Below the pieces are notes generated by a model, which ran no database searches, was not told where the DNA came from, and saw only the letters and a program-made list of their open reading frames with translations. A program made the translations under genes and the position numbers. Of a DNA stretch of 64,000 bases, positions 1 to 64,000 are shown in pieces; the first letter of the stretch is position 1, and each line of letters begins with the position of its first letter. Origin of the DNA: Chrysophaeum taylorii (lineage: Eukaryota > Sar > Pelagophyceae > Pelagomonadales > Pelagomonadaceae); the NCBI GenBank assembly GCA_029834535.1, contig JAQMWT010000268.1, positions 1-64,000 on the forward strand, read 5' to 3'.

Positions 1-192
1 GCTTCCTTCCTCAAGCCGCCCTCCCATAATTTACCACGCTCGCAGGTGCACGACGACGTCAAGTCGACCAGCTCCGAAGCCGCCGAACGCCCCCAACGCG
101 TCGTCGAGTCGACCCCAGGACCCCCCATCAAAACCTCTCCCCGGGCCCACTAGTGGAACCTTCTATTAGCTTCTGTTCCTAACCCTAAGCCT

Positions 193-310
193 CTTACACC
201 CCGTACCCCTCCAACCCCACTCTCATTTCAGCTCGACGCTCTCACCCCCGCCAATCTAAGCTGTTTTCATCAGCGCACGTTCGCTAGCCTTTGGGTTTAC
301 TCCTAAACCC
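193..310 (+). repeat. Dispersed repeat A, left-flank copy
   Basis: About 118 bp containing CACTCTCATTTCAGCTCGACG and CCGCCAATCTAAGCTG. It recurs on the far side of the retroelement nest at 18617-18716 (same strand) and inverted at 38487-38610 next to a Helitron fragment. The rest of 1-381 holds telomere-like CCTAAC words but no gene. Confidence 0.7.
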
Positions 311-381
311 CAAGCCTCCAGTATGTCGAAGCCGGTGCAACCACCGCCCACCTCCGGCAGCGGCATTGCGCACAGGCGCAC

Positions 382-633
382 TGTAGTGGTTTTCTCAGAC
401 ACCCGCCCCCCTTGGCCGGGCCAGAGGCCTCAACAGCCCTTTCTCCCAACCCGAACCGCGGGTGAAACCACCACACGCCCGATCTCAGCGCAAACACCTC
501 ACGCCATCACGATTCGTCGACACGAAATCGGACAATCAAAATGAGGGCAATAGCAAGAAGACAGCAGGAAAGCAATACAAATGCCTGGTACATTGGGTTC
601 AGTGGAAGCGCAGGTGAGGATGTCAAGGTGACA
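382..633 (-). repeat. 3' LTR of the Ty3/gypsy element
   Basis: On the plus strand it starts TGTAGTGG and ends TGACA. The same sequence recurs at 18269-18412, except that this copy has about 108 extra bp in its second half. A run of eight G (minus strand, 634-641) directly precedes it and fits a polypurine tract. Confidence 0.7.
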
Positions 634-790
634 CCCCCCCCATAATTGCTAGGGCAACAATCAGGGTAAGTCAGGTGGCAGGCAGGCAAGTGGGGGGAAT
701 GGGCGTTACTGCCACAGGAGCCCCCTACTTGAGATGAAGTCGTCCTCGACTTAAGGGTGACGAAGGTCACGCTCACGAATGGTACGATAA

Positions 791-978
791 TAGAGAACAG
801 TAAAAATCACTGTGCCTCTGGTAGAGAATGATGGCAGTGGTAGTGCTGCCTTTCGTCCTGTCCTCTAACGACACAAAGAGCAGCACGGTGTGCGACACAG
901 CGATTTAGTGGTTGTAGGTGTGAAGTGTGGTTAAGGGGGGGGGGGGTTCCTAACCCTAAATGGAATTTTCTATCTCTA
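791..978 (-). repeat. Left terminal direct repeat of the nested element
   Basis: 188 bp, nearly identical to 9027-9213 in the same orientation. It contains a run of G followed by TTCCTAACCCTAAAT. The target copy GATAA lies just outside at 786-790. Confidence 0.85.
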
Positions 979-1286
979 CGCCCTCGCAGATTGAACTCGG
1001 TGATGAGCGAAATCTGGGACAAACAAAACAAATGTCTGGCCAGGGACAAATGGATGTCGAGTCGTGAGGAGGCGTTGAAGGAAAGTGTGCGAAGTGCATG
1101 AAAGAGATAGAGGAAAACGAAACGCAGGTAGTGTGTGAAGTGAGAAAGGAGAAAGAGAGGATGATCAAAGAAAGGAAAAAGCATCGATCGTGAGTAAGAA
1201 GAAAAGTGGAGGAAGATGCTAAGTAGGCTAACGATGAAGTATGGCGAATGTTGTGCGAGAGAGCAGATCGTCATCTTGCTCGGTGG

Positions 1287-2930
1287 CTAATGATATAGGG
1301 GACGGTGTGTGCCGGTGGATAAATCCGAAGTGTCTGGGGGAGCATTTGAGTAGAGCAGGTGATCTAACGAATAATAACAGGAGGGATCATGGGTCAGGCA
1401 GTCGGGAATTGTGCAGCAGACCAATGGTTGATCGAAAGGCGAATAATGAGAGTGGCCGTAGGGATGAGATTCTATTGTGGCTAATGTTGGGCTAGTAAAG
1501 ATTTGACGATGTGACGGAGCGCCAGCGTGATCCCATGAAGAGATATGACCATTTAACCAAATCGGTTTCGACATGGTAAGGTGATCGTCGTAATGAGAGC
1601 GAGCAAGGCGGAGCTGTTTCTGGAAGATGAGAGAACCAGAATTGCCTGTCACATACGTGTCAAAGCTGTCGTCCTGAGTGTAGCGTGGGACAGCTGAAGC
1701 TAGGCTATGAGCGTCTAAAATAATATGCGGATAATCGTAGCGCGATGAGGATATCGGGATAAAGTTGTCTGGGGGTGGCCATAAATATGAAAACTCTAAA
1801 TTTGCTGTAGCTTTGGGTTCGTAGTCTCGTGTAAGTCGCCAGTGGCTATCATCGAAAGATGATTGGGCGGAGACTGAGGTTTGCGAGTGTATCGCGTATG
1901 ATGGTGGATACAGGCGTGTGTCCTGTGCTGACGAGTCGGTGCCCTGTGCAGAAAATGCAGAAGAGTCGGGCAACAGAAGAAAATGCCTGAAGGCGATGGA
2001 CTGCTTGAAGATAGTGTCCGTGCCAGGGGGAGAGTTGACTTCGAAGGTATGGTCAAAGTCGCATCTTTTGTGTTCTGTTCGATAAAGTAATCCTGAACTG
2101 TGACAATCGACTGATCTATTCATTTCATGTCCGGAGTCGTTTTCATCAGAATCAAACGAAGCGTTTTCACCAGAATCAAACTTCCCTTGATGTACAAGCG
2201 CGAGGGAGCGTGGTGCATCCCTGGTGAATCGTGCAGTGACTGAAAGGGGAGACATTCGACAGAAGGGTGTTGTCGATATGCGAGAGCTGTACAGTTTACA
2301 ACGTGTAGGGAGCGTATGTTTCAAGAGAGGATTAATCTGTGGACGGGGGATGTCCGAAGAATGAACATGATGTGAGGTCCTGTCCATAATGCGAGAACTG
2401 TCCGGCAATGAGTCATGTGAGACTGTGGCTAGCAGCGAGTGTGTGGGAATGAAGAAGTGAATAGTCATGGCAGTTAACTTCCCTTGATTCGTAACACAAC
2501 TGGGTGGGGCTAGCGGTGTGCGGCAGTGAGATGCGGTGAAATGCTTAGAGCAGAGCGCGTGTCCAACCTGTGGAGATTGGGAGTTATCCTCGCGGGTGCT
2601 ACGGAAAGCGTCGGCTGGGTGCGAATCGCAATGGCGGCTGTTGGGCTCAGAGTTCTGCAAGATGGAACCTGCAGTGCGAACGGAGAGGAGCGAACCGAGT
2701 GCGTCATAAGAGCGTAATACGCTGGTGCTGTCTGAGCTGTGTCCGAAGCATGATTCCGATAACAATGTCGACAGATGCGAGATATGATCAGAACTGGACG
2801 AGGATTTCGCGTGAAGTTGTGTTGTAACCGAACCATAGTGGTGCAGAGCTTCAACGTCAAGCATAGTGCTGGGAGGGACGTGAAGAGAGGTGAGTAAAGG
2901 TGAGTAAAGGACTCTGCGTGCGGCTATCAT
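1287..2930 (-). CDS. Last long ORF of the nested element, unknown
   Basis: 547 residues overlapping the end of the giant ORF by about 70 bp. Composition is the same: Ser, Asp, His, Thr and Pro rich, with patches such as S-S-S-S-S-D and S-F-D-S-D-E-N-D-S-G. No domain is recognised. Another open stretch (1274-807) runs on into the left terminal repeat. The shared composition suggests a single ancestral product or a run of related products. Function unknown. Confidence 0.45.
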   Translation of the reverse strand: MIAARRVLYSPLLTSLHVPPSTMLDVEALHHYGSVTTQLHAKSSSSSDHISHLSTLLSESCFGHSSDSTSVLRSYDALGSLLSVRTAGSILQNSEPNSRHCDSHPADAFRSTREDNSQSPQVGHALCSKHFTASHCRTPLAPPSCVTNQGKLTAMTIHFFIPTHSLLATVSHDSLPDSSRIMDRTSHHVHSSDIPRPQINPLLKHTLPTRCKLYSSRISTTPFCRMSPLSVTARFTRDAPRSLALVHQGKFDSGENASFDSDENDSGHEMNRSVDCHSSGLLYRTEHKRCDFDHTFEVNSPPGTDTIFKQSIAFRHFLLLPDSSAFSAQGTDSSAQDTRLYPPSYAIHSQTSVSAQSSFDDSHWRLTRDYEPKATANLEFSYLWPPPDNFIPISSSRYDYPHIILDAHSLASAVPRYTQDDSFDTYVTGNSGSLIFQKQLRLARSHYDDHLTMSKPIWLNGHISSWDHAGAPSHRQIFTSPTLATIESHPYGHSHYSPFDQPLVCCTIPDCLTHDPSCYYSLDHLLYSNAPPDTSDLSTGTHRPLYH

Positions 2931-5900
2931 TTGGTGGCGGGCATTTATTGCGCGAGACTAGCGATAACTGCGAAGTGTGGCGTTGGCGTGACTGAACTTC
3001 GTTTGCATATGGCAGCATGCTGGATAAAATCGAGCGAGGGTGGAATGCTGAAACTTGAGAGGTCTGACCTGCGAGAGATTGACGGAAGAGCGTGGGAGGC
3101 TCTGAATTGCATTGATGACGGAACTTTGTGTCATCACAAATCGTCGGGGATTTGATCGTCGGGAGTCGCGTTGAAGCGGGGAGGAACGACGAATACTCAT
3201 CAGGTCTTGGCGTGTGACAGAGGTCCTTAGAAAGAGGGACTTCGGTACGTGCCTTGAATTGAGTTCCGATGTAGCCAGAGTAGCCATAGGAGGCATGACT
3301 GATACGAATCGAAACGAATCTTGTCGTCGGTGGAATACTAATGCGCCCTCGTAATTCGAACTGGGTGAAATCTTCGAATTGCCGGTGCCGGTGAGACCGA
3401 GAGACCATGATTGCGAAACGAGCGCGGAGCCGGGCGGCGGTCGGAGGAGGCGCTTCAGCGGTGGCTGAGACGACAGTGTTCTGCGTATCATGAATCAAAA
3501 GGTGTTTGGGCATCGTACTGTGCGACAAGCGAGCGTGCGTCTCAGTTGACTGTGAGTGTACCATGGGTATGGCGCAATGTTCGTAGTCTAAACCGAGAGG
3601 GGCGGTGAGCGTGCCGTCGCGAGTGCATTGTAGCCTGTGCGGTGTCTGGGCTTTAATCGGAATATGACATATGACGTCATACAAAGCGATGGGAGCTGAA
3701 TCAGACGTGATGGGACTGGCTAGTAGTGCCGGGAGCAGCATGTCGGGGGTGGCGCTCAGAGATGAGGGTGGAACGCAGTCCACTTCTATCTTGGTTGCCG
3801 TGTGTCGCGGTACTATGGGCGTAAACAAATGACATGAAGTAAATGCTTGTGTCCCAAACGAGAATGCGGTTATAGTCGCATGGGGAGGTTTCATTTTGTC
3901 TCTGCTGCAGTCAAATGCTTTGGAGGAAACCAATGGAGAAACCATGAGCACATGGGTGGCGTCTGGTGGCCAAAGTTCCTGTGGGAGTGGTTGAGGTGAC
4001 TCCAAAGTAGGATTCCTTCTTGGGTATGACTCAAGCGTTGCGATGAGTTCATGCTCGAGATCATAGTCGTCCAATAGATGACTTGAGGTGGTCGCGAATG
4101 AGCGATACGTCGACCTGGTGTCAGGGGAGACCGAGGTGGTGCAGTGACCTGACTGGCTGAGGTAGCCGTGCTGGTAAGATTCCAGCGGGTGCGCATAACT
4201 CTGCAGAGTGCTGACATTGGCTTGTGCCTGATCTGCAGTCGTGCAGGGAGGCGAGATCGTCTGTGCTAATACGGATTGCAGCGACAGGGAAGGGTCAGGT
4301 GCCTGGGGGGCTGAGAGGCGGCCTTTGTCTTCCAGAGGCGAAGGGGTCAAGCAAAGCTGTAGCTTCGTCTCGTCGTGATCGGATAGGCGCAATGGGCTTG
4401 TGCGCATGATCGTGGTGCGTTTACCTGTGTCTTCATGATGTACCTTTGTGTCCTGTGGTGGTGCTTCTGCGAGCGGGACATATCTTAAGGATTGGTCCAT
4501 CGGATGGGGTGCATCAGCTATGAATGAGACAGGAGCCAGTAGCAGTGCAAGGTCAGGTGACAGAACGTTTGCGTGGTCGAGTAATTGAGCGTTGGACCTG
4601 AGCATCGTCTGCATAGTCTGGAACCGTGCTGTGCAGTTGGTTTGCGTTGTCTCGTCTGCTACATCAATGAGCTGGCTGGTGTAGCTGGCCGTTGTGGTCT
4701 TATCTTTCGTCTTGTCGTCCAATAGAGACTGCGAGATAGTACTCGTTGCTATGTGCGAGACTTTAAGTAGCTGTTGAGCAGCTGTTGAGAGCTGAGTGCT
4801 CTCTTGTCTGGCAGTTTCTGTTGCTTTGGAGTTCCAGAGACATGATTGCGCAGCTTCGGACGTCTTGGCATTGGGGATTGCCATAAAGTAACTCGTAAGT
4901 TCAAAGTCGGACGTCGGAAAATGCATCGAAAGACCTGTGAGGTCACCAATTGAAATACGCCCTCGTAAGGCGTGCGCGACGTGGTGCGGGCGCGAGCGAC
5001 TTAGGTTGGTGATCTGAAGGTCGTGAGATACGTTGCGGCGCGGAGTGTCGGTGGAAATGACGAGTGTCGTGGTGTTAAAGGCGGTGACGCGGAGAGCATC
5101 GAAAAGCGTGTCATGCTCCAAGAGCGAAAGCGCGTGATGCGGGTGGTCCGAAGTCAGTGCCAAAAGGAGTGTGGCTCGCGGCTGACCTGTCTGCAAGGTA
5201 GGGCAGATGGGCGCGTGAGCTGAGATCCCGTGGTGGAGAGTATCCGGCCTGAAATGCTTGGGGTCCAGTGCGGGAATTCGAAAAGAGGGGTCGCCGAAGG
5301 AGAGTGCAGTTGAACCAAGGGCGATGTAAGGGTCAGTCCTGCTGGGTGCATCCTCAATAGCGGAGATGCTGGGACCAGAGCGGTGAGTGCCGTAGTGACC
5401 AGGGTTGCCCTTAGGCGTGTAGAGCATTCGAAGGTGCGGGCATGTGACATGCGTCCTCAAATGAGGAGTGACGTGCTGAGCGATAAGACGCTTTTGAGGG
5501 AGGCAACGTACGTGACTTGGGTGCATGTTTGTGGTGGAGCCGGCAGCTGGCGTGGAACGTTTGTCGTGCATTCCAGTGATGCGAAAATGCTTACAGAAGT
5601 GGTTCAGTTGGAGCGAGTCTGTGCATAGTGCGCGGAGAATGTTTCCTGAGAGCGCAACGTCGATTTTCCGGAGGCAGCGCAAGCGTGTGGCGTCCAGAAG
5701 AGAGCTATGCAAGGGGACATACAGGACCGAAGTGGTCGCAATGGAATCGTGCATAGTTTGCGGCTGATCGGGTCGTTCAGAACTCTCGAAATCTGTGTCT
5801 GTTACTGCAGCCATGGGGAAAGCTTTCCAGAGGCTTGGTCGCGGTGAGACATAAGGATCGGCAGTCAAAAGGAGTGCGTCCTCTGACCGAGAGTTGGGGA

Positions 5901-6429
5901 GCGGGTGATCAGGTGTTGCGACTGGTGCTCGTGCGAAGACATCCATCAAATCGTTACATGGTGGTCGCAGATGGGTCCATGCAACCTGCTGAGCAGTGTC
6001 ATCCAGTGCATCCAACCGAGAAGGTGGATGGTGGGTGCAGCAGCAAGCGCCGGTGAGCGGCAGTGCGCGCCCGTCTTCGAGGAGGGGAGGCGGCGAGGCG
6101 GAACCAGCTTCGAAGTGATCGGGAGCTGCTGATCGAGAGGTATCGAATAAGGCGGGAATGCCTTGTGAATCTGAGCTGATACCCGCAGGTGCGGTGAGTG
6201 CCTGCGAGTATGTTGACCGTGGGACCGTTGACAGCGTGTCTTGTCCTTGTGGATACAGCATTGCGGGGTCATTGGTGGTGCTTGGATCAGGCGGCTGATC
6301 TGTAATGGTCGAGGAGACCATCTTCGAGACTAGTGAAGTGGGTCTTGCTTCTTCGCTGTATGCATCATACCAGGGGACTGAAGCAGAGGGGATGTTGTCA
6401 GTGGCCTGCGGCTCTTGTGCCCGGTGCAT
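2857..6429 (-). CDS. Giant uncharacterised ORF of the nested element
   Basis: An uninterrupted reading frame of 1190 residues, far longer than chance allows at about 50 percent GC, so it was probably translated. The protein is rich in Ser, Thr, Pro, His, Asp and Ala, with no membrane segment, no obvious zinc site and no domain I recognise. Two copies of an L-R-G-R-I-S-I motif occur in it (DNA near 4,960 and 3,343), and related L-R-G-R motifs lie outside at about 6,780 and 979. The frame may continue upstream toward 6,850. A structural or linker-rich polyprotein is possible; no function can be claimed. Confidence 0.5.
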   Translation of the reverse strand: MHRAQEPQATDNIPSASVPWYDAYSEEARPTSLVSKMVSSTITDQPPDPSTTNDPAMLYPQGQDTLSTVPRSTYSQALTAPAGISSDSQGIPALFDTSRSAAPDHFEAGSASPPPLLEDGRALPLTGACCCTHHPPSRLDALDDTAQQVAWTHLRPPCNDLMDVFARAPVATPDHPLPNSRSEDALLLTADPYVSPRPSLWKAFPMAAVTDTDFESSERPDQPQTMHDSIATTSVLYVPLHSSLLDATRLRCLRKIDVALSGNILRALCTDSLQLNHFCKHFRITGMHDKRSTPAAGSTTNMHPSHVRCLPQKRLIAQHVTPHLRTHVTCPHLRMLYTPKGNPGHYGTHRSGPSISAIEDAPSRTDPYIALGSTALSFGDPSFRIPALDPKHFRPDTLHHGISAHAPICPTLQTGQPRATLLLALTSDHPHHALSLLEHDTLFDALRVTAFNTTTLVISTDTPRRNVSHDLQITNLSRSRPHHVAHALRGRISIGDLTGLSMHFPTSDFELTSYFMAIPNAKTSEAAQSCLWNSKATETARQESTQLSTAAQQLLKVSHIATSTISQSLLDDKTKDKTTTASYTSQLIDVADETTQTNCTARFQTMQTMLRSNAQLLDHANVLSPDLALLLAPVSFIADAPHPMDQSLRYVPLAEAPPQDTKVHHEDTGKRTTIMRTSPLRLSDHDETKLQLCLTPSPLEDKGRLSAPQAPDPSLSLQSVLAQTISPPCTTADQAQANVSTLQSYAHPLESYQHGYLSQSGHCTTSVSPDTRSTYRSFATTSSHLLDDYDLEHELIATLESYPRRNPTLESPQPLPQELWPPDATHVLMVSPLVSSKAFDCSRDKMKPPHATITAFSFGTQAFTSCHLFTPIVPRHTATKIEVDCVPPSSLSATPDMLLPALLASPITSDSAPIALYDVICHIPIKAQTPHRLQCTRDGTLTAPLGLDYEHCAIPMVHSQSTETHARLSHSTMPKHLLIHDTQNTVVSATAEAPPPTAARLRARFAIMVSRSHRHRQFEDFTQFELRGRISIPPTTRFVSIRISHASYGYSGYIGTQFKARTEVPLSKDLCHTPRPDEYSSFLPASTRLPTIKSPTICDDTKFRHQCNSEPPTLFRQSLAGQTSQVSAFHPRSILSSMLPYANEVQSRQRHTSQLSLVSRNKCPPPNDSRTQSPLLTFTHLSSRPSQHYA

Positions 6430-6861
6430 GGAATACGGCGGAGCTTTAGATTCTTGGGTGTGGTTGCCATAGTCGATGTAGGCGTAATACTCGGGAACAT
6501 CTTGAGGTGTCTTGGTCTTTGACTTGTCGAAAGTGGGAACAAGATGGCTTGGTGTTTCTTCGACAATATTGCTTCCTGGGCCGTTGTGCCCGAAGAGAGA
6601 AGAAGCTCTTATGCATGTCTTGGCAGCATGATGGTGAGCATGACCATCTGGTAAAGAGCTGTCTTTTGATAGTTCGGAACTTGTCGACTCTTGATTTGGG
6701 GTGGTCTTGATTCTTGGTGGGACTTTGCACGTGGTGATCGTCGCTGGTGGTAGGGGTACGGTCGCCGGTGTTGAATGTGCGCCCTCGCAACTCGGACGCG
6801 GGGATGTGGTCGAGTTGGAATGAACCAGGTAGCGGATAAGGCGAGCGGGTGCAAAGGGGTT

Positions 6862-7150
6862 CTAACTAACTAACTAACTAACTAACTTCGGACCTCTCCC
6901 TTGCATGGGAGCCAGGCTGGGCCGGCAGTTGCCGGTCCAGGATCACAGAGCAAAAATCACACAGTTGGGGTAGAGGCGAGGGATGAAAGGGCGTGGATGG
7001 CGGACCGCCACTGCGCGCGGTCTTGTGCGAGGTCGTGCCACGAGTTGAAGGGGATGTCGCATTTCCGGAGTGCCTTGGCGAGCGACCTCCCGTACGTCAT
7101 CTGCGGAGCCCCCAGTGGGCGTTTGGGTGCCAAAGAGGCGAAGAGTGAGT
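6862..7150 (-). mobile_element. LINE 3' fragment (RT tail, 3' UTR hairpin and GTTA tail)
   Basis: On the minus strand the end of a LINE ORF is readable (Y-G-R-S-L-A-K-A-L then F-N-S-W-H-D-L-A-Q-D-R-A-Q-W-R, stop at 6957). A GC-rich hairpin-forming 3' UTR (GGACCGGCAACTGCCGGCC type) and a (GTTA)6-like tail at 6862-6888 follow. It is 5'-truncated, as expected of target-primed insertion. A related but more decayed copy lies at 33645-33990. The 5' boundary is approximate. Confidence 0.75.
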
Positions 7151-8117
7151 GGGTAGAGGAGGAGGGGCCAGAGATGGCGGGGGGTTGAGAACAGAGAGAC
7201 GGAGTGGGTGGTGAACCAGGAGAACCAGATCCGGGGCATCCGTGGAGGTGGTGATGATACTCGGGGAGAATCGGGGGAGAGGCATTGGAGGTTGGTTCGG
7301 AAGGGGATGAAGGTTGGTTGTGGATGGGGAAAGGAGGTAAAAGATGCGATGCAGCATCTTGGGTGGGGTGAGTGGCATCCAATGAGGTAAGAATGGTTTG
7401 GAGGACGGCGTTGGTTTCAAGGTGGGAGCTGCGGATGTCAGCGTGGGCAGTTTCGAGTGCCTTAAGCTGGGTGTGGGTTAGATGGTGTTCGGCTTGGGTG
7501 GAGACCAGTTCGTCGGTTTGGATGGCGAGCTGGGCAGTGGCGAAAGCCAGGGCGGCGTCGGTGGTGGTGAGTTTGTTGGCTGTGGAGGACAAAGCGTCAT
7601 CCTTGCGAATGAGCATGGCCTTGGTTGCGGCCAATTCAGCGGTTTGGGAGCGGAATGCAGCCGTAGTGGCGGCCAACTCGCGTTGGAGCGCAGACGGAGG
7701 TGCATTGGAACTTGGAGAAAGGTGGTGGAGTGTTGCTTGAGTGGGGACTTGAGTGGGAACGGAGGAATGGTCGTAGTAGTAGAATGCATAGTCACGCGGG
7801 TGGAGGTGCAAATCGGGTGAACAGCGACTTTCGAAAGGTGACGAAGGTCTGTCATGAGGGTGCGATGGTTGGGCGGCAGGAACTTGAGCACGCGGAAGGA
7901 TCTGTGGTAGAAATGGAAGTGCCGGGGTCGTCGTGGCCGTAGGTGGCATGGTCTTGTGGATGGAGAGGAAAGTCCTGCGGAGAGTGACTGGCGGAAGATG
8001 ATGGATATCGGACAAGGGAATCCGACAGTGGGGCGGCATGAGCTTGAGCCGCGGTGGGGGCTTGGTCGGGGATGAAGGTGCCGGGGCCGTCATGGCCGTA
8101 TATGGCATGATCATCAA
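6957..8117 (-). CDS. Second ORF of the nested element, coiled coil, ending in LINE sequence
   Basis: 386 residues. The first third is Pro/His-rich. Residues about 140-250 form a strong Ala/Leu/Thr coiled coil (repeats of the type E-L-A-A-T-K-A). A Pro/Ser-rich linker follows. The last 50 residues, including W-H-D-L-A-Q-D-R-A-Q-W-R, are the C-terminal tail of a LINE reverse transcriptase, contributed by the inserted LINE 3' fragment. The native end of the ORF therefore lies upstream, near 7,150. Function unknown. Confidence 0.45.
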   Translation of the reverse strand: MMIMPYTAMTAPAPSSPTKPPPRLKLMPPHCRIPLSDIHHLPPVTLRRTFLSIHKTMPPTATTTPALPFLPQILPRAQVPAAQPSHPHDRPSSPFESRCSPDLHLHPRDYAFYYYDHSSVPTQVPTQATLHHLSPSSNAPPSALQRELAATTAAFRSQTAELAATKAMLIRKDDALSSTANKLTTTDAALAFATAQLAIQTDELVSTQAEHHLTHTQLKALETAHADIRSSHLETNAVLQTILTSLDATHPTQDAASHLLPPFPIHNQPSSPSEPTSNASPPILPEYHHHLHGCPGSGSPGSPPTPSLCSQPPAISGPSSSTHSLFASLAPKRPLGAPQMTYGRSLAKALRKCDIPFNSWHDLAQDRAQWRSAIHALSSLASTPTV

Positions 8118-8805
8118 GAAGATGAGTGGTGCGGCGAGAGGGTTGACGAGGATGTTGGGGAACTTGTATATGTGGTGTAGCGGGAGTTGCCGATAGTGGG
8201 GAGTTAGGCTCCAGTGAAGGAGGTGGAGGCTCCGGTGGGTGTGGAGTGAAGGGAGTAATGTTCATTGGTGGTGGTGTGTTCAACATTGCTGGTGCGATGT
8301 TTGAACAAGTTGGAGTGTCCTCGTGAATGTGGGGTGTGCCAGGTTGTGGAGTAACCTTGGCTATGCCTGCGTCCGGAGGGAAGGCAGTTGGGTCTGGGAC
8401 TTTGCCGTGGGGTGTTTGAGATCCAGTGGGGTTGTCGGCATGAGGGGGGGTGACCATCGAGATGATCGTGTCTTGGGTCGCGACTTCGGGAGAAGTTTGC
8501 TTGTGCTTGAGGGGAGTTGCCGTATGAACAGTTGGTTGGGGAGCTTGTTCAAGTTGCTCGTCTTGATCGAGTTGCACTTCTTGATCGAGTTGCTCGTCTT
8601 GATCATTTGCGGCAGTGAGTTTGGCTCTGAGATCAGCGTAACCAGCAGCGATTTTGGCTTGCAAGGCAGCATTATCAGCGGCGTGTCGATCTAAGATATC
8701 ATCTAGGAGCTGTTTGAGCGGTTGCCAGAAAGCTTGTGAGTCTTGTGGTGTAGCGAATGGCGTCGCTGATTCCAGACTCGGAACTTGTTGGTCGTGAGTC
8801 GCCAT
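7852..8805 (-). CDS. First ORF of the nested element, unknown, disordered
   Basis: 317 residues starting about 220 bp inside the right terminal repeat. The N-terminal 70 residues are helical (Q-A-F-W-Q-P-L-K-Q-L-L-D-D-I-L-D and following). A Gln/Asp/Glu repeat (D-Q-D-E-Q-L-D-Q-E-V type) comes next, then a long Pro/Thr/His-rich tail. By position it could play a Gag-like role, but no Gag signature or zinc knuckle is visible. It overlaps the next ORF. Function unknown. Confidence 0.5.
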   Translation of the reverse strand: MATHDQQVPSLESATPFATPQDSQAFWQPLKQLLDDILDRHAADNAALQAKIAAGYADLRAKLTAANDQDEQLDQEVQLDQDEQLEQAPQPTVHTATPLKHKQTSPEVATQDTIISMVTPPHADNPTGSQTPHGKVPDPTAFPPDAGIAKVTPQPGTPHIHEDTPTCSNIAPAMLNTPPPMNITPFTPHPPEPPPPSLEPNSPLSATPATPHIQVPQHPRQPSRRTTHLLDDHAIYGHDGPGTFIPDQAPTAAQAHAAPLSDSLVRYPSSSASHSPQDFPLHPQDHATYGHDDPGTSISTTDPSACSSSCRPTIAPS

Positions 8806-9026
8806 CGTTTTTGGGGTTGCGTTTTGCGCGTTGTTGGTTGCCTTTCACACTTTTTCACACCTTTTCACCAGTAGCAAGCGATGAAACTTGACTACGGTCT
8901 TAAAACTTTCAGGAACTTCAGGAGATTGCTCTTTTCTGGAAATCCTGTTTCTTTGTCCGAGACGTCGATCGAGATCGATGTCTTTCGGAGGACGTTTCTC
9001 TACCAGTACCGGACTGGGTCCTTACC

Positions 9027-9213
9027 TAGAGAACAGTAAAAATCACTGTGCCTCTGGTAGAGAATGATGGCAGTGGTAGTGCTGCCTTTCGTCCTGTCCT
9101 CTAACGACACAGAGAGCAGCACGGTGTGCGACACAGCGATTTAGTTGTTGTAGGTGTGAAGTGTGGTTAAGGGGGGGGGGGTTCCTAACCCTAAATGGAA
9201 TTTTCCATCTCTA
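9027..9213 (-). repeat. Right terminal direct repeat of the nested element
   Basis: 187 bp, matching 791-978. The target copy GATAA follows at 9214-9218. Between it and the first ORF (start 8805) is a leader of about 220 bp in which I see no feature. Confidence 0.85.
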
Positions 9214-9384
9214 GATAAGCTCGGTCAGCTTCGTCAGCAGGAACTTTGTTGCTGTGGAGGCCGAAGTTACTGACGAAGACATCGATTTCATCCGGGCGAA
9301 AATCAGTCACACAGGGTTCACAGCCCTCCATGTTTGGTCGTAGGCGTGTGAAGCTACCTCCGTCAGGGTCCTTGTATTCCGGTC

Positions 9385-10660
9385 TTATAAGCGTCGCTCG
9401 GCCAGGGGCTCAGTAGGATCAAAAACACGAGGATCATCGCGCGGTCCCAAATCGGTAAAGTAGTGAAGCGCAACTGTGTCATTGTCGTGATCATATTCTT
9501 CATAGACTTCGGCAACGTAGATACGCTTCTTCCACGCATTGGATCGTCCTTTAACCATGAAAATCACGAACTTATCATGTTTGAAACGGTCGCGGTCTGA
9601 AGGTAAATGCAGAGGGGATGAAGAAGTGTCGATGGTTGGCACTTTCAAAGGCACAATCTGTTGTACAGATACTACAACCGACTCAGCATCATTGTCGTTG
9701 ACGTCCTGAATTTCGTAAACGACGGGAGAGATCTTTCTGGCAACTATGTAAGGCCCGCGCCAAATGGGCCGTAGCTTGTGGCGCGTCTTAGGCACGAAAC
9801 GCAGAACATAATCACCTGGGGGAAACTGGATGTCAATTTGGTGGGCATCATAGTTGAGTTTTTGGCTCTTCTGTGCTTTGCGGTGAGCTCGTTTAACGAG
9901 TCGACTATAAAATTCAATCTTGTTCTTAAAGTCCATCAAAATCTGTTGACGTGATTGCGGTAGATCACGCTGTTCACCCAAAAGATTGTAATCGGGTGGT
10001 AACAGTGGTTGCTTGCCAGTACGCATCATGAAAGGTAAAATCTTCGTTCCCGGAATGTGCATCCTATTGTACATGAATGCCACATATGGGAGGAAATTCG
10101 ACCAATCTGGCTGACGCTGTTCATCGATCGCAGCTCTTAAGAAGGCTTTGATAAATCGGTTGACACGTTCAGTGTGGTTACTCTGAGGGTGATACGGAAG
10201 GGTAGTACGATTACGTACGTTGAATTGACGAACAAACGTGCGAAATAACCTGTTCGCGAACTCATTTCCATTATCCGTGACTATGCACCGTGGGAGACAT
10301 CCCTCAAGTAAAATCTTGTCCACAACCGCGTTCAAAATTGAATAATCATGCTTGGTGTTGATCAGAGCCAATTTCAAGAAATGCGACGCTGCATCGTGCA
10401 TCGCGAGTATGTACGTGTACAGGTCAGCACCTCGCAGAGGTCCAATCAGATCCATACCTAGGACATAGCAATTTCCGACGCGATTCGGTTGACAGAGCAA
10501 GCCATGACGCTTAGGCATGGTGGATCAAATCTTCTTGCAAATAATGCAGGCATTGACGAACTCATTAACTGACGATGAGACGTTTGGTCACCAATACCGT
10601 TCTAAGATTTGATTCGCTGTGGAGTCTCGTCCTACATGGCCTCCGAACAATCTTCGGTGA
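9385..10660 (-). other. Integrase of the Ty3/gypsy element
   Basis: An HHCC zinc-binding motif (H-x3-to-x6-H, then C-I-I-C, about 10,660-10,540) precedes the catalytic core: D-L-I-G-P, T-D-N-G-N-E-F and H-T-E-R-V-N-R, the DDE triad of retroviral integrases. A GPY/F module (W-R-G-P-Y-I-V-A) follows, then a tail with V-A-E-V-Y-E-E-Y and V-A-L-H-Y-F that could be a small beta-barrel (chromo-, tudor- or BAH-like) chromatin-targeting domain; that last idea is inference. Confidence 0.88.
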
Positions 10661-11099
10661 TGCATGGCGATTACACGCTTCCGCTAGACGGAGGGACCAC
10701 AATAAGACGTTGAGAATCCGAATCATCGACCTTATACAACACGTTGTTATCAACTTCATACGGTACGGATGACTGCTCGTCTTGATCTTTCTGCTCAGAA
10801 TCCCGAATTCGGCTGATTCGCTTGCATGTGTCATCTTCAGCTTGTTCTTTCGCTATCTCATCGAGAGTGATCTCATCCTCAGCTTGATCCGCGAAAGGGA
10901 GACGTTCGACGGAGTCAACTGGCTCAGACTCGTAAGAGAATTGAAGCGGATGTACGTTCTGTCGCGTACTACCTGCTGCCATTGCTGCGGTGGGTCCGCT
11001 GTCCGTCGGTATAGGCATCGTCACCGAAGAGAAGGTGAAACAAGCTGTGCCAGGTACATCGGTGGGGATTTCTTGGAAAATCAAAAAAGCTTCATTGAT

Positions 11100-12420
11100 C
11101 GGTTCCTCGTCTTCGTCTTTCTCGATCAACTTGTCGATAGGTTTGCGCGACAGACAATCCGGGATGCGCATGCCAGGGGAAATTCCAGGCTTGTATCCGA
11201 GCTCCCGGTCGAACGCAGCGCGCCGCATAGCCCATCGTGCTAACTGTCCAGACGTATGATTCGAATCCCGAAGAAACGTTAAATTACGATGATCCATCTC
11301 TAATTTCGTCTGATGACCTTCGATATAAAATCTGAAATTTTCAAGAGCGGAGAGTACTGCGAGGAGTTCCAAGCGCCGGGGATCATACTTCCTCATCGAC
11401 TTAGGCACGGCTTGACTCCAGTGCCCAATAGCTCTCTCTTCTATTCTTTCTCTTCCATCGTCGTCGTCAACGACTGGTACCTTTTGAAATAGGTAAGCAC
11501 CCAACCCATGCGCGGAAGCATCAGTTCGAATGTAGAAAGGTAACGAGTAGTCAGGATGGTAGACACCCTTCGAAGTGACAACAGCCTCTATGATGGCATC
11601 CCAAGCTTCCTGACACTCTTTCGTCCACTCGAATTTTACGTCCGGAAACGTCAGTTGTCTTAATGGCTCTGCAACTTTCGCAAAAATCCTTACATAACGC
11701 CGGCAAAAACTCCCCATTCCAAGGAAAGACCGCACTTGCTTCTTAGGGTCAGCATCCGACAAAGTGCCAGGAATTGGCATGTGTCTGATGGCTTCTAAAG
11801 ACCTCGGTGATGGAAGAAGTCCGTTCGTGGTGGATAAATGACCCCAAAACTCAATGACTTCTTGCACAAAATGGATCTTCTTGATCTTGGCGCAGTACCC
11901 TTTCAAGGCGAGATGGGGAATAACTTGCACAAGGCACTGCAAGTGATTCTTTGTATCCGCGTGACCGGCGAGAATATCGTTGATATATGCCACGAGATCA
12001 CGATGTAACCATTTCGACAAGTCAGTGTTCAGCTGCTTACATAACAAACTTCCGGCTGGTTTGACTCCCAAAGGTAGACGCATGTAGCTGTACGCTCCCA
12101 GAGGACTAGTGAAGGTTACCACATCTTGTGCATCTAGCGACAATCGTAAATTGTGATAGCCCCAACGAATATCCAAACTGGAACGACAGAACTTCGTCGA
12201 TGAGAAACATCAACGCGTCAGCCATGCTCACACTCGGCCAGCTATCATCTTTGAGCAATGCATTGAGGCGTCGTAGGTCGACAGCTGCCCTGTAAGTATT
12301 GGAAGTGCCAGTCTCAGCGCCTTTCTTAGGCAACATCAAAATAGGGAAACCCCACGGAGAATTCGCGGGACGAATAACTCCGTCTCCGGTCCATTCTTCA
12401 ATCTGCATCCGCAAACATTA
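11100..12420 (-). other. Reverse transcriptase and RNase H domains of the Ty3/gypsy element
   Basis: Fingers and palm motifs are readable in order: G-V-I-R-P-A-N-S-P-W-G-F-P and the R-A-A-V-D-L-R-R-L-N strand, then F-T-S-P-L-G-A-Y-S-Y-M-R-L-P-L-G, the catalytic loop near 11,985, and the thumb. RNase H follows, with F-Y-I-R-T-D-A-S-A-H-G-L-G-A-Y and a D-H-R-N-L-T-F-L motif. This is the standard Ty3/gypsy arrangement, used to copy the element RNA into DNA. Confidence 0.9.
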
Positions 12421-13129
12421 AATCTTTTCTTTCGACAACCAATATGGCGAGAGTTTGACGGGAGTCGGGTTCTCTTCTTTGAACCGGAGCGTCACTTCAG
12501 GTGAATCAACAGGTCTCATCACATCATCGAAAAATGCCCACGAATACGAGATTAGATGCTTCATCATCAGCTTCTCGTCATCATCTAAAGCAGGATGCTC
12601 TGTAATACCCAATTCAGTCATCACCTCTTCGACCTGCGCGACGGTCGGAGGGATGACCTGCATGCTCTCCTGATCCGCTAAATGAGGAGGCATCACCGGT
12701 AAAGGTTGACCATGTTCGTCGTGAGGCGCGTCCGCCCACGGAACGTCGTACTTATTAAAATACGCAGGTCGCTCCTTCGCGGTGCCTTCTTCTCCAGCAG
12801 TTGCGGAGGGCTGGTTGTCGGCTTGGTTGCTCTGCATAACAGCAGTGGCGACGGTGCCCCCTGCAAAAGAGGGAGCCGTCCCAGGCGATGTAACCGAAGG
12901 TGGTGGCGGGGTGGTGGGGGCAGCAGCTGATGGTGTAGGACTCGCAGGAGAATAGAGTTCATCGGGCGGAATCCATGACTCACTTCGAGTGGCAGGGTCG
13001 AGCGTTGGAATGCGCGACTCTACAGCAAAAGGTGAAAACCGGAGAATATGGTGATCAGGTTGGGCTAGCGTAGTCGTCGCAATATTCCGCAACTTCCCCA
13101 AATTTCGAAGTGAAGGGTCAAACGAATTG

Positions 13130-13960
13130 TGCACTGCTAGCGCGATCCGCGTCATAGTCGCGGGTGGCACTATACTGCCAAGCATCTTCATAGCTGCTGA
13201 CTCTGAAACTGTCTCACCCCATTGCCACGTAGCAGGAACGGTCATAATTTCCTGATGCATCTGCAACGTGAGCGGACGGGTGTTCGAGAAATGAGGTCCT
13301 AGGTGGAGCTTATTACGCGTCACTGTGAAGGCAGGGCCGATAGCCGGGCGCGTAGATGAGAAACTGTTCACTATAATGAGCGGGTGACCACCTGTAAATC
13401 CCAACGCTGGCCCAAAACGGTCCCTTAAATTCGGTGGTACACGCGATAATAACGGCAGGTTCAAGCGAACATTGCACGCAAGTAGGCGTGTGCGCGAGCA
13501 CAGCAACTCTGGTGTAATACTATAAAAATCGACAATGCGCGGCACATAAAATTGGTGATGCACAAATGGGATCACTGATGGTTCCTGCTCGAGCGTCCAT
13601 CGTCCAATTACACAAGGTGCGTTGCGGAAATGACGCAGGACCCAAGAAGTAATAGTAGCGCCCTTGCGTGCGTCCCTGTAGTGCAAATTGGCAGTCGACC
13701 CATAGATACACGGTGGACTTGCGTGAAAATAAGAGTGCTTCCAAAAATCTGAATGTAAATACGACAACACCTAGTCGTATGTACGACGATGAGATTTCCC
13801 CAACTCGTTCAAAACATAGGGAATCTTCGGAAAATTGAGCTCAAAGGTGGCTCGGGCTTGAGGACAAGCATCCGAAGCCAAGACAATGCGAAATGAACTG
13901 CCATATAGCTCATTGCATCGCCGGATACCCAACGTTGATCCTCCAGCGCCAGCAAAGTAG
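13130..13960 (-). other. Cytosine-5 DNA methyltransferase domain inside the retroelement
   Basis: The core motifs of a C5 DNA methyltransferase appear in the canonical order. Motif I is FAGAGGSTLGI (about 13,956), the AdoMet-binding loop. A motif II-like acidic residue and A-T-F-E-L-N-F-P follow. Motif IV is H-A-S-P-P-C (about 13,710), holding the catalytic cysteine. A motif VI-like L-E-Q-E-P and a motif VIII-like S-R-T-R-L-L (about 13,490) come next, then motif IX-like R-P-A-I-G-P-A-F-T-V and motif X-like G-S-I-V-P-P (about 13,165). The domain is about 275 residues, roughly the size of a bare catalytic core, with no sign of BAH, PHD or CXXC modules. It lies on the same strand as the pol domains, between protease and RT, so it is part of the element and not a host gene. 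The long acidic stretch before it may be a linker. Confidence 0.82.
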
Positions 13961-14749
13961 ACGACGACAAAGGTGTAGGTGATGGGTATCCAAACCAAGG
14001 AGGCGTGCTTAGATAGCAGCTCCTTAGCGGTCGCCTCCATCTCCATTTCTGGTGTTTTTTTCACTTCTTCATCTGGAGGTGGCTCAGGAGGAGGTCTGTC
14101 ACTTAAGACATCCTCCTCGACTTCATTCTCGTCAACAGCAGCCATGAGAGTCGCATGACAAACGTCCTCAATGGCTTCTAGCTGCATGTTGACATATCCT
14201 TCATGCGGCACGATCTCGCCTTCGACCACCGGGACTTCGGGGTCGATACCAATGGGTTCTTCACCAATGTGCTCCACGGCCACATGAACTTCGTTGGGCT
14301 CGTCGGAGCAATACGATGAATAAGAGCCAGGTACGAGGCGGAGATATGGGAGGAGTGACCGATGAGGTCGGAATACTTGGCCCTTTTCCAGCGGCATATC
14401 GCACTCCATCTCCAAGAAGTACGGTTGGCTCGGAAGAAGAAATCGAGTACTCGTCACGTACGCGAAATGAGGGATGGTAACTTCCTCGTCCGCGGGGCAT
14501 TTAAGTTGGTCTTCCGCTTTTTCAGCAGCCTGATCACCGCGATGAGCATGATGGTGGTTCGCTCTGGCACCAATAGAGCGCAGCAGGCAGTCATAACTCC
14601 ACGGTTCACCAACTGGCGTCCAAGCTTGGTTATTCCCGTCTTGTATAGCGATCATAGCTGTCGGGAACATCTGCACTACCTGCGGAGTCGCATCGAATGC
14701 ATCATTGTAAAGGACAACTCCATGCTGGTCTTGTGGCGAGGCGGAAGTC

Positions 14750-15180
14750 CGATTCTTGAGAACTCCGATGGTCACTTCAGAACGCCGGAAAATAGCTCTC
14801 TCTGTTGCATAATCCAAAATCGCACCCAAGAGTCGTAATTCTCGTGCTCCCAATAGTAACTGCCCATTAGTTTGACCAACAAAGAACATGAGCAGTATGG
14901 ATGTCGTTGGCACCAAGGAGATCCGGAGAATGACCCATTCTCGGATAGCAGCTCCCGAACCTCCTGACCCATTCAGAGTACGAATCGTAGGGAGTGGCTG
15001 ACGATAGATGATTTTGCCGTCACGATCAAGTTTGCGATACAAGCGGTGATCGATGTAGGGGGAATCAGCCATGCCATCCAAACCGGCAGCGATGATGGAA
15101 TATTTCGAACCATATAGCGAAGAGACAGCCACAGGCACATACGTCAAAGAGGCGGATCTCGTGCCATCGTACCTCACGGC
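14750..15180 (-). other. Retropepsin-like aspartic protease domain of the Ty3/gypsy element
   Basis: The segment directly after gag has the layout of a retroviral aspartic protease: a strand ending in a short Asp-containing loop followed by Y-I-D (about 15,080), a middle beta-rich part, and a closing motif of the type L-L-G-A-R-E-L-R-L-L-G-A-I-L-D. In Ty3/gypsy elements this protease cleaves the polyprotein. The call is by position and pattern, and the sequence is divergent. Confidence 0.55.
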
Positions 15181-15219
15181 TTTATTTTCACGATGGTCGG
15201 GATCCTGAGTGGTATTCAA

Positions 15220-17690
15220 CGCAGTAGGCAGAAACTCTCGAAATCCGAAGAGATGGAAGGGTGAGCGGCGTAACGCTCGGCGCAGTCGTCCCTCGGTGGC
15301 ACTATATCCATAGCAACCAAGGTATCTCGTCCCACACGAACGATCGTATATCCCAATCCATCACGATTATCTTCGTCTTCCGAGGGAACTCTGGGTGCAA
15401 CTCCGGTCACTTCGGTACTTTGCCCCTGCTCCTCCACCCACGCATCTTCAGTGATGACCAAAAAGGAAGGAGGTTCCATGGGCTCACCAGGGGAATAGCC
15501 TTCTGCAGAGAAGCTATCATCATCGCCTCCAACATCGTCATCGTCACCGTCATACACGTTGCCCTCCATGAGCTCAGAATACTGCACAGTGCAGTAGTCC
15601 GCTCGCTTAGCGTCATCCTGATCTTCGCCAAGCACTTCAAGCCACTGAGCGGCGACACCATCATTGCGCTGGCTAGGGTTTGCTCTCTGCGACTGTTGCC
15701 CTCTCACCGTTGGAGCCGTCTGCTGTGCTTGACGAATCAAGTTCATCGTGTTGAGAGCCGTAGTCAGATCCTCCAGGCGCACCGAGGTCTGAGCGGTCCG
15801 CTGCACTGCGGGCTGCCTTCGGACCACCTGCTGTTGAGTGCCTGCAACCAACCGCTGTTGAGTGCCTGCAACCAACTGCTGTTGACCTGCACCTGGAACC
15901 TGTGCTGCTGTGTAGACCACCTGCGGCTGTTGCACAACGCGCGGCGCTAGCTGAGTCACTGAAGCCTGTCCTGCTGCAGCTAAAAGCGCCCGTCGGTATT
16001 GCTCCTGTCCCTCTGGCGTCGCTGGAAAACCCGCATTCGTCAACGTCTGAGCAGCACGTCTCTTCCTCGAGGGATTGTCCGGCACAGGACACACACCGTT
16101 GTCGTGGCCAAAACTACCATGCCGGCCGCAACTAAGGCACGTCGTAATTGCTTGGCGCGTATTGGTATCTATCCCTTGTGGTAGCCAGGTTCCAAATCCC
16201 GAGTCAGTAACATAACCAACCCGTTGTACTGGCTGCAACTGCTGCATCTGCTGCTGCTGCTCTCTCCTCATCCGTGGTGCGCGCTCCTTTCCCTTCTCCT
16301 TCTTAATCGCCTCTTCGATGTTGGCAGTAGGGTTGGCTTCCAAAATCTTGGAGATCTGGATGGTCAATTGAATGACATCATTGAGCGTTAGAGTAGATGC
16401 TTTCATATGAGGTGAGGCCTGAGCAAGTTCGACACTCGTCCGCAAGCGCTCAGAATTGAGCCCAGCAATGAAGTGCGAACGGAACGCGGCAGGATCAGTA
16501 TCGCGACCTGACATTGCTCGCCACTGGCCGAATTTCTGCACCCACCGCGCAATATACTTGCTCAATGACAAATTCCCTTGCCGTAAATTGAACCATTCAC
16601 GTTCAAGCTCCTCAACCGTAGCCCGAGGTGGGCAAGGAAGCTTCGTCTTCTCTTGCATAGCATCCAGACAGTCCTCATCATGCTGGCGCAACTCTTTTAA
16701 TGTGATGGTTCCTTCCTTGTATTGTTTCCACATCTGCGGCCGTTCGGCTTCCCATTTGCGATAAGCTTCCATAGGGGCAAGTTGATACTCGCCTCCGATC
16801 ACGTTCATCGCTATTGAGGGTTTCTCAATTCTGCCTTCCATCATACGCCGCAATTGCATCCACCATGCGTCCACCTCATCCCGGTCCTTAGTAATTTGCG
16901 CATTGAAGAGGCGAAAACGTGATAAGAGTCATACCAGCAGCTCCTTTCTTGATATGAAGTATCTCTTTTTCGATACGAAGACGTGCTGAACCGGGGTCAG
17001 TATGATGCTGCGGGGTAGGCTCCGGTCGACTTCGCGGTGGCTGATCATCGGTCAGTGCCGATACAGCGTCATCTTCTTCGGGCGTAACACGCGTAGCATC
17101 CGGAGAGACCGGCCGTGCCTCTCGAGCATGCGCCCGCGTGGATTCCTCCACCATTCGTCGAAGTCGATCGTTTTCGATCCGCTGCCGCTCCACTTCTGAG
17201 CGTTGTTGTTGCGCGTCGCGGCGAGTGCGCTCAATTTCAAGTAGGACTTGCTCGAGCTGCGACTGACACATCTCGAATCGCTCGTTGATGGCCCGCAGAA
17301 TCTCGGGGTCGGTGTTCACTCGAAAATCTGCCGCAGCTTTCGTGTTTGCGGATGGTGGCCTAGGAGGTGCACTCTCCACTGGTCCACGCATCGCCGTAGG
17401 AACTTCGGGGTCCGCTCGAGATGACTCCGTAGCATTCATCGCACGTTCGTAGGGTCGTGCGTACGGGAACGTCGGCTCATCCGGTCTTGAAGTTGCGTCT
17501 GGAACAACCGTAGCTCCCCCTTCGCCGGCGCGTGGATCCGGAAGGATGACCACGCTTGGGGGGCTGTCGAGGCTATCCGATGATCTTGTCTCTCTTCTGA
17601 TGCCGCTTTCCACAGCTTCCGGCCGTTGAAAGGGGGGTACTACTGAACGGTGTTCTTCCAATAGACGCACATGGAGTCCCTGCACCGAAT
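15220..17690 (-). other. gag region of the Ty3/gypsy element
   Basis: The upstream part encodes a Pro/Ser/Arg-rich stretch followed by a coiled coil (Glu/Arg/Gln heptads near 17,100-17,300). Downstream is a helical capsid-like segment with the retrotransposon-gag signature W-F-N-L-R-Q-G-N-L-S (about 16,580), then a Gln/Val-rich linker and a CCHC-like zinc knuckle near 16,100. Acidic residues dominate the end. This fits a Gag that assembles particles and binds the element RNA. Assignment rests on order and motif resemblance, not on a database match. Confidence 0.7.
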
Positions 17691-17938
17691 CGTTGCAGAC
17701 CCTCCTGTGCGTCCCGAAACCACTGCGGTCGTTCTGTCATTGGCCTTTCTGCTCACAACTCACTTGTTATATTCCTTTTCGTCAGACGACACTTGCCGGC
17801 AGCCGTCTGACTGCGCGCTGGTACCGGTGCGCTGGACTTACGGTAGGATTTGCCTTGCGCGTGAAGGCTGTGGACGGCCTTCCCGGTGCTGTCGCTCGCC
17901 GTCAGGGAGGTGGTCTGCCTCGCGCGAGCTAGGTTAGG

Positions 17939-18080
17939 GCGCACTTGATTTTTTTTTGCTTAGGTAGGTCTTACAATGCTTTGCCTCGTGGAGTCGTAGT
18001 GAGCACGAGCTGGTTAGGGCGTACTTGATTTTTTTTTGCCTAGGTAGGTCTTACAATGCTTTGCCTCGCGGAGTCGTAGA
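17939..18080 (-). repeat. 80-bp tandem duplication in the retroelement leader
   Basis: Two copies of a unit (CTTGATTTTTTTTTGC then TAGGTAGGTCTTACAATGC and CCTCG-GGAGTCGTAG) start about 80 bp apart in the untranslated leader between the primer-binding site and gag. No function is evident. Confidence 0.75.
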
Positions 18081-18245
18081 GACTCCGCTCCCCGTTCGAT
18101 CCGAGTCACGTAAAATAAACCCCGCGGCGGTACCCGTGATCCCCTGGATCTTCACCCACAAATGCGTCGGCTTCGCACTCACTCGACCGTTACGAACCGA
18201 CTCGCCACCGAAAAACAGGAGATCGATAGTCCAGGAGTTAGACTA

Positions 18246-18267
18246 TCGATTCCCGTTTCTGAGACCA
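18246..18267 (-). promoter_or_regulatory. Primer-binding site of the Ty3/gypsy element
   Basis: Starting one base inside the 5' LTR, the minus strand reads TGGTCTCAGAAACGGGAATC. Its complement ends ...TTTCTGAGACCA, with a T-loop-like TCGATTCCC before it, as expected of a tRNA 3' end with CCA. The complementarity looks longer than the usual 18 nt. The tRNA species was not identified. Confidence 0.65.
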
Positions 18268-18268
18268 C

Positions 18269-18412
18269 TGTAGTGGTTTTCTCAGACACCCGCCCCCCTT
18301 GGCCGGGCCAGAGACCTCAACAACCCTTTCCCCCAACCCGAACCGCGGGCGAAACCACCACAAGCCCGATCTCAGCGCAAACACAAGCGCAGGTGAGGAT
18401 GTCAAGATGACA
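18269..18412 (-). repeat. 5' LTR of the Ty3/gypsy element
   Basis: Matches 382-633 in the same orientation. It is followed on the minus strand, after one base, by a TGG-starting primer-binding site, which makes it the 5' LTR. Its outer flank (18413-18512) also resembles sequence next to the purine tract, so a remnant of a neighbouring copy seems to abut it. Confidence 0.7.
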
Positions 18413-18512
18413 CCCCCCCCCATAATTGCAAGGTCCGTACCAGGGCAACAATCAGGGTAAGTCAGGTGGAAGGCAGGCAAGTGGGGGGAATGCGCGTTAC
18501 TGCCGCACTTCA
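18413..18512 (-). repeat. Remnant of an adjacent element copy next to the 5' LTR
   Basis: This stretch (C8, CATAATTGC, then CAGGGCAACAATCAGGGTAAG) matches the interior of the element beside its purine tract (634-712), with a 13-bp difference. It lies outside the 5' LTR, where host sequence would be expected. Confidence 0.55.
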
Positions 18513-18616
18513 GGGAGCGCCAAGAACGCTTACAGAAACGCCAACGGCCCCTACGTCTCTCGGCCGCCGGGTCCCTGGCGGCGCTCGGGCGGTTAGGCTA
18601 ACGCCTTGCCGTCCCC

Positions 18617-18716
18617 CTTACACCACTCACCCCACTCTCATTTCAGCTCGACGATCTTCTCACCCGCCAATCTAAGCTGCTTTGATCAGCGCACATTCGC
18701 TAACCTTTGAGTTTAA
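18617..18716 (+). repeat. Dispersed repeat A, right-flank copy
   Basis: Same sequence as 193-310, in direct orientation, about 200 bp outside the 5' LTR and just upstream of the ORF starting at 18760. The CTCATTTCAG word looks like a splice acceptor, but no matching intron could be shown. Confidence 0.7.
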
Positions 18717-18759
18717 AACCTAACCCTAACTACCCTTTGACACTTCTGTTTCAGAATAA

Positions 18760-19321
18760 ATGAAAGTCGGGGCGACGATTGAGGCGCTCGAGTTGACCGT
18801 GGTCAACGAACAAGGCGACACGCGGGCAGTGGAGAAGGGGACCGAGCTGACGATTTTGGAAGTGAAGAAAGACAGGTACAAGTGCGCGTTGGGGTGGTTC
18901 GATCGGGGGGTTCGCGGTGGTGACGACTGCGCTGAAGGTCGTCCACCCAGACCACCCCGAGTTCGCGGTCGGAACAATCTTCGCACGGCGAACTGACACG
19001 GTCGCCGAGCTCAAGGCCATGGTCGAGGACACGACGGGACTGCGGTCCGATGGGATAGTCATCGTCATTAAGCACACGATACCCCCCGAGCTGCAAGTCG
19101 GGCACCTCGCGGGATACGTGAATTGGCTCCCCGCGTCCGACACAAACACGGTGGATACCCTCGGATTTAAGGAAGGGGACGTCCTCCCAATCACGTACTT
19201 TGGTGACCCAGACGCCGACCTCAAGCCCCACCTTCAATGGAAGGACCCCGCTGCCGAGGACGACGACGACGACCTCGCTCCTCTTCCCCAGGCAGCTCCT
19301 ATCATGGCGTCGTCCTCTTAA
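18760..19321 (+). pseudogene. Small acidic protein, possibly ubiquitin-like; frame interrupted
   Basis: An ATG at 18760 opens a frame of about 50 residues (K-V-G-A-T-I-E-A-L-E-L-T-V-V onward) which, near the G6 run at 18905-18910, gives way to a second frame that runs to 19321. The second part has T-V-A-E-L-K-A-M-V-E-D-T-T-G-L, as in the helix of ubiquitin-like folds, then beta-rich sequence and an Asp5 acidic tail. A one-base length change in the G run explains the break; it could be a real lesion or a sequencing error. It lies just outside the retroelement nest and has host-like composition. The ubiquitin-like idea is weak, and a novel small protein is equally possible. Confidence 0.45.
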
Positions 19322-19611
19322 GTAATTTATTTATAACTTAATCCTGTTGATGGAACGGGGGCTCCATTAACAGCCACGAATCGAATGGATGGAACGGAGT
19401 TCCATTAACAGCAGCCACGAATCGAATAATAATCCGAGCGGGCGTCCGTCTACAAAGATATGTGGTTAGGAGTTTAGAATTGCAAAGTCAGTATAAAGTA
19501 CGCAAAATCTTGGTATGTCAGATATGCTGCGAGCCGTTAAATGTTCACGTTTGAACAAATTCTCGGTATGTCAAATCTCTTGCAGATATCCCGCGAGCCT
19601 TTATTACATAC

Positions 19612-20081
19612 ATGGTCATGTTTGAGCAAGGTGCCCATTTCGTTGAAGGTTCAACTTCGTTGACGCCTTCAACGGTCCAAAAAATTCAAGAACAACTCAC
19701 GGACCAGCGACGACGTCTCCTCCAAAAAAAGCGACGCAATCGCGCGAGACACGCGCGCCAAACACCTCAGGAACTCTCGGACGAACGGCGGCGTCTCCTC
19801 GAAAAGAAAGACACGATCGCGAGAGACACGCGCGGCCTGCGCGGCACCGCCCGAGCGAAGCTGAGAACAAGGAAAAGGAGCGCGAGCGGGCGCGAGAGCG
19901 TCGGGCGGCAGACAAGCACGAGGATCCCGCGAAGAACGAGGTGCGGTGTCGTCGTGGTCGCGAGGCGCAACGGGCGGAGCTACACGAAGAGCTCGAGCAT
20001 CTTTTCGACTGCGATGCGAGTGCCGCTCTTCGAGAAGTCCGGCGTCTCCCGTACCTCGAGGCCGACCTCGAGAAGTCGTGA
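19612..20081 (+). pseudogene. Decayed Arg/Glu-rich coiled-coil gene
   Basis: From 19612 the frame encodes repeated charged helices (E-L-S-D-E-R-R-R-L-L-E-K-K-D and a preceding similar unit, a roughly 30-residue internal repeat). Around 19,850 the coding signal moves to another frame, which reads E-L-H-E-E-L-E-H-L-F-D and ends at a TGA at 20081. At least one frameshift is needed, so it is probably a dead or mis-sequenced gene. No family is recognised. The interval 19322-19611 upstream holds only short repeats of a TGGAACGG-AGTTCCATTAACAG type. Confidence 0.35.
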
Positions 20082-20216
20082 GAGAGAAGATCGTTTATGG
20101 ACATCGGCAGAACGAGATCGCGCACGTCGATGCGGCCACCTTCTACAACTCGTTTTACGGCATGTTCGACACCGGCATGTTCGACACTAAACGCCATCAA
20201 CAGACCTCGGCGTTAG

Positions 20217-20289
20217 CACAGGGGTATATATAGCCCCGGGCACTCACACACACCAGGACCGGCATTCCTACCCTCACCTTTTGGTTATG
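20217..20289 (+). repeat. TATA-containing repeat arm (MITE-related), copy 1
   Basis: Begins CACAGGGGTATATATAGCCC and runs to CACCTTTTGGTTATGG. The same about 70-bp arm occurs at 20588-20661 in direct orientation and forms both arms of the palindromic element at 49193-49387. Between the two direct arms here lies about 300 bp that includes a GTTCGAATCC word resembling a Pol III B box, but no convincing tRNA. Confidence 0.75.
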
Positions 20290-20587
20290 GGCCCTTAAAG
20301 CGCTCGAGGTGGATCGCGCGTTCGAATCCGCCCCACCGCTGCGCCGCAAGGAGTGTGTGAGTGGCTTCGACGCAGTTGCCATTGCCAACTGCTGGAGCCC
20401 CATCGTCTAGCACAAACACTAGACCCCCTCATCTGGGCGCTTTCACTTACCAGGACCGGGTGTTCATCTCCGACGCAGATGTTCATCTTAAGCAGATGGC
20501 GTCGTCGTCTGCTGGGTCCCCACCGTTTCGCATACACATACATGCTTGACTCGCCCCAGATGTTCACGTTTCACTATGATGGGGAAG

Positions 20588-20661
20588 CACAGGGGTATAT
20601 ATAGCCCCGGGCACTCACACACACCAGGACCGGCATTCCTACCCTCACCTTTTGGTTAGGC
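20588..20661 (+). repeat. TATA-containing repeat arm (MITE-related), copy 2
   Basis: Nearly identical to 20217-20289, same strand, 371 bp downstream. The pair in direct orientation could be terminal repeats of a very small element (about 445 bp) or two partial MITE copies. Confidence 0.75.
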
Positions 20662-20676
20662 CTTCTTAATTATTTA

Positions 20677-21201
20677 TTACATTATCGGGAAGGGGGGTTT
20701 GTCGTCGTCATCCACAACGAAATCGAGGAAGCGCCGCTCGAAGCGGGGATCGGGGGGGCGGCACTCGTCGGTCTGGCCGAATATGGCGTAGCGGTACTTG
20801 GCAACCAAGCTATACCCAGCATCGCGGATGACCCGCGGGAGCAGGTGAAAGACGGCGAAAGCGTTGAGCGGCGAGTCGAGCAGAGAAATCGTTCGCAACG
20901 CGGCGTCCGACCGCACGTAAACTCGCGACTCTTGGACCAGGACCATGGTCGAGAGGGCCTCGGAGCCACCCTCGGCGTAGGCGCCGGCCCCGAAGCTCCG
21001 AAGTAAGTCGCCGTGGCGTTGAATAGCGCCGAACCGGACGCGGTTCGCGCTGTCGTGGTCCGCAACGAACGAGACGAACCCGTCACACAGATTGCAGACG
21101 CCGTCGAAGAAAAGCAGCGACTCGCCCTCGGGCACAAGCCGCCGCACGTAGGCGACACTCCCGACGGCGACCAACACTATCGCGACGGCGAGACGCCGCA
21201 T
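20677..21201 (-). CDS. DCC-family (DUF393) thiol-disulfide oxidoreductase-like protein
   Basis: 174 residues. The N-terminal 20 residues are hydrophobic (A-V-A-I-V-L-V-A-V-G-S-V-A-Y-V), a signal peptide or anchor. Next is the family signature L-L-F-F-D-G-V-C-N-L-C-D-G-F-V with the Asp-x-x-Cys-x-x-Cys motif, then the family's R-F-G-A-I-Q block and, near residue 120, a hydrophobic L-N-A-F-A-V-F-H-L-L-P-R-V-I-R-D. Family members are small, thioredoxin-related proteins of poorly known function; redox activity is inferred from the CxxC pair. The length is typical. The stop falls just past the repeat arm at 20661. An AT-rich palindrome lies about 75 bp upstream of the start. Confidence 0.85.
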   Translation of the reverse strand: MRRLAVAIVLVAVGSVAYVRRLVPEGESLLFFDGVCNLCDGFVSFVADHDSANRVRFGAIQRHGDLLRSFGAGAYAEGGSEALSTMVLVQESRVYVRSDAALRTISLLDSPLNAFAVFHLLPRVIRDAGYSLVAKYRYAIFGQTDECRPPDPRFERRFLDFVVDDDDKPPFPIM

Positions 21202-21272
21202 CAGGGTTTAGTGACTAGTTGACTCAACGGATCATCAGAATGGTAGCGCTAGTTGATACATTTATAGAAAGT

Positions 21273-21309
21273 GGGGATATCAATATATTGATATCAATAT
21301 TGTATCCCC
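21273..21309. promoter_or_regulatory. AT-rich palindrome upstream of the DCC gene
   Basis: A core of 20 bases (21276-21295, GATATC...GATATC) is a perfect palindrome, inside a larger imperfect one closed by GGGGATA and TATCCCC. Its position about 75-110 bp upstream of the minus-strand start would suit a promoter or a dimeric protein site; a hairpin or a transposon scar is also possible. Confidence 0.4.
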
Positions 21310-22483
21310 CTGATTTTTCATTGGATACTATGAAGCTTTGCATGCTTGAAAACGTGGCCGGAAGAGTAGTCGGCGGTGGCGGAGTTCAGAAAGCCTGGCG
21401 AGGCGCCGTCGCACGTCGGAGCGACGCGCAGCTGAAAACAACGTGGCAAGTGTCAAGTGACGCGTCTACATTGAACGACGTCAGACTGTCCTAATATCGC
21501 AGAGCCATGCATGTGCGGCGGCGTACCATCGCTGGCTCAATAATTCTCATAATAAGAATGGCGCGTACAATAAGGCGCGCAAAAGGATCTGGAGAACCGG
21601 TGGTGCACAGCGGCGCGCACGAGAAAACGGCTCTTAATTCTCTGGTGTCGACGGAACTCCGCCACGATCGTTGATTTTCACCCAAACCAGCCGAAGCACC
21701 GCGGCGCTCAGAGGCGTTCTCATACAAGAAAGGGCGCGCGTACGAACGGTTTCAGTTTTTCAAAGCCGTCGAGGCTCTGCCTAATAAAAAGGGCTATTTA
21801 TAACAGCGCTGCGACATGCATAAGACCCACTTCGGATGCAATGACCGCAGAGACGATTCGATTGACAGCCCCAGCGCACCGGCTTTTTAACTGAGACAGA
21901 GCGAGGCCGGACCAGCGCATAATATGGTAATTAGACGCCGTTGAACCCGAGCCTGTGATCCTGGACCGGCTCCTGCCGGCCCAGCCTGGCTCCCATGCCC
22001 GGGAGACGGCCGAAGTTAGTTAGTTAGTTAGAACCCGAACCGCAGCTTGAGTCGACCGACCGGCAAATTGAACTCGACTGCCTTTTGAAGGTACCCACAA
22101 CGACGACGTCACACGCGGCAGCGGCTACTCTTGCTGCCCCTGAAATTCGCTACCCAGCAGGGACCGACACACATGTCAGAGGCGAAAGGCGATGATGGCG
22201 TGAAACGACTTGTCGCTGTGCAAGGCACGCTTGAGGTCCCTCAACAATGCGCGCCCCCAGATACGCAAGAGGTACCAAGGCCACGGAAGACCAATTCCGT
22301 GCTCGTTGTCCCCGGGTTTATGTTATGTTTTGTTTTGTTGTGTGATAGCGGACATCATATTTTTGAGAGCCCGAAAGCGCGCCAGTTGCCACGCCGGCCT
22401 TTACTAATATTAAACGTCGCGCGGGTCGACAGACCATATCGAAAAGAGAGAGTTAACAAAGTCTCGGAGGCTCCTCTTGAAGA
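21310..22483. other. Intergenic stretch with no gene seen
   Basis: Short scattered ORFs only. It contains a LINE/SINE 3' tail (21953-22034). Otherwise I see nothing to annotate. Confidence 0.5.
21953..22034 (+). mobile_element. LINE/SINE 3' tail, plus strand
   Basis: A hairpin-forming GGACCGGCTCCTGCCGGCCC segment, then CCTGGCTCCCATGC, then GAAGTTAGTTAGTTAGTTAG. It is the same 3' end as the copies at 6862, 35130, 48919 and 49817, cut to about 80 bp. Confidence 0.75.
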
Positions 22484-22765
22484 TCAGATGAGGTCTGGCT
22501 TCTTGACTTTGGGCTTGGCGAAATCGTTGAAGGGCTTGCCCGAGCCATACATGGAGTTGTTGGTCTGGAGCCTGACGCCCGGTATTCGTTCGGCCGCTTG
22601 CTTGAGGGCCGCTATCCGATCGCCATAACTTTGTGGTTGGTCGGGTGCGTAGAGGGACCCCCAGTCGTTGTACCAGTGATTTGAGGCGTCGAGCTCGGTC
22701 TTGACGCGAGCCTCCCAGTTTTGGGCGTCGGCGACGAAATTGTGGTCCTGTTTCGCGGCGTCCAT
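22484..22765 (-). CDS. Small conserved-looking protein, LLC1/C20orf85-like
   Basis: 93 residues, ATG at 22765. The pattern N-F-V-A-D-A-Q-N-W-E-A-R-V-K-T-E-L-D-A, then W-Y-N-D-W-G-S-L and a C-terminal Y-G-S-G-K-P-F-N-D-F, recalls the W-x2-R-x3-E ... W-x2-N/D-W-G-F-L pattern of the small cilium-associated LLC1 (C20orf85) family. That family link comes from memory of the motif and is tentative. The gene is divergent from the next one across 77 bp, so the two may share a promoter. A soluble protein with no membrane segment. Confidence 0.6.
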   Translation of the reverse strand: MDAAKQDHNFVADAQNWEARVKTELDASNHWYNDWGSLYAPDQPQSYGDRIAALKQAAERIPGVRLQTNNSMYGSGKPFNDFAKPKVKKPDLI

Positions 22766-22842
22766 TATTCTTATTATTGTCGCTAAAATATCCTTTTCAT
22801 ATCCGGGTTACGTCACTAAGTCTTCAAAAATAATCACCAGCG
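22766..22842. promoter_or_regulatory. 77-bp shared divergent promoter with CRE-like site
   Basis: This is the gap between two divergent start codons. It holds GTTACGTCACTAAG near 22805-22818, matching the TTACGTCA core bound by bZIP (ATF/CREB-type) factors, and AT-rich sequence on either side. Regulation is inferred from position and motif only. Confidence 0.45.
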
Positions 22843-23199
22843 ATGAAGAAGACTCGGTTCCAGGTGTGCGCCGAGGCCTTTTGCAAGGACTACTTTGGCG
22901 GGTCCTACGACTCGCAGGTGGACGAAAGGATGGCGCTCGGGCCGTCGCAACGGCGACGGTTTACGGCGACCTTTAGCAAGCCAACGCCCGAGTGCCCCGT
23001 GCCGCCGGCAGTTGTCCGCGTCGATTTCGAAGTCGTGCTCGAAGACGGCGAATGCCGCGTCACCCAGTTCAGAGTCGAAGGCATGAGCCTCTACCTCGAC
23101 CCATCCACGCCCTTCAACGAGGCTTGGTTCGACGAGGTACGAAGAGATGACGAAAAGTATTCAGTCGACCGTAGGTTATTCAGCGCAAGCTCGCCTTGA
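22843..23199 (+). CDS. Small protein of unknown function
   Basis: 118 residues with ATG 77 bp from the divergent neighbour. The N-terminus (T-R-F-Q-V-C-A-E-A-F-C-K-D-Y-F-G-G-S-Y-D) and a central V-R-V-D-F-E-V-V-L-E-D-G-E-C-R-V-T-Q-F strand pair suggest a small alpha/beta fold. It ends F-S-A-S-S-P. No signal peptide or membrane segment. No family is recognised; the clean frame and host-like codon use support it as real. Confidence 0.6.
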   Translation: MKKTRFQVCAEAFCKDYFGGSYDSQVDERMALGPSQRRRFTATFSKPTPECPVPPAVVRVDFEVVLEDGECRVTQFRVEGMSLYLDPSTPFNEAWFDEVRRDDEKYSVDRRLFSASSP

Positions 23200-24071
23200 A
23201 GGGCCTCGTCCCTGTCCAAGACGCATTCACCGAGACTCGCATCCCGCAGTAGGTAGGCGGGCCTTTCATTTTTTTGTTTTGTTTTTTTTTTCCGCGACTC
23301 CCGTGGACTTTTTGTCTTTCTGTCTTTCTTTCTTGCTTTCATTCTTTCTTTCAAAAGCATCGGGGGACGTCTGACCTCTCTCTGGATTTGTGAACAATAA
23401 TCAGCGTTGCATATTCATCAAGCCCTCCTCATTTCACAACGCAAGTGCTTTAGAGTGAAGACGTCGCCCTTCGATGGTGAATCTCTGGTGATGTTAACGC
23501 CTGGTAGTCAACAAGCAATTATTTATTCTTCGTTAACACTGCGCGCGCCGGTCCCCGTCGCCCCGCCGATCTCTGTTCCCGCCGTCCGCTGGCGTTCAGG
23601 TCTGGTGCTCTTTTTTGCGGCACATTCGCGTTTTGATGCGAAGGAGCGAGCTGCTCGTCCACACATTTAGCGTGTTATCCCCTCCCGTCAGCATCGACGA
23701 CGCCTCTTAAAACCGGCACGTTCTTGCGTTCATCATCCAATTTGCGAACTCCGCCTGTGCATCTTCCTCCAGCTCTAGCTCCACCTCGAGCTCCCCAGAC
23801 GGGGGTCTGTTAGGTGACTACCCCCCCTCTCTTAGCCGTTTTTTAAAGACGACCAGCAACCGGATTATTAATCCTTTGGTTGAAAAACTAGCCCTCTCGA
23901 AGGGAGGAGGGTGTTTTCCCAATACTCTTCGGGTGTTGATTTTAATAATGCGTGCGCGAAACCGTCGTCGCCAGTCTGTGTCTGTCTTGTCAGTCTTCCG
24001 AATTTTCTTTTTAGTTCAAACGAAAGAAGATTAAGAAGAACAAGCCGTAATGTAGGGAAAAAGCACTAATA
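23200..24071. other. Non-coding stretch with pyrimidine tract and dispersed repeats
   Basis: A T/C-rich run at about 23260-23350 follows the upstream gene and may serve in 3' end formation. At 23871-23905 lies the dispersed word TTGGTTGAAAAACTAGCCCT, also at 48885-48918 and 53473-53508. CGCGAAACCGTCGTCGCCAG near 23957 recurs at about 49397. No gene is seen. Confidence 0.5.
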
Positions 24072-24440
24072 ATGCAGGGAACAAGAAAAAAGATTACGAG
24101 AAAAAAGCCGAAACGTAGAGGGAATGTCGTGGTGCACGAAACGCGGCGATGCCCGCCGCCGGATTTGCGCGTCTTTCTTCTTTCCGCGCACAGTGCTTTG
24201 AAAAGAAACTGGTATTGCACTGTTCTCACCCAGGAGTGGAATGGCGACGAGAAAATATACAGTCGCACCGTTCGCACGTGGAAGCGCGGCGCTCGTCGCG
24301 AAGCCGCGTTTGCCGGAGAGGAGGATGTGGCGATGCTACTTGAGAGCGTGAACGCGAGGGCAATTGGCGTAGTCACGAGCAGCGGCGTCACGAGCGCTTT
24401 GAACAAGCACAAGGCGACGACGACGAGGACGCCTTTCTAA
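24072..24440 (+). CDS. Small basic protein, unknown
   Basis: 122 residues, very basic at the N-terminus (Q-G-T-R-K-K-I-T-R-K-K-P-K-R-R), with a middle N-W-Y-C-T-V-L-T-Q-E-W-N-G-D-E-K-I-Y and a helical Ala/Val-rich end. AATAATAATAAG and a T15 run follow the stop. No family is recognised. The basic start could be a targeting or RNA-binding region. A chance ORF cannot be excluded. Confidence 0.4.
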   Translation: MQGTRKKITRKKPKRRGNVVVHETRRCPPPDLRVFLLSAHSALKRNWYCTVLTQEWNGDEKIYSRTVRTWKRGARREAAFAGEEDVAMLLESVNARAIGVVTSSGVTSALNKHKATTTRTPF

Positions 24441-24554
24441 TTAATAATAATAAGATTTTTTTTTTTTTTTTCAACGAACCAAAGCCCCACGGCCCTAATA
24501 TTCGTGCGAACTTGACTACTGTGTACTTCGTAGGTGGTCTCTTCGCAACAAAGA

Positions 24555-26084
24555 ATGGAAGTAGTCGACCAGATCAAGGATGCGTGCCGGGAACACTACC
24601 TCCAGGTGTTGAGCCAGCTCGCGTCGCCGCCGCGGCTGCAGTACGCCATCGAGGAACTCGGGCCGCGCGAGTTTACGTTCGGCGGACGGAGTGTGAGGCG
24701 GCGCGACTCGAAGGTCCTGAACGAGCGAGGGCATTCGATCGCTTTTTCGGTATGGGAGCCTCCTGCCCCCCGGGGTATGGTGGTTTACGTGCCCGACGCC
24801 CTCGACTGCCGGTCCTCGGTGGTGGACGTGCTCGCGCCAATTCTGGCCGCCGGGTGCGCGTGTTGCGCGCTCGACACGACCGGGTGCGGGTCGTCCGAGG
24901 GCCGGCACGTGACTATTGGATACTTCGAGCGATACGACGTCGCCTGTGTCGTGTCTGAGTTGGGAGAGTACGAGACCGTGGTGGCGATGGGCCGGGGGTC
25001 GGGGGCCGTGGCGGCGTTGCTGTTCGCGGACTCTCGCGATCACGATTCGAGACTGCGGAGTCGAAACGAACGTCTAGTCAGAATTCCGTGCCTTCCCGGG
25101 ATCGATGGGGCCGTGTTTGAGAAAGCCTCGCGGATGTACATGGTCAGCAAACCACCCCTGAGGGTATCTCGCGTCGAGCCGGGGTCGTCGGCGGATAGGG
25201 CTGGAATCTTGGTCGGCGACGTCGTCGCGGGCGTAGACGACGAGGCGATGCTTCCTCATACTCACGACGAGCTCGAGGCTGCGTTCGCGTGGCGTGCCGC
25301 AGCCCGCCGCGAGGCGACTCTCTGGGTCGCGCGCCGGGAAGGTCTGGAAGAGCGCGACCTCGAGCGCTGCTCTTCGCGAAAGTTGTCTCTCGTCGTGCTC
25401 GACGCGCCGTGGACGACTGTCGGGGCGCTCGTCTGGGACCTCGTAGGCCGGGTGATGGACCGGCCCTCGCGGATCTGGAGTCCTCTCGTTTCGGCCTCGC
25501 TCTCGATCGTCCTCCACTCCCTACAGAAAAGATCCCTCGCCGATTTGGGGGCAATCGACGCTCGCGTGTCTGCGCGTCGCGCTTCGGTTCCGGTGCTCGT
25601 AATGGTCGACAACAGCCATCCCGTCCTCGCGCCCGACCAGGCCCAGGAAGTTGCGAGCTACGCGCCCGCCGCGACGGTCGTCGACTACGACGGACCGAGG
25701 TCCCTCCGCGAAGCCGCCCTTCCGTCGGGGGGGAACGCTTTTTTTCTCGGGTTTGATCCGCAAGAAACAGCACACGATTCGACGGCGGCGGCGGCGGCGG
25801 CGGATCGACCCCCCCTCCGCTCCGACGACGCGAGGCGAGCGATCTTCGACGCCCTCCAGGATACGTGTTTCGACTACGACGAGGAGGAAAGAGAGAATTC
25901 ATCATCGGCTTGCTCGGCGGCGCTCGCCGCGCTGGCGCACCCGTGGTCGGCGGATCTCGAGGCATCCCGCCGCGACCACGAAAAGCGCCGCGACCTCCTC
26001 GTCCGCCGACCCCAGGGGGATCTCGTCTCCTCGAGAAATTCTCGCGGGGAAGGCGCCTTCCCCCCCCCCCCTACGAGCTACTAG
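24555..26084 (+). CDS. Alpha/beta-hydrolase-fold protein with inserted PDZ domain
   Basis: 509 residues from the ATG at 24555, chosen over an upstream GTG. The fold is that of small YqkD-like hydrolases: M-V-V-Y-V-P-D-A, then [24 protein letters not shown], then the nucleophile elbow. The elbow reads M-G-R-G-S-G-A-V where the family usually has G-R-S-M-G-A, so the expected serine is glycine. Next comes a PDZ-like domain (residues about 205-275: [23 protein letters not shown]). The hydrolase fold then resumes with [10 protein letters not shown]. The C-terminus is disordered with an Ala run. It may be a pseudoenzyme or binding protein; the adjacent Ser might act instead. Confidence 0.75.
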
Positions 26085-26110
26085 TTAAAAAAAAAATCAA
26101 TCACACACAC

Positions 26111-27811
26111 ATGGTGGAAGCTGCGATCAAGCGCGCGCGCGTGTCGGCGCTGCCCTCGGGCGAGAGGTACGAGAAATCGTACGCGCACCGCGATAGCGTG
26201 CGGCTGGTGGTGGGGTGCGATGGAGGTGTTCTCGCGACCGCGTCTAGGGACGGTCGGCTCAAGCTGTGGAAGAAGATGCGAAAGGGCATCGAGTTCGTGA
26301 AGGAATTCCATGCCCACGTCGGGTGTGTGAGATCCGCGTGCGCGAAGAACGGGTTCCTCTGCACCTTGGGGCAGCACGACGCGAAAGTGTACGACGTGCG
26401 GGCCTTCGACATGGTGCGCATCCTGCGGCTCGCGCCGTTCGAAGCTACCGCGTGCGTTTTCCTGGGGCGGCACGCTCTGGACTTCCGCCTCGCGATCGGG
26501 GGCGCCGACGGTACCGTCAAGTTTTTCTCGTCCTCCTTCGACCTGGTGAAGGAAGTGTCGCTGCACTCGCCCTCGTCGATCGCGTGCGCGGGCGCGGGAG
26601 AGTCGTTCGCCGTGTCTGCCGACGCGAGAGGCGTGATAGAGTATTGGGACGGCGAGGGCCGCTTTCCGCCGCACGTTCGCTTCCGGCACAAGGTCGAGAC
26701 CGATCTCTACGCTCTGGCCAAGGCCAAAGTCCAGCCCGTGGCCATCGAGGTGTCGGCGTCGCATTTTTCCGTTACGGCGAAAGATTCGCGCGTTCGCGTC
26801 TTCGAGCTCTCGACGGGAAAACTCGTCCTCGATATCGACGCCTCCAAAGCAGGAGCAGCAGCAGAGGGAGACGGCCTGCTGGCCGGCAAGCGACGCGAAT
26901 TGGAGACGCGGGTGTCCGAGGAGGGAGACGCATGGTGGAACGCGCCGTTCGACGAGACCGGCTCGATGATCTCGTTCGGGTCTGCCGCGGGCGTAACCGT
27001 CGCCGGAATCGACGGCGACATCGTCAAGGTCTTGGGCGCCGCCGAAACTGCAGACAGGTACCTCGGGCTCGCCCTATTGCAGCAGCAGAGTGGCGCTACC
27101 GAAGACTTGCAGCTCGAGCATTCGCTGGCGGCCGCGCGCGGCGAGCCGCTCGAAGTGTCGCCGCCGTCGTCGGAGGGAGATGAGCCCGTGCTCGCCGCGA
27201 CGGCGCTCGGCAGGAAACGGTTTTATTTGTTTACGACGCGCGAGCCGCCGGACGACAGGGACGTCCGGAACGAAGCCCCCACGGCCCTCGAACAGCAGCG
27301 GGGGAAGCGGGCGCGAGCGACGGTTTCGAACGACCGGGCAACCCTCAGGACGACCAAAGGCGACATTCGAGTGAGATTGTTTCCGAGCGAGTGCCCCAAG
27401 ACGTGCGAGAATTTTGCCACGCACGCGCGAGCCGGCTACTACGACGGGCTCATCTTCCACCGCGTCATCAAGGGATTCATGCTCCAGACGGGGGATCCCG
27501 ACGGCGACGGCACGGGCGGGGTCTCGATTTGGGGGGGGGATTTCGAGGACGAGATCCGACCCTCGCTCAAGCACGACCGGCCCTTTGTCGTGTCCATGGC
27601 CAACGCGGGCCCGAATACCAACGGATCTCAGTTTTTCATAACCACCGTCCCGACGCCCTGGCTCGACGGAAAGCACACCGTCTTCGGCCGCGTCACGGCC
27701 GGCATGGACACCTGCACTTTAATCGAAAACGTCAAGACGGACCGCTTCGACAAACCCAAGGAGGACGTCAAGATCCTCTCGATTGACCTATCTTCTTCTT
27801 CTTCTTCTTAA
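26111..27811 (+). CDS. WD40-cyclophilin (PPWD1-type) peptidyl-prolyl isomerase
   Basis: 566 residues from the ATG at 26111, 26 bp after the previous stop. Residues about 20-330 form WD40 repeats ([32 protein letters not shown]). Residues about 410-560 are a full cyclophilin domain: [25 protein letters not shown], then [16 protein letters not shown] and [12 protein letters not shown]. The catalytic Arg, Phe/Met and Gln positions are present. PPWD1 proteins act in the spliceosome; the order WD40 then PPIase is diagnostic. The end is a Ser run encoded by (TCT)n. The gene overlaps the convergent REX1-B gene by 4 bp. Confidence 0.92.
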
Positions 27812-28344
27812 TAGTCTTCTATCACGGTGGTGGTGGTTTCGGCGCGGAGGTCCTCGAGGGCCGCGTTGATGGTCTCCACGACCTGTCGTATCTGGACCTC
27901 GTACTCGTCGTCGTCGTCGTCGTCGTTGGGGGTAATTATTGCTTGGTCTTCCCCTTGCCGGAACGCCGCGAGGTGCCTCGCGGCGGTGAGGTGGAGCTTT
28001 CTCTCCTCGGCGAGCTGAAGCGCGCGCACGCAATCCCCCGCGACCCCGAGCCCTCGTCCCCGGAGCTCGGCCTCGGCGGCGTTGATAGCCCTCGACACAA
28101 TATCGAAGTCCCCCGTCACGCGCCGGCATCCGTTCGCATAGTACGCCTCGCCGGCAACCAAGCCGCGTTCCAGAACGGAATCCCAGTCCGCGTACACGTC
28201 CACGCGCACGCGCTGGAGGTGCTCGACGCGGGCCGCCACCTCGCGCACCGTCCTTCCTTCGAGCTCGACATTTTCGACAGTCCGGTTCGCCTCCTTGGCT
28301 TTGACGTGCTTCGCCAAGATCTCGATGGCTGCCGCAGGGTCCAT
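27808..28344 (-). CDS. REX1-B domain DNA-repair protein
   Basis: 178 residues, all helical. It matches the REX1-B pattern: [13 protein letters not shown], a middle [18 protein letters not shown], and [23 protein letters not shown]1 was described in Chlamydomonas as needed for excision repair, and human REX1BD is the homologue. An Asp6 run lies near the C-terminus. The stop codon overlaps the stop of the convergent cyclophilin gene. The start is 53 bp from that of the divergent SAM-domain gene. Confidence 0.75.
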
Positions 28345-28397
28345 AAATAAATAACCCTTATTATTGTACGTTGAAGCTCTCTAGAAGTGATCAATCG

Positions 28398-28715
28398 ATG
28401 TTCGAGGGATCGTGTTCTCAGCCGACGGACGACGCCGCGGGGGCATCCTGCGGGATCTTCGGGGGTGGGGGCGGCGCGGCCGACCTCGGGGCGATGACCC
28501 TCGACGACTTTCTGGAAAAATTAGACCTCCTCGAGTACAAGGGGGCTTTCGAGACCGCGGGGGTCTCGGACGTCTCTAGCCTCGCCCGACTCACCGACGC
28601 CGACCTCGACTCGTTTAATCTTCGAAAACTCGAGAAACGCAAGCTTCTCCACCACCTCGCCAAGGCGCGCGGAAATACCGACGCTACCCTGGGGGCCCTC
28701 TCCTGCGCGACCTGA
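28398..28715 (+). CDS. Small SAM-domain protein
   Basis: 105 residues from the ATG at 28398. After a Gly-rich lead (G-I-F-G-G-G-G-G-A-A) comes one SAM domain at residues about 33-92: L-D-D-F-L-E-K-L-D-L-L-E-Y-K-G-A-F, V-S-S-L-A-R-L-T-D-A-D-L-D, and L-R-K-L-E-K-R-K-L-L-H-H-L-A. SAM domains mediate protein-protein or RNA contacts and can polymerise. There is no other domain, so it may act as an adaptor or capping partner. Divergent with the REX1-B gene (53 bp). Confidence 0.8.
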   Translation: MFEGSCSQPTDDAAGASCGIFGGGGGAADLGAMTLDDFLEKLDLLEYKGAFETAGVSDVSSLARLTDADLDSFNLRKLEKRKLLHHLAKARGNTDATLGALSCAT

Positions 28716-28814
28716 TAATAAAAAAGAAGAGCAACGAACAAATATACCCCCCGCCGACGCCCGCCGCCGCCGCGCTTTTTTATGAAGAAATTACTCTGTC
28801 TGGTTGTTGTTGTT

Positions 28815-28968
28815 TTATGTCGTCGTCGCCGCCGCCGCCGAGTCGTCGACGATTTTGTTGCCGGAGCAGCCGGGCCAGTAGGAGAGGGAGTTGTAGACGT
28901 AGGTGAGCTTGCCGTCGACGGGGGAGGATATGTTGTGGTAAAATTCGCGGTTCGTAAAGAGGGCGGTT

Positions 28969-29004
<36 letters not shown>

Positions 29005-30734
29005 ATATTTAGGTTGTCGAAGGGGAGGAGGTCGTCGATCTTGTGGCCCGGGCACGTGAGCTCCGCGCACGTCGGGAGGCCCATACCCTCCACCCCCTCC
29101 CAGTCGCAGACGATCCCCGTGTCGGAGGCGATGTCTTTCTGGTGGGTGTAGGCCCACGTTTCGTCCAAGGAGAGGATGCCCTCGCGGGCCGAGATGCGGA
29201 CGTATTGGAGAAAACGTTCGGCATTCCCGTGGAGGGGCCAAAAGACGGGATCCTGCGGCGCGGCGGACGTAAACATTTCCCCGGGAAATCCAACGTGGCA
29301 AAACGCGTCCAAGAGCGCCTCGTACGATATGTCTCCCCCTGCTGATCCATCGTCTTTCTCGGAATAGAGGTCCCACGAGGAAGCGAACGGCATGGATTCG
29401 CCGAGGGCTCCGGTCCGTTCCAACACCTCGTAGGCCGAAGTCGAATTGCCGCCGACCCTATCGGGGCACGAGCACATGCATTCCGATTGGGGCGTGTCCC
29501 AGCTGCACTTGTCTGGGCACCGGACGTAGCCTTGGCGCCACAGGAACTTGGAGAAGAGCAACATCTGCGACGTGGAGACCGTCTTGCCTCGAGCCTCGGC
29601 GAACTTGTTCCAGACGGGCGAGTTATCGCCCCAGTGTCCCCCAACCATTATGTGGACGGGACCGTGGAGCCTGCCGTTGAGGGCCTCGAGCAGCGCCGAG
29701 AGCTCGACGTTTCCGGAAACGTCCAAAAAACTCCGAAAATCCTCGCATTCTGGCAACGCAAAATTTCCGCCGAGCTGGCCGAGGACGTACTCGAACCGCA
29801 TCACGTACGGGAGCTTGTTGGTGTTCCAGGGGCTGCGAAGAAGTCCGTAGGGATTGGTGATGTTCGAGTACCTCCTCGCGAGCGTCAGCGCGGGCGTGTA
29901 CGCCCATATGCCCGAGGATAGGACGTGCGTTTCGTTCGAAGGATCTGCGACGCCGAACCAGTCGTCCGCAAAGATGGGGGATTTCTGCCACCCGCGCCGC
30001 GTGTGGCCGTAGATTTTCGCGTCGTACACGTAATCCCAATAATGAGCGGCGGTCGTCGAGTCCACCGCGCGCATCGACTTCTCGAGCTGCCAGGTGATGC
30101 CGACGTGGTGGTTCATGATGCCCGCGTCGTCGTGCCAGTGGTCGCAGTCGCGCTGGGCCGCGCCGTATAAATGTTCCCGGATGAGCCAGTGCGCCGACAC
30201 GTAGTCGCTTCCGTATTTCGAACGACCCTCGTCGTCGGGCACCGCGTACAGCGTCCGAAGCGCGTCAAAGTAAGCGGTGCGCTCGGAATCCGCGAGTTCG
30301 CGCAGCTCGCGCCGCACGCTCCGGACGGCGATCCTGTCCTCTACGACCACCACCTCGTCATCCCCGTACGTGACCCGGAGCTCGTAATCCCCGACCTCGG
30401 GAAACGAGATCTCGACCAACGACGCGCCCGCGACGTCGACGACGCCCTCGACCTCCCACCGCACCTCCCGGTCGCACTCGAGCCGCGTCGGCTGAGACAC
30501 GTCCGCCAGGTAGGTGTGCGGGTACAGCCCATCTCCAATAGGCCGCCCGAGCCGCCGTTCGTACGGGTTCGACACGTGCACCACTCGACAGGGTGGGGGG
30601 TCGGCGGCGGGACGAACAAGAAGAACAACCTTAAGATTAATAATATTCGTGTCGCCACTCAGGACCGCGGCGAGCACGATGGCGACGCCGAGCCCAACCA
30701 CCACCACCCTCGTGCTGCTGGCCGCCGCCGCCAT
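28815..30734 (-). CDS. Tyrosinase-family copper protein, membrane-anchored or secreted
   Basis: 639 residues from the ATG at 30734; an in-frame ATG at 30791 would add 19. I prefer the inner start because the hydrophobic signal/anchor (V-V-V-V-G-L-G-V-A-I-V-L-A-A-V-L) then sits at the N-terminus. The CuA region has H-W-L-I-R-E-H-L-Y and C-D-H-W-H-D-D-A-G-I-M-N-H-H-V-G-I-T-W. The CuB region has H-G-P-V-H-I-M-V-G-G-H and D-P-V-F-W-P-L-H-G-N-A-E-R. An N-terminal beta-rich domain (about residues 60-150) and a Cys-rich insert C-P-D-K-C-S-W-D-T...C-M-C-S-C lie outside the core. A Gly12 run is near the C-terminus. It likely oxidises phenols outside the cytosol or in the secretory path. Confidence 0.85.
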
Positions 30735-30856
30735 GCTCGAAGAAAAAAAATAAATTCCTGCCACAGACACAGACAACCAACGTGATGTCATTTTCGTCTG
30801 GTTGCTCTTCTTCTAGTGCCTAATTCATTAATAATGTAACGCCCGCCCGATATGAT

Positions 30857-32248
30857 ATGAGTCGACGAGAAGTACCCTACGTTGCAAAGTGCCCCGCGGC
30901 CTCGGCCGAGGCGATGCAAAGGGTCATCGACAACCAAGTCCGCCTTTTGCTGGTGGCGACCAACGGACCGACCGCCTTTGTGATCAAGGACGGCGACACC
31001 GCGCACCGCGTGCTCGTTGGCGCGCGCCAAACCTGCACCTGCGGTGCTGCTGCTTCTTCTTCTTCTTCGGTGTTCCGAGATGGAGCCCTCTGCGTCCACA
31101 TCGCCTTCGTCATGCTCAAGGTCCTCCGGGTCCCGCCGGACAACCCCGTCGCCTGGCAGCTCTCGCTCGTCGACGCCGAACTCGAGGCCGCGCTCGCGTC
31201 GCGCTTCGCGCTCAGAAAACCTCGCGTCGCCCCAAAAAAAACGACGCAGCGGCAAATCGATCCCGAAGAGGTCTGCCCCGTGTGCCTCGACCCCCTCGCG
31301 ACCGACCTCACCTCCTGCGGGGCCTGCGGCAACTGGATCCATTCGCGCTGCCTGCTCGACTACGCGTTCCATCGCGACGACGTCGTCGCGTGTCCGCTCT
31401 GCCGCGAACCGTGGACATCCTCCGCGCTCGCCGCGCTCCGGAGGAGGAGGCGCCGGAAGAAACGCCGCCCGCACCACCGCGTTTCCTGCGCCGAGTGCGA
31501 GGCACCAATCGTCGGCGACCTCGCGAGGTGCGCCTGGTGTCCGATCGACCTGTGCCGCGCCTGCGCTTCGAGCCACGATGCGTCTCATCCGCTCGTGAAA
31601 AAAGCGAGACCCGGCGACCAATGGGCAGTCTTTTCCTCTTCTTCTTCTTCTTCTTCTGCTTCTGCTTCGGGGAGAACCTCTCTCGGCGACCACCTCGCCG
31701 CGGCGTTGCCTCCGTCGTCGCCGTCGTCGTCGCGCTCTCGCTGCGTCGAGTGCTTAGGTCCGGAGGCGAACGCGACCTACTCCTCGTGCGGCCACGCTAC
31801 CCACCGTGCGTGCGCAGCGCGCGCCATCGACGCCGGCGTCTTCGAGTGTCCGGCCTGCGCCCAATCGACGGCCCCCGGCCTCCACGCGACGCCGGCTGCC
31901 GGGACGCGACCGCTCGCGAGACTCCGGGCCGCGACCCTGCGCCACGCCGACCACCAAGCCCGTGTCAGGGCCGCCGAGCACACCTCGGCGCGCAGGGAGG
32001 AAGCCCGACGCAAACGGGAGCTCGCCGCGCTCACCGCCGTCCGGAGAACGCGCGCCCTCGTCGACCAGAAAACTCGCGATGCCCACCACCGCCGCTTGCG
32101 CCAGACAGACGCCTCCTCCCTTGGTGGCGGTGGTGGTCCCTTCATCCTCGCTGCGACCCGTCTCCTTGCCCCGAGGCCGCCACTCACCTCGCACCCTACT
32201 GCCGTCTCCTCCTCGGGTTCGTCGTCGTCGTCGCATCTAATGTATTGA
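30857..32248 (+). CDS. ZSWIM2-type E3 ubiquitin ligase (SWIM-RING-ZZ-RING)
   Basis: 463 residues. Four zinc modules come in the order known from ZSWIM2/MEX: SWIM (C-T-C-G ... D-G-A-L-C-V-H-I-A-F-V, residues 59-95), RING (C-P-V-C-L-D-P-L ... C-G-N-W-I-H-S-R-C ... C-P-L-C, residues about 139-182), ZZ (C-A-E-C-E-A-P-I ... C-A-W-C-P-I-D-L-C-R-A-C ... H-D-A-S-H, about 214-250), and a second RING (C-V-E-C-L-G-P ... C-G-H-A-T-H-R-A-C ... C-P-A-C, about 296-337). A basic helical region and a Ser-rich tail follow. Known ZSWIM2 promotes ubiquitination and is testis/cilium-linked in animals. A tiny ATG-ATA-TGA uORF overlaps the start at 30852. Ser and Gly runs occur. Confidence 0.88.
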   Translation: MSRREVPYVAKCPAASAEAMQRVIDNQVRLLLVATNGPTAFVIKDGDTAHRVLVGARQTCTCGAAASSSSSVFRDGALCVHIAFVMLKVLRVPPDNPVAWQLSLVDAELEAALASRFALRKPRVAPKKTTQRQIDPEEVCPVCLDPLATDLTSCGACGNWIHSRCLLDYAFHRDDVVACPLCREPWTSSALAALRRRRRRKKRRPHHRVSCAECEAPIVGDLARCAWCPIDLCRACASSHDASHPLVKKARPGDQWAVFSSSSSSSSASASGRTSLGDHLAAALPPSSPSSSRSRCVECLGPEANATYSSCGHATHRACAARAIDAGVFECPACAQSTAPGLHATPAAGTRPLARLRAATLRHADHQARVRAAEHTSARREEARRKRELAALTAVRRTRALVDQKTRDAHHRRLRQTDASSLGGGGGPFILAATRLLAPRPPLTSHPTAVSSSGSSSSSHLMY

Positions 32249-32558
32249 TGATGATGATGATGACGATGATGATGATCAAGTGTGTCTATCTATTCCCCTC
32301 CTTCATCGCTGGTGATAGTGATGGGAGGCTCTCGGGGCTGTTCGCGAGCCGCAGCAGTGTCAACGTGCGCACAAGACGACTACGACAAATTTCATGTGCC
32401 TCGCTGAGGTGGTGCGCGCTCTAGGAAGAGCCCCACGAGATGATGATAGAAGAACGTTCTCGACGACGACGGGCGCTGCGCTGCGCTGCAGCGCTGCCCT
32501 GCCCTGCCCTGCCGGGGAGTCTCCTCGCCGCGGCATTTTTGATTTTTCCAGTAGCTAC
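32249..32558. other. Intergenic stretch with TGATGA microsatellite
   Basis: (TGA)n with interruptions at 32247-32276, and a CTGCCCTGCC-rich segment near 32500. No gene is seen. Confidence 0.5.
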
Positions 32559-33272
32559 TCAAGAGATTGCCCCCCCCGGACAAGGACTCGTCGGGCGCCA
32601 AGGCCCGCCGCGGAATCTCCCGCACCGGTGGCGGACGTGGATCGAGGCGGTCGACGCGGTCGCGCGCCACGTCCAGAGCTTGTAGCGCCGCGAGGAGCAG
32701 AGCGTGCCGATTGCCATGGCCTCGAACGCTATCGCGGCTTTCCATGCCAAAATTTTTGTCGAGCGGACGCCAGCGTGCACGGTGGCCGCGTGGTCCAGCA
32801 AACAAGCGACCCCTACCGTCACGAAGAATGCCCCGCACCCGCGCCAGAAAACGTTCAAAGCAAGCGCGGGCCGCACCACCCGCACCCCCGACACGACGGC
32901 GACCACCCAGAAAGCCAGACCCTTGGCGAGCCAGACCACCTGCGAGCGCCGGAGCGCGAGGGCGACGCACACCGCACCAAAGGTCGCCGCCGTCCCGCGC
33001 GCGAGCCTGAAGAGCAGTCGAATGCGCGTCGCGTCCGTCGGGAGCACCCCCCCAAGCAGCGGAAAGACTGTCGTAAACGAGAGCGCCCAGCACGCGAAGT
33101 AGGCGTGAGAATCTGCCGGCGCGACGACAATCCCAACGGTCGCGACCATCGTGATCGCCGTCGCGCGCAGCAACATGAGCGTCCCACACCGCATGCGATG
33201 ACGCCGTCGCGTCGACACATACATCCCCAGCGCCTCGTCCTCGTCGACGCGCTCCGTATCGACGGTCAGCAT
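32559..33272 (-). CDS. Multi-pass membrane protein, unknown
   Basis: 237 residues. After a short charged N-terminus, about six hydrophobic segments follow: T-L-M-L-L-R-A-T-A-I-T-M-V-A-T-V-G, A-Y-F-A-C-W-A-L-S-F-T-T-V-F-P-L-L, T-A-A-T-F-G-A-V-C-V-A-L-A-L, V-V-W-L-A-K-G-L-A-F-W-V-V-A-V-V-S-G-V, a G-A-F-F-V-T-V-G-V-A-C-L-L segment and A-A-I-A-F-E-A-M-A-I-G-T-L-C. The C-terminus is Arg/Ser/Pro-rich and soluble. No family is recognised. Codon use and length support a real gene. Confidence 0.6.
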   Translation of the reverse strand: MLTVDTERVDEDEALGMYVSTRRRHRMRCGTLMLLRATAITMVATVGIVVAPADSHAYFACWALSFTTVFPLLGGVLPTDATRIRLLFRLARGTAATFGAVCVALALRRSQVVWLAKGLAFWVVAVVSGVRVVRPALALNVFWRGCGAFFVTVGVACLLDHAATVHAGVRSTKILAWKAAIAFEAMAIGTLCSSRRYKLWTWRATASTASIHVRHRCGRFRGGPWRPTSPCPGGAIS

Positions 33273-33644
33273 GATGCTTCAAGACATCATCTCGAAGGCG
33301 ACCAGCTTCAAGACGTGTCGCAGGCGGCGCAGGTTGACGGCGAGCTACGTGGATACATACAATAACAAGTCCCAATTTAAGTTTCCTATAAGTTGTCCGG
33401 CACAACGCATCTTTGGATTTTTTTGAGTCAAGCAAAGAAAAGAAATGAAAAGCCCCCCCCCCCCTGTAATATAATGCTCGCGAATCGGGGTCCAGAACTA
33501 AAGTTTTGATGCGGCGTTACTGGTGGACTGATGTTCAGCGCGCCTAATAACAAACAGGTTCCCCCCTCCCTTTCGCCCGGCAAGCGCCTAGTCAGGGACG
33601 GACTCGCCTCTTCGCTCGCTGGCGCCCCCGCCGGCAGCCTTACT
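33273..33644. other. Intergenic stretch, no gene seen
   Basis: Contains a C11 run near 33455 and otherwise nothing recognisable. Confidence 0.5.
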
Positions 33645-33990
33645 AGCTAATTTCGGACCTCTCCGACAGAGAAAAATCACACAGTTTGGGTAGAGGCGAG
33701 GGACGAGTACGCGTTGATGGCGGACCGCCACTGCGCGCGGTCTTCTTATACGAGGTCGTGCCACGAGTTGAAGGGGATGTCGCATTTTCTTCCAGAGCGC
33801 CTTCGCGAAGGAAGACATCCCGCCAGGTTTTGCGAACAACTCTTCCTTCTTCTCGTCGCGTCGCAGGCCGCGGACGTTTTGGTCCACGAACAATCGACCC
33901 GTCCGGCGCGAACCCCATCCCAGCGCAGACTTTCCGGGTGCTAACCGCCGGCATTCATCGTCTTTGGAGATATAGAGAGCGCGCCCAATA
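33645..33990 (-). mobile_element. Decayed LINE 3' fragment
   Basis: The minus strand shows the same RT tail as at 6862-7150 (K-C-D-I-P-F-N-S-W-H-D-L, then D-R-A-Q-W-R-S-A-I-N-A). Upstream sequence of the W-D-G-V-R-A-G-R type is here broken across frames, with at least one stop and one frameshift. The 3' UTR hairpin is deleted, and only GGAGAGGTCCGAAATTAGC remains of the tail. It is older than the copy at 6862. Confidence 0.7.
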
Positions 33991-34208
33991 CCCTCCAAAA
34001 CCGCTTCGGCATCATGTTCCTTCGCGCCGCCTCCCTCGCCGTACGCCCGGACACGCTTGTTCGTTCGCTGGCGTCCTTGCAGGCATTCGTCGTCTTGGGC
34101 TATCCTTACTACTAATCGACAGATGTTTGTCTGTTTGTCTGTTTGTTTGTTTGTCTTTAAATGTCGACTGCTAAGAGGGGGGTGGGTGTGGGGAGCATGG
34201 GATGTGGG

Positions 34209-34318
34209 TGGTTTGTGGGGTAGATGTGCCTGACGGGCGGAGATAAGTACGCGGGACCTAGTCGGGGGCATCGCCGAGGCGTGGGGCAGGCGAAGAGACG
34301 ACGGGCCCCGCCCGTCCC
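34209..34318 (+). repeat. Dispersed repeat B, copy 1
   Basis: Contains GGCGGAGATAAGTACGCGGG and, further on, GGGGCAGGC-GAA-ACGGGCCCCGCCCG. Related copies lie at 36658-36765 and (shorter) 53384-53446. Two of the three adjoin Helitron fragments, so it may be Helitron-borne. Confidence 0.65.
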
Positions 34319-35030
34319 GCGAATTAGGGTAAGGATCAAGTAGGCCCGCGAGCCAGGCAGGCATTGATCCTCCAATCCGTCTATGGCGACCTCGCAGACT
34401 GTTTCCACGACCCGCGGCGGCTCTTTCAGCGCGCCATTCTCACGCCCCGTCGAAACGATGTTGTCGACGCTGACAACGCGCGCATGAACGCGGCCTTTTT
34501 TTCCCGGAGACGAGGCGTCGGAGTTCTTTTCTGCCGACTAGGTTGGGTCGGAAGACGACGCCTCGCTCTCAAGAGTCGAGTTTTGAACCCTGACAACCAA
34601 CGACATGCTGACTTTGATCTCGAGCTTAAAGTCTTCGCAACCTCGACCCGTCGTACGGCCACTGCAACGGCACCCGATACATCATCGATAGTGTCGTGTC
34701 ACCGAGGCTCCTCCAACCTGTATCCCTCAAGCCCCACCGACGCCAAACGATCAACAAGAGCCAGATGCAGACGCCCCGCAAGGTCGGCGTCCTCTTGCCC
34801 AAGCCCGTCTTCTGCCACGTCCAGCTCTACGTGGCTCTCTGTCGATCGGCAACCTCGATATGCTCTTCTTAGTCGACGACTCCACCCTACCCCTGTGCTA
34901 CGCAATACCGATAAGCCCCTCCCGGCGTCTACACGCGCACTGTGAACTTACTGGACCGTGAACTTACGGGGTGGTGGATTGGATCGTGAACTGGAACTTA
35001 CTGGCTTGCACCTGTCCATCGTAAGTTGCT
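34318..35030 (+). mobile_element. Helitron-type (PIF1-like) helicase fragment, copy 1
   Basis: Translates to the C-terminal region of a Helitron helicase: Y-G-D-L-A-D-C-F-H-D-P-R-R-L-F-Q-R-A-I-L-T-P, then N-D-V-V-D-A-D-N-A-R-M. In shifted frames it gives E-F-F-S-A-D, and near 34750 I-N-K-S-Q-M-Q-T-P-R-K-V-G-V-L-L-P-K-P-V-F-C-H followed by Q-L-Y-V-A-L-C-R, the motif VI region. Several frameshifts and an in-frame TAG after F-F-S-A-D make it dead. It is preceded by a (TGTT/TGTC)n run (34112-34160) and followed by GTGAACTTACTGG repeats. Full Helitron ends (5' TC, 3' CTRR hairpin) were not found. Confidence 0.75.
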
Positions 35031-35129
35031 TTACTCCGCTCTTCTTTGCCCCCTTCCCCGCTCTGCCCCTTAACCTTCGCGTTTACTCCTTACCCTGATC
35101 GCCGACTCCGGTTGCGATGGAGGACGGTG

Positions 35130-35455
35130 CCTCATGAATCCTGAGCCTTGCGAGGGCATCCGCCCTCCCGGCGTAGGTTGGCACCTATTCGCCTCCCGGG
35201 CGGGCCGGTTGGCAGCCGGAACGTTCGCAGTGGGACAGGGTATGGCCGGGGGGCGAAGACGGAAGGTTATCGACGAGTTGGTTGTCAGTCACATCGCGGT
35301 CTCCTCGTCGCATGGCGACAAGCTTGATGGTGACTCTCCGCCGACCGACCTTTCGGCGCTCCTCGTCTACAGGCCCGTGATTCCGGACTGGCACCTGTCG
35401 GTCCGGCCTGGCTCCCATGCTCGGGAGAGGTCTGAAGTTAGTTAGTTAGTTAGTT
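35130..35455 (+). mobile_element. SINE-like repeat with LINE 3' tail, copy 1
   Basis: About 300 bp ending in the shared hairpin (GGCACCTGTCGGTCCGGCC), CCTGGCTCCCATGC and (GTTA)4. It is nearly identical to 49817-50112 (two residue differences over 78 when translated) and similar to 48919-49187. Unlike the LINE fragments it lacks the RT tail. A short open frame ending in S-E-V-S runs into the tail in all three copies. No clear Pol III A/B boxes were found, so it may be a LINE 3' piece of another subfamily instead of a true SINE. Confidence 0.7.
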
Positions 35456-35611
35456 ACTCCTAAACCCTTTATTTTGACCCTTACCCGAAAAGAGTGACCC
35501 TAGACCCCTTTTTTGTACCGTTGTACAACTTCACACCCGCCGTTTGCCACGTACCACCGTAACGGTTTGTGGCGATCGGTTCTTTATCCTAACTACTAAT
35601 CGACAGATGTT

Positions 35612-35646
<35 letters not shown>

Positions 35647-35654
35647 TTGTCCCT

Positions 35655-36560
35655 CGATTTAGGGTAAGGATCAGGTAGGCGCGAGAGTAAGGATCATGTA
35701 GGCCCACGAGGCAGCCATTGATCCTCGAAGCCGTCTACGGCGACCTCGCAGACTATTTCCACGACCCGCGGCGGCTCTTTTAGCCAGCGCGCCATTCTTA
35801 CGCCCCGTTGAAACGATGTTGTCGATGCTGACAACGCGCGCATGACCGCGGCCTTTTTTTCCCGAAGACGAGGCGTCGGAGTTCTTTTCGGCCGACTAGG
35901 TTGGGTCGGAAGCCGACGCCTCGCTCTTTACAGTCGAGTTTTCAACTCCCTGACAACCAACGGCATGCTGACTTTGATCGCGAGCTTAAAGTCTTCGCAA
36001 CCTCGACCCGTCGCACGGCCACTGCAACGGTACCAGATACATCATCGATAGTGTCGTGTCACCGAGGCTCCTCCAACCTGTATCCCTCAAGCCCCACCGA
36101 CGCCAAACGATCACCAAGAGCCAGGGCCAGACGCCCCGCGAGGTCGGCGTCCTCTTGGCGAAGCCCGTCTTCTGCCACGTCCAGCTCTACGTGGCTCTCT
36201 GTCGATCGGCAACCCCGAGGATATCCTCTTCTGAGTCGACGACTCCACCCTACCCGCACGTTGCGCAATACCGATAAGCCCTCCGGCGTCTACACGCGCA
36301 CTGGTGAACTTCCCAGTGCACCGCAACTGTTGAGATGGTACTAGGTGTTGAGTGCCCAGGTGACTAACTGGACCAGGTGAACAACTGGACCAGGTGAACT
36401 CTGGGGTGTTTAGAGTCTCAAAGGTTGCGGCGCGTGGCATCCAGCTTCCTGGGACAAGGGCATGCGACTGCCCGCTCTGCAGGCAGGGTGTGCTGCACGC
36501 AGGAGTTACGCCGGAAACCATTAAGGGGTATTAGGATAGTGTGAACTTACTGGCTGCACC
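35655..36560 (+). mobile_element. Helitron-type helicase fragment, copy 2
   Basis: Same content as copy 1: L-A-D-Y-F-H-D-P-R-R-L-F, the N-D-V-V-D-A-D-N-A-R-M block (35810-35850), the F-F-S-A-D segment with the same in-frame TAG (about 35898), and motif VI words Q-L-Y-V-A-L-C-R (about 36180-36210). It is very close to copy 3 over 35790-36060. Downstream are irregular ACTGGACCAGGTGAAC repeats. It is preceded by (TGTC)n at 35607-35650. Confidence 0.75.
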
Positions 36561-36657
36561 TGTCCTCACTGCGACCGATTTATGTTTGTTTGTCTGTTTG
36601 TCTGTCTTAAATCGCTCTACTGCCGGCATGGGTGTGGTCATGTAAGCTGATGTGCAG

Positions 36658-36765
36658 TGGGTTTGTGGGGCGTTTATGGTGGCTGATGGCGGAGCATAAG
36701 TACGCGGGACCCGGTCAGGTCATCGCCGGCGCGGGGCAGGCAAGAAGGACGGGCCCCGCCCGCGT
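36658..36765 (+). repeat. Dispersed repeat B, copy 2
   Basis: GGCGGAGCATAAGTACGCGGG...GGGGCAGGCAAGAAGGACGGGCCCCGCCCG, matching 34209-34318. It lies between Helitron copy 2 and the LINE-related fragment. Confidence 0.65.
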
Positions 36766-36869
36766 GTCGCGCCGCCGCCGACGCGTGAAGCGGCACGTCC
36801 TGCTGGGATCGGGCGGCCTGGGCGGGGTTCCCGGCGCGGCGACGCCCGAGGGCGGTGAGGGCACAGCAG

Positions 36870-37640
36870 CCCGGCTCTAATGCGTTGGCGATCCCCACTC
36901 ACGGTAGATGCGGCGAGTTTGGGCCGCCTTGCTCTGTGGAGTTGGCGCAGCAGCTTGCCACCCAGGTTCGCGCAGCTGCGCTCTGCGCATGTTTGGCGTG
37001 GCGCCTCGCGCTGGCCTCACCGAAGGCCCCAGCCACGAGGCCGGCGACGGTGCCGTAGCTACGTAGCCGCTGTTCGACAGGGCCCAAGAAGCCAGGCGGT
37101 GGTGCTGTACCCGGCTGGGGGATGATGGCGTCGATGCCGCGGGCGTGAGCGAGGTATTCGAGTGGACTTGCGCTGCGCCGATCGACAGGCGACGGTGGAG
37201 GGATGGAGGGCGTGGGCGGTGTACAACGAACCCCAAGCGAGGGTTTTGATGCCGTAGAGTTGCTCCTGTTGTCCAGCGTGGTGAGGATGTCTGGGACGAC
37301 TTGACGTCGGGCGAGATTGCCTCGGTACCGGCCGTAGAGGCGCGTGCGAATGGTAGGGGCGACGACGTCAGCAAAGATGCCGAAAACCTCGGACAGGGCT
37401 GGGATGCCGGCCTCTTTGACGCTGCCGTGGACGCAGTCGAGCTGGCCGTCATGCCAGGTGGTCCGCGCTCCTCCGCGGTTGACAAGGTTGGCCTGCGTGA
37501 GAAGCACCTTGCCGTGAGCGTCGAGAACGACGTCAGTGCCCAGAATGCGAGTGCCCACGAGGCCCAAACAAGCTGGAGATGGGTAGCCAAAGTACTGGGC
37601 ACACATCTCAGCCCAGCAGCGGTTGGGGATTTGAAGGCCA
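36870..37640 (-). mobile_element. Fragment of a second non-LTR retrotransposon family (probable)
   Basis: The minus strand has a frame of about 235 residues: L-G-L-V-G-T-R-I-L-G-T-D, then H-D-G-Q-L-D-C-V-H-G-S-V-K-E-A-G, P-L-E-Y-L-A-H-A-R-G-I-D, and G-P-V-E-Q-R-L-R-S-Y-G-T-V-A-G-L-V-A-G-A-F-G-E-A-S. The last block resembles the region after the RT in some protist non-LTR elements, as I recall them. No RT catalytic motif is present, so this is a 3' piece. It separates two Helitron copies. An unknown host gene is the alternative. Confidence 0.4.
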
Positions 37641-37680
37641 GAGCTGGGCCACGAGCTGATGAACGTGGTCGAGAAGCGAT

Positions 37681-38345
37681 CTGTTTGTCTGTCCCTCGAT
37701 TTAGGGTAAGGATCAGGTAGGCGCGAGAGTAAGGATCAGGTAGGCGCGAGAGCCAGACAGTGACCCTCCAAGCCGTCTACGGCGACCTCGCAGACTATTT
37801 CCACGAGCCGCGGCGGCTCTTTCGGCGCGCCATTCTCACGCCCCGTCGAAACGATGTTGTCGATGCTGACAACGCGCGCATGACCGCGGCCTTTTTTTCC
37901 CGAAGACGAGGCGTCGGAGTTCTTTTCGGCCGACTAGGTTGGGTCGGAAGCCGACGCCTCGCTCTTTACAGTCGAGTTTTCAACTCCCTGACAACCAACG
38001 GCATGCTGACTTTGATCGCGAGCTTAAAGTCTTCGCAACCTCGACCCGTCGCACGGCCACTGCAACGGTACCAGATACATGATCGATCGTGTCGTTGTCA
38101 CCGAGGCTCCTCCAACCTGTATCCCTTAAGGCCCGCCTACGCCAAACGATCAACAAGAGCCAGGACCAGACGCCCCGCGAGGTCGGCGTCCTCTTGCCCA
38201 CAAGCCCGTCTTCTGCCACGTCCAGCTCTACGTGGCTCTCTGTCGATCGGCATCCCCGAGGATATACTCATCTGGTCGACGACTCCACCCTACCCCACAC
38301 GTGCTGCGCAATACCGATAAGCGCCCTTTCCGGCGTCTACACGCG
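37681..38345 (+). mobile_element. Helitron-type helicase fragment, copy 3
   Basis: Same helicase blocks as copies 1 and 2, in the same order and with the same in-frame TAG after F-F-S-A-D (about 37935). It runs from a short TGTTTGTCTGTC stub through I-N-K-S-Q-D-Q-T-P-R and L-Y-V-A-L-C-R. Over the helicase it is almost identical to copy 2, which suggests recent duplication or gene conversion. Confidence 0.75.
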
Positions 38346-38490
38346 CACTGTAGGTGAACTTACTGGGACCAGGTGTACTTACTGGGGTTGGAGATTGGGA
38401 CTAGGTGAGCTGAGTGACCAGGTGAACTTACTGGGACCAGGTGAACTAACTGGGACCAGGTGAGCTAACTGGGACCAGGTGAACTAACTG
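38345..38490 (+). repeat. Minisatellite of about 20-bp units after Helitron copy 3
   Basis: Units of the type ACTGGGACCAGGTGAACTA, at least six with small changes. Shorter versions follow copies 1 (34930-34990) and 2 (36340-36400), so the array belongs to the element. Confidence 0.75.
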
Positions 38491-38610
38491 GGGTGTTTAG
38501 AGTAAACTCAAGGGTTGGCGGCGCGTGCGGATCAAAGCAGCTTGGATTGGCGGGGGTGAGAGCGACGAGCTCAAAGGAGAGTGGGGTGTGTGGGTGTGAG
38601 CACGAGTGGG
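38487..38610 (-). repeat. Dispersed repeat A, inverted copy
   Basis: The reverse complement matches 193-310 and 18617-18716 (CCGCCAATCCAAGCTGCTTTG, GAGTTTACTC). It lies downstream of the Helitron minisatellite, linking repeat A to this family. Confidence 0.65.
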
Positions 38611-39207
38611 TTTACGCCGAACTTACTAGGGTTAGAGATTGGGACTAGGTGAACTTACTGGCCTGCACTTGTTCGACTTTAAAGGAGGTTTCGGTTTGCC
38701 ACCCTAAAAAAAATTGGGTTGCCGTAAACTAACAATTGCGTGTTCTCCAAGGCGTCGTCAACGATGGTGAGAGCGGGCAATGCGGCGCTCCTGATTTTCG
38801 CGAACGCGAGCGCTGTTGGCCACCAAAAATTTTCAAAGCAAACGCGAGATTTTATATTTGGGTGGCATCAAAGTCCCTGTCGCAACATAAAGTTATCCTC
38901 GCGAGAGAGGGATAGCAGCAACAACCACCCTGTTCGCGGGTTATCAGACGCAACTAGGATCCTACACTGTCGCCTTGGCAGGTGGCGAGCAATGCTGTAG
39001 GACCACGGATGCTTTTGCGATGGTGTCATAAAATGCTGCAGCGGTCGCCGAGGGAGGGACGCGCGCTAGGATAGAAGAACGGAGGAAAACCAAGACGCCG
39101 CACCACAGAGGTGTATGTTTGTTTTGTCGTCGTCGTCGTAATCGTCGTCGTCGTCGGGGCGAAAGAAAGTAAAGTGAGGGCGCCCCCCTTCCAGGCAGGC
39201 AGGGGCG
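38611..39207. other. Intergenic stretch, no gene supported
   Basis: An 86-codon open frame at 38740-39000 has no recognisable feature. CGTCGTCGTCG repeats occur at 39128-39158. Nothing else is seen. Confidence 0.4.
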
Positions 39208-40489
39208 TTAGGGGACGTCGAGGAGAGGAAGGATGACGAGGGCGATAAGGGAGGAGAGGCCGAGGAGGCGATAGACGGGGGCCCAGCCGAGGGTAGGGAC
39301 GAGGATTTTAGCGATTTCGACGCCGCCGAGGGAGGCGAGGGCGAAGGCGGGGAAGAGGTAGGCGTAGACGCGGGTGGCGGATTTTGATCCAAAGGCGATG
39401 GCGCAGCAGGTTGGCGCCGTGGAGAAGGTGCCGCCCATGCAGAAGAAGGAAAGGCAAGTCGAGGCGAGGTACGCGAGCTGGCCCTCGTGGGCAGCCCAGG
39501 GGACGAGGGCGGTGTTGACGGCCTGGATGAAGAGCAGAGTAGCAAAGGGTTTTTTGAAAGCCGATCTTGTCGACGGATGCCGCCCAGAAGAGGCGGCCTA
39601 GGCCGTTGAAGACGGCGCCCATCGCGCCCGCGGTGGCGAGGAAGGCGTCGCTATCGAAGATGGTGGAGGCAAAGAGCTTGTAGACGGAGGCGCACGTGAG
39701 TCCGGCCGAGGCGGTGAGGACGATGATGGCGTAGAGGGCGGCGAAGGACGGACTCCGAACGGCGGCCCGGACGGACACGTCCTTGGCGGCGGCGGCCGCC
39801 GTCGCCGCCGCGGCGCCAGAGGCGGGCTCGTCGTCGAGGGAAGCGCCGTCGTCGGGCTTGGCGCGCACGAGCATGCCCCCGAAGATGGAAGCGACAGCGT
39901 AGACCGTCGCGATCGTGCGGAGCATCGAGGGGAAGTTGGCGTAGACTTCGGGGGGGTACGGAGGTTTGAGGCCGCGGGGGTTGGCGAGTTGGGTGCCGAT
40001 GAGATTGAACAAGAACCCCCCCGTCCCAAAGCCAAGGAGGACGAGGCCGTTGACGAGGCCTTTGTGGTTGGGGAACCACGTCCATCCGGCAGCGAGCGGG
40101 GACGTGTAGGCGATACCGACGCCAAAGCCAAAGCAGGCGCCGTAGAGGAGCATGAACGTCTGGAGATTGGGGGCGTACGAGGCGAGGAAGACCCCCGTCG
40201 CCACGAGGAGACCCCCAAGAATGGAGGTCGTCGACGTGCCGACGCGCCGCGCGAGCTCGGCGCCGAGCGGCAGGCCGATAGTCTGAAAGAGGATCGTCAG
40301 AGGAACGATTCCGAGCGCGTCTGGCTGGCGATCGGCCGCGACTGCGGGATCGTAGTACAAGAGGTTGTCGGGGGCGTAGGCGATGAAGTTCCCCCAGCAA
40401 TAGAGTGTCCCGAGGACCGTGTGGACGATGGTTCCTCCGCACACCGAGAGCATGCCCCTGAGGACGTCGCTCTTATGGTGGTGGTGGTG

Positions 40490-40521
<32 letters not shown>

Positions 40522-40642
40522 TGGGTTTTGTTGGCGGAGAAAGGGGTTTCGTCTTGCGGGGGGTCGCGGGGAGCGGCCGCGCAGCGGCGACCGCCAATGC
40601 CAAGACCACCACCACCACCACGCTGCCGGCGAAGCGCGTCAT
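39208..40642 (-). CDS. MFS transporter, oxalate/formate-antiporter-like; frame shifts once
   Basis: From the ATG at 40642 comes a signal-like helix, then a Gly10-His5 linker. The MFS core follows: V-C-G-G-T-I-V-H-T-V-L-G-T-L-Y-C-W-G-N-F, T-I-L-F-Q-T-I-G-L-P-L-G, G-A-C-F-G-F-G-V-G-I-A-Y-T-S-P-L-A-A-G-W, and N-H-K-G-L-V-N-G-L-V-L-L-G-F-G-T-G. This resembles the OFA (oxalate/formate) family. About residue 364 the coding signal leaves the frame at an A6/T6 run (39550-39556). It resumes one base off as F-A-T-L-L-F-I-Q-A-V-N-T-A-L-V-P-W and ends at 39208 after the last helices. A one-base insertion, sequencing error or true lesion would explain it. Twelve helices are expected, and the two parts together account for about that. 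Confidence 0.75.
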
Positions 40643-40825
40643 CGGCGATGTGACGTCATGTGGTGGTGACTCCCACCAGCACTGCGGTAAGGCAGGGGAT
40701 CTTCTTCTCCTCACCTTGAAGTTCTACATACCATGCGCAGGTGTCTGCCCATCGTAAGTTGAAGCTAGAGACATCCGAGAACGGGAGGTGTCAACGCCCG
40801 AGGTGGCGAGGATGATGAAAACACC

Positions 40826-42375
40826 ATGGCAGCGCTCGTGAAGATGCACAGTGGCCCCATGTCGCCCGAAGCGAGGCGGCGCAAGCAGACCCTCCTGCCC
40901 GCAGAGCACCACAGGAGCACCGCACGGGGGCCCTCGGCGGGCGGCATCGGTGGTGGTCCCACCAACGCGGCGGCGGCGGGAGGGGCCGCGGCGCACCACC
41001 AGCACATCCTCCCGACGCACCTGGCGTCGACCCAGCAGCAACTCGCGCTCGGCTCGCCGCATGTGCGTGTCTCGTCCTCTGTTGTCGCGCGGTCGTCCGT
41101 CGCGTTGCGGCGACGTTGAAGCTCCGCGCGCAGGCGAGCAGCGCGTCCCCCGCGGGGGGAGAGTGCCGGCCCGAGGCGCCGTGCCTCAAGTGTCGCCAGG
41201 CATGCACCTGCAGCTGGTGCGAGGATCAGGGGAACACGTGCACGAACCGGCAGTCGTGCTCGATGCGAGGAAAGCAGTGCGCGACGTGCAACGCGTCCGA
41301 GTGCCGGGGAAAGCGCGCCAAGCGCTTGCGCGCGCACCTGGGGATCACCGAGGTGCGGCGGCCGGGCTATTCGGCGGCCTCGACATCGACCTACCTTGGA
41401 TCCGTCCGGAGTCCGTACGCGACGACCGACCCCGCGTGCGCGACCTCGTCGTCTTCGGCCGCCGCCGCCGCGCAACAATCGATGGCCGCGCCCGCCGTCC
41501 CCCCGTCCCAGGCTGCCCCCAGCGCGGCCGCCGGACACCACCACCACCACCACCACCACCATAATTGGGGAGCACGCGCGGTCTTCGGGGATCACAAGTA
41601 CCCGACTATTCGCACGGGCGCGCCGAGCACGCGCGTGCAGATGGACGCGTTGATGCACAAATGTACGATGGCCGCGACCACGGGGCGCCAGTGGCAGCGC
41701 GTCTCGACGAGGGATCCCCAGAGCGGCTCGTACGCCTGCCGCGACGACAACAACAACAACATCAGGCTCGAGCTCTCGGGCTCGGTCCTCGGCAAGTTGT
41801 CGGGATTTGTCGTCGTCGCGTCGGTCGCGGCCGAGCTGGGGTTGGACAAGATCCCCGACACGACCTCGATCCAGGGCGCCGTCGTCCTCACGGCTGGCCA
41901 CAACGTCGACGTCGAGCCCTGGGGTGCCCCCGACCATCACAAGGCCCTTCTCCTCATCACGGTCGCCGGCGATACCGTCGTCGCCGTGGCGAAGACCGAC
42001 GGCACGGCGCACCAGCACCACCCACACCAACACCCCCTCCCGAACCTCTTCCGGACAAACCCCGCACAGTCAAACTGCGTCTTCCAGCTCTTCTATGCCA
42101 GCCGCGGCGATCTCGTCTACGTCCCGCCGGGCGCTTCCTACCAGACGCGACACATCGGCAACGACCACATCCTCCTCGTCGTCAAGATCGAACCCCTCTC
42201 GTTCACGTCGCTCGACGCAAACAGACCATTGTCCGTCGTCCCGCCCGTCTCCTACCTCGCTTACCCCCTGGGCGGCGCCGCCAACCACATCTCAAACGAC
42301 CCCCTCCGCAGGCAGGGCCTCGCGCAGCACCAACACCAACCTGCCCCCGCGCCCAGCGGAGGACCAGGAATCTGA
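40826..42375 (+). CDS. Two-exon gene: Cys-rich N-terminal region plus cupin-like domain
   Basis: Exon 1 is 40826-41062 (79 codons). A 71-bp intron, GTGCGT...GCGCAG at 41063-41133, keeps the frame into exon 2 (41134-42375), giving 492 residues. Exon 2 starts with a cysteine cluster (C-L-K-C-R-Q-A-C-T-C-S-W-C then C-T-N, C-S, C-A-T-C, C-R-G-K-R), perhaps a zinc-binding module, followed by Ser/Ala runs and His9. The C-terminal half is beta-rich with H-Q-H-H-P-H and R-G-D-L-V-Y-V-P-P-G-A-S-Y-Q-T-R-H, as in cupin or JmjC-like barrels with metal-binding His. I do not recognise a named family. It could be a nuclear regulator with a cupin sensor; that is inference. A long minus-strand frame here is judged a shadow. 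Confidence 0.6.
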
Positions 42376-43243
42376 CGTGACGTGACGTGATGTGATGTGA
42401 TGACCCCTCTCCGAGCGGGTCATCATCATCACTCTCTTTTTTTTTTTTTTCCGCTCTCTGCCGACCGCTCGACCGACTGCTGCCCTGACCGACCCCCTCG
42501 GTCGCGAGAGAAAGAAAGAAAGAAAGAAAGAGGGGGTCTTCTTTCCTTTCTTGCTGGAAAAAAACCACCGCATGTTTTTTCTTCCTTTCGTTCTTCAACG
42601 CGCGCTTCTGTCCGACCTGGGTTGCGCCTCGTCGCACTGCTCAAATGTTGTCGCCTACCACCTCCGCCTTTTTTCTTTCTGAACGAGACCCGGGCGAACG
42701 GAGATATGTTCCCCCGACGCGGACGTGCCTCCCCGAGCAAAGCAAGCGGCCTCTTCCTCGGAATTCGGAATCACGACGACGATGCCGGCGATGATACCCT
42801 ACCTTCTTTCCCGACATTGGGCGGGAGCTTCCATTCCCGGCCCTCCGATTTGTCGTACCGTTCCGTCTCTCACTCGCATCAACTATATGATTCACGACGC
42901 ATCACTCGAATATTCTTATATTATTATTATTATATTGTCGCCCGCAGCCACATGTGCATCGAATGAACGAAAAAGAACCTAGGGACTATCATCGGTCGGC
43001 GGAGTAGGACGTATTGATAGGATGTCAGCCCTGCGAGCAATTTGCATGAACGAACATCGTCAACGAAGCAGAAAGGCGGCAGCGCCCCAGCAGCGCCCGC
43101 CGGCAAAGGAAGGAAGGAAGGAACGAAGGAAGGACCACTGGTTGGTCAGCAAAGCCCGTGTACCCAGCGGCGTGTTTCTCGAATGAATGAAGAAAAACCC
43201 TCCCAACGGAACCAAAAGTAGAGAAGAAGAAGATACTAGAAGG
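42376..43243. other. Intergenic stretch with hairpin and simple repeats
   Basis: Just after the cupin gene, TGATGACCCCTCTCCGAGCGGGTCATCA can form a hairpin followed by a T14 run (about 42395-42450), which could aid 3' end formation. GAAA and GGAA repeats lie at 42510-42530 and 43098-43120. No gene is supported. Confidence 0.45.
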
Positions 43244-44293
43244 ATGTTGGAGGTTGCTGCTGCTGTTCTCGTAGGCGCGACGGGGTGTCCGGTCGTTCGG
43301 CGCAGCCACCATCTGCTATCGCCGCTTCACAATGGGTGGGGCAACCAGGCGATGGGCCTCGAAAAGGCGTTATGGCTGGCCTACGCCTTCAATCGGACGC
43401 TCGTTATCCCTCCGCTGCTCGAGCACAAGGGCCCCAAGTCGTTCGGGTTGTGGCCGCAATGCGGCGCGGCCGAACGGCACGCAATCAAGGCGAGGCAGGC
43501 CTACGACCGCATTTCCGGGCGGCGGTGGACGCGGCTCGTAGACTTTGGAGCAGTCGAGTCGGCGGGCTCGCGCGTCGTGGACTACGAGGACGCGCGGCTC
43601 AACTTCACTGGTGCCTGGCGATTCGCGTGCAAGACGACGAGAGGGTGGCGGCGGGCCAGGTTCCGCCACGACGCTCCGGCGGTGGTGGTGGGCTCAGCAA
43701 TGCGCATGGATCTCGACGCTCTTCGTAAGGATTTACGGAGGACGCGATGCGGGTGGAGGGTTATCGACGCCGCCCACGTGCTGCCGTTCGCGCGGGAAGT
43801 CCGGAGGTTTGTGGATTCGGCGGCCCTGCCTCCGTACGCCGCCGTCCAGCTCCGCACGGGGGACCGCGCCGGCATAAACGCCGAGACGGTCGTCGCGTCC
43901 GTCGTCAGGAACGTCGCTCCGAAACTTCCCGAGGGAAGGCCGGTCTTCGTGGCCGCTGACCTCGCCTTTTCCTTCGGGGTTTTTGTGAGGTTCTTGAGGA
44001 GCTACTGCCCGCGGTGCGGCGCGGTGTTCGGGCGGGATTACCTCGCCGCGAACGCGCAATATGCCTCGCTCCTCCGCTTGTTCGGCGGCCCCCACTTCGC
44101 CCACATCGCGATCGACCAGGAGGTCGGATCCCGGGCGACCCACCTCTTTTTGTCCGACGATGCGACCCACAAGTTCCGCCGCATGTCGACCTTTGGCAGA
44201 ATACTCCAGCGACGCTGGTACCGCGTTCGAGGTGGTGGTGGTGGTGGTGGTGGTGGTCTGAACGCGACGACGAGGACCTCAAAAGAAGGGTAA
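43244..44293 (+). CDS. O-fucosyltransferase-like (GT-B) secretory protein
   Basis: 349 residues from the ATG at 43244, chosen because a signal-like helix (L-E-V-A-A-A-V-L-V-G-A-T-G) follows it; an in-frame ATG at 43187 adds 19 residues. The start of the domain reads H-N-G-W-G-N-Q-A-M-G-L-E-K-A-L-W-L-A-Y-A-F-N-R-T-L-V-I-P-P, matching the G-x-x-N-Q ... A-x2-L-N-R-T-L-V-x-P-P signature of protein O-fucosyltransferases. Later A-V-Q-L-R-T-G-D-R corresponds to the H-L-R-x-x-D/G-D-R donor-binding block, and T-H-L-F-L-S-D-D-A to the late sugar-nucleotide motif. A Gly10 run is near the end. It likely acts in ER or Golgi on GDP-fucose; the substrate is unknown. Confidence 0.7.
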   Translation: MLEVAAAVLVGATGCPVVRRSHHLLSPLHNGWGNQAMGLEKALWLAYAFNRTLVIPPLLEHKGPKSFGLWPQCGAAERHAIKARQAYDRISGRRWTRLVDFGAVESAGSRVVDYEDARLNFTGAWRFACKTTRGWRRARFRHDAPAVVVGSAMRMDLDALRKDLRRTRCGWRVIDAAHVLPFAREVRRFVDSAALPPYAAVQLRTGDRAGINAETVVASVVRNVAPKLPEGRPVFVAADLAFSFGVFVRFLRSYCPRCGAVFGRDYLAANAQYASLLRLFGGPHFAHIAIDQEVGSRATHLFLSDDATHKFRRMSTFGRILQRRWYRVRGGGGGGGGGLNATTRTSKEG

Positions 44294-44338
44294 GCGTTAT
44301 AATTAAATTGACACGAGCTCGGTCCCTTCGACGATCGG

Positions 44339-46112
44339 ATGAGGACGACGACCCGGCCTGATGCGTCGGAATCGTCGGAATCGTCGGAATCGTCGTCGTC
44401 TCCCCCTTCTTCGGAGATCGAGAACGCGCCGAGCCCTTTCATGAAAGGGTGGCTCCTGAAAAGAGGCCACATCGTGACAAACTGGAAAGAGCGGTGGTTC
44501 GTTTTGGGGTCGGGTCAGCTTTCGTACTACCGCAAGGAGGGAGGTCGGCGGTGCGGATTCGTAAATCTGGAGGAGGAGAGCGGCTGCGTCGCGAGCACGC
44601 AGCGCGCCCACTGCCTGGTGGTGACATCGAGGGCTGCCGAGGGTCACCGCGAGCTCTACGTCGCCGCGAGCACGCAGCGCGAAATCGAGCGGTGGCGCGC
44701 GGCAATCCGCGGCGAAACAGCAACTACCGCGGGCGGCAGGCTGACGGTGATTGTGCAGGCGACGCGGGGGCTCGAGGAGGAAGAGACTGTGGTGAGCGTG
44801 GGGGGCGTTGCGGCAAAAACGACGCGGCCTCCGCAGACGACGAGATTCTCGTTCGACCGCGAAAGAGCGAGGTTTGCGCACGTCGAGGTCCGCGGCGCGG
44901 GAATCGTCGTGCTCCCCCTCGCCTCGCTCTGTCCCTCGCACCGCGTCGACCGGTGGTTTGCGTTGGGACGCCGGTCGGCGCGCGACGCGGTCCCCGAAGC
45001 CGCCGTCAGACTCGAGCTATCGACGGACGTCGAGGCCGACGACAGATTCTCTGCCGCTCTCTCGAACGCTACCGAGGACGACGACGATTTGCCAGTGGCC
45101 CTCCCGATGCGCGGCGCCGAGGCCGTCGAGGACGGCGGGATGGCGACGTTGGTGGCCTACGCGGACGCGCTCGCGGCCGCCGACGACGGCGTCGTCTTGC
45201 TGACCAATCACCGCCTCGTCTTCCGGAGGTTGGGGGCTTTCTTGAAGGCGCCGGGCCGCCTCGGCCGCCGCGGCCTCAGCACCTCCGTACCGCTCGGCCA
45301 CATCCGCGCGGTGCGGAGGGACAAGGACGTCCTCACTGTCGTGGCGGGATCGCGCCTCCTAGAATTCCACTTTGGCGGTTTCGGCGGAACAGTCAGAGGT
45401 GGTGCGCCGCGGTCCGCGAGCGAGAGGCTCACGGCCGCGCACCTGCCCGAGGACTGGTTACAAGCCATCGACGCGCCGGAGGGACCGCCGGCCGCCCGGA
45501 TCGCCGCGCGCCTCGACTTCTGGCTCGCGAACCGCCGCCTCCTCCGCGCCCGAGCGACGTCCCTCGCTGCCGCCGCCATCGCCGCCGCGCACTCGAGGGC
45601 CTCCAGCGCCGCCGCTCGCGGCGCGCGGCCTTCGAATATCTCGGGGGTCCTCAGGTCGAGCTGGGCGCTCTACGATCCCGCGCAGGAGCTCCGCCGCCTC
45701 GGGATCCCCGACGCCGCCTGGCGACTATCGCGCGCGAACCTCGCGTACGCCCTCTGCCCCACCTACCCGATGCTCTTCGCCGTGCCTCGCGTCGTCGACG
45801 ACGACGCGCTCCGCCAGGTAGCCTCGTACCGGGCCAAGGGTCGGATCCCGATCTTGTCGTGGCGCCACCCGGTCAACCGGGCGACCCTCACGCGCTCTGC
45901 CCAGCCTCTCGTCGGCATCGGCCGCAAGCGCAGCGACGCCGACAACGAGCTCCTCTCCGCGATCGCCGCCGCCTCGGGCTGGGACCCCCCCCCCTTCGAA
46001 GAAGAAGAAGAAGAAGAAGAAGAAGACGACGACGAAGTGCTAGTTTCCGCCGATGAGCAGCAGCAGTCACTCAGCCGCGCCGGCTCCTCGGGCGCCGGCG
46101 TCGGAGAAAGCG

Positions 46113-46144
<32 letters not shown>

Positions 46145-47206
46145 ACCTCGGTCGCCGCGCGACATGGTTCCACCGTAAACAGAGACGAGTCGCTGTCCGA
46201 CCGTCGATACGCCGAGTGGCGCACGCGCGCCCTACAGCGCGCGAAGCGCCACGACCTCGAGGACTCCCTCCCGGGAGGCTCGACGCGAAGTTTCGCCGCG
46301 GCCTCGTCGCAAACGGCGCTCTCCGACCAACACTTGCTGGTCGTCGTCGACGCGAGATCGCCGATCGCCGCCAAGGGAAACCAGGCAGTCGGCAAGGGCA
46401 CGGAGGAACTCAAGGCATATGCCAACATCAACCTCCGCCTCGAGTTCATGGGCATCCACAACATCCACGCCGTGCGACGAGCCCACGACGACCTCGTCGA
46501 CTCGATTTCCCAAGGCCGAGACCTGAACGAAGGACCTTGGCTCTCGCTGCTCCAACGGCTTTTGGCCTCGATCCTCCACGTCGTCGACGCCGTCGCCCGA
46601 CACGGTGTCTCCGCGCTCATCCACTGCTCCGACGGCTGGGACCGCACCCCGCAACTTACGGCGGGCGCGATGTTGCTGATGGACCCATTCTACCGCACCG
46701 TCAGAGGCTTCGCCGTCCTCGTCGAGAAAGAGTGGTGTAGCCTCGGACACAAGTTCAGGCAGCGCCACGGCTTTGACGACGACAAACCCAACGACCGCTC
46801 CCCCGTCTTTCTCCAGTGGCTCGACGCCGTCCACCAGATAAGAATTCAAAAACCCGACGCGTTCGAGTTCAACGATCGTTATCTCACCTGCCTCGCCTAC
46901 CACGCCCAGGCCGCCTGGGTCGGAAACTTTCTCTGCGACTCGGACAAGCAACGTTCGGCCGCCCGACTCCAGGACCGCGCCGTCTCGATTTGGGCCCACG
47001 TCGATTCCCGCCTCCCCGTTTTTACCAACTCTAACTTCGCGCCCCGCGACGCGGTCATCTACCCCCTCGTCGCAAAACAGCACCTCCGTTTGTGGGCCTC
47101 CTGGTTTCAGCCAGACCACGCGGTCATCAACGACGTCTACTGGGACGTCGACGACGGCGGACCCCCCTACGTCGACGTTCCCCCGCCACATCTAACTACC
47201 ACCTAG
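44339..47206 (+). CDS. Myotubularin-family phosphoinositide phosphatase with PH, C2-like and GRAM domains
   Basis: 955 residues. Residues about 35-125 are a PH domain (G-W-L-L-K-R-G, W-K-E-R-W-F-V-L, closing W-R-A-A-I). About 138-215 is C2-like (R-L-T-V-I-V-Q-A-T-R-G-L, ending V-V-L-P-L-A-S-L). About 275-360 is GRAM (V-V-L-L-T-N-H-R-L-V-F-R-R). The rest is the myotubularin phosphatase: L-S-W-R-H-P, then N-I-H-A-V-R, and the active-site loop H-C-S-D-G-W-D-R-T with the Cys-x5-Arg pair intact, so catalysis on PI3P or PI(3,5)P2 is expected. A Glu8-Asp3 and Asp8 insert (about residues 558-600) interrupts the domain between W-R-H-P and the active site. It ends 46 bp after the fucosyltransferase-like gene at its 5' side. 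Confidence 0.9.
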
Positions 47207-47748
47207 CATCCTTTCTTATTATTATTTATATCAGGGGCGCGTCTTTCCTCAGCAGCAGCAGGACTTTCGTTTCTTGTTGACGGAATTTTTTTTTTCCCGC
47301 GGTCCTGAGGTGGTGGTGGATTGCCGAGTTTTGCGAGCGAGGAAGGGCTGCCAGGTTCGAGATCCTTCAGGTTCAACAACACCCACCCCCGCAGCGCGGC
47401 GAAGGATGGTGGAGCGATCCGATGGGCTACTAACATTCAGGTGCGGCGGCAAGTGTTCACCCTGAAAAAAATTCGACGTCTGCTGGCATTTATTTAGTTA
47501 TTTATTTAGATCGCAGCGCGAAGGATTCTTCTTCGCGCGAAGCAACCCCACGCGAGGTCGCCCTATCCGCATCGTCGACAGCCAGCAAGGCCTATACGCG
47601 AAAGAAAGAGGGAGACAGACGGTTGCAGGTGTCAAGAGTGAACTGGCTGGTTGGTCCAGTGAAGATCGTGCAAGAACAAGAAGTGCCCTGGGAGTTCTAT
47701 CACCCCAACACATGACCACCCGGAACGCGCAAAAAACACGAACTCGCT

Positions 47749-47783
<35 letters not shown>

Positions 47784-48115
47784 GCGAACGAAAAGCCCCA
47801 ACGCGCACAGGGTCTGCGAAACGACACAAAGTGATCTTCTCAGGGCAAGGCCGACTGAAGAGGTCCCAGCGAAGCTCTTTCTCGCGGGGTAGAGGCGTCG
47901 CGGCTTGCTTTTCGGAAAACCGAATCTTCGATTTGAGCCGCTGAACGGTCGGCTTTCAGGACATTTTAAACTTTGGGAGGCAACGGTCGAACCATATACC
48001 CAACTAGGCTACATGAATTTAATGAAGCAGTTTCTACTACTAGTAAACGTGCGTCATACAGGGTTTGAACCACGGGATATCACCGGATATACACTGGGAT
48101 ACTCTCCGAAGCAGA
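47207..48115. other. Intergenic stretch with (TTG)n microsatellite
   Basis: TTG/GTT units fill 47750-47784. GGTGGTGGTGG lies near 47310. Small ORFs only, and no RNA gene is recognised. Confidence 0.5.
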
Positions 48116-48442
48116 ATGGCATCAAGTCGCTCCCCTAGGCGGCCATCGAATCGCTCGTGGAGCGAGAGCACAAAGAGTCCCGACGACGACTTCCACACCC
48201 CCGTGGCTCCGTTGGCGCCTTGCTTGCCTCTAGCCAAGCGGCGACTCTCTGGCCGTGAGGGCGCCTTGACTGGCTGCGCAAGGCTACCGATCATCGACAC
48301 CGATCCCGCAGAAAGGCAAGAGGCGCTTCGCCAGCTCAACGAATGGCGCGAGGCAAAAAAAAGACGATTTCACGGCTCCTTCGCCGCCGCAAGTCTGCAA
48401 CCGAATCACTCGTCGTCGTCGTCGTCGTCGCCGCCTCGATGA
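48116..48442 (+). CDS. Small basic Ser-rich protein, unknown (weak)
   Basis: 108 residues from the ATG at 48116: S-S-R-S-P-R-R-P-S-N-R-S-W, a helix near residues 75-92 (P-A-E-R-Q-E-A-L-R-Q-L-N-E-W-R-E-A-K-K-R-R), and a Ser8 end encoded by (TCG)n. No family is recognised. It could be a real small nuclear protein, an exon, or chance. Confidence 0.35.
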   Translation: MASSRSPRRPSNRSWSESTKSPDDDFHTPVAPLAPCLPLAKRRLSGREGALTGCARLPIIDTDPAERQEALRQLNEWREAKKRRFHGSFAAASLQPNHSSSSSSSPPR

Positions 48443-48884
48443 TCAACCCGGTGCTGGACTTCTCGTCAGGGACCATCGCAACAGGAGTGGAGCGTCCACA
48501 TCCCCCTCTCTTCTATCGATCCGCTCTGTCGGTTTTCGCAAACGCCGACATATCTCGCATACGTAATCTCTAGATATCGATAGCAACTACCCTCCTCTGC
48601 GGCTGGGACTCGGAAGGCGGCGCCTACGGGGCCAGGCGAGCTTGGACGGGCGGATACTATCGTCTTGAAGCGTCGCTCTGAAGTGTCGCGAGGCCTGCGC
48701 CTTCGGATGCGATTGTCCGCGAGGTATGGTTTGAAAAGCTTACCCGCTGATTCCAGTCCGTTTAACCGAAGGATCTTCATTTTTGTCACGGAAGTCCCGT
48801 TAGAACCCGTGCAACGGTCGGTACTATAACGGGTCAGCAACGGATGCTTACTTACTTATTTTTTGGGGTAAAGATCAAACAAAA
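48443..48884. other. Intergenic stretch, no gene seen
   Basis: Only short ORFs with no recognisable features. Confidence 0.4.
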
Positions 48885-48918
48885 ATCCTTTTGTTGAAAA
48901 ACTAGCCCTCTCGAAGAG
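48885..48918 (+). repeat. Dispersed 34-bp word next to a SINE-like tail
   Basis: TCCTTTTGTTGAAAAACTAG then CCCTCTCGAAGAGAC. Copies at 23871-23905 and 53473-53508 share TTGAAAAACTAGCCCT and TCGAAG. This copy directly abuts the tail of the next repeat. Confidence 0.6.
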
Positions 48919-49187
48919 ACTAACTAACTAACTTCGGACCTCTCCCGAGCATGGGAGCCAGGCCGGACCGACAGGAGCCAGTCCGGAATCACGGGCCTGT
49001 AGACGAGGGGCGCCGAAAGGTGGGTCGGCGGAGAGTGATCATCAAGCTTGTCGCCATGCGACGAGGAGACCGCGATGTGACTGAGAACCAACTCGTCGAT
49101 AACCTTCCGTATTCGCCCCCCGGCCATACCCCGTCCCACTGCGAACGTTCCGGCTGCCAACCGGCCCGCCCGAGAAGAGAAAAGGTG
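48919..49187 (-). mobile_element. SINE-like repeat with LINE 3' tail, copy 2
   Basis: Minus-strand copy of the 35130-35455 family, with more differences (about seven residue changes over 80 when translated). It ends in the shared hairpin region and (GTTA)4 at 48919-48936. The MITE at 49193 sits just outside its 5' side. Confidence 0.7.
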
Positions 49188-49192
49188 ATTAA

Positions 49193-49387
49193 CACAGGGG
49201 TATATATATAGCCCCGGGCACTCGCACACACCAGGACCGGCATTCCTACCATAACCTTTTACCCATAACCATAACCCATAATTTTACCCATAACCATAAC
49301 CAAAAGGTTAACCATAACCAAAAGGTTATGGTAGGAATGCCGGTCCTGGTGTGTGCGAGTGCCCGGGGCTATATATATACCCCTGTG
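49193..49387. mobile_element. Palindromic MITE with ATTAA target duplication
   Basis: Two near-perfect inverted arms of about 68 bp (49193-49260 and 49320-49387) start CACAGGGGTATATATA. They surround a short centre of CATAACC/ACCCATAA repeats. ATTAA lies immediately outside both ends (49188-49192, 49388-49392), a 5-bp target duplication. No coding capacity. The superfamily is unclear: CACAG ends recall CMC elements, but the 5-bp target does not settle it. Each arm carries a TATA-box-like TATATATA between GGGG and GCCCC. Confidence 0.8.
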
Positions 49388-49392
49388 ATTAA

Positions 49393-49816
49393 TACCTTCG
49401 CGAAACCGTCGTCGCCAGCTCAGTTTTTCTGTATGTTGGATATTAAACGGATCGAATAAACGGGAAGTTCAATGTGCGTGTCCGTGCCGCGGTAACGGTG
49501 TTCTTCCGCATTTTCACTTTTACTTGCTAGAAAGAGAAATTACCTTTTGGGCGCAAGACGTCTTCCGGTGTTTCTCGCGATGAACCGCGCCTCGCCGTCC
49601 CCGCTTGCGCTCCGCCACGCCGAAGGCGTCGCCATCGCCTGCGCAGGCGAACCTTGACCTCGACGCGCTTCTGACTTGAACGCTGCGTTGTATAGTTTCT
49701 TATATACTTTCAACCAAAGGAACTGCCGCGCCGGCTACTAATTAACGGGAGAAACACGAAAAACCCCCTCCTCTTTATAAATGTTTACGATGCTGTGACC
49801 AACACCCCCCTCTTAG
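49393..49816. other. Intergenic stretch, no gene seen
   Basis: It starts with the CGCGAAACCGTCGTCGCCAG word also found near 23957. No gene is seen. Confidence 0.5.
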
Positions 49817-50112
49817 CTAACTAACTAACTAACTTCAGACCTCTCCCGAGCATGGGAGCCAGGCCGGACCGACAGGTGCCAGTCCGGAATCACGGGCCTG
49901 TAGACGAGGAGCGCCGAAAGGTCGGTCGGCGGAGAGTGACCATCAAGCTTGTCGCCATGCGACGAGGAGACCGCGATGTGACTGACAACCAACTCGTCGA
50001 TAACCTTCCGTCTTCGCCCCCCGGCCATACCCCGTCCCACTGCGAACGTTCCGGCTGCCAACCGGCCCGCCCGGGAGGCGAATAGGTGCCAACCTACGCC
50101 GGGAGCCCCCTC
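49817..50112 (-). mobile_element. SINE-like repeat with LINE 3' tail, copy 3
   Basis: Almost identical to 35130-35455, on the minus strand, with the tail at 49817-49832. Similarity begins at CTCCCGGCGTAGG (about 50102). CCCCCTCTTAGCAGTCGAC outside it recurs inverted near 34165. Confidence 0.75.
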
Positions 50113-50268
50113 TTAGCAGTCGACCTTTTAAAGACAAACTTGGGGGGGGGGGGTCGGTGGCCAAAATCCGTCCGTCAGTCAACTGTTGACTCGTGGGCAG
50201 CAGACCCAACTCAACTAGGTCATCATAAAATTCATCGTTAGTAGTACCAAGGGCATTGTTCGCAAACA

Positions 50269-50300
<32 letters not shown>

Positions 50301-50404
50301 CCTGGGGTGTGAAGAGCGAGTGCGAAACGCTGCGCGCAAACAAAAAACGAACAACGACCCGAGGAAGGAGCCAAGTATGAACATACCGCCACAAGGTTGT
50401 GTCG
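50113..50404. other. Intergenic stretch with (ACGC)n microsatellite
   Basis: ACGC units at about 50265-50299 and a G11 run near 50145. No gene is seen. Confidence 0.5.
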
Positions 50405-51349
50405 TCAATCGCCGCACGGGTGGAGTTTGAACTCCGGGAAGGCGGGTTCGTGCTCGGGAGCCAGGCCTTGCTCGAGGTCCTCCCGAAGAGTCTCGTAGAG
50501 ACGGGCGTTCCAGGGTTGGAAGACGGCGTGGAGGTCGTCCCTAATGTCGCACGTGATGGTGCGCTGTTTCTTCGTGTTGTTGTTGGCGTTGCGCACCGGG
50601 AGCCAGACCTGACGTTTGAGAGGAAATAAACCTAAAAATTTCGCGACGTCCGTGGCCATCTTCGTTGGCTCGCTCATCGCGTCGTAGCTCACGAGGTAAA
50701 GCTGGCGTCGCGAGAAGGAGCGGCGCCACGCGTCGATGTGCGCCACGTAGAGACCATTCCAGATGCCGTAGCTGAGTTCTAGGTAGAGCTTCCTTTGCGC
50801 GTCGTCGTACTGAGAAATATTTGCTTCGAGGCGACCGTACGCTTCGAGCTGACAGGCGGCAAAGTCTTCGAAGGCATGGCTACCGCTTGCCGAACACACG
50901 CCCGGATCGGTGTCCCAATCGAAACCAAGAGCCCTTTCGTGGTTGTAGAGGCTCAGTTCTCTTGCGATGGGCTCTCTGAGCACGGCGATAAGCTTGACGG
51001 CCGTTCGCACCGACGGAATCATCGCCCGCGCCAGCATCCCGGGCACCAGTGGGGTCGAGAGATGGTTCGGCGTCCCTTCCAGGCCGTTGGCTCTGGGGAA
51101 CAGTTTTAAGAAGTCGGGGAGCGAGTAGTTGCGCTTCTGAAGGGCGGCCCAGTCCCAAAAATGAGTTTCCTTTGTTGGCGGTGGTTCCGCGCCGCGCAAC
51201 TCCATCGTGTACGATAGCATCGAAAACATCGCCGTCGACCCGCACTTTTGCCCGCCCAAAAGCCAAACCCGAGGCCAGCACCCTGCTTCGCTGCACCACT
51301 CCTGTGCGCAGGCGACGCCCGCCAGCATGGCAAAATTTGCATACATCAT
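50405..51349 (-). CDS. Secretory sulfotransferase
   Basis: 314 residues. A signal peptide (M-M-Y-A-N-F-A-M-L-A-G-V-A-C-A-Q) leads into the PAPS 5'-phosphosulfate loop W-L-L-G-G-Q-K-C-G-S-T-A-M-F. Then comes E-T-H-F-W-D-W, G-L-E-G-T-P-N-H-L, and the 3'-phosphate block L-I-A-V-L-R-E-P-I-A-R-E-L-S-L-Y-N-H-E. The end has V-F-Q-P-W-N-A-R-L-Y-E-T-L, common to carbohydrate sulfotransferases of the heparan N-deacetylase/sulfotransferase type. It likely sulfates a glycan or small molecule in the Golgi using PAPS. The length is normal for a single domain. Confidence 0.85.
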   Translation of the reverse strand: MMYANFAMLAGVACAQEWCSEAGCWPRVWLLGGQKCGSTAMFSMLSYTMELRGAEPPPTKETHFWDWAALQKRNYSLPDFLKLFPRANGLEGTPNHLSTPLVPGMLARAMIPSVRTAVKLIAVLREPIARELSLYNHERALGFDWDTDPGVCSASGSHAFEDFAACQLEAYGRLEANISQYDDAQRKLYLELSYGIWNGLYVAHIDAWRRSFSRRQLYLVSYDAMSEPTKMATDVAKFLGLFPLKRQVWLPVRNANNNTKKQRTITCDIRDDLHAVFQPWNARLYETLREDLEQGLAPEHEPAFPEFKLHPCGD

Positions 51350-52712
51350 CTTCTATCTCTTCATTTATCATCATGCCCAAGTCTTCGGGTGAAGAAATAC
51401 AACATTCTTCAACTTGCAGTCTACCAGTCCACACGTACGTATCTCGCTTTCTTTCTTAAATTATTATATTTTGTATCCCAGTACCCCCAAGACCGTACCT
51501 CACCGTTATTATTAAGCGGAAAATTTCGCGAATGCAGGGGCCCGCCGCTGGCGGGCACCCGGGCGGAGCCCGGCGGCGGGCCGGGCGGTGGGGCTCCGAC
51601 TCCGCCCGGGTTTCCGCGAGTCGCCGGCCCACCCGCCCTCGGCCCACGCGGCCTCGGCCCACGCCGGGTGGGCGAGTGCTCGGCCGAGGTAACCAAAGCC
51701 TCTTCCTACACGATTACGGCTAGCAAGGGCTCGGAAAGGGGCTCGACTCCGACGTGGGAAAACGCCGAGGGGAACGCCGCGGCTCTGGAGCGGGCTTAGC
51801 CAGCATGCGACGCGGTGCGCACTGTGCCCGGAAGTTCTGGAAGTCCGCGGCTCTGGAGCGGGCTTAGCCAGCATGCGACGCGGTGCGCACTGTGCCCGGA
51901 AGTTCTGGAAGTCCGCGGGATTCGACGCGTCCTTGAGGTCGCTCTCTCTCTCTCGAGCTCTGTTTCAGCGTCTTACGGAGCGACTCCATCCGCTCGCAGA
52001 TGCTGCGTTACCTTCTAGCGCTTCCGCTTCTAGCCCTTATTGTCGAATGAATTCCAGGAGCTGCGTTGGTACATCTATGCTGGATACGCGGTCCCAAAAC
52101 GGTCCTGGATGAGACTGTCGAGAGTCGCTCAGTACCGCGCCATTGCCCGTCGTCTGCATCAGCGACTCCCTTTCTTTCAACGTGGCCACGGCAGTTTTCC
52201 CCATCAGCGACTCCCTTTCTTTTAACGTGGCCATGGCAATGAACCGGCTGAACTTCCGATGTGCGCGGGACTTGTCCTGGCTCTTCGAGTTTGCTGGATG
52301 CTACCACCAAGCCCCATGCAGCGCACGAAGAACTCGGGCGGACTCACGCCGCAATCGATTCGACTGTCGCCGTTGGTGGTCCCCGCATGGGCGTGGTCCC
52401 CGCACGGGCATAAGAAGAGCGCGAGGTGGCACTGGTGGCCCTTTTGTAGCCGGGCGATGCGGAGCCGCAGCAGGTGCGGGCGTATTGACATTGTCCCCTG
52501 CAGCCTCGCGGAGCCGCAGCAGGTGCGGGCGTATTGACATTGTCCCCTGCAGCCTCCACGCCAGCCGAGCCCACTGCCACCGCCGTTGCACGCGCTCTCG
52601 ATCCGTCGCCATTGATCGACGCGGCCCCGGCGCCGCGGCCGGCGACCCGGTTGGCAACGGTGATGGTGTACTCGCACCTAGGAACCTCGCCAGTGTCGGC
52701 CTTGGCGTGGGC
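51350..52712. other. GC-rich stretch with several short tandem duplications
   Basis: 51530-51670 is very GC-rich with CCGGGCGG and GGCCCACGC repeats. A 66-bp unit is duplicated at 51784-51849 and 51850-51915. A 44-bp unit (CATCAGCGACTCCCTTTCTT) occurs at about 52157 and 52203. A 49-bp unit (GCGGAGCCGCAGCAGGTGCG) occurs at about 52459 and 52508. Open frames cross it, but none is recognisable; a decayed or fast-evolving gene is possible. Confidence 0.5.
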
Positions 52713-53303
52713 CTAGACGTTCGTTCTCCTCGACGGTGCAGAGTGTGACAGCCTAATCCTTATGTAGCGAAAATGATATGGACGATCAGGCAAAGCCGGA
52801 GAAGCCACCCACATTATTACTGCTACACAGAGGTACAGAGGTGACGGGGACTGATCTGGCTCCTTGCCAGAGTCCATGGTGCGGATGAAGATCTCGCGCC
52901 GGACGTTCGTTCTAACGCCCCGCCACCAGATGGCAGAGTCCGCGTTGGAGTCGCGAAAGAGGCAGGTGAAGAAGAGTTTGTGGTCCGCCGAGCCGATCGC
53001 CTGATGGAGAAGAAGTTCATGACGAAGCCGAGGTAGTTGGTCGCGGGGGCCAATGCGGAGCCGCTGGCCCGCGTTATACTTTCTTCCTTTCTCGATAGTG
53101 CCCACATCCACCACGTACTTCGCATTCAGCTGGTGTAACCTCCGCTCCGTCGCTTTGGCCTCGCCGATGGCCGCGATGTCGGCGCCCAAGTCCTCGCCGT
53201 ATTGCCCGCGCTCCACCGCCCACGCCAAGAACTTGCCGAAGATGATGCGCCTGTGGTTGGCCTGCGTGCTTCTGGTCCTCCTTTCAGAAGGTGACGTTCG
53301 CAC
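52713..53303 (-). pseudogene. Unrecognised open frame, possibly a decayed gene
   Basis: 196 codons on the minus strand. A middle part looks protein-like (F-G-K-F-L-A-W-A-V-E-R-G-Q-Y-G-E-D-L-G-A-D-I-A-A-I-G-E-A-K-A-T-E-R-R-L-H-Q-L-N-A-K-Y-V-V-D-V), and another frame carries the signal nearby (N-Y-L-G-F-V-M-N-F-F), which suggests a frameshift near 53030. No family is recognised. Confidence 0.3.
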
Positions 53304-54651
53304 AACGTTCGTACAACGTTTAACTCGACTCTTCCGAGCTTTTCAAAATTTTCAAAAATAACGGGATCCCTCCCCGGGTTTGGGTTTGTGGGGTAGGAGG
53401 GATGTGCCTGACGGGCGGAGATAAAAGTACGCGGGACCTAGTTGGGTTTGGGCCCTGACTTAGAGGAAAGTCAATCCCTTGGTTGAAAAACTAGCCCTAT
53501 CGAAGAGAAGGTGTTGACCAAATTCAACCTAAGCGCCACACGAAACCTTCATTCTTCAGTCCACTTCGACTTCGGCCCTGGGTGTACGTACGCACGACGT
53601 AGTCTGCCCCGAAGACGCCAGCGGCGTCGACACAAGCCGTGCTCGACACTCTCGTAACCAGGGGCGATGACTCCAATAGGCCCGAGCTTACTGTTGAGTT
53701 GGTCAGCGGTCAGCGAGTCGGAGCCAAAGACAAGCTGTTAAATTTGTTTCTGCAGCCCGCCATCGGTTCTAATGCGCTTGATTGTCGACACACTCAAGAC
53801 GGCTTCCACAAGATCGGGTCCATATCGAGCCCGATCTTGGGCATCGCGCGACACGTCGGTACGAGCGAATCTACGCAGCAGCAGCCATAGACCCGTAGAA
53901 CCTATCGATGGTGACGTGGCTCACTGCATGTGTATGACGCGGAAAATAGTTACGAGGGTTTGAGGCGACGGACGAGAAGTGCCGCAGCGCTTCGAGCCGA
54001 GTCCCGAGCGATACCACAAAGCCGCAGGGTTTCTCGGACGGATACGACGACGCGAAGAGGCCAGCAAGCTCGAGGGGGCCATTCTTTGTTTTCTCACGAG
54101 CCAGCACTACAGCGATGGGACTGGCGTCGGAGCCGCACTGCGGTAGCTCTGCTGCCACGATGATGTATGTGACTGGGGCCGTTGTTCGCGAATAAGAGCC
54201 GCAGAGTGAGAACCAAAGGTCTCTAGTTTGTAGTGGCTGAGCTGGCGAGGTAAGCAAGTTTAATTTCGGCCGAGGTGAGGTATGTGGGCGAGGGAGGAGG
54301 AGGGTGCGCGAGATTTTTTCAGACGCGAGGGACGTGGAGTTCCATTGCCGTGCGGCGTAGGCTTTGTGGGGTCGCGGCGCGACACGAGACCCGTCACTCG
54401 ATCGATCACCTGGTCTTTGCTGGTTTCGCGTTGTGGACCACCACGCGTATGATGTTACTAACTACTTTGAGCCTGCCATCATCATCACCACCACCATAGT
54501 TCCTGTTGACCAAAGTATGTGTTGTTCTCCTGGGCGCGGCGGGTCGGACTTGAATCGACCGAAAAAGAAAGCTTAGGGTAAAGGATTGTTCGTTCGCTTG
54601 TCAGAAAGAAATTCAAGGGCCCTCGGCGAACTTAGGTAGACATAGCGACGA
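53304..54651. other. Mostly non-coding stretch with dispersed repeats
   Basis: Repeat B copy 3 (GGCGGAGATAAAAGTACGCGGG) lies at 53384-53446, and the TTGGTTGAAAAACTAGCCCT word at 53473-53508. A 128-codon minus-strand frame (54257-53871, with Y-I-I-V-A-A-E-L-P-Q-C-G-S-D-A-S-P) may be a gene remnant but is not recognised. Confidence 0.45.
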
Positions 54652-55764
54652 ATGGCAGAGGAGAAGGCCGAGCTCAAGGCGAGGATAAAGGCGAGCAAGG
54701 ATCGCGTCAAGGTCCTTTCGGAGCAGGTCCAGGCTGCGATCAAGGCAAAGCCAAGTCCGCTGCGCGCGGATGCAGTGGGCTGGTCAGGTCGTGTAAAGGC
54801 GAAGCGAAAGCTCGCAGGACACTTTGGGAAGGTGGTGTCGATCACGTGGGCGAGGGATGGGGTGCGCGCGATGACGGCAGCGCAAGACGGGAATGTCATC
54901 GTGTGGAACGCTCCGCACGCCAAGAAGGCGTCGCTCGTACCGCTCAAGTCGAGCTGGGTCATGTTTGCGGAGATGACGCAAGATGGCGCCGAGCTGTTCG
55001 CTACGGGGGGTCTGGACAACGCGGCGACCATCTGGCGCACGCCGGGTTTGGGAAACTTGCACAAACTGGAGGGCGAGTGGTACGGGCACGAGGGCTACGT
55101 TTGCTCCGCGAGATTTGTGGGCGACTCCAAGCTCGTCACGACCAGCGGCGACGGCACGGCGGCCTTATGGGATCTCAACAAGCCCCAGACGCGCAAGACC
55201 GACAAGGAGATCGACGACCGCGTCACAATTTATCGCGGCCACGAGAAGGATGTCTCGTCGATCGACTTGGACCCTATCAAGACTGACAACTTTGTCACGT
55301 CCTCGACCGACGGCACTTGCATGCTCTGGAGTTTGAGCCAGCCCACGCCCAACGCCGTCATGCGTCTCGTGGCTCCCATCAAACGCCAGCACTGCGACAT
55401 CAACAAGGCCAAGTTCATGCCAACTGGAATGGCCGTCGCGATGGCTACCGAGGCCCGCGGTGCCCTCCTCTACGATACTCGCACCCGAGCGCCCCTCAAC
55501 ACGTTCAACGTCTCCACCCCGGCGGACGTGCAGGATTCTGCCAAGTACTCCCTCGCCTTCTCCAAGTCGGGCCGCCTCCTCTTCGTCGCCTGCGAGGACT
55601 CTTCCATCGAGATCTGGGACACTCTCCTTCCCGACGCTACCAAACCCCTGCAGACATTGGCCAACGTGCACACCGCGCGCGTCACCGACGTCGCCGTGCC
55701 CGCCTCGGGCCTCTGTCTCGGCGCCGTCTCATGGGACACCTTCGGCTCTGTCACCAACCCGTGA
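54652..55764 (+). CDS. Heterotrimeric G-protein beta subunit
   Basis: 370 residues. An N-terminal coiled coil (K-A-E-L-K-A-R-I-K-A-S-K-D-R-V, for pairing with G-gamma) is followed by seven WD40 blades with G-beta wording: L-A-G-H-F-G-K-V, A-A-Q-D-G-N-V-I-V-W-N-A, P-L-K-S-S-W-V-M-F-A, T-G-G-L-D-N-A-A-T-I-W, T-T-S-G-D-G-T-A-A-L-W-D-L, S-S-T-D-G-T-C-M-L-W-S, and a last blade ending S-W-D-T-F. The usual C-terminus continues to L-K-I/V-W; here it reads G-S-V-T-N-P then stop, so the closing strand is altered. It transduces receptor signals with G-alpha and G-gamma at membranes. RACK1 is less likely given the coiled coil and S-S-W-V-M. Confidence 0.87.
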   Translation: MAEEKAELKARIKASKDRVKVLSEQVQAAIKAKPSPLRADAVGWSGRVKAKRKLAGHFGKVVSITWARDGVRAMTAAQDGNVIVWNAPHAKKASLVPLKSSWVMFAEMTQDGAELFATGGLDNAATIWRTPGLGNLHKLEGEWYGHEGYVCSARFVGDSKLVTTSGDGTAALWDLNKPQTRKTDKEIDDRVTIYRGHEKDVSSIDLDPIKTDNFVTSSTDGTCMLWSLSQPTPNAVMRLVAPIKRQHCDINKAKFMPTGMAVAMATEARGALLYDTRTRAPLNTFNVSTPADVQDSAKYSLAFSKSGRLLFVACEDSSIEIWDTLLPDATKPLQTLANVHTARVTDVAVPASGLCLGAVSWDTFGSVTNP

Positions 55765-56659
55765 CAAACTGACGGACGGACAGACAGACGTGTGCATGTT
55801 TAGTGAAGTCTTGTGTGCTCTTTTCTTTCATCTCAGGTTTTTTTTTCCTCGAAAATGAGCGCGCGCGAGTGAAAGACGCCTCAAAAATTGAGATCAATAG
55901 GCGAGTTTGGGGGATAGATAGGCCTCTCAACCAAGCACGCGTACGTGCGTGCGCCGCTGCTGCGACGTTCTCGGGATAATCAGGGATTCAAGTCCAATTT
56001 TGTGGTAGGTATAAGAAGAGTCGAAAGTAGGTCTTCCGAATCGCCATCTGACTCCTTGCCTAATTTCTGCACACGCGGGCAGCCAACCAGATGTTCCCGT
56101 CGAGTAGCACCGGCTTTTCGGCGGCATCTCGAGAGGCGGCGGCCTTGGTCAGCTGCCTAACTGCCCGTCGTTCGCGGGTCCCAGTAACTCACAACACTCA
56201 CTGGTGCGCCCCCGGTCGTTGATCTCGCCCACACCATCTCTTTCTCGACTGGAATTGTGTTGCTCGCGCTCCGTACAAGCTATTAAAGGAGGAGAATCGG
56301 CTCTCCGAGACAGATCCCCGGGTCGCCATCGAGTCGGGAAGAAGAACAACAAAAAAAACAACAACAAGGGTAATAATTTGGGAAGCATGCGCGGTTCTGT
56401 CGAAGAAGAAGCAGTCAGCCGAGCATGAGAGATGACATGATGAGGCCCAGGGCGCGGAGGAGGGGTCACGATCTCGGGGAAAAAAAGAGTCAGTCAGTCC
56501 GTCCGTCCGTCAGTCCATCCGTCAGTCCGTCCGTCCGTCCGTCTTCACTCGGTCGCGTCTCCGCTCGGTCGTCGTAGATGAACGAACGTTGGCGCAGTAC
56601 GTCTGTTATGTTGTTCTTGCATAACAAAAGCCAAGAAACAACGAAGGAAAAGAGAAAAA
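55765..56659. other. Intergenic stretch with GTCC/GTCA microsatellite
   Basis: (GTCC/GTCA)n at 56490-56545, and an AAC-rich AACAACAAAAAAAACAACAA stretch near 56345. No gene is seen. Confidence 0.5.
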
Positions 56660-58501
56660 CTAGTCGATGATGATGTTGTGAGCGAGGTCGGGCCTGGAGG
56701 TGGACTTGTGTATGATTTCGTTCCAGCCGAGGGTGTTAGCGAGGTGTCGGACGTCCGTCTGGAGGATTCTGCGCTGTCGGCGGAGCTCTGCGCCGGCGGT
56801 CCTGTCGAAGACGAGCATCCAGAGGGGTCCGATGGAGCGCGCAACGTTCCAGAATGACTCGGAGGCGATGATTGAGGTCGCGGAGACGAAGGGCATAAAG
56901 AAGAAGAAGGCGACCGCGCGCTCGTAGCAGAAGAGGTTGAAGACGACGGCGGTGTATACGAAGTGGAGAATGGGAATAAAAATCATGCCGACGAGGACCT
57001 TCCAGGTAGCCACCACGTCGTTGCCAACCAGCTTGACGCGCGAGGAGGCGACGGCTTGCTTGGCCTTGCGGCGGGAGATGACTTCGGCCAGGAGGAGAAG
57101 CGGCGACGCGAGGAGCAAACCCGGAACCAGGGCTACGGCGTAGAAGGCAAGGATCGCAAAACGAAACCCCAGGATCGCGAGGGCGTCGAGGGGCTCGAGC
57201 GTATCGCCGAGGGAGACGCGGCGGTCGTGGATCTTGTACTGCTTGAGTTTCTCGTTGTAGTCGGAGACGCGCGCGAGCAATGCCTTCACTTCCGGGCGCT
57301 CGTAGTCGCCCTTGTCGAGAAAGCAGCTCGCAAAGCCGCGCGTGATGGCGACCTTCTGGTCGATCGAGAGGCTCGCGTCGTCGGCGACGTAGAGACGGCG
57401 GAGCATGTAGAGGAGCTCTTGGGTGTTGTGGTCGGGCGCCTGCACCGTCACCGCCTTGACCGCCGTCAGGATCTGCTGCATGAGCTGGTCGGCCGCGTGC
57501 CGCTTGGTGGCCGGGTCCTTGTACTCGTCGATCAGTTTCTGGGGGATCTCGAAGGGTTCCCCGTAATCCACAAAGACGCGCGACCGGAACCGGTGGCCCG
57601 AGAAGTAGTTGAGCCCGACGGCCGCGACGCGCAGCTTGGATCGGAGCGGTTCGCCGTGGCGCTCGCACGCGCCGAGGGCCATCACGGCGATCCCGGCCTT
57701 GAGGGGGAGCAGGCTGGCTCTGTCGTGGGAGCCACCCTCCGGGAAGATCCCGATCACCCCGTCGCTCGACAAGGTCGAGTAGACGGCGTCGTACATGTCG
57801 TCGTGGTTGAGCTTTGGCACGACCTTGAAGGCGCACGGCGCTTCCGGGTCGTCGACGGGTACGCCTTCCGATGTCGTGAATCCCGAGGCCAGCGCGAGGA
57901 CCGTGTCGGAGGCGACCTCCGTGCACTTCCCCGACATGGCCCCCTTCCAGCTCCCGGTCGTCAGGACGAGCTGCGAGCCGACGCCGACTTGCTCGGAAAA
58001 CTTCGTGTTGGCGCCGTGAACGATAACCTTGCCCTCGGCGGACACCACGATCTTGTCGATGAGGCCGCGGCCCTCCTTCGCGAGGTCCTGGGGGCGCTCC
58101 ACGGGCACGGCCCCCACGGTGCGCGCAAAAAACGCGACTAGATCCGCGAGGCCGCGCTTGTATCTCATCGATTTTGCCGCGCACAAAAACCCGATTGGTC
58201 GCTCGAATGTTTTCATCACTATCATCGGGTCCAGGAACTGGTTCGAGTGCGGCGCGATCGCCAGCAGCATGGGGGCGCGGGACGTATTCAGTTTGTGCGC
58301 GCCAACGCACACGATCTGCCGGAAGAACACGTCCGTGCACCCCCCCAGAAAGTTCGTCACGAGCTGTCGCGACGATACGTTCAGCAGAATCCACGACAGG
58401 CAAAACGCCGACCCGCAGATCGTCGACAGGAGGGGGGGAAACCCGTACGCATTCAATGTCGACGTCGACCCAACGGCGGCCCACAGCAGCCACCCGAACA
58501 T
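56660..58501 (-). CDS. Glycerol-3-phosphate/DHAP acyltransferase, fungal Gpt2/Sct1-like
   Basis: 613 residues. An N-terminal hydrophobic hairpin (residues 3-40) precedes the PlsC-type acyltransferase. Motif I is A-P-H-S-N-Q-F-L-D-P (catalytic His-x4-Asp spacing), followed by G-A-V-P-V-E-R-P, motif III I-F-P-E-G-G-S-H-D, and the motif IV region A-V-G-L-N-Y-F. An insert of about 80 residues between these blocks is typical of the yeast Gpt2/Sct1 type. The C-terminal half has about four membrane helices (F-A-I-L-A-F-Y-A-V-A-L-V-P-G-L-L-L-A, then M-I-F-I-P-I-L-H-F-V-Y-T-A-V-V-F). It likely makes lysophosphatidate in the ER for membrane lipids and oil. Divergent from the next gene by 97 bp. Confidence 0.85.
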   Translation of the reverse strand: MFGWLLWAAVGSTSTLNAYGFPPLLSTICGSAFCLSWILLNVSSRQLVTNFLGGCTDVFFRQIVCVGAHKLNTSRAPMLLAIAPHSNQFLDPMIVMKTFERPIGFLCAAKSMRYKRGLADLVAFFARTVGAVPVERPQDLAKEGRGLIDKIVVSAEGKVIVHGANTKFSEQVGVGSQLVLTTGSWKGAMSGKCTEVASDTVLALASGFTTSEGVPVDDPEAPCAFKVVPKLNHDDMYDAVYSTLSSDGVIGIFPEGGSHDRASLLPLKAGIAVMALGACERHGEPLRSKLRVAAVGLNYFSGHRFRSRVFVDYGEPFEIPQKLIDEYKDPATKRHAADQLMQQILTAVKAVTVQAPDHNTQELLYMLRRLYVADDASLSIDQKVAITRGFASCFLDKGDYERPEVKALLARVSDYNEKLKQYKIHDRRVSLGDTLEPLDALAILGFRFAILAFYAVALVPGLLLASPLLLLAEVISRRKAKQAVASSRVKLVGNDVVATWKVLVGMIFIPILHFVYTAVVFNLFCYERAVAFFFFMPFVSATSIIASESFWNVARSIGPLWMLVFDRTAGAELRRQRRILQTDVRHLANTLGWNEIIHKSTSRPDLAHNIIID

Positions 58502-58598
58502 GAGCGAGACTGCTTCAAATCACTTCAATGTCGAACAAAAAAAAACCCTGCCCAATCGAATCGATCCCAGATAGGATTTTACGTAAATAAACCCTTGT

Positions 58599-59021
58599 AT
58601 GATCGAGGTGTGCCGCGGTCGCGTGGCAGCGTGTGGCGTCGTCGGCGTGATCATCGCAGGGCTCATGACCGTCCTCCCGGGCACCTTCCTCAGCATCTTC
58701 GAGGAGTGGCACACTTCGCGCACCATCGTAAGGAGGACCCCATGGCGCCTCGTGCTGTGGAAGTCCGGCACCTTTGTCGGAGACTTCCAGGACTTTTTTA
58801 TCGACTGCGCCAACTTCATCCTTCAAGCGCTTGGCGAGGGGAGGGGCGGCCGCCGAGCGGCGGCGCTCTCGCTTCTCGCGGCCTCTACGGTGCTGGGGAC
58901 TGTCGCGGTGGCAGTGGTCCTCGGTCTCGCGGCGGCCGCCTTCTTCGCCGCCATCAGAATCGTCGCACGCACGAGGCTCCGACGGTTTCTCATCAAACCC
59001 CAAGGAGACCACCACGTCTAA
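58599..59021 (+). CDS. Small two-helix membrane protein, unknown
   Basis: 140 residues. One hydrophobic segment sits at the N-terminus (V-A-A-C-G-V-V-G-V-I-I-A-G-L-M-T-V-L-P-G) and a longer one near residues 87-120 (A-A-L-S-L-L-A-A-S-T-V-L-G-T-V-A and onward). Between them is an amphipathic loop with F-V-G-D-F-Q-D-F-F-I-D. The C-terminus is basic. No family is recognised. The 97-bp divergent gap with the acyltransferase suggests a shared promoter. Confidence 0.6.
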   Translation: MIEVCRGRVAACGVVGVIIAGLMTVLPGTFLSIFEEWHTSRTIVRRTPWRLVLWKSGTFVGDFQDFFIDCANFILQALGEGRGGRRAAALSLLAASTVLGTVAVAVVLGLAAAAFFAAIRIVARTRLRRFLIKPQGDHHV

Positions 59022-59099
59022 TCATTTTATATCTAAAGTCCCCGAGGGACTACGATTTTGTTGTTGTTGTCTCTCTCGGAAGATGGTCCCTTGCGCAAC

Positions 59100-59240
59100 G
59101 GGCGGACGGACGGACGGACGGACGGGCGGACGGACGGACGGGCGGACGGACGGACGGACGTACGGACGGGCGGACGGACGGACGGACGTACGGACGGACG
59201 GACGGACGGACGGACGGACGGACGGACGTACGGACGGACG
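59100..59240 (+). repeat. GGAC minisatellite
   Basis: About 35 units of GGAC with occasional GGGC or GTAC variants. It keeps all frames open in places, producing artefact ORFs such as R-T-D-G-R-T-D-G-R. Confidence 0.9.
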
Positions 59241-62200
59241 TCCATGCGATGTGTCCGTGCCCCGGGTCCTTGTGCCAAGGAAACCCACCCGTTGGCGCCA
59301 GAGGATCAACAACCAGCAGAATCTTCTTCTCCACATCCTCCGCCGCGTCATCATCCATGCTTGAGCGCCAACCCCGCCTAAGTTCGATTTCCTGATTTGT
59401 GGTTTCAAGTCCTGCGACCGGTCTTAGAGAAATACGTTCGTCGCCGCCGCCGCCGCGGTAAATTCTGATTCTGGCAGACACACCCGATATGCTGCTGATT
59501 ATTGGTCTTTGTGTGTGGAACCGTGTGTGGCTTAGTGTCAATTTGAAGTCGGTGGGAACTTTCGGAGATTCTCCATTAAGAATCGGTGATAGATGTATTC
59601 AACTCGACGTAGTTTGGTTTTGGAAATGCAGCGCTCGACGGGCGTCTCTTCCGCCGTTGCGTTGACTTGGATTTTCTTGGAGACTCGGTGTCTATGCGCG
59701 TTTGGCACGAAAATCATTTATTCACCCAGGAAGCGGTGTCTCTGCTATCAACATCGCTCTAAATGCTCGGAAGCCGATGAAAACTCCAATTACGTGCTTT
59801 GCCATCGACCTTGTCGATTTCATCGGGCTACGCCGCAACCTCCATATAAGCAAGCAATCGACATCAACAGCCAAGGGCAAGAACTTGACGCGTCATCGGA
59901 CCCCCGGTTTCAACAACGTCAAGCTGCGATAAGTCGGGTGTTTGCACGATGTGCACCATAAAACGAAGTCCGCAGAGTGGTACAGTTTTAGAACGAGGTG
60001 GCTGTTGGCACGGCTGAATAATGCACTGTTAAGAGCGAACGAACGAACGAACGAAGGAAGGAAGGACGGTGTAGCAAGCTCGGATGCCCTTCGCGATCTG
60101 TGGTGTCCAGCGACTTTTCGACGGCACTAAGGTTCACGTTCAAGTTGGCTCGGGGCGTCATGAAATTCAAGTTGGCGTAGATCGCTGGTTGTTGAGACAG
60201 TCGCCGGACGCGTCACTCATCTGGACGGGATCACCAGGAGGGGATGGAATGAATTTGAAAAAAAAAGCGACACAATTCCATTTGGTCGCAAGATTCTTGA
60301 GCAATTCCAGGACTACATTCTGAGACTCATCGCTGCTGCTTGTAATGGCGAATTCGCCGGCTCCTCATCCTTCGCCTCCTCTTCGGGAAGAGGGGAAATC
60401 GTAGTATGTGCAGTTCACTCGACACCACGTACACGTCGCCAAGTCCACTGGTGAGCACAACAATCCGAGTACGACATCGATGTCGATGATGAAGAGTCCG
60501 GTGCCGAGACGTCTGATCGCCTGTAGTCCTCGCAACTCCTCGCTCTGCCCTTGATGACGCACCTTCTTCTTTTTTTCGCGCCTCTGCTCCTCGCACTAAC
60601 ACCAACGCCGGCCCCTCTGGCTTGAAGACCTTCTTCTCCTCGGCCTAACAAACTCTCTCTGCCGCGTGCTTTGCCATTTTCATGCCTGTTCGCGTCGTAG
60701 CCTTGAGCCGTTAGTCCCGGCTTGGGCTTCTTCCTGGCCCTCTTTAAAAATGGAGCAATTGGCCACCCGACAGCGTTCTGTTGCCTGCTGCGCGGTTTGT
60801 CGTCCCTGATCACACGCCTCGGTGTTGTTACCTCCCTGGTTCATTCGAATTACTTGAAAATCTTTTGACTTCGCGTCCACATTCCACGTTGAAGACGGCG
60901 CGACAGAGTTATGTGGGGCTTATACTATGCTGCTGCATCATCTCGTACTTGCAAGAAGGGGAAGTTATGTTTGATGATCACGAATGCCTTGAGCAACTAG
61001 GGCCCGAAGCAAGGACGAAGCAGCATCTTGGTCGTTTTTTTGAACTCCAAGACCCGCAACTTGTAAGCTTCGGTGATCTGTGCGCGCCCCCTGCTCTCGG
61101 ACAGTACGGTCGCGGTCGAGTATTCATCGAGAGTCACCGAGGTCGCATACATAATTCGCCATCTCGTCACGCGAAGACCATCGTCGACGATGCAGTGTTG
61201 ACGTGTGTTCTTAGTCATCATCGCCCGGTACCAGTTCGTTTTGAGCGTCATGTAAGAATTGCCGCGTCGTGGCTGGCTCATTTGCTGATTCATCGCGTTC
61301 TGTACGCGCTATCGCCCATTTTTGTGTGTCGGTCGGAGTCGCGACGTCTACACGGATACCCACCGGATGAAAAGGCTACGCCGACGCAGACACCTAACAG
61401 ACGCAGACGCCCGCCGACTCTCCGCGCCAGCTGGCTATCCGATGGATCCATGGTGTATCGGCATCCGTAGGTCCCCCGTTCGCGGATTCTCGCGGTCACC
61501 ATCCGTATCCAATCCGAACACTATCCACGTCTGTGAGCTTTCTTGCGCGAGATGGCCGTGGGTGGAAAGTCGTTCAGATCGACCCAGCTCCAAGCCAGCA
61601 CGCAAGGGCTATCGAAGTCTGTCTTTTTCGGATTTATTCCTCGGGACAATACATCGACGGACGCGTGATTCGTAACGTCGGTGAAGTCGAGAGTCATCAG
61701 CACGCGCGATTCTACTCTTGGGCCCTACATCCTTGAAGCCGCCACCGGAGCCTGCGATTGCGCGGTTGCGCGAAACTAACGCGAGCGCCGCCCGTCGGCG
61801 AATCACCGCCCCTTGCTGCGCATTGATGCCGCGGCTCCAGGACGCACGCCCTGATTGTTGTCTCGAGTTCTGAGCCGACGTCCGAATCACACCGCCCAGC
61901 ACCGCTCTAGGATGGAAACTGTCGAGTTGCCGGGCACAGTTCAAGCCTGTCGCAGAGACTGCTCCCTTGTAGGCAGCGGCGACGCACTCGTCTAGAAGAA
62001 CACGTCGTCTAAAATGACGATCCTTTCGCGCTGGCGCGCCCCGGTTTTCAGACGATTTCAAAAAGCTGCGATTTAAATACGTCTAGGGAGGTCCCCTCTT
62101 CGACGTACAACGGCATGCCATAATGTGCGGTGTAGTAACACGGAAAGTCTCACGAGTGAAACTGGCCCTGTACGACGGGCTTGATTTTACTGTAATCTCC

Positions 62201-64000
62201 CTGACAGACGACAAACAACCCGTGGAAGACGGAAGCGCGGAGTGCCGCGTGATGAGGCAAATGGTGTCAGAGGCTCAAGTATGGGGTCTTCGAAGCAGAC
62301 GCCGCGGAGCAGGCCGTGGTCTACAACACGAAAGGTGCGAGCAAAAATTGGACAGTGGCGTGCGTTGTCGAAGACTGTGAGCGAATACGCGAAACCAGGC
62401 TTGTAGTACGTGTGGCCTTATTCGCATAACGCGCGGTGACCGAATCCGAAACGGTCTTGGTAACGACGGCGTCGGGTAGCCAAAGGTCCTGGGGAACGAA
62501 GTGGTCTGGCTCCAGCTGTGGGCGGGGAAGCGCGACCGAATGGCGCTCTCGAGATCGCTCCCATCCAGTGGGTGTCGAGCAAAAATAGCCAGCCATCCAT
62601 GTTTGCTGCGAAGAGAGGAGAGGGCCAGCCCGCGAGGAGTTCTACCACCGGTCATACGCGGAGTGGTGTGACGTCCTGCTGGGCGGGCACGCTGGTCTGG
62701 GATGCCTAAGAAAGCGAGATGGTTGAAGAAGGTTAGAGCGTACCCGCAGCACTACAACGAGCTCGCCTCGGACGCGACTCTTCGACGCCGGCGGGAGGGG
62801 ACCGTGGAGCGGCTGCGCATACCACGCAGAAACGGATGCGTCTTGGTAGGTTGAGCTTGTTGCGCGCGCGAAATATTATGCGCTCAGATCGAGAAAGGGA
62901 CTTATAGTCTGTGCGCTGCAGAGTGCCCGAGCATCTCCTTCTCCGACTCGCCATCGACGGCGGGTGATTCGTCGACGATAGATAACGATACCGACGAGAA
63001 GATCAAACCAGGGACGATATCAGGAGCCTGCTGCGAGCTCGGAGACGAGTCTCTTTCGCACGACGAACCAAATACCGCGTCTGTCGCGTTAGTGTTCTCT
63101 CCGACATCAAGTGTGACGTCTTCTGGTTCGCTTCCGGAATCGCAAAGCTCGTCGCCTCTCAGAGAATAGTCGGAAAAGCCGCCAAGGGTTTGGAATGAAT
63201 CTCGGTCGACATCTCCTTCTCTGCTTGGATAGGGAATAGTGCCCCTTTCGTTTTGAGAAGTTTAAGGTCGAGAGGTTCAACCATCTCGTCTTCTCCGTCA
63301 ACACCCAAGACTTTCAGGCCGATAGGTTGTACCTGAACTTCCCGTTTGTTTGTTGTAGCTGCTTTTTTCCTTAAAGTTGCGTCCGTTACCGCGCTCGAGG
63401 CACGCGGCCAAGGCATACAGCAGGACAACGACGTTAGTAAGCGCACCGAGTTCCGTGGCGTAATCGCGCTCGTATGACTTGTACACGTATATCTCAACTT
63501 GGTAACGAGATGAAGACAGGAAGGGGTGATCGTCACTCCCGTAATCCATTAATACAACTGCCAACTCACCACCCCGTTGAGACACTTTGCGCGCGACGAG
63601 TTGTACCATGGGAGCAGCACCAAAAGCCATGGATTCGTGGTGCAAATGACCATGAGGACGGAAGCATACACAACACGTTGAGCATTCATCGCCTTGGTGT
63701 TAAGAAATTTTTGTTTGGCGCATAGCCGTGGTCATTGAAAGTAACGTGCTGCAGGCGCAGCGAGTGATTCATAGCGAACGAGAGCACAACTCGAGCAGAT
63801 GTGATTGAGAGACCGGTCCAGAAGAACGCCCAGCGTCAGTCGACGCTGCGGAAGCAGACGAAGAGACCATCGCACCCGGCATCAACCACGGCAAAAAATA
63901 GGAAAGTGACCGTGGAGACTTTTTCGCCGAACTGATAGCACATCTCCCTAGTGATAAGTCTTCGTTCGCGCAACGCTGCGACGATGACATACCATCCCAC
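59241..64000. other. Gene-poor stretch with broken, unrecognised ORFs
   Basis: No clear gene. Short protein-like patches occur on both strands. One at 59702-59932 (+) reads S-F-I-H-P-G-S-G-V-S-A-I-N-I-A-L-N-A. One at 61293-60997 (-) is a 98-codon frame. One at 62596-62321 (-) reads F-V-P-Q-D-L-W-L-P-D-A-V-V. One at 63645-63159 (-) holds a possible membrane helix L-T-N-V-V-V-L-L-Y-A-L-A-A that then changes frame. Microsatellites lie at 60037-60065 (GAAC/GAAG). These may be decayed genes or exons of an intron-rich gene. Confidence 0.4.

Follow-up and report, generated by a model that had tools for sequence, protein, structure and literature searches.

A decayed Ty3/gypsy-type retrotransposon copy from Chrysophaeum taylorii with a C5-cytosine DNA methyltransferase domain encoded in Pol

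Results

Anatomy of the element

The window, i.e. the whole 64-kb stretch of DNA that was analysed, carries eukaryotic genes, among them ORFs for a PH-myotubularin protein (964 codons) and a WD40-cyclophilin protein (684 codons), a tyrosinase, a G-beta WD40 protein and others, and neither Rfam at gathering score nor ARAGORN reported anything in it. On the minus strand from 18507 to 382 lies one old, decayed copy of a Ty3/gypsy-type LTR retrotransposon with the order gag, protease-like region, methyltransferase (MTase), reverse transcriptase (RT), RNase H and integrase. Its parts, in the direction of the element, are:

18269..18507, minus strand: 5' LTR, TG...CA (repeat search, sequence reading)
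18246..18267, minus strand: primer-binding site, complementary to the CCA-terminated 3' end of a tRNA-like sequence (reading; one site in the window)
16888..17736, minus strand: gag-like N-terminal ORF in a different frame (translation)
15216..16928, minus strand: gag; its CCHC-like motif (CLSCGRHGSFGHDNGVC) is spaced non-canonically; PF03732 at E 0.0053, below the cut-off
12418..15360, minus strand: Pol frame running from the protease-like region through linker and MTase into the start of RT; closing stop at 12418-12420
14791..15165, minus strand: retropepsin-like protease region (LDGMADSPYI, LLLGAREL) with a non-canonical active-site triplet (by-eye reading)
13111..13989, minus strand: C5-cytosine DNA methyltransferase domain in Pol (P0001, 293 codons; PF00145, PHROG 116, low-confidence fold model)
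10671..12420, minus strand: reverse transcriptase and RNase H (PF00078, PF17919 and PF17917 above cut-off; Ty3 RT as top PDB matches)
9385..10670, minus strand: integrase, with a core carrying D, D and E and an HHCC part (PF00665, PF22938)
791..9213, no strand assigned: nested insertion of a second element, bounded by direct repeats of 188 bp (97.9% alike); 5 bp of target, GATAA, duplicated (repeat search)
717..733, minus strand: polypurine-like tract adjoining the 3' LTR (reading)
382..716, minus strand: 3' LTR, TG...CA, carrying ~0.1 kb of inserted sequence that the 5' LTR lacks (alignment of the two LTRs)

The class of the element is given by its enzymes. When RT-RNaseH was compared with the PDB sequences, the solved Ty3 enzymes were the best of 17 matches (4ol8, E 5.5e-33; 7q5b, E 5.7e-33). 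The integrase (9388-10524) follows the RT (10671-12209) on the minus strand; PF22938 scores above its cut-off and PF00665 gives E 1.8e-7 and 31.8 bits, below its cut-off of 32.6. An integrase downstream of RT is the Ty3/gypsy order, unlike that of Ty1/copia elements. The N-terminal gag-like ORF matched no family above cut-off, and no slippery heptamer (XXXYYYZ) was found in the gag/pol overlap.

Over 227 aligned bases the two LTRs show 15 differences, of which some adjoin gaps. An outer target-site duplication was not found (CGCAC at 377-381, CTTCA at 18508-18512) and may have been lost through rearrangement. Between the integrase and the 3' LTR the host element is split by the nested 8.4-kb insertion, the terminal repeats of which read TAGAGA...TCTCTA. 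Its plus strand is strongly G-skewed, and its ORFs on the minus strand, 1334 and 556 codons long, have no Pfam match.

Other repeats occur in and around the element. An 80-bp unit is present as a tandem pair at 17922-18082, in the leader adjoining the 5' LTR. A dispersed repeat of ~100 bp (199-299, 18614-18715 and 38492-38587; 82-86% alike, with a TTTCAG splice-acceptor-like site) flanks the element on either side and occurs once more in inverted orientation. A repeat of 0.6-0.85 kb is found in three copies, 88-91% alike, at 34326-34949, 35684-36311 and 37726-38398, and one of 270-290 bp in three copies, 95-99% alike, at 35165-35456, 48919-49187 and 49814-50105, with a near palindrome at 49182-49398. 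Positions 6945-7081 and 33666-33808 have a fragment in common (86%), whose coded tail we take to resemble the tails of non-LTR retrotransposon proteins.

An MTase domain within the Pol frame

The Pol frame (12421-15360) contains 1 stop in 980 codons, compared to 37-45 stops in the other five frames, and the longest run with at most one stop in 500 base shuffles was 287 codons. The MTase is in frame with the protease-like region on one side and with the RT on the other, and we therefore regard it as a built-in domain of Pol and not as a host gene dropped into one copy. This bears out the proposal of the initial annotation that a Ty3/gypsy element carries a C5-MTase between protease and RT. The protease itself was read by eye as protease-like; the region has no Pfam match even at E <= 10.

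Since searches with five parts of the element (gag, protease-linker, MTase, RT-RNaseH and integrase) found a single copy of each within the 64-kb window, one might argue that this copy alone picked up a DNMT gene, from the host or a virus, the element family being without it. We consider this very unlikely, as a random insertion would rarely keep the frame on both sides without a frameshift, as is seen here, and as the MTase is flanked on both sides by linker-like stretches, that on the RT side being rich in proline.

According to the Pfam profile search, a check named in the initial annotation, the domain (METHYLTRANSFERASE, 13989-13111, minus strand) matches DNA_methylase, PF00145, with 40.6 bits and E 2.7e-10 when an X is put at its single stop (cut-off 22). 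Scored separately, the two halves fall below the cut-off, one with E 0.0088 over profile positions 7-46 and the other with E 0.0023 over 261-321, in the correct order along the profile. PHROG 116 matches the domain at E 2.8e-10, and the NCBIfam model dcm gives 26.1 bits, far below its cut-off of 100.65. The following motifs were located:

13939..13956, minus strand: motif I, FAGAGG, SAM binding (position 12 of P0001)
13771..13773, minus strand: in-frame TAG interrupting the MTase after motif I and before motif IV (X73 of P0001)
13708..13719, minus strand: motif IV, SPPC with the catalytic Cys (position 91 of P0001)
13585..13593, minus strand: motif VI, LEQ replacing ENV, Glu retained (position 133 of P0001)
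13486..13497, minus strand: motif VIII, SRTR (RxR) (position 165 of P0001)
13162..13278, minus strand: motifs IX, RPLT, and X, GSIVPP (positions 238 and 271 of P0001), in the C-terminal PF00145 part (profile 261-321)

Thus, a complete C5-cytosine MTase domain is encoded in Pol on the minus strand: motifs I, IV, VI, VIII, IX and X are all present in P0001 and stand in canonical order. Of 20,000 shuffled versions of the domain, none had motifs I and IV together. The initial annotation had read the canonical order correctly; it had placed the domain at 13130-13960, short of its extent of 13111-13989, and had not reported the in-frame TAG or the other decay. In a 9-row alignment motif IV (SPPC), E134 of motif VI and R166 and R168 of motif VIII are invariant, the other eight rows being stretches of viral contigs that had been selected for motif IV.

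Did the domain methylate at all? LEQ instead of ENV in motif VI and GS instead of GN in motif X would suit a structural or targeting part which bound DNA or SAM without methylating. On the other hand, the catalytic Cys, the Glu of motif VI and the Arg pair of motif VIII are all kept, and we hold such a part to be quite improbable. Judged from its sequence, the domain with LEQ in place of ENV may have had either DNA or RNA as its target.

The predicted model of the MTase has a mean pLDDT of 49.2, i.e. low confidence, and its fold matches are supporting at best. A PDB fold search with this model returned 134 matches at E <= 0.001, and among the matches listed all 50 of 50 belong to the C5-MTase family; they include DNMT3A and DNMT3B, and the tRNA methyltransferase DNMT2 ranks high. 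At the same threshold there were 35 viral fold matches, of which 20 are named cytosine methyltransferase, 14 are nameless and one is named DNA polymerase. Against the assignment counts that the domain alone found nothing significant among the PDB sequences, 8yf3 being the sole match at E 0.11.

The copy is dead

Besides the TAG within the MTase, the RT has the stop at 12418-12420, one frameshift, and YIND at the active site where YxDD is expected. The integrase core retains D, D and E; the HHCC part lies in a different frame and contains stops. Because of the TAG, the damage to the RT, the broken integrase and the 8.4-kb nested insertion, this copy is dead and at present does not methylate its own DNA. 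Readthrough of the TAG, or a programmed stop, was considered and rejected, since motif I and motif IV lie on opposite sides of it and the RT is damaged as well (stop, frameshift, YIND). Any MTase activity would be that of ancestors or sister copies.

CpG composition of the element

CpG is low in both LTRs, with 16 compared to 26.2 expected (4 of 500 shuffles as low) and 13 compared to 21.2 expected (5 of 500), the two LTRs being one homologous sample for this statistic; TpG and CpA are above expectation. The low CpG could be what methylation of the LTRs might leave. Two observations count against such a reading: CpG is not depleted in the interior of the element (650 compared to 600.8 expected), and the nested element and the MTase have raised TpG as well, there without low CpG.

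Origin of the MTase domain

We compared the MTase with three eukaryotic references. An alignment with DNMT3A, the only Dnmt3 reference aligned (KnitGypsy-Dnmt3 was compared by description), gave z -0.8, with 162 of 200 shuffles as high, and z -0.7 with 164 of 200 when motif IV was masked. DNMT1 gave z -0.6. The highest of the three values, z 1.7, came from the N-terminal part of DNMT2 and is not significant (15 of 200 shuffles as high). Motifs IV and X of the MTase, SPPC and GSIVPP, differ from GSPC and GRSWSVP of DNMT3A. The low affinity for Dnmt3 is no proof of another origin, because DNMT1 and DNMT2 also align near the level of shuffles.

The motif IV pattern was found in 21 stretches of viral contigs, eight of which were picked by eye for the alignment. 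These eight rows align with the MTase at z 3.1-8.1, and at -1.2 to 3.0 once motif IV is masked. Since motif IV is common to them by selection and z falls with masking, we draw no kinship. In a tree of the window MTase, the eight rows and the three DNMTs, 2 of 9 inner branches were starred. The fork parting the window MTase and the viral-contig rows from the three DNMTs has values of 86/87 and was not starred, and the end branch of the window sequence is very long (3.23). Overall, the tree does not resolve the position of the domain.

Relatives were also sought in sequence collections. Patterns in the viral contigs gave 5 stretches for the MTase, 15 for the RT and 1 for the integrase, and no relatives for any of them; none was found either by the motif I pattern, by a 28-mer of the LTR or by a 23-mer of the dispersed repeat. 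A plasmid search at E <= 1 had no match. The phage search at E <= 10 gave 45 records, the best E among the matches listed being 6e-3 with 33% of the query covered. A bacterial scan confirmed 1 locus out of 36 stretches, which was rejected as a chance match from its ORFs.

Discussion

The closest precedent is KnitGypsy-Dnmt3 of Klebsormidium nitens, described by de Mendoza et al. (2018; PMC5890265): like the element presented here, it is an LTR Gypsy with a C5-MTase in the Pol ORF. Its DNMT is a Dnmt3, whereas our MTase has no detectable affinity for DNMT3A, and its repeats are arranged as in DIRS elements, whereas here one LTR stands at each end; the hosts, too, seem to differ. The DNMTs of KnitGypsy have a Ka/Ks below 0.2 (PMC5890265). 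Two dinoflagellate elements are described in the same paper. SymbioDIRS-Dnmt3 also has its C5-MTase in the Pol ORF of the RT; it is a DIRS element with a tyrosine recombinase, in contrast to the DDE-type integrase and Ty3-type RT found here. SymbioLINE-Dnmt resembles our element in that an orphan C5-MTase resides in a retroelement, but it is a LINE without LTRs, with the MTase in an ORF upstream of the RT.

Orphan eukaryotic DNMTs outside DNMT1/2/3/5/6, some of them in LINEs or endogenous giant viruses, are C5-MTases in mobile DNA as is the case here; the section of PMC12344493 that treats them gives no case in a gypsy Pol. That paper names the known DNMT elements as Copia and DIRS, where the original description (PMC5890265) has Gypsy, DIRS and LINE. 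Additional domains of other kinds are described for an orchid Ty3/gypsy element with an m6A demethylase, which modifies nucleic acid (PMC9289625), and for Ty3/gypsy elements with a chromodomain, which is a chromatin domain (PMC3350952). PMC6338049 says in loose terms that Stramenopiles, Rhodophyta and green algae have Ty3/Gypsy and DIRS elements that encode DAM and DCM, and in view of this gypsy elements with a C5-MTase may have been reported before. Besides KnitGypsy-Dnmt3, no gypsy with a C5-MTase was among the matches listed from the open-access literature.

Is the MTase a further capture, as the initial annotation suggested for a host that is neither dinoflagellate nor charophyte? Such a host is likely: the long ORFs without interruptions speak against Symbiodinium, in whose genes the median exon measures 65-68 bases, and Klebsormidium is unlikely too. 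In kind the capture is not new, given the KnitGypsy-Dnmt3 precedent. As a separate event it is probable: the domain shows no detectable affinity for DNMT3A and differs from it in motifs IV and X, so that an orphan MTase was probably taken up independently. The MTase could alternatively be a fast-evolved Dnmt3 of the same lineage as KnitGypsy-Dnmt3 or another described DNMT retroelement, in which case nothing new was captured. The element class and the Pol ORF agree with KnitGypsy-Dnmt3, the low-confidence fold matches include DNMT3A and DNMT3B, and the long end branch indicates that the domain is very divergent. These points are opposed by alignment scores with DNMT3A that do not rise above those of shuffles, with or without motif IV, and by the different motifs IV and X, and we judge a Dnmt3 origin to be unlikely.

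In our preferred reading, which we consider likely, the locus is a decayed Ty3/gypsy copy with a C5-MTase in Pol, the MTase of its ancestor methylated the element's own cDNA, and the capture was separate from that of KnitGypsy-Dnmt3. The initial annotation had supposed an element that methylates its own DNA; this copy cannot do so now, and for the ancestor the activity is suggested by analogy. In the intact ancestor, the protease would have freed the MTase, alone or joined to the RT, within the particle. There, the MTase would have methylated cytosines of the fresh cDNA prior to integration, by analogy with SymbioDIRS-Dnmt3. Until integration, such methylation could have let the cDNA pass as self or protected it against nucleases and deaminases of the host.

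The analogy has an experimental side. In yeast, the Pol-embedded domains of SymbioDIRS-Dnmt3 produced de novo CG methylation, while KnitGypsy-Dnmt3 and SymbioLINE-Dnmt produced none (PMC5890265). The authors treat the negative results as inconclusive because human DNMT3B failed too. Even so, the negative result for KnitGypsy-Dnmt3 counts against an analogy with SymbioDIRS, since KnitGypsy is closer in kind to our element.

These data also bear on whether the MTase acted on RNA, e.g. the genomic RNA or the tRNA primer, instead of cDNA. RNA methylation was raised for SymbioLINE-Dnmt by de Mendoza et al. (PMC5890265), and the lack of yeast DNA methylation by KnitGypsy-Dnmt3, inconclusive as it is, points the same way, as do the high rank of DNMT2 among the fold matches of the weak model and the z of its N-terminal part. 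However, that z is not significant, the model has the low mean pLDDT given above, and the domains of SymbioDIRS-Dnmt3, embedded in Pol, methylated CGs of yeast DNA in the account of PMC5890265. We therefore think an RNA target rather unlikely and favor methylation of cDNA by the ancestor.

We hypothesize, tentatively and somewhat short of calling it probable, that a Ty3/gypsy lineage outside charophytes and dinoflagellates independently captured an orphan (non-Dnmt3) C5-MTase, which became a lasting part of Pol between protease and RT and whose main target for methylation was the LTRs. A Gypsy with a DNMT in Pol is already known in KnitGypsy-Dnmt3, and retrotransposons that encode the mark by which hosts silence them have been described in a few algae. 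If our hypothesis is true, such an event in a further lineage, involving a different type of MTase with a clear place in Pol between protease and RT, would show a recurrent strategy and not an accident. Independent captures could then be compared, and the use of the methyl mark would become testable, be it protection of the cDNA, passing as self or restraint of copy number.
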